NCBI GenBank assembly: GCA_026706345.1
Contig: JAPOYX010000232.1
Coordinates: 27,647 to 68,257 of the forward strand
Origin: Gemmatimonadota bacterium
GTDB lineage: Bacteria > JAAXHH01
Length of the DNA stretch: 40,611 nucleotides
Direction of reading: 5' to 3'
In this document: piece by piece, positions 1 to 40,611 of the stretch
How positions within the stretch are numbered: the first letter of the stretch is position 1
Layout of the letters: the number at the start of each line of letters is the position of its first letter
Position numbers and translations under genes: made by a program
The notes under the pieces: generated by a model
The model's input: the letters and a program-made list of their open reading frames with translations, nothing else
Databases searched by the model: none
What the model was told of the DNA's origin: nothing

Positions 1-713
1 AGGAATGGCTGGTCGACCAGGGCAAAAAGGTCGTGGTGGTCTGCGAGGGCCGCGACGCGGCCGGAAAGGGCGGCACCATCTCGCGCATCACCGCGCGGCT
101 CAATCCCCGCGTCTGCCGCGTGGCCGCCCTGGCCAAGCCGACGGACCGGGAGCAGTCGCAGTGGTATTTCCAGCGGTACGTCGCGCACCTGCCTTCGGCC
201 GGTGAGATCGTCCTCTTCGACCGGAGCTGGTACAACCGCGCGGGCGTCGACCGGGTAATGGGGTTCTGCACGGAGGAGGAGTACCGGGAGTTCCTCCGGA
301 CCTGCCCCGAGTTCGAGCGCATGCTCCTCCGCTCCGACATCCGGCTGATCAAGTACTGGTTCTCGGTGAGCGCGAAGGAACAGGAACGGCGGTTCAAGAA
401 CCGGATCAAGGACCCTCTGAAAAGCTGGAAGTTCAGCGATATGGACCGGCAGTCCTACATGAAGTGGGACGAGTATTCACACGCCAAGGACGAGATGATG
501 AACTATACCGACATCAAGCAGGCGCCGTGGTACGTCGTGCCGTCCGACAGCAAGCGGCGCGCGCGCCTGAACTGCATCACCCACCTGCTGAGCCTCTTTC
601 CCTACGACCGCGATCCCACCACCGCGGAAATCGAACTGCCGGACCGCGAAACCGACTCCGGCTACGTGCGCCCCCCCATGGACGACCAGCGGTTCATCCC
701 CGAAGTGTACTGA
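1..713 (+). CDS. ppk2: Polyphosphate kinase 2 (PPK2), 5' end cut by the window
   Basis: PPK2 transfers phosphate between polyphosphate and nucleotides in the cytoplasm. Reading frame 3 is open from the left edge to the TGA at 711-713, so the true start lies upstream; about 236 residues are visible. The Walker A loop GRDAAGKGG is encoded at 48-74. It is followed by the FDRSWYNRAGVDRVMGF segment (a Walker-B-like Asp and the Arg/Tyr-rich stretch typical of PPK2), then KYWFSVSAKEQERRF of the lid region and the family's conserved tail with SDSKRRARLN. The visible length fits a single-domain PPK2 of about 260-300 residues missing its first tens of residues. It converges on the phosphatase gene at 873-2606. 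The family call is secure; whether the enzyme prefers ADP or GDP, synthesis or breakdown, cannot be read from the sequence. Confidence 0.93.
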   Translation, partial: EWLVDQGKKVVVVCEGRDAAGKGGTISRITARLNPRVCRVAALAKPTDREQSQWYFQRYVAHLPSAGEIVLFDRSWYNRAGVDRVMGFCTEEEYREFLRTCPEFERMLLRSDIRLIKYWFSVSAKEQERRFKNRIKDPLKSWKFSDMDRQSYMKWDEYSHAKDEMMNYTDIKQAPWYVVPSDSKRRARLNCITHLLSLFPYDRDPTTAEIELPDRETDSGYVRPPMDDQRFIPEVY

Positions 714-828
714 TCCGGATCGGTCTACCGCCGGGGTTTTCGGTCCGCGGTTCCGGCGGACGGAAGGTCTGGCGTCCCTCCGTCCCCACCGCACCGCCGC
801 AACGGTTGGTTTGCGTCGATCGACGTTT

Positions 829-916
829 CTACCTGAATATCTCGTCCAGTATGCGTCCGTCGCGGTTCGACGCTACCGGATGATCTCGTCCAGAATGCGT
901 CCATCGCGGTTCGACG
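829..916. repeat. Tandem 44-bp duplication of the phosphatase gene 3' end
   Basis: Units 829-872 and 873-916 are adjacent and differ at about 5 of 44 positions; the inner 34 bp (839-872 and 883-916) differ at only two. The right-hand unit is the last codons plus stop (CTA, TAG on the minus strand) of the gene at 873-2606. The left-hand unit lies just beyond the stop and keeps the same CTA triplet. A period of 44 is not a multiple of three, so the extra copy is not a read-through extension. Confidence 0.9.
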
Positions 917-2606
917 GCAGGGTGATCCGCAGCAGGTTGCAGATCGTCGGCGTGATATCCGCCGCGTCGACGGAGTGCCGGTAGTGGCCGGGTGCGATCC
1001 ACGGCCCGTGGAACATGATCGGAATGTGCGTATCGTAGTCGTGGGGCCATCCGTGGGAAGTGCCCACCGTGGCCGACCCGTACTCGCCCAGCAGCAGGTA
1101 GAAGGGCGTGGCGATAAGCATAATGTCGCCGCTGTTGACGGAATGGAAGCTGTGATAGACCGTCTTCGTGAGGTTTGATTCCGGCAACAGCCGCCGTTCG
1201 ATGCGGTGGCGCGTAAAGGCCCTCATTACGGCCGGATGGGTCGCGACGGCCGCGGCCGCCGTCTCTTCCACCTCGGCCCGGCTCAGGCCGCGGCTGTCGA
1301 TGGCCTCCCAGTTCAGGTACACGCCCGATTCCGCCACGTGCAGGACCCAGTCGTCGTCGCCGTGCAGCCCGTCCAGGGCCTCCTCCACCAGCGCCGTCAG
1401 CGGTTCCGGTCCGGCCCGTCCGGCCTCCAGGCCCCGGAGCGCCAACTGCTCCGGCAGTTCCATGGCGCCGTGGTCGGCCGTCAGGACCAGGAGGGTGCGG
1501 TCGCGCCCGACCCGTTCGTCGAGGAAGGCGAAGAAGTCCGCCAGTTGCCGGTCCGTGCGCAGCGTGGCGTCCATGGATTCCTGGCTGAAGGGGCCGAAAT
1601 CGTGGCCGATGTAGTCATTGGCGGAGAGACAGATGACCAGGACGTCCGGGATGTCGTCCTGCCCCAGTTCTTCCTCGATGATCGCCTGCCGGGCGAATTC
1701 CAGCTGGTAGTCGGTCGACCAGGGCGTGTGCTTGAAGGCATTCCAGTACCGAGGGCCCGGAGCCTCCAGGCCGCCTTTCGTCACGTGGGGGAAGACGATC
1801 CCGCTGTCCCGGTTGTCCTCCTCGCCCTCCCGGACGTCTTTCCCCGCCCGTTCAAGGTACAGTTCCTCCGGCAGCAGGCGTTCCCATTTGCGGCCGAAGG
1901 ACTGGTCCGGGATTTTCCGGTCGTTGAAGCGCTTGACCCAGTCGGGCAGATCGTCCATGAAGTAGCTGCTCGACGTGATCCGGCCCAGGGACGCTTCAAA
2001 CCAGTACGGCGCGCCCATCTTCCCGGCGGAGATCATGGCGCTGTAGTCCTTGAGTGATATCGTGATGGCCTTGCCCCGGTAGCGCGTGGCCATGCGCAGT
2101 TCGTCCGCCAGGGAAGAGCCGACCAGTTCCCGCGTGGAGGCGCGTCCGGTCGCGGTGGGCCACAATCCGAGGATGTGACTTTCCGGATCCACCAGCGACG
2201 GCCGAAACACCCCCGTGGACCGGCTGTACCACGCGTTGTTGACCATCCCCGTCTTGTGGGCGTAGGTTCCGGAGGTGACCACGCTGTGGCCCGGTGAAGT
2301 GGAGGCGTGCACATGCGTGAAACGGGCGTCCTGCATCCACGCGCCGCGGTCCATGAACCGGCGGAATCCGTCCTCCACGAAGAGGTCTTCGAACCGCTGC
2401 AGGTAGTCGTGGCGGAACTGGTCCACGATGATCAATACCGCGAGCCGGGGCGGGTCGGACGGTCCTGCGGGCGTCGATGCGCCCTGAGACTGCGGGCTGA
2501 CGCTTTCCTGGTGTATGGGTTGGCTGGCGGTGCCATGGGAATCGGACGGAATGAACAACAGCAGCGACAGAATCAAACCCGTCCTGATGAAACCAGCGAT
2601 GGACAT
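873..2606 (-). CDS. PafA-like secreted alkaline phosphatase / phosphodiesterase family protein
   Basis: Predicted exported metal-dependent phosphomonoesterase of the alkaline phosphatase superfamily (577 aa). Residues 1-27 form a Sec signal peptide (hydrophobic LILSLLLFI core). The first metal-site Asp is in IIVDQFRHDYL (D62), and the nucleophile region is STSPGHS with Thr103 in the position of the catalytic Thr of PafA-type enzymes. Later motifs TADHGAMELP and GTSHGWPHDYDTH supply the remaining metal ligands. The arrangement VDQ...SPGH...TGMVNNAWY resembles PafA of Bacteroidota; a phosphodiesterase relative is an alternative. The ATG is preceded by AAAGGA. The last codons are duplicated just after the stop (829-916). 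Role inferred: phosphate scavenging in the periplasm. It lies next to a PPK2 gene, which fits phosphorus metabolism but does not prove a link. Confidence 0.85.
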   Translation of the reverse strand: MSIAGFIRTGLILSLLLFIPSDSHGTASQPIHQESVSPQSQGASTPAGPSDPPRLAVLIIVDQFRHDYLQRFEDLFVEDGFRRFMDRGAWMQDARFTHVHASTSPGHSVVTSGTYAHKTGMVNNAWYSRSTGVFRPSLVDPESHILGLWPTATGRASTRELVGSSLADELRMATRYRGKAITISLKDYSAMISAGKMGAPYWFEASLGRITSSSYFMDDLPDWVKRFNDRKIPDQSFGRKWERLLPEELYLERAGKDVREGEEDNRDSGIVFPHVTKGGLEAPGPRYWNAFKHTPWSTDYQLEFARQAIIEEELGQDDIPDVLVICLSANDYIGHDFGPFSQESMDATLRTDRQLADFFAFLDERVGRDRTLLVLTADHGAMELPEQLALRGLEAGRAGPEPLTALVEEALDGLHGDDDWVLHVAESGVYLNWEAIDSRGLSRAEVEETAAAAVATHPAVMRAFTRHRIERRLLPESNLTKTVYHSFHSVNSGDIMLIATPFYLLLGEYGSATVGTSHGWPHDYDTHIPIMFHGPWIAPGHYRHSVDAADITPTICNLLRITLPSNRDGRILDEIIR

Positions 2607-2937
2607 GACAGGTCCTTTCTTGGGTCGAATGAGTATAAATAAGTTTTTTGAATACGAGATTATACAGGAACTGCCGACTATTTTAGTAACACGGATGGCC
2701 AGGCGTCATGGCCGAATGCGGGTCCCAGTCGATTGCATGACCATGCGCCGGACGATCGGGACAGTACTTCCGCAGGCTGAGTTCAAGATAGCATTCTATT
2801 GAGAGTTGTCAACGACGGCACGGTGATATTCACACGACGTCGCGGTGACATCGAAACGATGATCTGACGGCACGGACGCGTTGATGAATTCGCAGAAACA
2901 GGGTGGGTTGTGATACGGAAAGGGGCTGTATCAACGA
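2607..2937. other. Divergent intergenic region of 331 bp
   Basis: No convincing gene. It separates the phosphatase gene (minus) from the coiled-coil gene (plus) and includes an A+T-rich patch at about 2630-2665. A possible minus-strand promoter lies at 2785-2812. A purine-rich AAAGGGG about 12 nt before the ATG at 2938 may act as a distant ribosome-binding site. Confidence 0.6.
2785..2812 (-). promoter_or_regulatory. Possible sigma-70 promoter for the phosphatase gene
   Basis: On the minus strand a perfect TTGACA (2812-2807) is followed after 16 nt by TATCTT (2790-2785). It would give a leader of roughly 170 nt before the ATG at 2606. The -35 is consensus but the -10 matches only 4 of 6. Confidence 0.3.
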
Positions 2938-3366
2938 ATGGCGGAATACATGGCCGTGACCCAGGCGTTTTGCGCGGCGGGGATCCTGGTACTCGGTATA
3001 CTGACCTGGACGGGACGGATCACAAAAACCCTGCGCGAAGAGATCGATACGAAATTCAACTCCGTACGTGATGAGATGCGCGCTGATCGGGAGGTCCTTC
3101 GTGATGAGATGCGCGCTGGATTCAGCTCCACTCGCGAAGAGATGCGTGCAGACCGGGAAGTCATCTTCGGTGAGATCAAATCGCTTCGTGATGAGATGCG
3201 CGCTGGATTCAGCTCCACTCGCGAAGAGATGCGCTCGGACCGGGCAGCCATCTTCGGTGAAATCAAGTCGCTACGTGAGGAGATGCACGACATGAACGGC
3301 CGGCTGGGCCGGGTAGAAGGTCACATGGGTATCTCCGCAGCGAACAGATTACAGGAGTCGCAATGA
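2938..3366 (+). CDS. Small membrane-anchored coiled-coil repeat protein, function unknown
   Basis: A 142-residue protein I do not recognise. Residues 7-24 form one hydrophobic transmembrane helix near the N-terminus, followed by a highly charged helical region rich in Arg, Glu, Asp and Met. From residue 54 a 29-residue unit repeats: 54-82, 83-111, and a diverged third copy from 112. The repeat is near-identical at the DNA level with an 87-bp period (from 3097 and from 3184), so it is a recent duplication. The composition predicts a long coiled coil, so oligomerisation or contact with another filament-like protein is likely. A start at ATG 2950 is also possible; it has GGCGGA closer by. The stop overlaps the start of the next gene (ATGA), implying translational coupling. 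Confidence 0.7.
   Translation: MAEYMAVTQAFCAAGILVLGILTWTGRITKTLREEIDTKFNSVRDEMRADREVLRDEMRAGFSSTREEMRADREVIFGEIKSLRDEMRAGFSSTREEMRSDRAAIFGEIKSLREEMHDMNGRLGRVEGHMGISAANRLQESQ
3097..3270 (+). repeat. 87-bp direct repeat, two copies, inside the coiled-coil gene
   Basis: Copies begin at 3097 and 3184. The first 50 bases are identical and the rest differ at a few positions. In frame it encodes a 29-residue unit beginning LRDEMRAGFSSTREEMR. Confidence 0.9.
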
Positions 3367-3587
3367 TCGAGTTAGTGGTAGTTACGTCGACCATACGGGC
3401 GATTTCTATATGGATGCTGGTCATTCTATGGTACACCGGTTGGGACCTCGAGAAAACACGGACGATGATTCGCAAGAAAAAGCCTGAGATACGTGCGTTG
3501 CTGCATATGTTGCGATCATATACTCGCGTTGGGCAATTACGGTCACGCAAACACGCGAAAGCGGGTCAACGAAAACCGGCGAATTGA
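3363..3587 (+). CDS. Small single-pass basic membrane protein, function unknown
   Basis: A 74-residue product with a hydrophobic N-terminal segment (about residues 4-26, ending LVILWYTGWDL) and an Arg/Lys-rich C-terminal half, so one membrane helix with a basic cytoplasmic tail is likely. The ATG at 3363 overlaps the stop of the coiled-coil gene by four bases (ATGA) and has AGGAG six bases upstream, which supports a real coupled gene. The layout (membrane helix, then a W-T-G-type motif, then a charged tail) echoes the upstream protein, so the two may work together. No family recognised. It ends 19 bp before the convergent gene at 3606. Confidence 0.5.
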   Translation: MIELVVVTSTIRAISIWMLVILWYTGWDLEKTRTMIRKKKPEIRALLHMLRSYTRVGQLRSRKHAKAGQRKPAN

Positions 3588-3605
3588 CCAATCTGGATCC
3601 CTGGG

Positions 3606-4913
3606 TCAGGCGGATTCCATTTCCCGTTGCCTGATACGGTGAAGCAGGGCAATGAGGTGATCACGAAACACGGTGCCCGCATCGGGTTCAAAGGGCAGAT
3701 GGCGGCAGATCCGCGGCGCGAACACCGCGGCGTACCAGCCGAATCCTTCCTGGTTGAAATCCTGAGGCCGCGCCAGGTAGCCGACGGTCTCGTTGGCGTA
3801 CCCGATGACCATGGTGTGCGGGTAAGGGGAGGCCGACTGGATCTGCTTTCCGAAGGTCAGGAACAACTCCAGCGGATGGGCGAGTAGCACGGAATCGTTG
3901 ATGCGCATCCACGAAACGCGGAACTCCAGCCGCTGCGGATGGGGTCCGTCGAGCAGGTAGAGACGGTGCGCGCGCCAGTCTACTTCGAAGCGCAGTTTGC
4001 GCAGGTCTGCGGGATCCGGATCACTGCCCGAAGCCTCGAGACGATCGCGGCATTCGGCCAGTTCCGCTTCAAGCCCGGGTCGGTCCGGTACTTCCGTGGG
4101 CAGGGCGATTTCGTAGGTGTCGCCGTCCAACTTCACGTCTGCGGTCGTCTCGATATGATCCAGGGCCGGCAGGACGCGTTCGCGCAGCAGTGAACCGTTC
4201 GCCTTCATCATATCCATGCCATCGCCGAATCCCCGGCAGTTGAGGTCGCCGCAACTGCCTTGGAAGAACAGTACCCGCAGTCCATTCCGTTCTTTTTCCA
4301 TCTTCCCGATCCCATCGGCCGGATAGTCGCCGCAGATTACGGTGTCGGCGCCGAGTGTAACGGGGTGGGCGCCGAAATTGATCGCGGCGGCGCGCATCCG
4401 GCCGCGGGTATCGTCGATGCGCATCAGCAGCGCTTCCGCGTCGGCTTCCCCTCCCTCGTCGACCCGGTTGACCGAAAGGTCCGGTACGGCCGTTCTCCCG
4501 AACCCTATGCGCCCGGGTTCCAGGTTGGACATCGCCTGCCCGATGGCGTCGGCGAACAACTCCGGCAACCCCGCTGTGTAATCCTCGTCCCATTTCCCCC
4601 AGGCCACGGTCTTCATGGTGGCCGGACCGGAATGGGTATGGGTGTTGGCGATGATTACGCGGGCCGGGTCGAGTCCGTACCGGTCGCGGACGAGGCGGTG
4701 GGTCTCGTCGACCAGGGAGCGGTCCGTCCACACCAGGTCGTTCGACACCAAGACATAGATCCCGTCGCCGTCCGACAGCGCAAGCGCCGTGGAGTGGAGG
4801 TCCTGGTGGACCGCCGTCGCCCGTCGCTCGATGTAGGGACCGTATCCGCAAAGCTCGACCCCTGTGGGTGGCGTGATGACGGTTCGGCCGGTGCCGAAGT
4901 GTAACTGGGGCAT
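3606..4913 (-). CDS. Neutral/alkaline non-lysosomal ceramidase N-terminal-domain protein, short form
   Basis: A 435-residue protein matching the N-terminal catalytic fold of neutral ceramidase. It opens with FGTGRTVITPPTGVELCGYG, has the zinc-site motif NTHTHSGP (residues 90-97), a second His in FGAHPVTLG (H182), and FFQGSCGDLNCRG (217-228), where the family has its Cys/Gly-rich segment. Full neutral ceramidases are about 650-700 residues and secreted. This one has no signal peptide and lacks the C-terminal immunoglobulin-like domain, so it is probably cytoplasmic. Proteins of this short type are often annotated only by domain and their substrate is unknown; N-acyl or amide hydrolysis is an inference. 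It is the last gene of the leftward run from 8103, 93 bp after the oxidoreductase at 5007-6029. Confidence 0.8.
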   Translation of the reverse strand: MPQLHFGTGRTVITPPTGVELCGYGPYIERRATAVHQDLHSTALALSDGDGIYVLVSNDLVWTDRSLVDETHRLVRDRYGLDPARVIIANTHTHSGPATMKTVAWGKWDEDYTAGLPELFADAIGQAMSNLEPGRIGFGRTAVPDLSVNRVDEGGEADAEALLMRIDDTRGRMRAAAINFGAHPVTLGADTVICGDYPADGIGKMEKERNGLRVLFFQGSCGDLNCRGFGDGMDMMKANGSLLRERVLPALDHIETTADVKLDGDTYEIALPTEVPDRPGLEAELAECRDRLEASGSDPDPADLRKLRFEVDWRAHRLYLLDGPHPQRLEFRVSWMRINDSVLLAHPLELFLTFGKQIQSASPYPHTMVIGYANETVGYLARPQDFNQEGFGWYAAVFAPRICRHLPFEPDAGTVFRDHLIALLHRIRQREMESA

Positions 4914-4992
4914 GGTCGTATAAGGTCAGTCTCGTACCGGAAGGCACGGGGAAGATCGTCGCGTCTGTCGTCGGATGACGTATCTCTCCGCT

Positions 4993-5014
4993 CGGACTGA
5001 ATCAGTTCAGTCCG
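4993..5014 (-). terminator. Hairpin across the stop codon of the Gfo/Idh/MocA gene
   Basis: CGGACTGA (4993-5000) pairs perfectly with TCAGTCCG (5007-5014) around a 6-nt loop; the second arm contains the stop codon. There is no T-tract, so it may be an mRNA 3' stabiliser or weak attenuator rather than a true terminator. Confidence 0.3.
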
Positions 5015-6029
5015 TGAACCGCACGGTCTCGCCCGACTTCACCGATTCGGCTTCGCCGTGACAGATTCGCAGGGCGTCGCGGGCCGCCGAAGCCGAAACC
5101 AGGGCGGGGTCCGTACCTTTCTCCAGGGTGTTGACGGCATATCCCAGCTGGGCTTCGAAGGCCTCGGGGAAATCGATTTCGGGCTCGGTTCTGCCGCCGT
5201 CGGGGGTGTAGAGCGTGACCGGCCGGTCGGAGAGCACGTTGTACCAGAGCGTGCCTTCCTCGAAATAGGCGTCGTAGCCGTGTTCGAAGGCGGCCGAGCT
5301 GATCGCCCCGCACTGGGACGAGACGGTGAAGTCCCGGTTTTCATACCCGTATTGCGTGTTCAGGTAGAGCACGTAGCCGTTCGGACTCGTCATGCCGTCG
5401 GCGTGTACGCTGTCCGGCATGCCGAAGAGATAGCGCAGGTAGTCGGTGTCGTGTATGTGCAGGTCGATGCCCGCCGCGCCGGTCCGCTCGTAGTCATCGA
5501 ACCAGTTGCCTTCGCCCCAGAGGGGCTTGGAGATGACCCGCTTGAGGTGCAGTCCCAGGAGGCGCCCGTAGCGTCCGTCGTCGATGGCCTGCGCCAGGAA
5601 GGCGAATTCCGGGAAGAACTTCAGCACGTGGGCGACCATCAACGTCCTGCCAACCTCCCCGGCCTTGCGGATCATGCGGTCCGCCTCGTCCAGACCAAGG
5701 GCGATGGGTTTCTCGACGATCACGTGCTTGCCGGCGTCCAGCGCGCGCAGAACGACGTCGTGGTGCAGGGCCGTGGGCAGACACACGTCGACCAGGTCGA
5801 TGTCCGGGTCGCTGAGCACCTCTTCGATATCGGTACAGGTGCGGATCCCGGTCAGGTCCTGCACGCCGCCGCCGCCACCGAAGTTGCCCTGGATGTGCCG
5901 CCAGTCGCCGCTCAGCTTACGCTCGTCCCGGGTGCAGATGGCCCCCACTTCCGCATTGGCCAGGTTCCTGACGGCCATGAAATGGGTCGTTCCCATGAAC
6001 CCGATGCCCAGGATGCCGATTCGTATCAA
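5007..6029 (-). CDS. Gfo/Idh/MocA family NAD(P)-dependent oxidoreductase
   Basis: A 340-residue predicted cytoplasmic sugar or polyol dehydrogenase. The N-terminal Rossmann fold has GILGIGFMG (G8-x-G10-x-x-G13), and the family catalytic motif EKP occurs at 106-108 (HVIVEKPIALG). The C-terminal alpha/beta domain includes a DLHIHDTDYLRYLFG segment holding the His/Asp expected near the substrate. A Gly-rich loop (GNFGGGGG) at 48-55 is an unusual insertion in the Rossmann half. The start is TTG at 6027-6029, supported by AGGAGG seven bases upstream. The substrate is unknown. It follows the TupA-like gene by 88 bp and precedes the ceramidase-like gene, so it may be co-transcribed with them. Confidence 0.88.
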   Translation of the reverse strand: MIRIGILGIGFMGTTHFMAVRNLANAEVGAICTRDERKLSGDWRHIQGNFGGGGGVQDLTGIRTCTDIEEVLSDPDIDLVDVCLPTALHHDVVLRALDAGKHVIVEKPIALGLDEADRMIRKAGEVGRTLMVAHVLKFFPEFAFLAQAIDDGRYGRLLGLHLKRVISKPLWGEGNWFDDYERTGAAGIDLHIHDTDYLRYLFGMPDSVHADGMTSPNGYVLYLNTQYGYENRDFTVSSQCGAISSAAFEHGYDAYFEEGTLWYNVLSDRPVTLYTPDGGRTEPEIDFPEAFEAQLGYAVNTLEKGTDPALVSASAARDALRICHGEAESVKSGETVRFTD

Positions 6030-6117
6030 GTCATTCCTCCTTCATTAGGTGCCGCGGCACAGGTCTCCTCCGCGGATTCATCGTCCGCCGTCAACGCCTC
6101 GTCCCGCTGCCGGCGGC

Positions 6118-6936
6118 TCAATCCCCGGCAGACGGCGTGAACAACTGCTGTCCGTATTTCCGGTAACCGCCGATGAGGGCCTGGCCCTCCGGCGAGGTCA
6201 CGTAATCGATGAGCGCGCGTGCGTGCCCGTACTTCACGTGCGGCCAGCGCGTCGGGTTGACCGCGATGATGCTGTAGGGATTGTGCAGCGGGGGATCGTA
6301 TTCCACCAGGACCCGCAGGTTCACCGTTGCCCTTAAGGCAAGGTAGGTGCCCCGGTCGATCAGCACGTACCCCCGTTTCTCATCCGCCATGCGCAGAGTG
6401 GCCGCCATGCCCTGGCCCACTTCGACGTACCACGCCCCGCCGGGATCGATCCCGGCGATGGCCCAGATCGCCTGCTCCTTCTGGTGGGTTCCGGAAAGAT
6501 CTCCTCGTGAGAAAAACAACGCTTTCTTGCGTGCGATCGTGGCGAAGGCGTCGGCGACTCTGTCCGTTCCGCCGATCCCGGCCTGGTCGGCGGACGGTCC
6601 GACGACGACGAAATCGTTGTACATGACGCCCCGGCGATCCACCCCGAATCCGGCGGCCACGAAATCTTCTTCCAGTTCCGGTGCATGAACGAGGACCGCG
6701 TCCACGTCGCCGTTTTCAGCCAGCTTCAGGGCCTTGCCCGTACCCACGGCGATGACGTCCACCCGGATCCCGCCATTCTGTTTCTGTTCAAAGGGCGGCA
6801 GGAGGATATCCAGCAGTCCCGAGTCGTACGTGCTGGTGGTCGTCGCGAGCTTAAGCCGGGGCTGGCCTTCCGCGCCGGCCGTGCTGGCCGTTAAAACCAG
6901 GACGAGCAGCGGTAGTAGAATGTGGCGGAGACGCAT
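6118..6936 (-). CDS. tupA: TupA-like tungstate-type ABC transporter substrate-binding protein
   Basis: A 272-residue periplasmic binding protein. Residues 1-22 are a clear Sec signal peptide (LLPLLVLVLTASTAGA). The mature protein begins with LATTTSTYDSGLLDILLP (residues 30-47), the hallmark of the TupA/extracellular tungstate-binding family. VGTGKALKLAENGDVDAVLVH and NDFVVVGPSAD follow, typical of oxyanion-binding members. It should bind an oxyanion such as tungstate or molybdate, though specificity cannot be read directly. No permease (TupB) or ATPase (TupC) is adjacent. Instead a porin-like gene lies 27 bp upstream and an oxidoreductase downstream. The porin pairing suggests outer-membrane entry plus periplasmic capture, with the inner-membrane transporter encoded elsewhere. 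Confidence 0.85.
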   Translation of the reverse strand: MRLRHILLPLLVLVLTASTAGAEGQPRLKLATTTSTYDSGLLDILLPPFEQKQNGGIRVDVIAVGTGKALKLAENGDVDAVLVHAPELEEDFVAAGFGVDRRGVMYNDFVVVGPSADQAGIGGTDRVADAFATIARKKALFFSRGDLSGTHQKEQAIWAIAGIDPGGAWYVEVGQGMAATLRMADEKRGYVLIDRGTYLALRATVNLRVLVEYDPPLHNPYSIIAVNPTRWPHVKYGHARALIDYVTSPEGQALIGGYRKYGQQLFTPSAGD

Positions 6937-6963
6937 GCCGTGGACCGATCCCGGATCAGGCCG

Positions 6964-8103
6964 TCAATTCAACCGGAGCATGAACATGACGCGAAGGCGT
7001 GTTCGCCACGCGTTGTTGGTCGCGGGGGAGACGAGTGTTTCGGGGGAATCGTACTTGCGGGTGTACAGGTGGATATCGACCGTCAGCTTCTCGATCAGAT
7101 GATGGCCGAAAATGAGGCCGGCGCCTTTCGTATTGGTCTGGGTGTAGTCGATGTTACTGAAGGATGCAAGCGTGGCGTCTTGCTGCATGAGGAAAGCCTG
7201 GAACCCGGCCCGGGTATCGCCGACCTTTCCTGTACTGCCGTACATCAGCGAACCTGTGATACCGTGCCGCATGTCGTCGGCGCCCATATTGAAGACGTAG
7301 TCTGCGTTGAGCGCCAGCGGTCGCCCGTTCACGGTCTGGGTGTACTGGCCGCTGAAGTTGATCATTCTGAATTCGGACAGGTATCCGGTTCGGTCCGCGT
7401 TGGCCCGGTTGGAATTCGCCGCAACGATCAGCGCGGGGGACCTCAGGTTCTGCGCGGCGAAGAGGGAATCCGCGCCCGCCACCGTATAGTAGGCCACAGC
7501 GAGAGTCTGGGACTTGCCGGACTGGGTAAAACGGACCAGGGCCTGCCCCCCCAGGAAATAGGTCCGGTCAAGGTCCTTTACCGGCGAGGCCAGTTGGTTG
7601 ATCATGAACTGGCCCAGGTTCAGGCCGAAGGTGGCGGAGCCGTCATCGTTTTTCGCGGTGATCTGCTGAGCCAGTCCCTCCGGAGAGAGATCGCTGTCCA
7701 GCACCACCTGGGTCGGACGGAAGAAGGGCAGGGGGAACTTGCCCGCGGTCAGGGTGAGCGAGGGATTGGGCCTGATGCGCGCGTACATCCAGGAAATATG
7801 GGGGTTCTCGCGTACAAACAGGTCACCGTAACTCATCCAGTCAGCAACGACGATGGCTTTGGGATTGCCCGTCATGACCTTGCCGGTCACGTCGATTTGG
7901 TCCGATACACGTAACGTAGCGTTCAGGAAGGCTCCGTACATGAAGCGGTTCACCGCCCGGCTGCCATCCTGATAGTCGCCCTGGAGCCTGGTCCTGATCA
8001 TGCCGTTCCAGGAGAATCGGTCGTCCTCCTGGGCTACGGCGGGAGCGACGTTCGCAAGCACGGCGAGGGTACAGGCGCACATCAGGATGTGTCTGATCCG
8101 CAT
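6964..8103 (-). CDS. Putative outer-membrane porin-like beta-barrel protein
   Basis: A 379-residue exported protein if started at ATG 8103, where MRIRHILMCACTLAVLA begins a Sec signal peptide with probable cleavage after AVA (residue 24). The longer frame back to 8202 adds 33 residues ahead of the signal and is unlikely. GGAGG and AAGGAG lie just upstream of 8103. The mature part has alternating polar/hydrophobic strands with many Gly, Asn, Thr and aromatic residues and stretches such as GKVMTG, LTLTAGKFPLPFFRP and YVFNMGADD, as in porins of the phosphate/oxyanion or alginate-export type. I cannot assign a named family. It is first in an operon with the TupA-like gene, and a strong promoter lies about 100 bp upstream, so regulated oxyanion uptake is a reasonable guess. 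Confidence 0.7.
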   Translation of the reverse strand: MRIRHILMCACTLAVLANVAPAVAQEDDRFSWNGMIRTRLQGDYQDGSRAVNRFMYGAFLNATLRVSDQIDVTGKVMTGNPKAIVVADWMSYGDLFVRENPHISWMYARIRPNPSLTLTAGKFPLPFFRPTQVVLDSDLSPEGLAQQITAKNDDGSATFGLNLGQFMINQLASPVKDLDRTYFLGGQALVRFTQSGKSQTLAVAYYTVAGADSLFAAQNLRSPALIVAANSNRANADRTGYLSEFRMINFSGQYTQTVNGRPLALNADYVFNMGADDMRHGITGSLMYGSTGKVGDTRAGFQAFLMQQDATLASFSNIDYTQTNTKGAGLIFGHHLIEKLTVDIHLYTRKYDSPETLVSPATNNAWRTRLRVMFMLRLN

Positions 8104-8205
8104 GGGCTCCTTTCCTCCCGGTGTACTGGTCCCATCCGGCTTCCTGGAGTCCGGGACCGATTCGCCTGAGTGTACTGATAACCTATGTTGATCCTTGAAC
8201 AAAGC

Positions 8206-8234
8206 ATTTTAGGGAACGGCGCATACCGTGTCAA
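8206..8234 (-). promoter_or_regulatory. Sigma-70-type promoter for the porin/TupA operon
   Basis: Minus strand: consensus TTGACA (8234-8229), a 17-nt spacer, then TAAAAT (8211-8206; 5 of 6). The predicted start site near 8199 leaves a leader of about 97 nt to the ATG at 8103. Confidence 0.65.
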
Positions 8235-8308
8235 GGGATATGATGCAGAACGGTTGGCCGCTTTCATATCGCATGTACCGTGGCTTCGCGCTGCTTCAGG
8301 CCGGATTG

Positions 8309-8381
8309 GCCGGTCCGGACGTATGGTACGTTTGCGAGTCCGGGGCAATATGTTAGAAGAAAGTCGCCGGTCCGGATGTAT
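8309..8381. repeat. 16-bp direct repeat in the divergent intergenic region
   Basis: GCCGGTCCGGACGTAT at 8309-8324 recurs with one change (C to T) at 8366-8381, a 57-bp period. The core GGTCCGGAC is partly palindromic, so paired binding sites for a regulator are possible. Confidence 0.5.
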
Positions 8382-8441
8382 TCATAAATAGTACAGGCTG
8401 ATCTGCCTATGCCGCGTCTCCGGCCGCGGCAACATTAAGGG

Positions 8442-8470
8442 TTGTTCCGATCACGCGGCAGGCATATATT
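8442..8470 (+). promoter_or_regulatory. Possible sigma-70 promoter for the 8569-onward cluster
   Basis: TTGTTC (8442-8447), a 17-nt spacer, then TATATT (8465-8470; 5 of 6). A start near 8477 gives about 92 nt of leader. The spacing is right, but the -35 is weak (3 of 6). Confidence 0.4.
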
Positions 8471-8568
8471 CGACATCGAAACATGCCGCCCGCAGCGTAC
8501 GGCGGGGTGTATTCGAGCCCGGCGGCCGATCTTCACAGCCGCTTTCATCTCTTTCAGGGAGACGATTC

Positions 8569-9831
8569 ATGTTGAACGGTATCAACGAAACGGCCAGGAC
8601 CGGCGTATCCCGCCGCCGGTTTCTCACGGGCGCACTGGCGACCGGCGCCGCGCTGACGCTGGCCGATCGCCTCGCCCTGGCCCAGACCATGGCATCAGGC
8701 GGCCTTACCGCCAAGGACATACACGGGATCGGCGTCGAACCGGGTCTCGTCCGCATGGCGCTGAATGAAAACCCCATCGGACCGTCCCCGCGGGCCTTGC
8801 AGGCCATCGCCGAGAACATGTTCAAGATCAACCGGTATTCCTTCGGCGGCGGCGACATCTTCGGCGCGCTGGCCGAATTCGACGGCATCGAACTGCCGCC
8901 TCCTCGCGAACTGCCGCCCGGCATGCGTGGCATGGGCGGGGGAGGAGGATTCCGCTTCAGGAGGCAAACACCCTTCTTCATCACGGCGGGATCCGGCGCG
9001 CTGCTTACCCAGATCGCGCTGGCCTACCTGAGCAAGGGCGGTACCGAGGTGATCGAGGCGGACATGGGGTACGGCGACGTTTCGCGTGACGCCGAGGACT
9101 ACCAGGAAGCGGGCCTCGACGTAAACATCATCCGCACGCCCGTGAAGGACCACAAGCACGACCTGGACGCCATGCTCGCGGCGATCACGCCGAAGACCTC
9201 CGTGGTGGTCATCACCAATCCGAACAATCCGACCGGTACGCTGCTGTCTTTCGAAGAGACGGAGAAATTCGTTGCCGCCGTGCCCTCGAATGTACTCGTG
9301 GTCATCGACGAGGCTTACATTCATTTCGTCAAGGATCCCCAATACAGGACCGCGGCGTCCCTCGCTACGAAGCATGACAACGTGATTGTCACCCGGACCT
9401 TCTCCAAGGTCTTCGGCATGCCGGGCATGCGGCTCGGATACGGAATCTGCAGCCAGGCCATCCAGGAGAAACTCCGGTTCTACAGCACGGGCCGCGCCAA
9501 CGCCCTGGCCTACGCCGCGGGCGAGGCGTCGCTGAAGGACAGGAACCACTACAACCGTTCCCGGGCCGTGGTTCAGCACTTCCGGGACCGGCTGGAAGAC
9601 GAGTTTACGAAGATGGGACTGGAATACATCCCGTCCGAAAGCAATTTCATGATGGTCGACCTGGGCAAGCCATCGATGAACATCATGCGGGAGATGTTCC
9701 GCAAGGGCGTCATGGTTACGAACCGGCGCAGGCAGCAGATGCCCACGTGGATCCGCGTATCCTCCGGCGACGAGCGGGAGACGGAAGTCTTCCTCAACGT
9801 GCTGAAAGAAGCGCTGGGCAAGACCAGCTAG
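8569..9831 (+). CDS. Tat-exported HisC-like PLP-dependent aminotransferase
   Basis: A 420-residue fold-type I aminotransferase resembling histidinol-phosphate aminotransferase, but with a twin-arginine signal: SRRRFL at 14-19 followed by a hydrophobic alanine/leucine-rich stretch to about residue 38. The enzyme part has NENPIGPSP (66-74), NPNNPTG (217-223), DEAY (247-250) and the PLP-binding Lys280 in TFSKVFGMPGMRLGYG. A Pro/Gly-rich insertion (about 109-133, with GMGGGGG) interrupts the region after the substrate loop. PLP enzymes are usually cytoplasmic; Tat export of a folded cofactor-loaded enzyme is mechanistically sensible and suggests periplasmic amine transfer or a lyase role. AGGGAGA lies about 8 bases before the ATG. 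The next gene starts 16 bp downstream. Catalytic residues look intact. Confidence 0.85.
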   Translation: MLNGINETARTGVSRRRFLTGALATGAALTLADRLALAQTMASGGLTAKDIHGIGVEPGLVRMALNENPIGPSPRALQAIAENMFKINRYSFGGGDIFGALAEFDGIELPPPRELPPGMRGMGGGGGFRFRRQTPFFITAGSGALLTQIALAYLSKGGTEVIEADMGYGDVSRDAEDYQEAGLDVNIIRTPVKDHKHDLDAMLAAITPKTSVVVITNPNNPTGTLLSFEETEKFVAAVPSNVLVVIDEAYIHFVKDPQYRTAASLATKHDNVIVTRTFSKVFGMPGMRLGYGICSQAIQEKLRFYSTGRANALAYAAGEASLKDRNHYNRSRAVVQHFRDRLEDEFTKMGLEYIPSESNFMMVDLGKPSMNIMREMFRKGVMVTNRRRQQMPTWIRVSSGDERETEVFLNVLKEALGKTS

Positions 9832-9847
9832 CAGCACGGGGCCGCCA

Positions 9848-11185
9848 ATGTCGCTCATCCGCCTGCCCCTGTTCGTTACCTGGGGCCTGGTCGTCCTGTG
9901 GTTCCTGCTGGACGTCACGAACCTCGTGGCGGGCGGACCCTTCAGTATCAACTGGACCATTCCGGCCGCCGCCGCCTGGCTCTCGGTCATCTGTCTCCGC
10001 GCGGGCAGGGGTTACGGCGGATTTCTTTCCGCGGCACTGATCTATACGGCGGGCGTCCGCCTGCTGGTCATACTGCTGGCGATACTGGGCAAGACGGCCG
10101 GGCTCGAAGGCGAGTATTTCACCTGGGGACGCAGCGCGCTGTTCGGCCTGGTCATTCCCCACGTCGTCCTGTGGCCGGTCGTCACCTTCATTGCGGGCAC
10201 GCTGATCTGGCCGGTTCTGGCCCTGGCCATGCGCCGGAGACAGGTCTCGTACCGGGGCGCTGCCATGGGCGTTGTGGTTATTCTTCTTATCGTCTTCATC
10301 GGCCTGCCATACCTCATATCGACCCTGTACACCGGCGGCGTGGGGCCTCGTCGCAAGGCGCAGAACACGCCTGCGGACTATGGGCTGGCCTACGAAGACT
10401 TGACGCTGACCACGACCGACGGTGTGAAGCTGGCCGCCTGGTACATCCCGAACGACACCGGCCGGGGCACGGTCATCTACTGCCATGGCCACACCAATCA
10501 CCGGGGCCAGATGCTCGACCAGGCCGCCTTTCTTCACGAAAACGGGTTCAGCGGGCTCCTGATCGACTTCCGCCGCCACGGGGACAGTGACGGCGATTTG
10601 ACCACATTCGGTTATTATGAATGGCGCGACGTGCAGGCGGCCCTGAGGTACGCGGTCGACGAGCGGGGCGAAGAGGGACCGGTCATCCTGTGGGGCATTT
10701 CCATGGGCGCGGCCACCGCGCTGCTCACGGCGGCGGAAGAGTCCGAGATCGACGCCGTCATCGCCGAGAGCAGCTTCTACGCGGCCTCCGAAACGCTGCG
10801 CGGCGACCTGAGCCGGATGTTCGGCCTGCCCACGGTACCCTTCGGGTTTCTGACGGGTACCATCACGGAACTCCGCGTGGGCATCAAGATTGATTCTCTG
10901 GACCTCGGCCGGGCAGTATCCGGCCTGGGGGACACGGCCGTGCTCCTCGTGGGCGGCACGGCGGACCGTCGTATGCCGCTGTCGAACAACGAGCGGCTGT
11001 ACGATCAGGTCCCCGGCGCGAAGAAGGAGAACTACGTCGTTGAGGGAGGCACCCACGGCGACATTTGGGAAATGGCGCGGGACGAATACGGGGACAGGGT
11101 CCTGGCATTCCTGAAGAGGTCGGGGTTTCCCGATCACCCGGAGCCGTCCGCCGGAGATGGGGATTCCGAAGAGATCACCAGATAG
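9848..11185 (+). CDS. Membrane-anchored alpha/beta hydrolase (serine hydrolase)
   Basis: A 445-residue protein. The first about 160 residues contain several hydrophobic helices (about 5-25, 38-52, 58-82, 97-127 and 137-160). A soluble alpha/beta-hydrolase domain follows from about 180. It shows the oxyanion-type segment [10 protein letters not shown] (211-220), the nucleophile elbow GISMG with Ser285, a candidate acid Asp373 in GTADRRMP, and His403 in EGGTHGD. This is the layout of BAAT/DUF1749-like or prolyl-oligopeptidase-like esterases fused to a membrane region. The substrate is unknown. The gene sits between the exported aminotransferase (16 bp) and the deiodinase-like gene (17 bp), consistent with one transcript. 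Confidence 0.8.
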
Positions 11186-11202
11186 AGAAAAGGGGAACAG
11201 GC

Positions 11203-11871
11203 GTGAAAGATCCCGTGTTTCGACCCCTGTCGACCTACCAGGAATACCCGCCCGATGAGATGGAGCGGCGGGCGGAAGCATTCTACCGGGCGCTTAGCCG
11301 GCGGCGCACGGTCCGTGATTTCTCCGACCGGCCCGTGCCGAAGTCGATCGTCGATAACTGCCTGCTGGCGGCCGGAACGGCGCCCAGCGGCGCGAACATG
11401 CAGCCGTGGCATTTCGCCGCGGTGTCCGATCCGGAGATCAAAGCGAAAATCCGCGTCGCCGCCGAGCGGGAGGAGCGACAGTTCTACCGCGAGAAAGCGC
11501 CGCAGGAATGGCTCGACGCCCTGGCTCCGCTGGGAACCGACGAACACAAGCTTTTCCTTGAAACAGCCCCGTGGCTGATCGCGATCTTCGTCCAGCGCCA
11601 CGGCGTGCTGCCCGACGGCCGGAGCGTCAAGCACTATTACGCCCTGGAATCGGTGGGTATCGCCACGGGGATGCTGATCGCGGCGGTGCATCAGGCCGGC
11701 CTGGCGTCGCTCACCCACACGCCGAGTCCCATGAATTTCCTGAACCGCCTGCTCGGCAGGCCGGCCAATGAGCGTCCCTTTCTGCTCCTGGTCGTCGGCT
11801 ACCCGGCGGATGACGCGGAAGTGCCGGTAATCACGAAGAAGCCGCTCGAGGACATTGCCTCGTTTGTTTGA
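11203..11871 (+). CDS. Iodotyrosine deiodinase-like nitroreductase (halotyrosine dehalogenase)
   Basis: A 222-residue FMN-dependent nitroreductase-fold protein that closely tracks the iodotyrosine deiodinase (IYD) subfamily. The FMN-binding start is [14 protein letters not shown] (33-46), then [15 protein letters not shown] (57-71), matching the [13 protein letters not shown] of IYD. The IYD substrate lid is Glu157-Tyr161-Lys182 in the human enzyme; here E91, Y95 and K116 keep both spacings (4 and 21). Downstream come [14 protein letters not shown] and LLGRPANE, also IYD-like. IYD uses reduced FMN to remove halogen from mono- or dihalotyrosine. The GTG at 11203 has AGGGGA upstream and gives the usual family start and length; a longer upstream frame overlaps the hydrolase gene. 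Other nitroreductases (BluB, NfsB) lack this lid. Role inferred: salvage or detoxification of halogenated tyrosine. Confidence 0.85.
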
Positions 11872-11908
11872 GGCGGACGCGGCGAGGACGAAGGATAGAG
11901 GAGGTCGC

Positions 11909-12784
11909 ATGCGCGGGTCGATCGTGCCGGTGGTAACACCTTTCAAGAACGGGTCGCTGGACCTGGCCGGCCTGGCCGGTCTGGTCGAATGGCAGATCCG
12001 GAGCGGGTCCCATGGCGTATCGGTGCAGGGGACGACGGGCGAACCGGGCTCGCTGTCCCTCGAGGAGCGCAAGGAAGTGATCCGCGCCGCGGCCGCTGCG
12101 GTGGACGGAAGGGTGCCCTTCGTACCGGGCAGCGCGTCCACCAACCACGAGGAGTCCATCGAACTCTCCCGCTTCGCCCAGTCCATGGGCGCCGACGCCC
12201 TGCTCTTCATCGCGCCGTACTACAGCCGGCCCGGCCAGGAAGGCATTTACCGTCATTTCGACGCATTGGCCAAATCCGTCGACTTGCCGGTTATCCTGTA
12301 CAACATCCCCGGGCGCACAGCCGTCAACATCGAAATCGATACCGTGGCGCGGCTGAAGGAGGCCAACGACAATCTCATCGGCGTCAAGGAGTCGAACAAG
12401 GATTTCGAGCATATCAACCGGCTCCTGCACCGTATGGGCAGGGACTTCCTCGTATACTCCGGGATCGAACTGCTTTGCTATCCGATTCTCGCCATCGGCG
12501 GGGCGGGATTCGTGAGTGCCACGGGGAATCTGATGCCGGCGGAAGTGGCACGGCTGTACGACCTGGTACAGGAAGGGAGATGGCTGGACGCGCGCGAACT
12601 CCACTACCACATGATGACGCTCAACGACGCCGTGTTCATGGAGATCAACCCCGTGCCGGTCAAGACGGCCCTGGGCATGATGGGAAAAATCAGCCCGGAG
12701 GTCAGGCTGCCCCTGGCCCCGTTATCGGAAGGGAACCACGAAAAGCTGCGCGGGATCCTGGAGGACTACGGGCTTATCAGCTAG
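11909..12784 (+). CDS. dapA: DapA-family 4-hydroxy-tetrahydrodipicolinate synthase / aldolase
   Basis: A 291-residue class I TIM-barrel aldolase, the normal DapA length. It has GTTGE (41-45) for the pyruvate-binding Thr pair, YNIPGRT with Tyr131 and Arg136, and the Schiff-base Lys160 in GVKES. These are the residues expected for condensation of pyruvate with aspartate semialdehyde in lysine and diaminopimelate synthesis. The ATG at 11909 has GAGGAGG close upstream and is preferred over the 11855 frame start. Neighbours are not lysine genes, so a DapA paralogue acting on another 2-oxo acid is possible even though the motif set is canonical. It lies 37 bp after the deiodinase-like gene. Confidence 0.88.
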   Translation: MRGSIVPVVTPFKNGSLDLAGLAGLVEWQIRSGSHGVSVQGTTGEPGSLSLEERKEVIRAAAAAVDGRVPFVPGSASTNHEESIELSRFAQSMGADALLFIAPYYSRPGQEGIYRHFDALAKSVDLPVILYNIPGRTAVNIEIDTVARLKEANDNLIGVKESNKDFEHINRLLHRMGRDFLVYSGIELLCYPILAIGGAGFVSATGNLMPAEVARLYDLVQEGRWLDARELHYHMMTLNDAVFMEINPVPVKTALGMMGKISPEVRLPLAPLSEGNHEKLRGILEDYGLIS

Positions 12785-12893
12785 CCGGCCGTGGCCGTGT
12801 ACCGGCCATCGGATCGCCGGAACATGCTTTCGCCGGGTCGTGCGTTGGTTCGGACCGACCCCTTGCTCACGAAGTTCACTTGCCGGGACGATC

Positions 12894-13925
12894 ATGCCGG
12901 TTACGCCCTACCGTCTGCACTACAACGAGAACCCGCTCGGTCCCTCTCCGTTGGTGATGGACCGGATCAGGTCCCACCTGGCCGGACTCAGTCTGTATCC
13001 GCCCAGGGACGATGAAGTGCTGAGAACCCGCCTCGCGGAGTTCTACGGCAGAGGCGTGACGCCTGCGCACCTGTTCTCGACTTACAGTGGCTCCGAAGCC
13101 CTGGATCTCATCGCGCGGGTATACCTGGAACCGGGCGACGAGGTCATCGTTTGCGGTCCGACATTCCACGTTTACGCCCGGACGGCCGCGTGGCAGGGCG
13201 CGAAGGTCGTCGACGCGCCGCTCGACAACGAGGATTTCAGTGTCCGGATCGACGCGGTCATGCAGGCGGTGACGGACCGGACGCGCCTGGTATACCTGGG
13301 CAATCCCAACAATCCGACGGGTTCCATCGTTACGCGGGACGACATGGAACGGCTTCACCGGAGTCTGCCGCGCGACGTCACCGTCGTATCCGACGAGGTA
13401 TACCACCACTTCGCGACCCATACGGATTATCCGGATACGCCCGCAGATGCCGTAGCCGGGCGCAACGTGATCGTACTGCACTCTTTTTCGAAGGTCTACG
13501 GACTGGCGGGTCTTCGCGTCGGTGTGGCCATATCCCGTCCCGATATCATCGAACGCCTGGCGAGGCTTCGCAGGACGTTTCACCTGGGTTCGCTCGAGAT
13601 GGAGGCGGCTGTCGCGGCCATCGGGGACCAGGACCACGTGGCACGGTCCGTGGCGCTGGCGGAGCGCGGCAAGAAGTGGCTTTACGCCGCCTTCGATCGA
13701 TTGAAACTCACCTACTGGCCGAGTGAAGGCAACTTCATTCTGTTCCGCACGCCGGTCCCGGCCGATGACCTTGCGGCGCGCATGGCCGACCGGGGTATTC
13801 TCGTGGGTTCGGGCAGCCGTTTCGGCCTGACGCACAGCATCCGGGTCAGCGTCGGGCTCCCGGAGGCAAACCAGGCCTTCGTATCGGCGCTGGAGGGAAT
13901 TCTGATCGACACAGGCAGGCCGTGA
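12894..13925 (+). CDS. HisC-like class I/II aminotransferase, cytoplasmic
   Basis: A 343-residue PLP aminotransferase of the histidinol-phosphate aminotransferase type. It shows HYNENPLGPSP (9-19), GNPNNPTG (136-143), DEVY (167-170) and the PLP Lys200 in HSFSKVYGLAGLRVG. Unlike the exported homologue at 8569 it has no signal peptide or Gly-rich insertion. The ATG at 12894 is preferred because the next codons read straight into the family N-terminus; the possible upstream start at 12840 adds residues that look out of frame with the family, and neither has a strong ribosome-binding site. No other his genes are present, so it may act on another amino acid or phosphonate-type substrate. Degenerate 24-bp repeats follow the stop. 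Confidence 0.82.
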   Translation: MPVTPYRLHYNENPLGPSPLVMDRIRSHLAGLSLYPPRDDEVLRTRLAEFYGRGVTPAHLFSTYSGSEALDLIARVYLEPGDEVIVCGPTFHVYARTAAWQGAKVVDAPLDNEDFSVRIDAVMQAVTDRTRLVYLGNPNNPTGSIVTRDDMERLHRSLPRDVTVVSDEVYHHFATHTDYPDTPADAVAGRNVIVLHSFSKVYGLAGLRVGVAISRPDIIERLARLRRTFHLGSLEMEAAVAAIGDQDHVARSVALAERGKKWLYAAFDRLKLTYWPSEGNFILFRTPVPADDLAARMADRGILVGSGSRFGLTHSIRVSVGLPEANQAFVSALEGILIDTGRP

Positions 13926-13946
13926 AGACCGACGGACGCTGACTTT

Positions 13947-14031
13947 CGACCGGCAACTGGTGCAGACTTTCGGTCGACGACCGGTGCAGACCTTCGACCG
14001 GCAACTGGTGCAGACTTTTGGTCGACGACCG
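13947..14031. repeat. Tandem repeat of about 24/48 bp after the HisC-like gene
   Basis: A 48-bp unit starting at 13947 recurs at 13995. Within each unit two diverged 24-bp halves share a TCGAC...GGTGCAGAC pattern. The gene's own end (about 13908-13931) shows weaker similarity to these units (roughly 12 of 17 aligned bases), so the array may derive from the gene terminus. Confidence 0.75.
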
Positions 14032-14040
14032 CCGACGTCA

Positions 14041-14055
14041 GATATCTTAGATATC
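14041..14055. promoter_or_regulatory. 15-bp palindrome upstream of the GSAM-like gene, possible operator
   Basis: GATATCT-T-AGATATC is a perfect 7+1+7 inverted repeat 40 bp before the ATG at 14095. Its position suits a repressor site, but no clear promoter hexamers flank it. Confidence 0.3.
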
Positions 14056-14094
14056 ACTGAGCAGTAAACTGAGTTACAGTACGAAGGGAAACGC

Positions 14095-15390
14095 ATGTCA
14101 CAGGCTGCATTGCTGGAACGGGCCGAACGGGTCCTGGTCGGCGGATCAAACGGGGAATTCCGCCTCCCGCCGGAAGCCAACCTGGTAGTTTCCCACGGCG
14201 AGGGCGTGACGATTCACGACACCGCGGGAAGAGCGTACATCGACTTTCTCCTGGGCTCCGGTCCGATGATCCTGGGCCACGGCCATCCCGATGTGGTGGA
14301 GGCGGTGACCCGCCAGGTCTCGCGGGGAACGACGTTCATGGCCCTCAACGAGCCGGCTATCGAGCTGGCCGAAAGGGTAGTCGAGGCCGCCCCCTGCGGA
14401 GAGAAGATCCGCCTGGTGGTCACCGGTTCCGAATCGATCCAGTTCGCCCTGCGGGCCGCCCGGTCGTTCACGGGGAAGGACCGCTACCTCCGTTTCGAAG
14501 GGGGCTGGCACGGGGTGAGCGATTCTGCGTTGCATGGAGCCCGGACGCTGCATCCCGGCGCCTATCCCGCCACGGCGCCGGACGGCGGCGGCATTCCGAG
14601 GAGTTGGTCGGCCGACGTGCTGGCCACGCCCTTCAACGACGTGGACCAGGCCGTGGAGGTGGTGGAAAAACACAAGGGCGAGCTCGCCGCGATACTCATC
14701 GAGCCCCTGCAACGGTGCATCCTCCCCCGGCCGGGGTTCTTCGACGCGATGCGCGAACTGGCCACGCGCCACGGCATCGTCCTCATCTTCGACGAGATCG
14801 TCACGGGGTTCCGCATGGCCTGGGGCGGCGCCCAGGAACGCTACGGCGTGACGCCGGACCTGGCGGTCTACGGAAAGACCATCAGCGGCGGCTATCCCAT
14901 GGCCGCCATCTGCGGACGCGCCGACGTGATGGACGTCATGGACGGCTGGCGACCGGCGGACGATCCGAGGCGGATCATCGTATCCGGCACCTTCAACGGC
15001 TATCCCGTCGGCGCCGTCGCCGGCCTGGCCACCCTTGACGTGCTGGAACGGCCGGGGATATACGAACGGCTCTTCGCCATGGGCGGTCGCATAACCCGGG
15101 AGATCACGGCCATGGGCGACCGCCATTCGATCCCCCTGCTCGTCGGCGGCGAAGGCCCCGTGCTCCAGGTGCTGTTCACGGACGAGCGGGAGATCATCGA
15201 CTACGGGTCCATGTTCCGCGCCGACAAGCAGAAGGCCTTCGTCTTCGGCGTCGAGATGATCAAGCGCGGCCTCTTCGTGAGTCCCTATGAGAAGATCTAC
15301 CTGTCCCTCGCGCACACGGACGCCCACATCGACCGGCTTCTGCAGTCGGCCGAAGAGGTGCTGCGGGACGTAATCGCGAAAATGGATTGA
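14095..15390 (+). CDS. Class III aminotransferase, glutamate-1-semialdehyde aminomutase-like
   Basis: A 431-residue PLP enzyme of the HemL/omega-aminotransferase group. It has FLLGSGPMILGHGHP (51-65), GSESIQFALRAAR (111-123), the PLP-contact DEIVTGFR (233-240) and the Schiff-base Lys261 in YGKTISGGYPMAA. The order and length fit glutamate-1-semialdehyde 2,1-aminomutase relatives. Genuine HemL would serve tetrapyrrole synthesis, but no hem genes are nearby, and many paralogues of this family handle other amino acids. AAGGGA lies about 7 bases before the ATG. It is separated from the preceding gene by 169 bp containing the repeat array and a palindrome, so it may have its own promoter. Confidence 0.82.
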   Translation: MSQAALLERAERVLVGGSNGEFRLPPEANLVVSHGEGVTIHDTAGRAYIDFLLGSGPMILGHGHPDVVEAVTRQVSRGTTFMALNEPAIELAERVVEAAPCGEKIRLVVTGSESIQFALRAARSFTGKDRYLRFEGGWHGVSDSALHGARTLHPGAYPATAPDGGGIPRSWSADVLATPFNDVDQAVEVVEKHKGELAAILIEPLQRCILPRPGFFDAMRELATRHGIVLIFDEIVTGFRMAWGGAQERYGVTPDLAVYGKTISGGYPMAAICGRADVMDVMDGWRPADDPRRIIVSGTFNGYPVGAVAGLATLDVLERPGIYERLFAMGGRITREITAMGDRHSIPLLVGGEGPVLQVLFTDEREIIDYGSMFRADKQKAFVFGVEMIKRGLFVSPYEKIYLSLAHTDAHIDRLLQSAEEVLRDVIAKMD

Positions 15391-15529
15391 ACGGGCGCAG
15401 TCGCGGCCGGCCGATACGTGGAACGGCAGCGCGGACAATAACAACTACCGATGGAACCGCCGCGCTCGTCGTGCGTGACGGGCACCGCGGGCCCTGGTGG
15501 ACCGCAGAAATCACTGAAGGAGCAAACCC

Positions 15530-16252
15530 ATGAAAAACGTCCTCCTCCTGGGCGCCTCCGGCAACATCGCGCCGTTTATCATCCCCGGCCTCGAGCAACA
15601 CTACAACCTGCGCCTGGCCGATATCCGTCCCCATCCACACGGCAAACCCACCATGCACGTGGACATGGGCGACTACGGGCAGGTGCTGGAAGCCGCCCGC
15701 GGCATGGACGCGATCATGAACTGGACCGTGGTCCGGCAGGACCCCGTGGCGAGTTTCGCCGTGTCCGTCCGGGGCGCCTGGCACGTGATGAAGGCGGCGG
15801 CGGAACTTGGCATTTCGAAAATCCTGCACACGGGCCCGGAGATCATCATCCCCGGCTACTTCCACGACCACGACATCGGCGATGTTCCCCAGGCGCCGGG
15901 CACGGCCTACTATATGCTGACCAAGCACCTGGCCATGGAGATCTGCAGGATCTACGCCCGCAAGTACCGGATACACACCGTATGCTATCAGTTCAACGGA
16001 CTGGGGCCCATGCCCGAAGAGCAGGTGAGGAATACCGACCATCCGCCCTTCACCATCGTCTACGACGACCTGGTAGAGGCCTGCCGGCTGGCCCTGGAAA
16101 TCGACGAAGTACCGGACTATTTCCAGGCCTTCAACATGGGCAGCTACCTGCAGCAGGGCAAATACACCATCGACAAGGCCCGGCGCATCCTCGGCTACGA
16201 ACCCCGGACCAACCCCCAGCGGTTCTTCAAACGGCCGGTGACGGCGGGATGA
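15530..16252 (+). CDS. NAD-dependent epimerase/dehydratase family protein (extended SDR)
   Basis: A 240-residue Rossmann-fold protein. The N-terminal LLLGASGNIAP (5-15) is the nucleotide-binding loop in the GxxGxxG style of extended SDRs, and YYMLTK supplies the catalytic Tyr-x-x-x-Lys. HTGPEIIIPGYFHDHD precedes it at the usual active-site position. It is shorter than full sugar epimerases (about 310), with a small C-terminal substrate domain. The predicted role is oxidation or epimerisation of a nucleotide sugar or hydroxyacyl substrate; the exact reaction is unknown. AAGGAG lies 8 bases upstream of the ATG. A 15-bp tandem repeat begins 17 bp after the stop. Confidence 0.78.
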   Translation: MKNVLLLGASGNIAPFIIPGLEQHYNLRLADIRPHPHGKPTMHVDMGDYGQVLEAARGMDAIMNWTVVRQDPVASFAVSVRGAWHVMKAAAELGISKILHTGPEIIIPGYFHDHDIGDVPQAPGTAYYMLTKHLAMEICRIYARKYRIHTVCYQFNGLGPMPEEQVRNTDHPPFTIVYDDLVEACRLALEIDEVPDYFQAFNMGSYLQQGKYTIDKARRILGYEPRTNPQRFFKRPVTAG

Positions 16253-16269
16253 GGCAGCCGGTCTCTCCG

Positions 16270-16329
16270 ACGGCGTATATGCAAACGGCGTATATGCAAA
16301 CGGCGTATATGCAAACGGCGTATATACAA
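16270..16329. repeat. Four tandem copies of a 15-bp repeat
   Basis: The unit ACGGCGTATATGCAA is repeated at 16270, 16285, 16300 and 16315; the last copy has one change (G to A). It lies in the 106-bp gap between the epimerase and the methyltransferase genes. There are no spacers, so it is not CRISPR. Confidence 0.95.
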
Positions 16330-16358
16330 AGTAGATACGAACGGATCCACTTGCATGC

Positions 16359-17216
16359 ATGAAGATCACGCGGTTCGAGATCCCCATGATGTCCGTGCAT
16401 AAAATTCGAAAAATCAACAAGTTATGCGTTTTTCTTCTGTTGTGTGGAACCGTGCCCGTCGCCTGTGCCGCGGAACCGGACCCCTCGGCTTCGCCGGCCG
16501 CCCAGGCCGCCAGGCCGATCCGCCCGGTCGTACCGGACACGTCCTGGACACCGCCGCGTCCCCGCTCCGTCCACGAGCGGCAGGACGAGCGGAACCGCAT
16601 GGTCGAGGAGATCCTGCACAAGTCTCCCATGGTCACGGACGGGGCCGTGCTCCGGGCCATGTTGGACGCGCCCCGCCACGTGTTCGTCCACGAACAGACG
16701 CGGCGCATCGCCTACGAGGATACGCCCCTGTCCATCGGGCTCGGGCAGACCATCTCCCAGCCTTACATCGTGGCGTACATGACCGAGTTGCTCGAAATCG
16801 ATCCGACGTCGAAGGTACTGGAGATCGGCACCGGATCGGGTTACCAGGCCGCGGTGCTTGCCCACCTTACGCCCCACGTGTACACCATGGAGATCATCGA
16901 ACCCCTGCTGGATCGAGCCCGCGGCCTGCTCGCCGAGGAGGGCTATGACGCGATTCAGACGCGTCACGGCGACGGCTACTATGGCTGGCCGGAGGCGGGC
17001 CCCTTCGACGCCATCATCGTCACCTGCGCGGCCGGCCATCTTCCGCCACTCCTGTGGTCCCAGCTCAAGCCCGGCGGCCGTATCGTCATTCCCATCGGCG
17101 AGATGACGGGCGTGCAGCGGCTCGTCGTAGTACGCAAGACGGCGGGCGGAAAACGAACCTCCCGCACCGTCATGTCCGTGCGCTTCGTGCCCATGACCGG
17201 CCAGGCTGAACAGTGA
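16359..17216 (+). CDS. pcm: Protein-L-isoaspartate O-methyltransferase with an N-terminal signal peptide
   Basis: A 285-residue SAM-dependent methyltransferase that repairs isoaspartyl residues in damaged proteins. The core spans about residues 75-275. GQTISQPYIVA (129-139) and motif I VLEIGTGSGYQAA (153-165) are diagnostic, and RHGDGYYGW and LKPGGRIVIPIG follow. The extra N-terminus has a basic stretch (HKIRKINK) and a hydrophobic core (LCVFLLLCGTVPVACAA), a Sec signal peptide with likely cleavage near residue 37-38, then a Pro/Ala-rich linker. The protein should therefore act in the periplasm, where the SAM supply is unclear. Starts at 16386 or 16389 are also possible and keep the signal. 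The stop overlaps the next gene's GTG (GTGA), implying coupling. Confidence 0.88.
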   Translation: MKITRFEIPMMSVHKIRKINKLCVFLLLCGTVPVACAAEPDPSASPAAQAARPIRPVVPDTSWTPPRPRSVHERQDERNRMVEEILHKSPMVTDGAVLRAMLDAPRHVFVHEQTRRIAYEDTPLSIGLGQTISQPYIVAYMTELLEIDPTSKVLEIGTGSGYQAAVLAHLTPHVYTMEIIEPLLDRARGLLAEEGYDAIQTRHGDGYYGWPEAGPFDAIIVTCAAGHLPPLLWSQLKPGGRIVIPIGEMTGVQRLVVVRKTAGGKRTSRTVMSVRFVPMTGQAEQ

Positions 17217-19732
17217 CACCGCGAACCGAAAACCCGAATACGCCTGAGGGTTTGTCGACAAATTACCTCGTTCAGGCTGCCGGCCTCGTGTCCTGCGGCG
17301 TCATCGCTTTCGAAATCGGGCTCATACGCGTGCTGCAGTACGCGAGCTGGTACCATTTCGCCTTCCTCGTCATCACCATCGCCCTGCTCGGCTTCGGCAT
17401 GAGCGGCACCATCCTGTCGCTGTGGCGCGGCTACCTCCTCCGGCACAGGCAAACAGTCCTTCCGGTCCTGGCTCTGCTTACGGCAGTCTCCATTCCTCTC
17501 ATGCTTCAGGCCGCGCAGCTTCTGCCCGTGACCGGCCGTTTCCTGCCCGGCCTGGTCGTCGGGCAACTGGCCTGGTGGGTGGGGTACTGGGCCCTGCTGA
17601 CCGTTCCCTTCGCCCTGGGTGCCACGGTCATAGGACTGGCCCTGATGTCCGCCGGGAAACGGCTGACCGCGGTCTACGCGTCGAACCTCATCGGCAGCGC
17701 CACCGGCGCGGTCGGAGTGACCATCGTCATGTACTTCGTGGAACCCGCCTGGCTGGGTTGCGTGACCGGGGCCGTAGTTCTGGCCGCGGCATGGCGCATC
17801 GACCGGCGGGCCTTGAGCGCCGGACTGGTTTGCGCGGGTGTGCTTGCCGGTGCACTGCTGGTGCTGCTCGATCCGCCTTCCATCCGCGTAGACGACGACA
17901 AATACCTCGCCTACGTGGACCGGGTCGAGGCGGGCGGCCAGGCCGACCAGCTGGCCCGTGCCTTCGGTCCGTCGGGGGTCGTGGAGGTATTCGGCAGCGA
18001 TACCTTTCACGACATGGCCTTCATGACCGACGATCGCGTGCCGCCGTCCATGGCGTCCATCGTCGTGGACGGCCACCAGGCAGGGTCCCTGTTGAGGATC
18101 GACGACGCGGACCAGGCTGAAGCCCTGGACGGCACGCTCATGGCCCTCCCCTACGGCCTGGTTCCATCCAGCCCCAGGGTTCTGCTGCTGGACGAGGTCG
18201 GCGGCGGCAACATATGGCTGGCCCGACGGAAGGGCGCGTCCTCGGTGGACATCGCGCAGTCGAACCGGGTCCTGCTGGACCTCCTGGCCGGACCATTGGA
18301 GGATGAAGGCGGCGTGGTATTCGGTCTGCCGGGCGTTGCGCTCCATCTGGTGGAATCGCGGGCGTTCCTCGAAGGAACGGCGGAAACCTTCGATCTCATT
18401 CAACTGGCGGGCATGGAATCCTGGTCGGCGGCCGCGGGAGGCCTGGAAGGACTTAACCAGGATCATCTCATGACGGTGGAGGGCGTGGCGGCCGCCCTGC
18501 GGCGTCTGTCACCGGATGGCATCCTCCACGTATCCCGCGGCATACAACTGCCGCCCCGGGACAACGCGAAGATCGCGGCGACGATCATTGCCGCCCTCGA
18601 ACAGTCGGGGATCGCCCGGTCTTTCTGGTCCGCCCGGCCAGCCCGACCGGGCCCGCACATCGCCATGGTCCGGGATTTCCTCGGCGTCTGCACCATGGTC
18701 AGGTCCAGGCCCTGGCGGGAAGCGGAGATCCGTCGGCTGCGGGACCTGATCGCGGAGAGGAATCTGACCCCGGTGTACTTCGAGGGGATAACGGACGGCG
18801 AACTGAACCGGCCCGACGAACTGCCCGGTCCACCGGGCGAAGAAGGCGACTACCTGTACCATGCGATGCTTTCCCTGTTGTCCGGGGACGCGGACGAAAC
18901 CGCGGGTTTTTTTAACGAGTGGCCCTTCGACGTCCGGCCGGCCACCGACGACCGCCCCTTTTTCGGCAACTTCGGCAAGCTGGCCGCCCTGCCCGAATTC
19001 AGGCGGGTATACGGGGCTGGCTGGCTGCTGCGGTCGGAACTGGCCTTTCTCTTCGTCCTGGCCGCGGCGGCCGTCGTGTCGTTCACGGGTCTGGTGCTGA
19101 TCCTCCTGCCCTTCGGTTTTCGCTCCGATATTCGTCGGGCGTCCGGCCGGTTGACCGCCGCGGTATACTTTCTGGCCGTCGGACTGGCCTACCTGGTGTT
19201 GGAAATCGCTTTTCTGTCCGGATTCCAGCGTCTCCTGGGCGATCCCGTGATCGGCGGAGCGGCCACCGTGGGGGGCTTTCTTCTCTGCTCGGGCCTGGGC
19301 AGCCTGGCGGCGAACCGCATTGCCGTGCTGCCCGGGGTTTCGCTGGCCAGGCTGGCTCTCGTGCCGGCGGTAATGGCTATACCGGTGTTCACCGGCCTGA
19401 TCCTTCTCACCCTGTACGGGGGCGCCTGGCCCCTGGCGCTCCGCCTCGCCGCGGCACTCTTCCTCATTGCGCCCCTGGCCTTCGCCATGGGCCTGCCTTT
19501 TCCCCTCGGACTGCAAAGGTTCGGAAAGCGGTCCGCCGCCCTGGTCCCCTGGGCCTGGTGCGTCAACGGGTGCGCCTCCGTCCTGGCCTCGCCGCTGGCG
19601 ATGATTATCGCCATGCAGTGGGGTTTTACGCTGACGGCCGCGGCCGCGGCGGCCTGCTACGTCGTCGCGGGGTGTGCCGCGGCAAGAGGGGCTTCGCCCC
19701 CTCCTCCAGCACAGCGGTCCGGATCCCGCTAA
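17213..19732 (+). CDS. Multi-pass membrane protein with a spermidine-synthase-like domain
   Basis: An 839-residue protein with three parts: an N-terminal membrane block (about residues 15-215, with FEIGLIRVLQYASWYHFAF), a soluble middle (about 220-595), and a C-terminal membrane block (about 605-825). The middle has a degenerate Rossmann layout of the polyamine aminopropyltransferase type (VLLLDEVGGGNIWLARRKGA, then TDDRPFFGNFGKL), as in the membrane-bound spermidine-synthase-like family. The classic GGGDG of true SpeE is replaced by DEVGGGN, so polyamine synthesis is uncertain. Start GTG 17213 overlaps the methyltransferase stop by four bases. It converges with the phosphatase gene 18 bp away, and no terminator is obvious between them. 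Confidence 0.78.
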   Translation: MTPRTENPNTPEGLSTNYLVQAAGLVSCGVIAFEIGLIRVLQYASWYHFAFLVITIALLGFGMSGTILSLWRGYLLRHRQTVLPVLALLTAVSIPLMLQAAQLLPVTGRFLPGLVVGQLAWWVGYWALLTVPFALGATVIGLALMSAGKRLTAVYASNLIGSATGAVGVTIVMYFVEPAWLGCVTGAVVLAAAWRIDRRALSAGLVCAGVLAGALLVLLDPPSIRVDDDKYLAYVDRVEAGGQADQLARAFGPSGVVEVFGSDTFHDMAFMTDDRVPPSMASIVVDGHQAGSLLRIDDADQAEALDGTLMALPYGLVPSSPRVLLLDEVGGGNIWLARRKGASSVDIAQSNRVLLDLLAGPLEDEGGVVFGLPGVALHLVESRAFLEGTAETFDLIQLAGMESWSAAAGGLEGLNQDHLMTVEGVAAALRRLSPDGILHVSRGIQLPPRDNAKIAATIIAALEQSGIARSFWSARPARPGPHIAMVRDFLGVCTMVRSRPWREAEIRRLRDLIAERNLTPVYFEGITDGELNRPDELPGPPGEEGDYLYHAMLSLLSGDADETAGFFNEWPFDVRPATDDRPFFGNFGKLAALPEFRRVYGAGWLLRSELAFLFVLAAAAVVSFTGLVLILLPFGFRSDIRRASGRLTAAVYFLAVGLAYLVLEIAFLSGFQRLLGDPVIGGAATVGGFLLCSGLGSLAANRIAVLPGVSLARLALVPAVMAIPVFTGLILLTLYGGAWPLALRLAAALFLIAPLAFAMGLPFPLGLQRFGKRSAALVPWAWCVNGCASVLASPLAMIIAMQWGFTLTAAAAAACYVVAGCAAARGASPPPPAQRSGSR

Positions 19733-19750
19733 ATCGGGCCGACGACGCGC

Positions 19751-21784
19751 TCAGCGCACGCGGCCGATCACGGCGGTCTGGTCGTCGAACTGTTCCGCGC
19801 CCAGAGAGAAGTCGCGTACGGAGGCGAGGATCCGGTCCAGGATGTCCTCGCTGGGCCTGTTGCGGTTTCGCGACAGGACCTGCCGGAGGCGCGCTTCCCC
19901 GAAATCTTCATCCTTCGTGTTGAGCGCATCCGTAATGCCGTCGGTATAGACCGCGAAAAGATCCCCCGGATCGACGCGGATGGAGGACTCTTCGAATTCC
20001 ACTTCCGGAAACAGCCCGATCGGACAACCGCCGTTTTCGAGCAGCGTGATATCATCGCGGCCTTCGCGAAGGAGCAGGGGCGGGTTGTGCCCGGCGCAGC
20101 AGTAATTCAGCCGGGATGTTTCTGCGTGGAAAGTGCAGATGAAAAGCGTGGCGAAACGCTCCGGCGCCGTGCTGTGGCACAGATAGACGTTGAGGCGGGA
20201 CATCAGCCTGGACAGCCGTTCCGGGCTTCCCTCCAGCGCCGGGTCCAGCGCCTGGGATCGCAGGGACGCCTGCAGTCCGGCCATCATGAGCGCCGCCGAA
20301 ATGCCCTTGCCCGAGATGTCGCCGACTACGATGTCCAGCGTTCGATTCCGGTGTTCGATGAAGTCATAGTAGTCGCCGCTGACCGTGCGGGCGGGTATCC
20401 AGGCGCCGGCCAGTTCGAGGGGGCCCCGCTGCGGCGGTACGTTGGGTATGAAACGGGCCTGCACCTCCCGGGCCATGGACAGTTCCGTTTCGATACGCTC
20501 TTTTTCTCTTTCCTCATTCATCAGCATCTCGATGCTCTGCGCCATGGTGTTGAAGGAGCGGCTGAGTTCGCCGAGTTGATCCCGCGTTTTTTCTTCCACG
20601 CGAAAGTCCATCCTGCCGGAGCGAATGGCTTCCGTTCCCTCGTACAGCCCGCGCACCGCCGTGGTGATCCGTCGCGAAACGAGCAGCCCGATCATGAAGG
20701 ATACCAGTTCGAAGCAGACAAATACCGCGCATAAGATGATGACTATGTAAAACAGTTCGGGCAGACCGGTCAGCAGCATGTCTGCACTGGCGGTGGCTTC
20801 GAATAGATGTATCGGGTCCAGATTCAGGCCCAGGATCATCAGGTTGTTTATGCCATGCTGCCAGGATCTGGCGGGGAAGACAAAGAACCAGGGTACCTGA
20901 AGCGTACCCAGTCCAAGCGGCAACTGGCGCCATTCTTCGGTCGAGGGAGGAGGCTCCACGGAGGAGAACTCCTCTAGATTTCCAGGTCCGGACTGAAACG
21001 AGACCTGCGCGCCTAAGTCTTCCCATATCTTCGTCCGGTAGTCTTCCCCCAGAGGCATGGAAGCGAGGACGTAGAGACTTCGGTCACGGAATCCGATCAC
21101 GCCGCCGGCGCGAAAGGACAGCGGGGAACGGCCGTCAGGCAGGCCGGTCGGCAGGCTGTCATAGACCATGTCGGCGAAATGGTCCTCCCGGAGCAACCAG
21201 TCCGGGTGTGGCTCCAGCGAATTGTAAGGCGGAGTTGCATGCACAGGACGGCCATCCTCGAATACGCTGATCGACAGGCCGGAAAGGTCCGGATTGTTCC
21301 GTACGATCTCGTCCACGATCCCGGCCAATGGCTGTCTGTCGTCCGAAGCCGTTCTCAGCAGGGCCAATTGTATCTCGAGCGGGAGGTGATCAAGCCGATC
21401 GGTCGTCTCTTCGATATGGCGGGCGACCAGGTTGGTACCCAGGGTTCCGATCCAGAGCCATCCGATGAGCAGGCTGACCAGAGAAGCGATGCAAAGGGGA
21501 GCGAGGCCGACGAAAATGAACGACACGAGCAGGCGGTTCCGGACTTTCCAAAGCAGACGGTTCCGAAGCCAGGAGAACGTCTTCCAGGTGTAGTAGATGG
21601 CGCTGACGGCCAGGAGGGTGATCGCCAGTACGAACACGACGAACCAGGTGAACAGAAAGGACGCCGCCGCCATGATCAGTCCCGCATAGGCGCAACGCTT
21701 CATCCACGTATCGGGGGCCAGCCGCTTCAACGTCCGGCGGAGGATATGCCCGAATCGTGCGTTTTGTAGTATTTCGCCCTTCAT
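19751..21784 (-). CDS. SpoIIE/RsbU-type PP2C phosphatase with HAMP and sensor region
   Basis: A 677-residue membrane signalling protein. Hydrophobic helices lie at about 33-64, 83-111 and 343-369, flanking an extracytoplasmic region (about 115-340) that probably senses a signal. A HAMP domain follows (about 370-424), then a linker coiled coil (EREKERIETELSMAREVQARF), then a PP2C SpoIIE-type phosphatase (about 455-677). Metal-site residues are present: VSGDYYDF (D471), GDISGKG (D489), TDGITDA (D615) and FDDQTAV (D667/D668). Such proteins dephosphorylate an anti-sigma-factor antagonist (STAS protein) to release a stress sigma factor. No antagonist, anti-sigma or sigma gene is nearby, so its partner is elsewhere. 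It is the last gene of the leftward block, 94 bp after the creatininase gene. Confidence 0.9.
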   Translation of the reverse strand: MKGEILQNARFGHILRRTLKRLAPDTWMKRCAYAGLIMAAASFLFTWFVVFVLAITLLAVSAIYYTWKTFSWLRNRLLWKVRNRLLVSFIFVGLAPLCIASLVSLLIGWLWIGTLGTNLVARHIEETTDRLDHLPLEIQLALLRTASDDRQPLAGIVDEIVRNNPDLSGLSISVFEDGRPVHATPPYNSLEPHPDWLLREDHFADMVYDSLPTGLPDGRSPLSFRAGGVIGFRDRSLYVLASMPLGEDYRTKIWEDLGAQVSFQSGPGNLEEFSSVEPPPSTEEWRQLPLGLGTLQVPWFFVFPARSWQHGINNLMILGLNLDPIHLFEATASADMLLTGLPELFYIVIILCAVFVCFELVSFMIGLLVSRRITTAVRGLYEGTEAIRSGRMDFRVEEKTRDQLGELSRSFNTMAQSIEMLMNEEREKERIETELSMAREVQARFIPNVPPQRGPLELAGAWIPARTVSGDYYDFIEHRNRTLDIVVGDISGKGISAALMMAGLQASLRSQALDPALEGSPERLSRLMSRLNVYLCHSTAPERFATLFICTFHAETSRLNYCCAGHNPPLLLREGRDDITLLENGGCPIGLFPEVEFEESSIRVDPGDLFAVYTDGITDALNTKDEDFGEARLRQVLSRNRNRPSEDILDRILASVRDFSLGAEQFDDQTAVIGRVR

Positions 21785-21878
21785 GAGCAGGTACTCCCGG
21801 GGAGATGGCCGGCGGCCGTCTCCCCTCGGTTCTGTAAAGCGACGCCGTAGCCTTCATGGCGAACTCGACGGCAATGCG

Positions 21879-22685
21879 TCAATGCCGGTCGACCCTGGGC
21901 TCGATGGGCAGTTCGCGGAACTCCCGGATCAGGGCGGCCAGTTCTTCTGCCGCCGCCCGGTAGAGCTTTTCACCCTTCTCCACCGTGGCCACGGTAGCGT
22001 CGCCGATGACGCCGGACTCGGTGATCCGGGACCACTGGTCCATCATGCGGAGGGGAGAGGCCCCCTTGCCACGGATCCAGCCGCGCCAGTAGTACTTCGA
22101 CACGGGGATCTTCACCTCGCGCACCGCCTTGTCCATCTGGATGGCGTCGTCGTTGAGGTAGCGGTAGACCGAGGTCTCGATCTCGTCCGCGTGGGACTGC
22201 AGTTCGGAGTCGCCGATCTCCCACAACGTGGACTGGGCCATGCTCCACCAGTTGAGCGTCCCGCAGTGGGCGTCCGTTTCGATGACCGTCCGCCGCGACG
22301 CCGTTTCGAGGATGGTGGCGTTGGAGCCGTGGCCGTTGACGATGAGGATCTTCCGGAATCCGTGGTGGGCCACGCTCCGGGTGATGTCCACGACGAAATC
22401 CTGCAGGTGGTCGTCCCGCACCGTGATCGTCCCGGGGAAGTCCATGTGGTGGTCTTCGAAGCCGTAGGGCAGGGCCGGCAGGATCAGCACCTCGTCCGGA
22501 ATGAGCTTCGCGGCGCCTTCGCACACGCTGCTCACCAGGAAGGTGTCCACGTCCATGGGCATGTGGTAGCCGTGGTCTTCCGTGGAACCGACGGGCAGGA
22601 TGACGGCGGGCTGTTCCTTGACTTTTTCTTTCAGCTCGACCCAGGTGTAGTGATCGTAGCGGTAGGGGAGGGGCGGGCCTTTCAT
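21879..22685 (-). CDS. Creatininase family amidohydrolase
   Basis: A 268-residue metal-dependent amidohydrolase of the creatininase/MftE fold, starting at ATG 22685 with AAGGAGC five bases upstream; a longer frame from 22760 would overlap the neighbouring gene. Motifs in order are LPVGSTEDHGYHMPMDVDT (about 30-48, metal-binding Glu/His/Asp), VNGHGSN (116-122) and HADEIETS (165-172). All three match the family. Members hydrolyse cyclic amides such as creatinine or cleave small peptides. The context (two LLM flavoenzymes, aldolases, a nucleoside-type hydrolase) suggests a catabolic amide step, but the substrate is not defined. It follows the first LLM gene by 71 bp on the same strand. Confidence 0.88.
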   Translation of the reverse strand: MKGPPLPYRYDHYTWVELKEKVKEQPAVILPVGSTEDHGYHMPMDVDTFLVSSVCEGAAKLIPDEVLILPALPYGFEDHHMDFPGTITVRDDHLQDFVVDITRSVAHHGFRKILIVNGHGSNATILETASRRTVIETDAHCGTLNWWSMAQSTLWEIGDSELQSHADEIETSVYRYLNDDAIQMDKAVREVKIPVSKYYWRGWIRGKGASPLRMMDQWSRITESGVIGDATVATVEKGEKLYRAAAEELAALIREFRELPIEPRVDRH

Positions 22686-22756
22686 AGCTGCTCCTTCAGT
22701 AGTGCGCTTTCCGTAAGTCTGGAACGTTGTTCGGGACTCGGCCAGGACCGTCCGTG

Positions 22757-23827
22757 TCACGCGCTCATACGCGGTATGACTTCGTTCACGAAGAGGTCCA
22801 TGCTGTGGAGCCAGGAATCTTTGTCGTCCCAGTCGTACCCCATGAGGATCAGCGTGCCGAAATCGCCGGTCTCCTCACGCATCAGGTCCAGCCGGCGGAC
22901 CACCTCGTCCACGTCTCCGTGGATGATCTGTTCCGTCATCAGGTAGTCCAGGTCGCATTCCGAATCGGGCATGTCCGGGTCCCGCTTGAGCATCTTCCGG
23001 CCCAGGCCCTGGTCGAAGAGGCCGCCGAGGTATTCGAAGCCCTTTCCCAGGGAGTTGGTGCGCACTTTCGCTGCCGCTTCTTCCTTGCTGTCGGCGAGGA
23101 AGATGCTGCGGCAGACGCGCCAGTCGTTGCGGTCGGGCGTCCGTCCGGCGCCCAGGGCCGCCTGCTCATACACCCGCCAGTTGTCGGCCACCACGTTGCT
23201 CGTGGATATGTTGGCGCTGATCGGATACCAGCCCTTCTCGCCGGCGGTCTTCATGGTGGAGGAGTTCATGCTCATCCCCGGTGCGCAGATGGGCGGGTGG
23301 GGCCGCTGCAGCGGCTTGTGGATGTAGCCGATCAGCGTGTCGTGGTCCACGTTTTCTTCCAGGTCGATCTCCCAGAAGCGGCCCTTCAGGTGATAGGGCG
23401 GGTCCTGGCTCCAGATCTGCAGGATCATCTCGGCCGATTCGACGGCCATGGCGCTGTTGAGCTTCGGATCGATCTTGTAGAGTTCGAGGTCGGACGTCAC
23501 GCTGCCCGGACCGAAGCACAGGTTGAGACGCCCGTGGGAGAGCTGGTCCATGAAGGCCAGCCGGCTGGCCACGTGGGCCGGATGGTGATAGGGCAGGCAG
23601 GTGGGCGCCGTGCCGAGCCGGATGGTGTGGGTCATGGCCAGGGCCTTGCCGATGAAGGCCTCGGGCAGGACGATGTTCTCGTACTTCATGGTGTGGTGTT
23701 CGCCGATCCAGAACTCGGTGAAACCCAGTTCCTCGCAGCGCACGATCAGCTCCAGGTCCTCGTCGTGACACTGCGCCGCCGGTTTGACCGGGTCGTGGAA
23801 GGGCATGATGAACATCCCGTATTTCAT
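22757..23827 (-). CDS. LLM class flavin-dependent oxidoreductase, copy 1
   Basis: A 356-residue bacterial-luciferase-like monooxygenase. The N-terminus reads YGMFIMPFHDP, then LGFTEFWIGEHH, whose second His is the family's conserved position, and the LNLCFGPG segment is typical of the barrel core. GGAGA lies before the ATG. Its paralogue at 23940-25028 is clearly related across the whole length (the same EFWIGEHH, LPYHHPAHVA and DMPDSEC blocks), so this is a local duplication. The family uses reduced FMN and oxygen to oxidise small organics. The substrate is unknown. The ribosome-binding site is intact and the gap to the next gene is 71 bp. Confidence 0.88.
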   Translation of the reverse strand: MKYGMFIMPFHDPVKPAAQCHDEDLELIVRCEELGFTEFWIGEHHTMKYENIVLPEAFIGKALAMTHTIRLGTAPTCLPYHHPAHVASRLAFMDQLSHGRLNLCFGPGSVTSDLELYKIDPKLNSAMAVESAEMILQIWSQDPPYHLKGRFWEIDLEENVDHDTLIGYIHKPLQRPHPPICAPGMSMNSSTMKTAGEKGWYPISANISTSNVVADNWRVYEQAALGAGRTPDRNDWRVCRSIFLADSKEEAAAKVRTNSLGKGFEYLGGLFDQGLGRKMLKRDPDMPDSECDLDYLMTEQIIHGDVDEVVRRLDLMREETGDFGTLILMGYDWDDKDSWLHSMDLFVNEVIPRMSA

Positions 23828-23939
23828 GTTTTTCTCCAGTGTAGTGTTGGTGGCGCCTCGTTCCCGCCTTTTGCGGGGAAGCCAGCCGTGTTTTCGGCGC
23901 CAGCTTTCTGTTCATTCACGCGAAAACCGCCCGCCGTAG

Positions 23940-25028
23940 TCAGGCGTAGCCCAGCGACCGGTTGAACCTCGGCATGACTTCGTTCGCGAAGAGCTCGAGG
24001 CAGTTGATCCAGGCCGCCCTGTCGTCCCAGTCGTGGGCGGTCATGATGAAGGTGCCGAATTCGCCCGTCTCCTCCATCATGCGGTGCAGCTGCCGCACGC
24101 ACTCGTCGGGGTCGCCGGCGATGACCTGCTCGTCCATCATGTAGTCCAGCGTGCACTCCGAGTCGGGCATGTCCGGGTCCCGCTTCCACAGCCCCCGTCC
24201 CGGTCCCAGGTCGGTGAGCTGCATGATGTAGTCCAGGCACTTGCCCAGGGAGTTGTTCCGGGCATGTTCGCGGGCTTCCTTCGTCGTCTCCGCCACGAAG
24301 ATGTTGCGGGAGATCTTCCACTTGCGCCTGTCCGGTTCCTGGTCCGCTGACCGGGCGCCGTCGGCGTAGGTCTCCCAGTGGTTCGCCAGGACGTTGGCCG
24401 CGACCATGTGGTGGCTGAAGGGAGAATAGCCCTTCTGTCCCGCGATGCGGGTCCCGGCCGAATCCCGCATGATCACCGGGACAGACAGAGGAGGATGGGG
24501 CTTCTGCAGGGGCTTCAGGTAAACCCCCATGCCCAGGTCTTCGCGGACTTCCCGGCCCACGTGCATCTGCCAGAAACGTCCGTTGATGTCGTAGGGTGGA
24601 TCGGTCGTCCACAGGGTCATGATCATCTGGATCGCCTCGCCCACCATGGCGCCGGAGTCCTCGGGGCGGATCCCGTACATCTCCATGTCGGTCGGGATGG
24701 CGCCGGGACCGAAACAGATGTTCAACCGGCCGTGGGAGAGGTGATCCAGGAAGGCCAGGCGGCCGGCCACGTGGGCGGGATGGTGGTAGGGCAGGCACAC
24801 GGGCGCGGCGCCGAGCCGCATGCGGCTGGTGAGTCCCAGGGCCTTGCCGATGAAGATCTCGGGCATGACGATGTTCTCGTAGCTCGACGAGTGGTGCTCA
24901 CCGATCCAGAACTCGCTGAACCCGAGCTCCTCCGATCGCACCAGCAGTTCCATGTCTTCGTCGTAGCACTGCCCCGGAGGCTTGGTCGGATCATGCACCG
25001 GCATGAGGAACATGCCATAGTCGATCAT
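23940..25028 (-). CDS. LLM class flavin-dependent oxidoreductase, copy 2
   Basis: A 362-residue paralogue of the gene at 22757, with YGMFLMPVHDP at the start, LGFSEFWIGEHHSS, then CLPYHHPAHVAGRLAF and NICFGPGAIPTD. It shares the family core and most of the middle, with differences in the loop near residues 190-230 that could change substrate. GGGAGA lies six bases before the ATG at 25028. The genes are 112 bp apart. Two side-by-side LLM monooxygenases often act on related substrates or form a heteromer, though neither is shown here. A separate flavin reductase is not visible in the window. Confidence 0.88.
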   Translation of the reverse strand: MIDYGMFLMPVHDPTKPPGQCYDEDMELLVRSEELGFSEFWIGEHHSSSYENIVMPEIFIGKALGLTSRMRLGAAPVCLPYHHPAHVAGRLAFLDHLSHGRLNICFGPGAIPTDMEMYGIRPEDSGAMVGEAIQMIMTLWTTDPPYDINGRFWQMHVGREVREDLGMGVYLKPLQKPHPPLSVPVIMRDSAGTRIAGQKGYSPFSHHMVAANVLANHWETYADGARSADQEPDRRKWKISRNIFVAETTKEAREHARNNSLGKCLDYIMQLTDLGPGRGLWKRDPDMPDSECTLDYMMDEQVIAGDPDECVRQLHRMMEETGEFGTFIMTAHDWDDRAAWINCLELFANEVMPRFNRSLGYA

Positions 25029-25085
25029 GCTGTTCTCCCTTTTCTCATTGAATTCCGGTCCGGCCCGACTTCGCCTTGATGCCGG

Positions 25086-25141
25086 GGTTACAGCAGTCCC
25101 TGACGGTCACAACAACTCCTGCGGTCACAACAGCCCTTTGC
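25086..25141. repeat. Three tandem ~19-bp units ending in the NDT-like gene's stop codon
   Basis: Units 25086-25104, 25105-25122 and 25123-25141 share a GGT(T/C)ACA(G/A)CA start. The third is the gene's last codons with the stop TCA (TGA on the minus strand). The first has TTA and the second TCA at the same place, so each copy carries a stop triplet. Confidence 0.8.
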
Positions 25142-25811
25142 GGCGCTTGTTTTCGATCGTTTGCTCTATGAATTCGGGTCCGCACAGGGCGTCGAATCCG
25201 CTGCCGGGAAACCGCGCCGCCCATGCATAGACGGTCCTGATCCGCGCTTCGTCATCGCCGAAGGTGGAGGGTACGGTCCGTACCGCGTCCAGCCCTTCGA
25301 TGACGGCGTCCGCGATCCGGTTGTAGAGCCGATCCTTCCAGCGGTTCGGCGGCCCGCCTGGACCGCCTGGACCGCCTGGACCGTCCGCCTTCCTCGCTTC
25401 CTGGTACCAGGCCATGGCGTTGAACTGGACCTTCTTCGTCCTGGGATAGAAAGAACACATGAGATTCCAGTCGTCGCCTTCCCGTTCCTGGTCTCCGGAC
25501 GCCCGGAAATCCGACCGCAGGAGGACGGTGGGTATGTCGAGCATCTTGGCCGTCATGAACTCCACCACCGTGCCCGAGTCCAGGTCGGTCCCGTCGAAGT
25601 TGAACAGACCCAGGTCGCAGGCCATGACCTGCATGAGGTCCTGGTTCCGTATGTCGACCATCCGGCCCGTGGCCTGTTCGAGGTCCTGGGGCACGACGCA
25701 GGCGTAACGTCCCCCGGACCGCCGGTCGACGGCGTCGGCGAGGATGGCGTTGCCGGCCAGATGCTTATGGTCGAACAGATCGCCGGCGAAGTACACGGTG
25801 AAAGTGGTCAT
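25125..25811 (-). CDS. Nucleoside 2-deoxyribosyltransferase-like protein
   Basis: A 228-residue protein with the NDT/DRTGG-like Rossmann fold. It begins VYFAGDLFDHKH, close to the IYLAGPLF start of nucleoside deoxyribosyltransferases. FNFDGTDLDSGTVVEF holds the DGT..DSGT..E pattern with the catalytic Glu position. These enzymes swap or hydrolyse the base on 2'-deoxyribonucleosides, or in relatives cleave other N-glycosides. A Gly-Pro run (GPGGPGGPGGPP) in the middle comes from three 9-bp repeats (25357-25383), unusual for the family, and probably forms a flexible surface loop. It is 17 bp downstream of the HpaI-like gene. The true substrate is not defined. Confidence 0.8.
   Translation of the reverse strand: MTTFTVYFAGDLFDHKHLAGNAILADAVDRRSGGRYACVVPQDLEQATGRMVDIRNQDLMQVMACDLGLFNFDGTDLDSGTVVEFMTAKMLDIPTVLLRSDFRASGDQEREGDDWNLMCSFYPRTKKVQFNAMAWYQEARKADGPGGPGGPGGPPNRWKDRLYNRIADAVIEGLDAVRTVPSTFGDDEARIRTVYAWAARFPGSGFDALCGPEFIEQTIENKRRKGLL
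25357..25383. repeat. Three 9-bp repeats in frame inside the NDT-like gene
   Basis: CCTGGACCG occurs three times in a row on the plus strand, encoding Gly-Pro-Gly units on the minus strand. A close 9-mer (CCTGGACGG) is tandem at 28685-28702. Confidence 0.9.
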
Positions 25812-25828
25812 GGTCAGGCGCGGTCCGC

Positions 25829-26686
25829 TTACCTTCCGGTATGGCGTTTTCCGATTTCGGCCGCCTCCCGGGACGCGTTGGCGACCATCACGCCCTCGTC
25901 GATCATGTCGGTCACGTTGTCAGGCGTCACCCCGTTCAGGAAGGCGACGCCGTTGGCCTTGGAGGCCTTCAGCACGGCGGCCCGCGCGGCGATCATCTCG
26001 GGCGGATAGGGTGGATCGTGGCCGTCCGGGTATCCGAAGGACATCCCCATGTCGCCCGGCCCCCATTCGGCGAAGGCGATGCCGGGCACGCGCAGGCTTT
26101 CTTCCACATTGGCCAGGGCACGCTGGTTTTCGATCTTGAGGCCGAGCATCAACTCCCCATGCGGGTTCAGAGGCCAGACGTCGGCCTTCTGCACGTAGTC
26201 CTGGACGGCGAGTCCCCACGCGCCGGCCGCGAAGCCCTGGCCCCCCGACCCGCGCTGCCCCACTTCGAGTCCGGCTCCCACGCTCTGGGTCTGGAAGGGA
26301 TACCGGGCGGCTTCCACGAAGGCTCGCACCGCGCCCGGCGTCTCCGCGTGGCAAAGCAGCATCCCGTGCACGCCCAGGGTCAGGAGTTGCTTGACCATCC
26401 AGGCGTTCGCCCGCATGACCGCCTCGCTGGTGCCGTTCGTGGGCAGCGTGACGATGATGCAGGGCGTCAGGTGTCCGCCGGACGTGGGCCCCGCATCCAC
26501 CAGGCCGGTCATGAAAGCCTTGAGACTCGGCAGGTCGAAGAGGCCGTGCTCCATCTCGACGACCAGGTAGTCCTCCCATCGCCCGGAGGCTTCGACGCCC
26601 TTTTCGTAACTCAGTTCGCCGGCGCCGCCGTAGTAAATGGGCTGGCCCCGCTTGAGCAGTTCCACGGCACGGTTTACGCTGGGCAT
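25829..26686 (-). CDS. HpcH/HpaI aldolase-citrate lyase family protein, copy 1
   Basis: A 285-residue class II-type aldolase with the TIM-barrel layout. VVEMEHGLFDLPSLKAFM carries the Glu/His metal and base positions, and FAEWGPGDMGMSFG contains the family's loop near the C-terminal active site. It is somewhat longer than HpaI (about 260) because of a Gly-rich loop (GQRGSGGQGFAAGAWG). The expected reaction is reversible aldol cleavage of a 2-oxo-acid or 4-hydroxy-2-oxo product. Only 17 bp separate it from the NDT-like gene downstream. It differs from the second aldolase at 27886, so they may act at different steps. Confidence 0.83.
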   Translation of the reverse strand: MPSVNRAVELLKRGQPIYYGGAGELSYEKGVEASGRWEDYLVVEMEHGLFDLPSLKAFMTGLVDAGPTSGGHLTPCIIVTLPTNGTSEAVMRANAWMVKQLLTLGVHGMLLCHAETPGAVRAFVEAARYPFQTQSVGAGLEVGQRGSGGQGFAAGAWGLAVQDYVQKADVWPLNPHGELMLGLKIENQRALANVEESLRVPGIAFAEWGPGDMGMSFGYPDGHDPPYPPEMIAARAAVLKASKANGVAFLNGVTPDNVTDMIDEGVMVANASREAAEIGKRHTGR

Positions 26687-26765
26687 TTCGTGGTCCTTTC
26701 AGCTTGTCGTCTGTGCGTCAATCCCGATGACCAGCCGCGCTCCTTGCTTCAGCGATCGATGCGCT

Positions 26766-27926
26766 TCAAGACTGTTCGAAGGGTAGACGATCCAGCAGGC
26801 CCGTATCTTCCGCCAGCCCCTTGAGGTTCTCCGCCGCCATGCGCGTGAGCGGCACGCCCTCGCGCCGGGAAACGGCTTCGCTGTCGTGCTCCATCTCGCC
26901 GGGGACGTAGGTACGGTCCGCCCCCGCCGCCTTCGGCGCTTCCCGCATCCGACGGACGAGTTCGTCCACCCGGTCGTAGAAGGCATCCACGGGCATCATG
27001 GCGCCGGCGTCCACGGCGATGAAATTGTGGCCCTCGTCGCAGGTCGCGTCCGTCACCTTCCCCCAGGACACGATATCCGTGGTGACCCCCGCGCCGGCCA
27101 GGACCCCGGCCAGGGACTCCACGAAAAGCGCGAGACCGTATCCCTTGTGGCCGCTGAAGGGCGTCAGGGCCCCGGTGAAGGTGAAGACGCCGGGATCGGT
27201 CGTGGGAAGCCCTTCCGCATCGGTGAGCCATCCCTCCGGCAGCGGTTCGCCGCGGGCCTGGTACGAGGCCACCTTGCCCCCCGCCACGGTGCTCATGGCG
27301 ATGTCCAGTACGATCGGCGGCTGAGACCGGGCCGGGACGGCGTAGGAGAAGGGATTGTTGCCGATCGCCGCGCCACGCCCGCCCGGGATGTTCATGACCA
27401 CGTCGGTGTTGCTCATGGCGATCCCGATCATGTTCCGTTCAAGGGCCATGAGCGTATAGGCCGACGCCGCGCCGAAGTGATTGCTCCGCCGGACGGTGGT
27501 CATGCCGATCCCGCACGCCGCGGCCTTGTCGATGGCCACCGACATGCCGTAGTGCGAAGCCACCATGCCCACGGTCCGGCGGGCGTCGATCCGCGCCCAC
27601 GCGAGACCCTGGTCCGTGATCTCGGGCGACGCGCCAACGTCGATGCCGCCGTCACGCATCATCCAGACGTAGCGCCGGAGGGAAACCGTGCCGTGGGTGT
27701 AGATCCCCCGCATGTCGGTGCGGATCAGCACGTCGGCGGTCAATCGGGCGTCGGCCTCCGACAATCCCGCTTCGACCATCGCCGCCGTGCAGAAATCCGC
27801 CAGGGGTTCGGCCGGTGTTCGCAGGACGTAGAGCTTTTCCTGCGTGGATGCCTGGTTGGCGTCGGTGCTCAGTGCCGGTGCCTTTCTAGCCGCCGCGGAT
27901 TCCGGCGGCGACCCGTTCGAAACCAC
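26766..27926 (-). CDS. Ldh/MDH2 family NAD(P)-dependent dehydrogenase (malate, lactate or ureidoglycolate type)
   Basis: A 386-residue member of the malate/L-lactate dehydrogenase family that includes ureidoglycolate dehydrogenase. Key blocks are TDMRGIYTHG (family signature), RRSNHFGAASAYTL, NIPGGRGAAIGNNPFSYA and GYGLALFVESLAGVLAG. The frame's first start is GTG 27926, which overlaps the upstream aldolase by 41 bases without a ribosome-binding site. A CTG at 27872 follows AAGG by eight bases, just past the aldolase stop, and is a better-supported but rare start; the protein would then have 368 residues. The substrate is uncertain. Neighbours (aldolases, NDT-like, creatininase) make a 2-hydroxy acid from nucleobase or sugar-acid breakdown plausible. 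Confidence 0.85.
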   Translation of the reverse strand: MVSNGSPPESAAARKAPALSTDANQASTQEKLYVLRTPAEPLADFCTAAMVEAGLSEADARLTADVLIRTDMRGIYTHGTVSLRRYVWMMRDGGIDVGASPEITDQGLAWARIDARRTVGMVASHYGMSVAIDKAAACGIGMTTVRRSNHFGAASAYTLMALERNMIGIAMSNTDVVMNIPGGRGAAIGNNPFSYAVPARSQPPIVLDIAMSTVAGGKVASYQARGEPLPEGWLTDAEGLPTTDPGVFTFTGALTPFSGHKGYGLALFVESLAGVLAGAGVTTDIVSWGKVTDATCDEGHNFIAVDAGAMMPVDAFYDRVDELVRRMREAPKAAGADRTYVPGEMEHDSEAVSRREGVPLTRMAAENLKGLAEDTGLLDRLPFEQS

Positions 27927-28665
27927 TGATCAGGTAGCTGTAGTCGCAGTCGACCTGTATCCAGTCGACACCCCGGTCGCTCCAGCGCCGGCCGAAGGCG
28001 TATTGCGATCCCATGCCCATGCCGATAGAGAGGCCCGCCTCGTGCCCCACGTCTATGATGCGCTCCATGGCAGTCACGACCTCGTCGTCCTCGAGTCGGC
28101 CCAGGGTGCTGATCGAGCCGCTCAGGTCCACGGGGCCGATGACCAGACTGTCCAGGCCGGGTATGGCCGCGATTTCCTCCAGTTCCCGGTAGGCCTCGGC
28201 ATGTTCGATCTGAACCGAGACGAAGAGGTCCCGGTTCATGTCGTCCACGTAGGCGTCGATGTCCGAGAAGGCCCGACCGTAATTGGAGGGTCGGTGGGGT
28301 CCGAATCCCCGGTCTCCCGCGGGCGGGTAACGACAGGCGTCGACCACGTGCCGCACCTCGGCGGCGGAGCGGACCTGCGGGACGACGATGCCGGGAGCGC
28401 CGGCGTCGAGGATGGGTTTGACGTGCCCGATGGTACTTGAAGGCACCCGGACCAGCGCGGCGGTGCGCCCCGCCCGCGCAGCCATCAGGTGCCGCGTGAC
28501 CGACTCCAGGTTCATCGCCGTGTGCTCGGTGTCGATCCAGATGAAATCAGCCGAATCGCACAGCGCCTCGGTTACGGCCGGATCGGTGAAGGTCACGGCC
28601 GGGCCGAGACAGAGCTCGCCGCCGGCAAGCCGTTCTCTGAACGCTCTGATTTCCCTGGAAAACAA
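27886..28665 (-). CDS. HpcH/HpaI aldolase, copy 2
   Basis: A 259-residue 2-oxo-acid aldolase of the HpaI type, the usual family length. WIDTEHTAMN has the conserved Asp/Glu/His region, DAGAPGIVVPQVRSAAEV is the metal-binding core, and CRYPPAGDRGFGP closes the usual motif. IGPVDLSGS fits the C-terminal loop. The chosen start is TTG 28665, six bases after AGGGAG. A longer frame to 28725 runs through the 9-bp repeat array and encodes a Gly/Pro/Arg tail unlike the family. The predicted reaction is aldol cleavage to pyruvate plus an aldehyde. The gene begins the seven-gene cluster, 38 bp after the PhoX-like gene. Confidence 0.86.
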   Translation of the reverse strand: MFSREIRAFRERLAGGELCLGPAVTFTDPAVTEALCDSADFIWIDTEHTAMNLESVTRHLMAARAGRTAALVRVPSSTIGHVKPILDAGAPGIVVPQVRSAAEVRHVVDACRYPPAGDRGFGPHRPSNYGRAFSDIDAYVDDMNRDLFVSVQIEHAEAYRELEEIAAIPGLDSLVIGPVDLSGSISTLGRLEDDEVVTAMERIIDVGHEAGLSIGMGMGSQYAFGRRWSDRGVDWIQVDCDYSYLISGFERVAAGIRGG

Positions 28666-28684
28666 GTCGTACTCCCTGGGCGGG

Positions 28685-28711
28685 CCTGGACGGCCTGGAC
28701 GGTCTAGACGG
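28685..28711. repeat. Three 9-bp tandem units at the PhoX-like gene's stop codon
   Basis: CCTGGACGG at 28685-28693 and 28694-28702, then TCTAGACGG at 28703-28711, which holds the stop (CTA). The array runs from inside the gene's end into the 38-bp gap to the aldolase. Confidence 0.85.
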
Positions 28712-30116
28712 CGCCTTCCCGCCACGGTCCCCAGATGGCGTAGGTCAGTCCGGGCCGCTGCATGTTGACAAAGAGGGTCTCGCCGTCCGGGCTGAAGGTC
28801 GCGCCGGCGAATTCACCCCGGTAGGCGATGCCGGCGACGTCCCGGGCCACGTCGAATACGCGCCCGTCCTTCGTCAGGCCCCGGATGTGCTGTATGCCGT
28901 CCCGGTTGTCTTCGCAGATGATAAGTCCGCCGCGGGGACTCACGCAGACGTTGTCGGGCGCGGCCATGAGCGAAGCGTCGGGCGACTCGAACAGGAGGGT
29001 CAGCACACCTTCGTCCGGACTCTCGGGGCGGTATTCCCAGACCTGTCCCAGGCGCTCGTCGCCCCCGGTAGTCGCCGTGAAGAAGATGCGGCCGTTGCCG
29101 TACCAGCATCCCTCCAGACGGTCGAAGGAGGCGCCGCCCTTGTCCGCCCCTTCCTTGTAGACCAGGTTCCGGTCCAGACCGGCCCCCGCGGGATCGGGGT
29201 CTTCGATCTCCACCCAGGACACGGGCAGGGAAGCGCCCATGGTCTGCCCTTTGCGCGTGTCGTACCCGGTCCTGTCCTTGACGGCGAGCATGCGCAGGCG
29301 TCCGCCCCGGGCAAGCTCCCCGGGATAATCGGGAATGTACTGGTAGAAACCACTCGGATTCTGGTCTTCGGTTTCGTACACGTAGCCGGTGGCGGGATCG
29401 ACGGCTATGGCCTCGTGGACGAAGCGTCCCATCTGGGTCAGGGGTTCGGCCGGCACGCTCTCCTCGGCATCGGCCGGCACTTCGAAGCAGTACCCGTGCT
29501 CCCTGTCGTATCCGCCCAGGTACTGGAGCCAGCGCGAACTGAAGAACCGGTCCGTCCCCATCGTCGTCTCTTCGCATGTGATCCAGGTGCCCCAGGGCGT
29601 GGGGCCGCCGGCGCAGTTGTGGAGCGTCCCGCCCACGCTGACGAAATCGCGGACCAGTTCGCGGGTCCCGGGATCGACGACGAGCGTGGTGACGCCGCCG
29701 GGCGCCGTGGGATCGTAAGCCGCGGCCCGGTCGCCGATGGCCTCGACCGGTTTGCCCGTGTTGATTTCGTGGTTGCGCAGGAGCCGGATCATCCCGTCCG
29801 CGTCAAAGGCGGCCATGCCGTCGTGGGCGGGCGGCGTGGGATGGCCGTCCGACATGAGGCCGCCCTTCTTGCCGAAGACGGTATAGGAGAATCTCGGCGG
29901 CAGCTCGAGCAGGGTTTCCCCCGTGTTTTGTGATGGCACGGGCGACAGGGGTCCGTATCCCCCTTCCCCGCGGGGCGCAACAAGGTGGGCGAACCCGTCG
30001 GCCATGGCCCGTGCCCGGCGGGCGATCAAACCCTGCAGCGCCGAGGCGCCGACGGTCAAAGCTCCAACGGATACGGCGGTATTGCGAATGAAGGAACGGC
30101 GGGTCAGTCGGGACAC
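28704..30116 (-). CDS. Tat-exported PhoX/DUF839 family protein
   Basis: A 470-residue exported protein. TRRSFI (5-10) is a twin-arginine motif, followed by a hydrophobic h-region to about residue 30. The mature part is a DUF839/PhoX beta-propeller: GTLHNCAGGPTPWGTWITCEET is the family signature region, then RFVHEAIAVDPATGYVYETED and DNVCVSPRGGLIICEDN. PhoX enzymes are calcium- and iron-dependent alkaline phosphatases that release phosphate outside the cytoplasm. Many DUF839 members are unproven, so the catalytic call is moderate. A weak minus-strand promoter (TTGACT-18-CATAGT) may lie at about 30179-30208. It precedes the aldolase gene and may be co-transcribed. Confidence 0.85.
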   Translation of the reverse strand: MSRLTRRSFIRNTAVSVGALTVGASALQGLIARRARAMADGFAHLVAPRGEGGYGPLSPVPSQNTGETLLELPPRFSYTVFGKKGGLMSDGHPTPPAHDGMAAFDADGMIRLLRNHEINTGKPVEAIGDRAAAYDPTAPGGVTTLVVDPGTRELVRDFVSVGGTLHNCAGGPTPWGTWITCEETTMGTDRFFSSRWLQYLGGYDREHGYCFEVPADAEESVPAEPLTQMGRFVHEAIAVDPATGYVYETEDQNPSGFYQYIPDYPGELARGGRLRMLAVKDRTGYDTRKGQTMGASLPVSWVEIEDPDPAGAGLDRNLVYKEGADKGGASFDRLEGCWYGNGRIFFTATTGGDERLGQVWEYRPESPDEGVLTLLFESPDASLMAAPDNVCVSPRGGLIICEDNRDGIQHIRGLTKDGRVFDVARDVAGIAYRGEFAGATFSPDGETLFVNMQRPGLTYAIWGPWREGAV

Positions 30117-30256
30117 GTGCGCAGAACTCCTTTATCATTACCCCGCAACCAGCGGCGAAGCGAAAGATGTGTCGAGCCACTATGGGAATCGATAGGCAAT
30201 GTAGTCAAGACGGCCCACAAAATCAAGGTGCGTTGCGGGGTATTTCGCATCAAATT

Positions 30257-31123
30257 TCATCCCAGTTTTATGCATACCAGTCCGGCGACGATCATCAACA
30301 CCGCGCACACTTTCATCGGGGTGACCCGCTCTTTCAGAAAGACGAATCCCAGCACGGCGCCGAGGACCACGGCGAACTCCCGCAGCGCGACGATGTAGCC
30401 CACCTGCCCCATGGTCATGGCAAACAGGATCATCAGGTAAGCCGCGGTGGATCCGACGCCGATCAGGGCCGCGGCACGCCAGGTCTCCGCCAGTTTCCGC
30501 CAGAGACGTCCGCGGTCGCGGGCGGCGACCATCGGCGTGACCAGCGCACCGCTCAGCATGAACATGGCGAAGATATAGACGACGGGATGGACGATACTCA
30601 CGCCCACTTTGTCCACGAGGGAGTAGCTCACGATCGTGGCGCCCACCCCCAGCGCCGAGACGAAGCCGTGCCTTGCGTCCCGCGCGTACATGAGGACAGG
30701 TACGCCCAGGGACAGTATGCCGATGCAGATCAGGGCTATGCCGGACACGCCGAAGGGCGTCAGCGATTCACCGAGCAGAAGCCATCCCAGGAAACCCGTG
30801 AGACCTATCCCGGAGCCGCGGGCGATGGGGTATACCAGGGAGATCTCGCCGTGTTGGTAGGCCCTGGCCAGCAGCAGGAAGTAAAAGGCATGAATGATTC
30901 CCGTAGCCACTATAAACAACCAGCCGTCCGCCATCATCGACAGGAATCCCGCCGTGCCCTGCGAAACGACCACGCCCGCCACGAAAGGAAGAAGCACGAG
31001 GCCGCTGACCCACAGGGACCACCAGAACACGGTGAGGTCCCCGGCGTTTCGGCGGGCTACGAAGTTCCAGGTGGCATGCAGTACGGCGGAGAGCAGGACG
31101 AAGACGAAGAGTTCAGTGGACAT
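30257..31123 (-). CDS. EamA/DMT superfamily membrane transporter
   Basis: A 288-residue protein almost entirely of hydrophobic helices, about ten predicted, with the two-fold repeat of the drug/metabolite transporter family. The N-terminal half starts ELFVFVLLSAVLHATWNF, and the second half ends with EFAVVLGAVLGFVFLKERVTP, a typical EamA sequence. No signal peptide is needed. The substrate is unknown; amino acids, purines, organic acids or drug-like compounds are possible. It lies 140 bp upstream of the PhoX-like gene on the same strand and divergent from the FtsX-like permease gene. Its place at the head of the leftward block suggests export or uptake of a metabolite handled by the catabolic genes, but that is an inference. 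Confidence 0.85.
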   Translation of the reverse strand: MSTELFVFVLLSAVLHATWNFVARRNAGDLTVFWWSLWVSGLVLLPFVAGVVVSQGTAGFLSMMADGWLFIVATGIIHAFYFLLLARAYQHGEISLVYPIARGSGIGLTGFLGWLLLGESLTPFGVSGIALICIGILSLGVPVLMYARDARHGFVSALGVGATIVSYSLVDKVGVSIVHPVVYIFAMFMLSGALVTPMVAARDRGRLWRKLAETWRAAALIGVGSTAAYLMILFAMTMGQVGYIVALREFAVVLGAVLGFVFLKERVTPMKVCAVLMIVAGLVCIKLG

Positions 31124-31142
31124 GGATGGATTCCTATATGGA

Positions 31143-31172
31143 TGGAAACCGCCGGGGTGTCAAAGGTATAAT
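31143..31172 (+). promoter_or_regulatory. Possible sigma-70 promoter for the FtsX-like permease
   Basis: A perfect TATAAT (31167-31172) lies 18 nt after TGGAAA (31143-31148; 4 of 6). A start near 31179 leaves a leader of about 126 nt before the ATG. Confidence 0.4.
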
Positions 31173-31304
31173 GTGTTTGACGCGCGTGAAAGGTCAGGTA
31201 ACATTCAGAGGATTCCCGTTTCTGCCATCCAGTGGCCCGGGTCGATTCTCCGCTAATAGATTCCTGCGGCCCGGCTTGGAAGAAAGCACCAGAAAGTCGA
31301 CCCA

Positions 31305-33683
31305 ATGATCATCCACTACATGCTGTCCGCGATCCGGCAAATCGCGAAGAGCAGAGGCGTGTTCGCCGTGAACGTCTTCGGATTCACCCTGAACTTCATC
31401 GTGGTGATCTTCGGGCTGAATTATGTCCTTTTCGAATCGTCCTTCGACGACTTTCACGAGAAGGGTGACCGGATTTACCGCGCACTGGTGACCAAACCCG
31501 ATTTTGACTACACGTTTGCCACGACCTCCAGTCTGCTTGCCCCGACGCTCGCGGAGGCCTATCCGGAAGTAGAATCGGCCGTTCGCATCTACTATAGCCC
31601 TTCCATGCCACTGAGTACGTCTCCCGATGAACAAGCTGACTCCGGTGCATTCAAAGTCGCCTACGCTGAACCTGACATGTTCGGCGTGTTCTCTTTCGGG
31701 CCCGTTACGCCGGCGACGTTGGCAGAATTCGGCCGGCCGAACACCGCGATCATCAACCGTACCATGGCCGTGAGATTCTTTGGTGATGAGAATCCATTGG
31801 GAGGACTGTTGCATTATAGTGACCGGAGGTCGGGATCGGGTTCCGTGGAAGTAGTCGGCGTCATGGATGACGTGCCCCGTAACTCACATCTGCAGCCGGA
31901 CGCCTTCTTTTCCTTCGCTACGTTACCCGACAATCTGGTCGGCCGGGGCTCCGATCTCGGCTGGATGATGAAACAGTTCCTGACCTACGTACTGCTGATC
32001 GACGGCAGGGAAGATACCCTGCGCGGTTTCCTCGCTAAGTTGGAAGCATTCCCTTCCGACTACGTCCCTGGGGATCATTCCGATATATACACCCTCGAAC
32101 CCATGTCCGAGATCTACTTTTCGCCGCACGCTTTCGGGGGGCAGGTCAAGGGGGATGTCAACTACGTATATTTCGCCTTGGTGTATCTGGTGCTGATATC
32201 GTTCATGACGGTGGCGAACTATGTGAACATCAACATCGCCCACCTGGTTCGGCGGTTGAAGGAAATGGGCCTGCGGAAGTCCTTCGGGGCGGGCAAGTCG
32301 GCGGTGGTCTGTCAGTTCGTCGTGGAGACCCTGATGAACTGCCTTGTCGCCGTGGCCACCTCGATCGTATGCGTACTGATTTTGCGGGCGAGTGGGATCC
32401 CCCTCCTCGAGCATCTTTCGCGCTCCGAGGTCAGCGTGGAGTACATCGGGTTCCTGGGGCTCGCCCTCCTGGTAATTGGACTCGTTTCGGGTATCTGCCC
32501 GTCCTTCGTGTTCTACCGGATCAGCCCGGTCGACATGATGGCGAACCGGGTGTCCGGATCCTGGACCGCCAACTCGCTGAGGAAGGGGTTGCTTTTCTTC
32601 CAGCTCGCCATATCCGTTGCCTTGCTGTTACTGACCGGCCTTGTCTACAACCAGGTGGCCTACCTGACCGCTAAGTCGCTGGGGTATGAGAAAGAGAACA
32701 AGGTCGTGATTCCGGCACCCGTGTCCTCCGGCTGGCACCAGCGGCTTGCCGAGGGTTTCGAAAGAAGTCCCCACGTGGTCAGTGCCGGCTCCTCCAGAGG
32801 TCACCCGGGATTCTTCCCCCTGTTGCGGGTCCCTTTAGAAAACAGGGGATCCGAAACCCAGTTGGAGATCGGGGTGCTTGTCATAGGTCGCAACCTCCTG
32901 GAGACACTCAAAGTCCCAATGCTTCACGGTAGATACTTGGAAGACGACGAGTTGCCTAATACAGTCCTGTTGAACGAAACTGCCTTCAACTTGGTCGGAC
33001 TGGACGAGGACGACTTGGGCACCGTGCAGGACATCGTGGGAAGGGTGCGCGTCGTGGGCGTTGTAGCCGATTTCCACATCTGGTCGGCCCATCATGCGAT
33101 CGAACCCCTTATGTTGAGTTATCCGCGTATGGATTCGAGCCTGACTCACCTTATCGTGGATATCGAGCCGACGCAACAGGAGGCCGCTCTGGACGATCTT
33201 TCGGACACTTTCAGGCAACTGCTGCCCGATATCAGGTTCGAATACTTCTTCCTGGATTCCAGGCTCGAAGAACTCTACAGCAGCGACCGGCAGATCCTGG
33301 ACACGCTCCTTCTGCTGGCCCTGGTCGCCTTCGCCCTGGCCGTTGCCGGTATCTACAACTATGGGGTGTTTTTTACACTCAACCGGATTCGGGAAGTCGC
33401 CATTCGCAAGATCCACGGCGCCTCCGCCGGGGACATCGTCCGGATGAACGTCACGGCCATCTCACGGTCCGTCGTCCTGTCCCTGGTCATCGCGCTTCCC
33501 GTGGTCTACTATGTGTACAATCTCTGGATCGTCCAATACGCGTACCGGGCGGATGTGTCCCCGTTATTGGTTGCCCTGCCCGTGCTGGCCATATACGTTC
33601 TGACCTGTGCCATGGTAGCCCGCGAGACGCTGAAAACCGCCGGCATGAAGCCGGCCGAAGTGATCCAGAACACGCAGCAGTGA
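31305..33683 (+). CDS. FtsX/MacB-like ABC transporter permease without a local ATPase
   Basis: A 792-residue membrane protein of the MacB/FtsX permease family. The first helix is at about 20-43 (FAVNVFGFTLNFIVVIFGLN), followed by a large MacB_PCD periplasmic domain beginning FDDFHEKGDRIYRA. A first FtsX block (about 290-400) reads FMTVANYVNINIAHLVRRLK. A second periplasmic domain precedes a second FtsX block (about 665-785, IYNYGVFFTLNRIREVAIRK). This two-half architecture is common in Bacteroidota-like lineages. The ATPase is absent on either side. The likely role is mechanotransmission or export of a peptide or lipoprotein-linked substrate, unproven. The ribosome-binding site is weak; the Met at 31320 is another candidate start. 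Confidence 0.85.
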   Translation: MIIHYMLSAIRQIAKSRGVFAVNVFGFTLNFIVVIFGLNYVLFESSFDDFHEKGDRIYRALVTKPDFDYTFATTSSLLAPTLAEAYPEVESAVRIYYSPSMPLSTSPDEQADSGAFKVAYAEPDMFGVFSFGPVTPATLAEFGRPNTAIINRTMAVRFFGDENPLGGLLHYSDRRSGSGSVEVVGVMDDVPRNSHLQPDAFFSFATLPDNLVGRGSDLGWMMKQFLTYVLLIDGREDTLRGFLAKLEAFPSDYVPGDHSDIYTLEPMSEIYFSPHAFGGQVKGDVNYVYFALVYLVLISFMTVANYVNINIAHLVRRLKEMGLRKSFGAGKSAVVCQFVVETLMNCLVAVATSIVCVLILRASGIPLLEHLSRSEVSVEYIGFLGLALLVIGLVSGICPSFVFYRISPVDMMANRVSGSWTANSLRKGLLFFQLAISVALLLLTGLVYNQVAYLTAKSLGYEKENKVVIPAPVSSGWHQRLAEGFERSPHVVSAGSSRGHPGFFPLLRVPLENRGSETQLEIGVLVIGRNLLETLKVPMLHGRYLEDDELPNTVLLNETAFNLVGLDEDDLGTVQDIVGRVRVVGVVADFHIWSAHHAIEPLMLSYPRMDSSLTHLIVDIEPTQQEAALDDLSDTFRQLLPDIRFEYFFLDSRLEELYSSDRQILDTLLLLALVAFALAVAGIYNYGVFFTLNRIREVAIRKIHGASAGDIVRMNVTAISRSVVLSLVIALPVVYYVYNLWIVQYAYRADVSPLLVALPVLAIYVLTCAMVARETLKTAGMKPAEVIQNTQQ

Positions 33684-33718
33684 GCCGTGTCCTTCGCGGC
33701 CACGGAAAGGAACCTCCG

Positions 33719-34753
33719 ATGCCCCTGAAATTCGCGTACCTGGGCCTGTGGCACAGCCACACGGTGATGCATATCCGCGACGCCGCGAGCCGCCCGGACG
33801 AGTTCCAGCTCGTGGGTGCCTATGAACCGGACCCCGCGATCCGGGAGACGAAGCTGGGAGACTGGGCGGACGATCTCCCGGACATCCCCGTCTTCGAATC
33901 GGTGGAACAGGCGCTGGACAGCGAAGTGGAGGCGATCATCTGCGAGGGCCGCGTATCGGAAAACCTCGATTACGCCGAGCGGGCGCTCGAGGCGGACAAG
34001 CACGTGCTGCTCGAGAAACCGGCGGGCGTCGACATGGCTCTGCTCGAACGGCTGCACGACACGGCGCGGCGCAAGGACCTGCATCTCCAGATGGCGTACA
34101 TGTGGCGGTACAACCCCGCTATCGCGGAAATGATCCGGCTGAACCGTGCCGGCGCTTTTGGCGAACCCTTTTACTACCGCGGCCATATCCCGAAGCCCAT
34201 GGCTTACCACGCCCGGCTGGTGGAGGAACTCGACTGGTACAAGGGCTCCCTCTATTTCGAGATGGCCGGCCACCTGGTGGACATCATGGTGACGCTCATG
34301 GGGGTGCCCGGGCAGGTGAACGCCACGCACGCCAGGCATCACGGCGAGCGGAAGCACGTGGACAACGCGGTGGTCGCACACCAGTTCGACAACGGCGGCC
34401 TGGGGACGATCGACACCGCGTCGATGCACGTGGAAAGCGGGCTGACCCGGCGCATAGAGCTTTACGGCACGGGAGGAACGGCCATCCACACGCCAACGGG
34501 TTCGAACAACCTGACGCTGTCCCTCGAGCGGCCCTTCGAGCAGTACGACGCGGGCTGGCAGGATATCACCGTACCCACGCCGCCGGGACCGCCTTCGTTG
34601 CTGACCGAGCTCGCGGCCTGCATATCCGGCGCGAAGGAGCCGGACTATACCCTGGACCACGATATGGCGGTGCATCGAGCCCTCTTCGCAGGGTGCGGCA
34701 TCACCGATGGTTCGGCGATGACGGACGCGCCCCATTCGGCAAAAAGCGGTTGA
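33719..34753 (+). CDS. Gfo/Idh/MocA family oxidoreductase, copy 2
   Basis: A 344-residue member of the family, starting at ATG 33719 after AAAGGA; an upstream frame from 33680 overlaps the permease end. The catalytic EKP motif is at 99-101 (HVLLEKPAGVD). The Rossmann loop is unusual: the start reads YLGLWHSHTVMH instead of a clear GxGxxG, a variant seen in some environmental members and compatible with weaker or altered cofactor binding. The C-terminal domain is of the usual alpha/beta type. The substrate is unknown. It lies 35 bp after the permease. The end of the gene overlaps the promoter of the tRNA (the -35 starts at 34750). Confidence 0.85.
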   Translation: MPLKFAYLGLWHSHTVMHIRDAASRPDEFQLVGAYEPDPAIRETKLGDWADDLPDIPVFESVEQALDSEVEAIICEGRVSENLDYAERALEADKHVLLEKPAGVDMALLERLHDTARRKDLHLQMAYMWRYNPAIAEMIRLNRAGAFGEPFYYRGHIPKPMAYHARLVEELDWYKGSLYFEMAGHLVDIMVTLMGVPGQVNATHARHHGERKHVDNAVVAHQFDNGGLGTIDTASMHVESGLTRRIELYGTGGTAIHTPTGSNNLTLSLERPFEQYDAGWQDITVPTPPGPPSLLTELAACISGAKEPDYTLDHDMAVHRALFAGCGITDGSAMTDAPHSAKSG

Positions 34754-34777
34754 CAGCATCCGCTCGATCCGTATATT
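34750..34777 (+). promoter_or_regulatory. Strong sigma-70 promoter for the initiator tRNA
   Basis: TTGACA (34750-34755, perfect), a 16-nt spacer, then TATATT (34772-34777; 5 of 6). Its -35 contains the TGA stop of the upstream oxidoreductase gene, so gene end and promoter overlap. The start site is near 34784, about 8 nt before the tRNA. Confidence 0.75.
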
Positions 34778-34791
34778 AAAACTAAAGACGA

Positions 34792-34865
<74 letters not shown>

Positions 34866-34876
34866 CTACGATGGAT

Positions 34877-34909
34877 CAGGGGCGGTTTTCGAACCGTCCC
34901 TGTTTTTTT
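34877..34909 (+). terminator. Rho-independent terminator after the initiator tRNA
   Basis: An 11-bp stem (34877-34887 and 34892-34902, one G-T pair) with a TTCG loop is followed by seven Ts (34903-34909). It begins 12 nt after the tRNA. Confidence 0.9.
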
Positions 34910-34919
34910 GTTTGTGCCC

Positions 34920-34964
34920 TTCCACCGTCCGGATCCTCCGGATTCCACCGTCCGGATCCTCCGA
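34920..34964. repeat. 23-bp tandem duplication after the tRNA terminator
   Basis: The unit TTCCACCGTCCGGATCCTCC (first 20 of 23 bases) occurs at 34920 and again at 34943, identical for at least 21 bases. It lies between the terminator and the thiamine-diphosphate enzyme gene. Confidence 0.9.
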
Positions 34965-35013
34965 CGGACCGCTTGTCTCGAACTTGTCTTGAAATATCAG
35001 CAAAGGAACGCCC

Positions 35014-36687
35014 ATGCCTGAAATGACCGGTTACCGGTACATCGCGGAGATGCTGCACGGATATGGGATCAGGGCCGTGTTTCACGTGCCCTACATCCTC
35101 GACGGCGCCCTGGTGGAAATGGAAAAACTGGGCATCCGACGGATCCGGTGCCATTCGGAAAAGGCCGCGGCCTACATGGCGGACGGATACGCGCGGGTTG
35201 CCCGCGGTCCGGGCATTGCCATGGCGCAGTCCGTGGGCGCCGCCAATCTCGCCGCTGGACTCCAGGATGCCTGGCTGGCGGGTTCGCCGGTCATCGCCCT
35301 CACGGGCCGCTGGATGCCCCATTACCTCTACCAGCAGGCCTACCAGGAGGTCGATCATCGTTCCCTTTACGATCCGGTTACCAAGTTCAACGCCTACGTC
35401 GACGGCGTGGAGCAGCTGCCTTTCCTGCTGCGGCAGGCCTTCCGCGAAGCCACCACGGGCGCGCCCCGCCCGGTCCACCTGGATGTCCTGGGCCTTTCCG
35501 GCGATATCGCGGCGGGGTCTAAACTCGATGTCGATGTGACCGTCGAATCTTCATTCCGTCAATACCCGCCTTTTCGTCCCGAACCAGAGGCGGGCCGCGT
35601 AGCGGAAGCGGCCAGACGCATAGCGCGGGCCGAACGGCCGGTGCTGGTCGCCGGAGGCGGGGTCACCGCTTCGGGCGCGCAGGCCGAAGTCGTCCGCCTG
35701 GCGGAGAAGCTGTCGGTTCCCGTGGCGACCTCGCTCAATGCCAAGGGAACGATCCCCGAACGACATCCCCTTTCGGCCGGCGTAGCGGGCACCTATTCCC
35801 GCAAGTGCGCCAACGAGGTGGTCGCCGAGGCGGATCTCGTGGTCTTCGTGGGAAGCCACACGGGCGGGCAGGTCACCCACTTCTGGCAGATTCCCCGGCC
35901 GGGGACGCCGGTCATTCAGATTGACATGGATCCTTCCCAGATCGGCCGCAACTATCCCGCCGAAGTCGCCATCCAGGGTGACGCGAAAGTGACGCTGGAG
36001 CGTCTGTTCGAAGCCGTGAATCCCGTGCCGGAAAGACCGGCCTGGATAGGGCGGGTACGGGAACTCGCCGGGAACTGGCGGGCCGAATTCGACGGACTGC
36101 TCCGGTCCGGCGCCGTGCCGATCCGGCCCGAACGGCTGTGCCGGGAGATTACCGACTTCCTTCCATCGGACGCCATCGTCGTATCGGATACGGGCCACGC
36201 CGGTATCTGGACGGGCACCATGATCGAGATCACGCATCCCGGGCAGACCTACCTGCGCTGCGCCGGGTCCCTGGGCTGGGCCTTCCCCGCGGCCATGGGC
36301 GCCAGGTGCGCGGCGCCGGAACGGCCCGTCATCTGTTTCACGGGCGACGGTGGATTCTGGTACCACCTGGGCGAACTGGAGACGGCCGTGCGTTTCGGCA
36401 TCCATACCGTCACGGTGATCAACAACAACCGCTCCTTCAACCAGTGCCGGGACGCATTCGAAGGGGCGAGCGGCGGTCGCGACCAGGGATCGGACGATCT
36501 GTGGGTCTTCGAGGACGTCAACTTTGCCGAGGTGGCAAAATCCATGGGGGGCAAGGGGATACGCGTGGAAGATCCGGCGCGGATCCGGTCAGCGCTTGAA
36601 GAAGCGGTAGCGGCGGACGGCCCCGTCGTAGTCGACGTGGCCACCGATATCGACGCCATGGCGCCGACCGCGTATTTACCCGAATGA
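35014..36687 (+). CDS. Thiamine-diphosphate-dependent enzyme, acetolactate-synthase-like
   Basis: A 557-residue protein with the three-domain layout of the acetolactate synthase/benzoylformate decarboxylase superfamily. The N-terminal Pyr domain has HSEKAAAYMADGYAR with the cofactor-activating Glu49. The central domain has VLVAGGGVTASGAQAEVVRL. The C-terminal domain carries the ThDP/Mg motif GDGG at 444-447 followed by VINNNRSFNQ. The range includes acetolactate synthase, sulfoacetaldehyde acetyltransferase and related 2-oxo-acid lyases; the exact substrate is not clear, and no regulatory subunit (IlvH-type) is adjacent. It has its own start after the tRNA and repeat region (AAAGGA upstream) and is convergent with the SDR/SDR/PhyH operon 77 bp away. 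Confidence 0.86.
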   Translation: MPEMTGYRYIAEMLHGYGIRAVFHVPYILDGALVEMEKLGIRRIRCHSEKAAAYMADGYARVARGPGIAMAQSVGAANLAAGLQDAWLAGSPVIALTGRWMPHYLYQQAYQEVDHRSLYDPVTKFNAYVDGVEQLPFLLRQAFREATTGAPRPVHLDVLGLSGDIAAGSKLDVDVTVESSFRQYPPFRPEPEAGRVAEAARRIARAERPVLVAGGGVTASGAQAEVVRLAEKLSVPVATSLNAKGTIPERHPLSAGVAGTYSRKCANEVVAEADLVVFVGSHTGGQVTHFWQIPRPGTPVIQIDMDPSQIGRNYPAEVAIQGDAKVTLERLFEAVNPVPERPAWIGRVRELAGNWRAEFDGLLRSGAVPIRPERLCREITDFLPSDAIVVSDTGHAGIWTGTMIEITHPGQTYLRCAGSLGWAFPAAMGARCAAPERPVICFTGDGGFWYHLGELETAVRFGIHTVTVINNNRSFNQCRDAFEGASGGRDQGSDDLWVFEDVNFAEVAKSMGGKGIRVEDPARIRSALEEAVAADGPVVVDVATDIDAMAPTAYLPE

Positions 36688-36713
36688 GACAGACGGATCG
36701 GGAAGGCTGTCGG

Positions 36714-36790
36714 TCGGAAGTGGATGCGCGACCGTCGTTTAGAAGCGGATGTGCGCGCCCTCGCTTAGAAGCGGGCGCTCTCGCTGTCGG
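36714..36790. repeat. Three tandem ~25-bp units ending in an SDR gene's 3' end
   Basis: Units at 36714-36738, 36739-36764 and from 36765 align on a GAAG(T/C)GG core with trailing TCGC/TCGT. The last is the SDR gene's final codons with its stop (TTA). The other two lie outside the gene. Confidence 0.75.
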
Positions 36791-37607
36791 GCAGTATGCC
36801 GCCTTCGTCCCTCGGCAGCACGGAGAGGGGCAGTGCGATGGAGGAACCCGCGTCGACGGGGAGGGTGATCCCCGTGATCCATTGGGACTCGTCGCCGGCC
36901 AGGAACATGGCCGCGTGGGCCACGTCCCAGGCCGTCCCCTCGGTGCCCAGCGGCGTGGATCGCCGGCGGAGTTCCCGATGATCGTCCGAGAGTCCAGCAG
37001 TGAAGGATGCGTGCAGGTGTCCCGGGGCGATGCAATTCACGCGGATTCCGTCCCTGCCGTGCTGTACCGCCATATTGATGGTCAGGGCAATGACCCCGCC
37101 CTTGGAAGTTTCGTAGGCGATGTTGTACGACCACCCGCTGCGGAAACCGTCGATGGACGCCACGTTGATGATGGATCCGCCCCCGGACTCCATCATCGCC
37201 GGTATGGCAAACCGGCTCGCGAGCATCATGGCCTTGACATTTACCGCCATGATCTCGTCCCAGTGTTCCTCCCGCACGTCCACCACCGTGCCGGGATAGC
37301 TGAGCCCCACGTTGTTGAAGAGGACGTGTAGCCCGCCGTAGCGGTTGACAGCGGTTTCGGTCATGGTCCGGCAGTCGTCCGACCGGGTCACGTCGCCGGT
37401 GAAGACCGAGGCCGTGCCTCCTTCCTCTTCGATGACGGCCAGAGTCTTTCCGGCGTTCTCCTCGCTACGGTCCGCCAGCAGCACCTGCGCGCCCTCGCGG
37501 GCGAACTGCACGGCGGTCGCCTGTCCTGTGCCCGCCACCTCGCCCTGGGTTCCCGCGCCCGTCACGATGGCCACTTTACCGTCCAGGCGGGGTTTCCGCG
37601 TCGTCAT
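36765..37607 (-). CDS. SDR family oxidoreductase, copy 1
   Basis: A 280-residue classical short-chain dehydrogenase. The N-terminal loop reads VTGAGTQGEVAGTGQA, an extended version of the usual TGxxxGxG with a few extra residues. NVASIDGF gives the catalytic Ser, and YETSKGG the Tyr-x-x-x-Lys. FNNVG and IRVNCIAPGHLH are typical. The preferred start is ATG 37607 (the second Met, 6 bases after AAGGA); ATG 37613 is two codons upstream. It follows the second SDR gene in an operon and may act on the same substrate, for example a hydroxy acid or polyol. The stop region is part of a tandem duplication. Confidence 0.87.
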   Translation of the reverse strand: MTTRKPRLDGKVAIVTGAGTQGEVAGTGQATAVQFAREGAQVLLADRSEENAGKTLAVIEEEGGTASVFTGDVTRSDDCRTMTETAVNRYGGLHVLFNNVGLSYPGTVVDVREEHWDEIMAVNVKAMMLASRFAIPAMMESGGGSIINVASIDGFRSGWSYNIAYETSKGGVIALTINMAVQHGRDGIRVNCIAPGHLHASFTAGLSDDHRELRRRSTPLGTEGTAWDVAHAAMFLAGDESQWITGITLPVDAGSSIALPLSVLPRDEGGILPDSESARF

Positions 37608-37620
37608 TTGCATTCCTTAT

Positions 37621-37685
37621 TGATCAGAAGATCTCGTCATTGCCGGGAGGACCAGATATATTGTGCGGCTGGTCAGAAGATCTCG
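37621..37685. repeat. 16-bp direct repeat of an SDR gene's stop region
   Basis: TGATCAGAAGATCTCG at 37621-37636 recurs with one change (A to G) at 37670-37685, where it carries the SDR gene's stop (TCA at 37673). The period is 49 bp. The left copy sits in the gap before the next SDR start. Confidence 0.85.
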
Positions 37686-38524
37686 GCGCCGCCGGCCACC
37701 ACCAGGTCCACGGCCGTGAGGTAGTCCGATTCAGGGGAGGCGAGGAAGGCGACTGTCTGGGCCACGTCGTCGCCCCGGGCCACCCGGCCCAACGGCGAGA
37801 TTTCGGCCTTTTCCTGGATAAACTCCCGATGGGCGTCGCTGTCCTTCCACGATCTGCCCAGGACGGCGCCGTCCGACACGGCCTCGGCGATGAATCCCAA
37901 GCGTTCCGTATCGACCGCGGTGGGGGACACGGAATTGACGTTGATCCCGTGGGGACCGAGTTCCTGTGCCAGGGCCTGGGTAAACCGGATGATGGCGGCC
38001 TTGGACGCGCAGTAGGCCGAGAACCTCTTCCGCCCGATCTTGCCCGACGTGGAGGCTATGTTGATGATCTTGCCGCCCCCACCCCGTTCGATCATGTGGC
38101 GCGCCACGGACCGGCACATGAGGAAGACACCTTTGGCGTTGACGTTCATCTCCTTGTCCCAGGCTTCTTCTTCCATGTCGACCACGAGGACACGGTCCTT
38201 GCCCGGCAGGGAGCCGGCGCCGTTGACCAGGATATCGATGCGGCCGAACTGGTCGATACTTCGTCGCACGAGGATTTCCACCTGCTCCGACTTCGAGACG
38301 TCGGCCAGGATGGCCTCCGCGTTGCGCCCAGCCGCCTCAATCTCACTGACCACCGAGGGCAGGCCATCCCATTCCGATGAGTCGCCAGGATAGGGATTGG
38401 CGACCCGGTCGCTGACGATGACGTCCGCGCCTTCCTTCGCGAGTCGCGCGGCAACGGCCCTGCCGATGCCACGTTCTCCGCCCGCGCCGGTTACCAGGGC
38501 CGTTTTGCCATGGAGGTTGTACAT
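37673..38524 (-). CDS. SDR family oxidoreductase, copy 2
   Basis: A 283-residue short-chain dehydrogenase starting at ATG 38524, which overlaps the dioxygenase stop by one base (TGATG), a sign of coupling. The upstream frame from 38644 adds 40 non-family residues. Motifs are VTGAGGERGIG (11-21), LVNGAGS, INIASTSG for the catalytic Ser and YCASK for Tyr/Lys. Its cofactor loop keeps the standard spacing. It differs in sequence from the SDR gene downstream. Together with the PhyH protein it suggests hydroxylation of a substrate followed by oxidation of the new hydroxyl group, though the substrate is unknown. Confidence 0.87.
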   Translation of the reverse strand: MYNLHGKTALVTGAGGERGIGRAVAARLAKEGADVIVSDRVANPYPGDSSEWDGLPSVVSEIEAAGRNAEAILADVSKSEQVEILVRRSIDQFGRIDILVNGAGSLPGKDRVLVVDMEEEAWDKEMNVNAKGVFLMCRSVARHMIERGGGGKIINIASTSGKIGRKRFSAYCASKAAIIRFTQALAQELGPHGINVNSVSPTAVDTERLGFIAEAVSDGAVLGRSWKDSDAHREFIQEKAEISPLGRVARGDDVAQTVAFLASPESDYLTAVDLVVAGGAEIF

Positions 38525-39411
38525 CACTCGCCCTCTCTCCGCGGCCGCACCACGGTTTCGCCGTCGTCCTCCACGAGGGGGTGGTGGTAGATGTAGGGCG
38601 GCTCCAGCACGGCGCGTTGGGCCTCGGTCAGTTCGGAGGTCCATTCGGGAAGGCTGGTTTCGTAGATCCCCCCGGCATAGTGCAGATACTTGGGCGTATA
38701 TCGGTAAAGGGCCGTCCGGCGGTCTTTATCGCCGTGCCAGGGCAGTGTGCCGTGGGCGGTGGCCTCGTTGAAGATGACCAGGTCGCCCGCTTTCTGGACG
38801 ATGTGATGAACCAGGTCCTGGTTGGACTCCCAGGTAAGGATGTTCTCCGGACAGGCAAAGTTGGCCTTGTGGCTGCCCGGGATGACGCAAAGTCCGCCCG
38901 CGCCGGGATCCACGTCATGCAGGGTGTACTGGCAGACGATCAGCCCGGACCGCATCCGGCCGTTGTGATAGTGGTAGTACCGCGAGCCGTTGAAGGTCAT
39001 GTTGCCCGATCCGTGGAGTTTCAGTCCTTCGCAGCCCTCTTCCGCGACCAGCACGTCCACGCCGTGGTCGAATTTCCATCCACGGCCGAACATGGTGTTG
39101 AGGTAGGGTATGATCTTCGGATGGGCCAGGAGGTCCCGGAAGGGCTGGCACCACGGCTGCGGCCAGGTAAGCATGCCCTCGTAGTGCCGGAAGGGGGCGT
39201 ACTTGCCTTCAAAGGGCCGGCCGGTCCAGTCGCCGCTGAGCTCGTTAGGCCCGTCGTAGGATCCGAGCCGGTCCGGATTGGCGTCGAGTGCCTCGTTCAT
39301 CGCACGCACTTCTTCTTCGGTCAAAAAGCCTCGGACGTGCAGAAAACCCTGCAGGTCGTACAGGTACTGTTCTTCTTCGCTCATGTTCGCAAAGGCCGGT
39401 TGTTCGGCCAT
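38524..39411 (-). CDS. Phytanoyl-CoA dioxygenase (PhyH) family protein
   Basis: A 295-residue Fe(II)/2-oxoglutarate-dependent oxygenase-like protein. It shows the PhyH blocks DLQGFLHVRGFLTEEEV (19-35), GGLCVIPGSHKANF (172-185, the family's best signature) and FNEATAHGTLPW (214-225) with the distal metal His220, then DRRTALYRY with the 2-oxoglutarate Arg231/232. The first metal pair is unusual: the usual His-x-Asp is not clear, and the nearest is His147-Tyr-His149 in YYHYHNG, so iron binding may differ. The expected function is hydroxylation of a small organic substrate. It leads the operon PhyH-SDR-SDR. Confidence 0.86.
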   Translation of the reverse strand: MAEQPAFANMSEEEQYLYDLQGFLHVRGFLTEEEVRAMNEALDANPDRLGSYDGPNELSGDWTGRPFEGKYAPFRHYEGMLTWPQPWCQPFRDLLAHPKIIPYLNTMFGRGWKFDHGVDVLVAEEGCEGLKLHGSGNMTFNGSRYYHYHNGRMRSGLIVCQYTLHDVDPGAGGLCVIPGSHKANFACPENILTWESNQDLVHHIVQKAGDLVIFNEATAHGTLPWHGDKDRRTALYRYTPKYLHYAGGIYETSLPEWTSELTEAQRAVLEPPYIYHHPLVEDDGETVVRPRREGE

Positions 39412-39546
39412 GGTGGGAACTCTCCTGAGGCAGTGTGATCTGATCCGGATTAAAGGCGTCTACGCACCAGAAGATAGCCCGGCGGATGGCGTGCGCAACG
39501 ATAAAAACAACGGTCCGAAACCCCTCGCCCGGTTCCACAAAATGCC

Positions 39547-39575
39547 TTGACATGGGAGTGCGTCCCCGTTAACGT
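39547..39575 (+). promoter_or_regulatory. Possible sigma-70 promoter for thyX
   Basis: TTGACA (39547-39552, perfect), 17-nt spacer, TAACGT (39570-39575; 3-4 of 6). A start near 39582 gives about 75 nt before the GTG. The -10 is weak. Confidence 0.35.
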
Positions 39576-39655
39576 CTCGGAGTCCGTTCCCCTGTTCGGA
39601 CATCGGTCTCAAGCTGACCATTATCTTCAAAACAACACCTTACACCCGGGACGCC

Positions 39656-40611
39656 GTGTCCGAAGAACCCGAAATCCCCGAGCAGATCGAAGCGCAGCAT
39701 CTCGACCGTCCGACCGTTCCCGAACTGGACGAGGTCCTCGGCGTTCCCTTCAAGGTACTCGACGACGGTTTCGTCCGCGTCGTGGACTACATGGGCAGCG
39801 ATCATTCCATCGTGCAGGCCGCCCGCGTATCCTACGGCGCCGGAACCCGGCAGGTCCACCAGGACCGGGGGCTGATCCGCTATCTCATGCGGCATCAGCA
39901 CACCACCCCCTTCGAGATGTGCGACATCAAGTTCCATCTCCGGGTGCCCATGGACTGCTGGCGGCAGTGGATCCGGCACCGAACGGCCTCCGTCAACGAG
40001 TACAGCACCCGCTATTCGCTGGCGATCGATGCGACGCAGACCACGCCGCCCGATGCGTGGCGGTTCCAGGCGCAGGGCAACCGCCAGGGCAGCAGTGGTT
40101 TCGTCGACGCGGAACAGGGGGCGTTTTTCACGAAAAAGGAACAGGAACTCCAGGAGGCCGCCCGGGCCCGCTACGAAGAACGCATCGAAGCGGGCATCGC
40201 CCGGGAACAGGCGCGCAAGGATCTTCCCCTTTCCACGTACACGGAAGCCTATTGGAAGGTGAACCTCCTGAACCTCCTGCGTTTTCTTCTGCTGCGCATG
40301 GACGAGCACGCCCAGTGGGAGATCAGGCAGTACGCCCATCTGATCGGACACCGCATCGTGTCCGCCTGGTGCCCCATGGCGTGGCAGGCCTTTCTCGACT
40401 ACAGCGTGAACGCCATGCAGCTGACCCACCTGGACTGGGAAATCATCCGGGCGATTCAGGCCGGAGACGACGCGAAAGTGCGGGATCTGCTGGTGAATTA
40501 CCGGTTCGTTTCAAAGTCCGGGAAGCTGCGCCGCAGCCGGGAGCGGGATGAGCTCGAAGCCAAGCTGCGGAAGCTGAACATTGCCATACCGTGGCCGTCT
40601 GGTGACCGATG
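39656..40611 (+). CDS. thyX: Flavin-dependent thymidylate synthase ThyX, 3' end cut by the window
   Basis: ThyX methylates dUMP to dTMP using methylene-tetrahydrofolate and reduced FAD. The frame starts at GTG 39656 and is open to the right edge (318 codons visible, no stop). No in-frame ATG lies between the stop at 39548 and this GTG, and the next candidate would remove a conserved N-terminus. The family motif RHRxxSxNExSxR is present as RHRTASVNEYSTR. GSDHSIVQAARVSYG, LMRHQHTTPFE and QWEIRQYAHLI follow the usual order. The product is at least 318 residues, at the long end for the family. A divergent promoter region separates it from the PhyH operon. Substrate and reaction are not in doubt. 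Confidence 0.95.
   Translation, partial: MSEEPEIPEQIEAQHLDRPTVPELDEVLGVPFKVLDDGFVRVVDYMGSDHSIVQAARVSYGAGTRQVHQDRGLIRYLMRHQHTTPFEMCDIKFHLRVPMDCWRQWIRHRTASVNEYSTRYSLAIDATQTTPPDAWRFQAQGNRQGSSGFVDAEQGAFFTKKEQELQEAARARYEERIEAGIAREQARKDLPLSTYTEAYWKVNLLNLLRFLLLRMDEHAQWEIRQYAHLIGHRIVSAWCPMAWQAFLDYSVNAMQLTHLDWEIIRAIQAGDDAKVRDLLVNYRFVSKSGKLRRSRERDELEAKLRKLNIAIPWPSGDR

Follow-up and report, generated by a model that had tools for sequence, protein, structure and literature searches.

A run of seven genes on the minus strand at positions 21879-28665 of the window, the stretch of 40,611 nucleotides that was analysed here, raises the question which compound the encoded enzymes break down and whether they act in one pathway. 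The first-pass annotation had described a co-directional catabolic cluster of two HpaI-type aldolases, an Ldh-type dehydrogenase, a nucleoside deoxyribosyltransferase-like protein (NDT), two luciferase-like monooxygenases (LLM1 and LLM2) and a creatininase, and had drawn a route for a nucleoside or a nitrogen-containing ring compound. The genes, their order, strand and coordinates were correct, and all seven match the named Pfam families. For the substrate, the evidence leans away from nucleosides and pyrimidine-like rings. The cluster probably forms an operon for oxygen-dependent degradation, with flavin enzymes of a known type at its core. Our preferred reading, to which we give a probability of about 0.38, is a catabolic island specific to the taxonomic order, in which oxygen insertion by the LLMs, hydrolysis, a redox step by Ldh and cleavage by ald1 would break down a carbonyl compound of carbocyclic or aromatic-derived type.

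In the source genome (4.49 Mb, 293 contigs) the cluster begins with ald1 (27886..28665), encoding an HpaI-type class II aldolase of 259 amino acids (HpcH_HpaI PF03328, 93 bits), whose start is most likely the TTG at 28665. It is followed by the gene for an NAD(P)-dependent 2-hydroxyacid-type dehydrogenase of the Ldh_2 family (26766..27926; PF02615, 359 bits), with an uncertain start that overlaps the end of ald1, and by ald2 (25829..26686; PF03328, 39 bits) for a divergent enzyme of the HpaI superfamily. The NDT gene (25125..25811) encodes a protein with the nucleoside 2-deoxyribosyltransferase fold and an extra C-terminal part (Nuc_deoxyrib_tr PF05014, 41 bits, cut-off 28.8). Then come LLM1 (23940..25028; Bac_luciferase PF00296, 139 bits), its paralogue LLM2 (22757..23827; PF00296, 115 bits) and the gene for a creatininase-family metallohydrolase (21879..22685; Creatininase PF02633, 232 bits). 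For the latter the start at 22685 (268 amino acids) was preferred over the first GTG of the open reading frame at 22760, because conservation sets in there. All seven genes pass the Pfam cut-offs, and the intergenic spacing in the cluster is about 20-110 bases. In comparison with two congeners every cluster gene shows a dN/dS of 0.06-0.25, therefore all seven are real genes on which purifying selection acts.

The conserved unit is bigger than these seven genes. It includes, also on the minus strand and in an order matching the congeners, the upstream genes for a PhoX-family protein with a Tat-like signal (28704..30116; PF05787, 250 bits) and an EamA-type transporter (30257..31123; PF00892, 75 bits; TIGR03340, 156 bits, cut-off 288), as well as a downstream HAMP-SpoIIE serine phosphatase gene (19751..21784; PF07228, 155 bits). 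Promoter and terminator scans gave no signal clearly above chance. A promoter-like site lies immediately upstream of PhoX.

Corresponding regions were compared across the 16 genomes that were available for the phylum Candidatus Latescibacterota, 12 from the window's genus and four from the outgroup genera G001, G013, G014 and G015. All genomes of the genus carry PhoX, ald1, Ldh, ald2, NDT, LLM1, LLM2, the creatininase-family gene and SpoIIE in identical order, nine of them on a single contig and three in agreement across contig breaks. The ald1 proteins are 84-95% identical among congeners, and in five congeners a third monooxygenase gene (LLM3) is located between LLM1 and LLM2. Gene order in relatives, on which the first-pass annotation had staked its proposal, is therefore conserved. 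The cluster stands as proposed, and its catabolic nature is very likely.

Much of the order recurs in the four other genera of the same taxonomic order. In G013 a single contig carries PhoX, HPPD, a FAA hydrolase gene, HgmA, a flavin reductase gene, ald1, an amidohydrolase gene of the Amidohydro_2 family (AMH2), Ldh, ald2, NDT, LLM1, the creatininase-family gene, PhyH, PabB and SpoIIE; LLM2 is on a separate contig. In G014 one contig ends with PhoX, HPPD, HgmA and a 5' portion of ald1, and another contig carries the 3' end of this gene, followed by AMH2, Ldh, ald2, LLM1, LLM2, the creatininase-family gene, PabB and SpoIIE. Because ald1 is split between both, we infer that these two contigs join. 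G015 shows the same core without NDT and without an ortholog of the creatininase-family gene, and a second contig carries HPPD, the FAA hydrolase gene and HgmA with a flavin reductase gene beside it. In G001 the first contig contains PhoX, HPPD, HgmA, AMH2 and part of Ldh, the second the end of Ldh, NDT and the creatininase-family gene, with a remnant of LLM1 between the latter two that matches residues 1-46 and 317-361. This genome is without ald2, and with a best LLM match of at most 42% no intact LLM ortholog was found in it. All 12 members of the window's genus have NDT, as do G001 and G013; G014 and G015, in which LLM1 and LLM2 are retained, lack it. At the borders, the EamA-type gene is kept in the genus and G001, the position of PhoX in the congeners, G001, G013 and G014, and the SpoIIE phosphatase in the congeners, G013, G014 and G015. 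PabB and SpoIIE are conserved neighbours without an evident link.

The four outgroup genera all carry HPPD, the HgmA-like gene and AMH2, and the 12 members of the window's genus have none of the three. HPPD of G013 scores 430 bits (cut-off 277), and the HgmA-like genes adjoin HPPD in the four genera. The best model match of AMH2 in G013, G014 and G015 is L-fuconolactonase, a weak one at 38 bits (cut-off 400). Genes for GH29 fucosidases are located upstream in G014 and G015, and G014 also has a mandelate-racemase-type enolase gene. The homogentisate genes point to aromatic catabolism, whereas fucosidase and enolase point to sugars, so that the neighbours are compatible with either substrate class.

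The island has one recoverable order made of separable modules. In full it would read PhoX - HPPD - FAA hydrolase - HgmA - flavin reductase - ald1 - lactonase-like amidohydrolase - Ldh - ald2 - NDT - LLM1 - LLM2 - creatininase family - SpoIIE. As gene gain and loss show the modules to be separable, it is unlikely that the seven genes form one linear route of seven steps. The window's cluster may be a trimmed, genus-level form of this larger island, a point that belongs to our preferred reading and shares its probability.

Relatives of ald2 were found at 470 genome loci (Chloroflexota, Poribacteria, Alphaproteobacteria, Acidobacteria and others), and among the best 80 of them the rest of the cluster is absent from all loci that do not belong to Latescibacterota. 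In one search, a relative of LLM1 at E 1e-70 or better occurs in six of 272 genomes outside the phylum, none above 38%; the best LLM1 matches in genomes with an ald2 relative reach 57% and 51%. The regions around such relatives of LLM1, 12 in number and for the most part from other phyla, also lack the cluster. Among these 80 loci and 12 regions there is no sign of a cluster common to other phyla through the ald2 relatives. Within the limited sample of genomes searched, it appears to be specific to the order.

The alternative that survives best, although we consider it unlikely, is that the locus encodes no single pathway but catabolic enzymes that work independently, of tyrosine/homogentisate degradation and others, in a neighbourhood made stable by common regulation or a slow rate of rearrangement. 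The separate gain and loss of modules among the five genera would fit this well, as would the unrelated surroundings in which relatives of ald2 and of the LLMs are found in other phyla and the conservation of PabB and SpoIIE beside the catabolic genes. However, the genes are tightly spaced on a single strand, and several genera share their relative order even where other genes have been gained or lost. Moreover, the LLM1-LLM2 duplication is retained throughout the order except in G001, which argues against a loose assembly of unconnected enzymes.

A profile of LLM1 and LLM2 matched 3,6-diketocamphane 1,6-monooxygenase (DKCMO, 4uwm) with E 1e-60 and profile positions 1-354 aligned, so that the similarity covers the LLM fold over nearly its full length. 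This match scored 208 bits and the next best luciferase-like enzymes 114 or less, whereas RutA reached 16 bits (E 0.03-0.05). The flavin-dependent ring oxidation as carried out by RutA on pyrimidines, which had been suggested at first pass, was rejected on this comparison. In the LLM tree LLM1 and LLM2 form separate supported clades, and their duplication predates the diversification of the order. LLM3 arose from LLM2 inside the genus lineage, and genomes without it, including that of the window, have probably lost it. No match to cofD (F420 synthesis) was found in the genome, which makes F420-dependent LLMs unlikely. The genome encodes one PF01613 flavin reductase, and LLM1 is predicted to depend on FMNH2. 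The chemistry of the LLM superfamily also includes hydroxylation, desulfonation and C-N bond cleavage. Because it is so varied, the reaction cannot be read from closeness within the family.

The closest PDB entries of ald1 are the HpaI-type aldolases 7v8t and 3qz6. In HpaI a His, Arg70, a Glu and an Asp have catalytic roles, and the alignment of ald1 shows His, Arg (at the Arg70 position), Glu and Asp at the usual positions. By its residues ald1 is a canonical HpaI-type class II aldolase. In ald2 the catalytic set is incomplete: the acids and the histidine are kept (Glu46, His47, Glu186 and Asp212 are conserved across 86 relatives), but the arginine is missing and Thr80 takes its position, with Thr in 71 of the 86. 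Since the Arg70 equivalent is missing, pyruvate aldolase is a putative label for ald2. Arg92, which is located in an insertion, may replace it. The nearest PDB relative is YfaU, weak or under the equivalog cut-off, and an AlphaFold model (pLDDT 60) was too poor for use. By sequence ald2 represents an uncharacterised family of its own that spans multiple phyla.

For the hydrolase and the dehydrogenase, the family assignments made at first pass were right, whereas the function names creatininase and ureidoglycolate dehydrogenase did not hold. The creatininase-family protein scores 115 bits against the creatininase model TIGR04448 (cut-off 235) and has HGSN where creatininase has HYEN, which rules out a true creatininase (EC 3.5.2.10). 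The metal-site motif of PF02633 (ExH...D, NGHG) is present, with Glu61, His63, Asp72 and His144 (numbered on the 293-amino-acid open reading frame) invariant in 10 sequences. The Ldh_2 protein reaches 166 bits against the ureidoglycolate dehydrogenase AllD model TIGR03175 (cut-off 496), by which this identity is ruled out, and stays under every equivalog cut-off. Its closest PDB entries are 1v9n and 2x06 (L-sulfolactate dehydrogenase); ureidoglycolate dehydrogenase is more distant. With both models missed by wide margins, neither the amide hydrolysis of creatininase type nor a ureidoglycolate-type step finds support.

In our preferred reading a flavin reductase with its gene elsewhere would supply LLM1 and LLM2 with FMNH2, and the two enzymes would carry out a Baeyer-Villiger-type oxygen insertion on a carbonyl compound, either cyclic or open-chain. 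The resulting lactone, ester or amide would be opened by the creatininase-family metallohydrolase, aided in relatives by the lactonase-like amidohydrolase. The Ldh_2 enzyme would convert between 2-hydroxy and 2-oxo acids and ald1 would split a 4-hydroxy-2-oxo acid into pyruvate and an aldehyde, with ald2 and NDT in accessory steps. The individual reactions, the order in which they occur and the type of substrate, carbocyclic or aromatic-derived and not a nucleoside, are all predicted from protein family. The fixed order in the genus, the core order in other genera, the closeness of the LLMs to DKCMO and the residues of ald1 argue for this reading, together with the lack of a cofD match, the flavin reductase of the genome and those at the islands of G013 and G015, the weak L-fuconolactonase match of AMH2 and the HPPD and HgmA-like genes in four genera. 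Against it stand the varied reactions of the LLM superfamily, the preference of known creatininase-family enzymes for C-N bonds, and the absence of the lactonase-like gene, itself weakly matched, from the window's genus. Furthermore, G001 keeps the amidohydrolase, Ldh, NDT and the creatininase family without an intact LLM or ald2, and in G015 the LLMs are retained although NDT and a creatininase-family ortholog are missing; as the modules separate in these two genomes, the genes may serve more than one pathway. A narrower version, which we regard as doubtful, is an aerobic ring-opening pathway in Latescibacterota for a cyclic or aromatic natural compound, in which tandem diketocamphane-type LLMs would make a lactone for a creatininase-fold lactonase and HpaI-superfamily enzymes, one of them of a new family without the arginine, would finish the breakdown.

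In the nucleoside or N-heterocycle route drawn at first pass, NDT would cut an N-glycoside, the LLMs would oxidise the ring, the creatininase-family enzyme would cut an amide, and Ldh and the aldolases would finish. The NDT protein itself satisfies both family model and motif: Asp66, Asp78 and Glu84 are invariant in 13 sequences, Glu84 being the catalytic Glu of the DSGTxxE-type motif. None of the NCBIfam models matched it, and its AF2 model (pLDDT 68) gave NDTs and DNPH1 as top matches, weak ones with a best E of 0.005. The invariable presence of NDT in the window's genus, its occurrence in G001 and G013 and its invariant motif acids support the route. Known creatininase-family enzymes act mostly on C-N bonds, and G001 keeps NDT and the creatininase-family gene although the LLM between them is a remnant. 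However, the LLMs are far from RutA, two genera do without NDT despite their LLMs, one of these (G015) also without a creatininase-family ortholog, and the curated models are missed. In addition, genes for a nucleoside kinase, a phosphorylase or a nucleobase permease were not recognised within the cluster, and the outgroup island has a lactonase-like amidohydrolase and homogentisate-pathway genes. The route is weakened by this and we consider it quite improbable.

Slightly less probable still is the catabolism of a sugar acid from L-fucose or another deoxysugar by lactonase, dehydrogenase and 2-keto-3-deoxy acid aldolase, with LLMs that remove a sulfonate or other group, for although it would fit the fucosidases and the enolase upstream as well as the nearest matches of the amidohydrolase (L-fuconolactonase), FAA hydrolase (deoxyrhamnonate hydrolase), Ldh (L-sulfolactate dehydrogenase in NCBIfam) and ald2 (YfaU in PDB), every one of these matches is weak or sub-cut-off, fucosidase, enolase and amidohydrolase are outside the window's cluster, and a diketocamphane-type LLM has no clear role in it.

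The ring opening of refractory or host-derived organic matter through FMN monooxygenases is a proposal resting on genome annotation. If the Baeyer-Villiger reading is true, the cluster provides a concrete operon for testing such ring opening by uncultured bacteria, and would add new reactions for creatininase-fold and HpaI-like enzymes. Otherwise it is still a conserved operon, whose gains and losses over five genera show how such islands assemble.

The first-pass annotation knew of no described pathway with this gene combination, and nothing relevant was found in the literature searched, with most subscription journals outside its scope. Type II Baeyer-Villiger steps are established for camphor catabolism. 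Diketocamphane monooxygenases belong to this type and receive FMNH2 by free diffusion (PMC6352141). The Latescibacterota cluster resembles the camphor system of the P. putida CAM plasmid in the match of LLM1 and LLM2 to 3,6-diketocamphane 1,6-monooxygenase, and would share with it an FMNH2 supply from a separately encoded reductase (PMC6352141). However, cytochrome P450, CoA ligase and beta-oxidation genes were not recognised in the cluster, which instead combines an HpaI aldolase, Ldh_2 and a creatininase-family protein with two or three LLM paralogues in tandem. For SAR202, ring opening of recalcitrant organic matter via lactones by FMN-monooxygenase paralogues has been proposed (PMC5395668), and both the enzyme class and the lactone route match. 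Here, in contrast, two LLMs are found in a fixed operon with an aldolase and a hydrolase, and neither creatininase nor aldolase is mentioned in the SAR202 main text (PMC5395668). The Rut pathway shares with the cluster only that RutA is a distant member of the LLM superfamily (16 bits, E 0.03); homologues of RutB-F were not recognised in the cluster. The homogentisate pathway (HPPD, HgmA, FAA hydrolase) is located in the island or on a probably adjoining contig in the four outgroup genera, but is absent from the window's genus. Compared with the class II pyruvate aldolases HpaI and YfaU, ald1 is canonical, whereas ald2 lacks the Arg70 equivalent and forms a separate family. What is new is thus the combination of genes and not the individual enzymes.

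Homogentisate-pathway genes, encoding HPPD and HgmA-like proteins, were found within or adjoining the island, the larger form of the operon, in four outgroup genera (L046, L142, L153, and L154), and they are absent from all 12 genomes of the window's own genus. The region upstream of the island in two of these outgroup genomes, G014 and G015, holds fucosidase genes of family GH29, along with a PhyH gene and an enolase of the mandelate-racemase type (L153:6171-9160; L154:6824-11002).

In another of the outgroup genomes, G001, the position of the LLM genes (L205:4160-4473) is occupied by a piece that matches residues 1-46 and 317-361 of the luciferase-like monooxygenase LLM1, which is either the remnant of a deletion or a fault of the assembly. 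At the same locus the creatininase-family gene is followed by a methyltransferase gene and an 854-aa membrane-like ORF. These look similar to a pair in the window (16359-19732), convergent with the operon, in which a protein-L-isoaspartate methyltransferase gene precedes an 839-aa ORF without Pfam match. Elsewhere in the window, directly beyond a tRNA-Met (34792-34866), a thiamine-diphosphate enzyme gene (PF02775/02776/00205) is followed by a 215-aa ORF without Pfam match (35014-37331).

Within the operon, a Gly/Pro-rich stretch of the NDT-fold protein (25350-25390 in the NDT gene) differs in length by about 30 residues among species.

The family of ald2, the divergent HpaI-superfamily protein, comprises 470 genome loci spread over many phyla. 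In many Caldilineaceae its gene adjoins genes resembling, by eye, 2-oxoacid dehydrogenase E1 and E2 subunits. Trp96, Lys184, and Glu207 are invariant in the family (ald2 25829-26686; loci L057-L136), and Arg70, the usual catalytic arginine position of HpaI-type class II aldolases, is missing from it.
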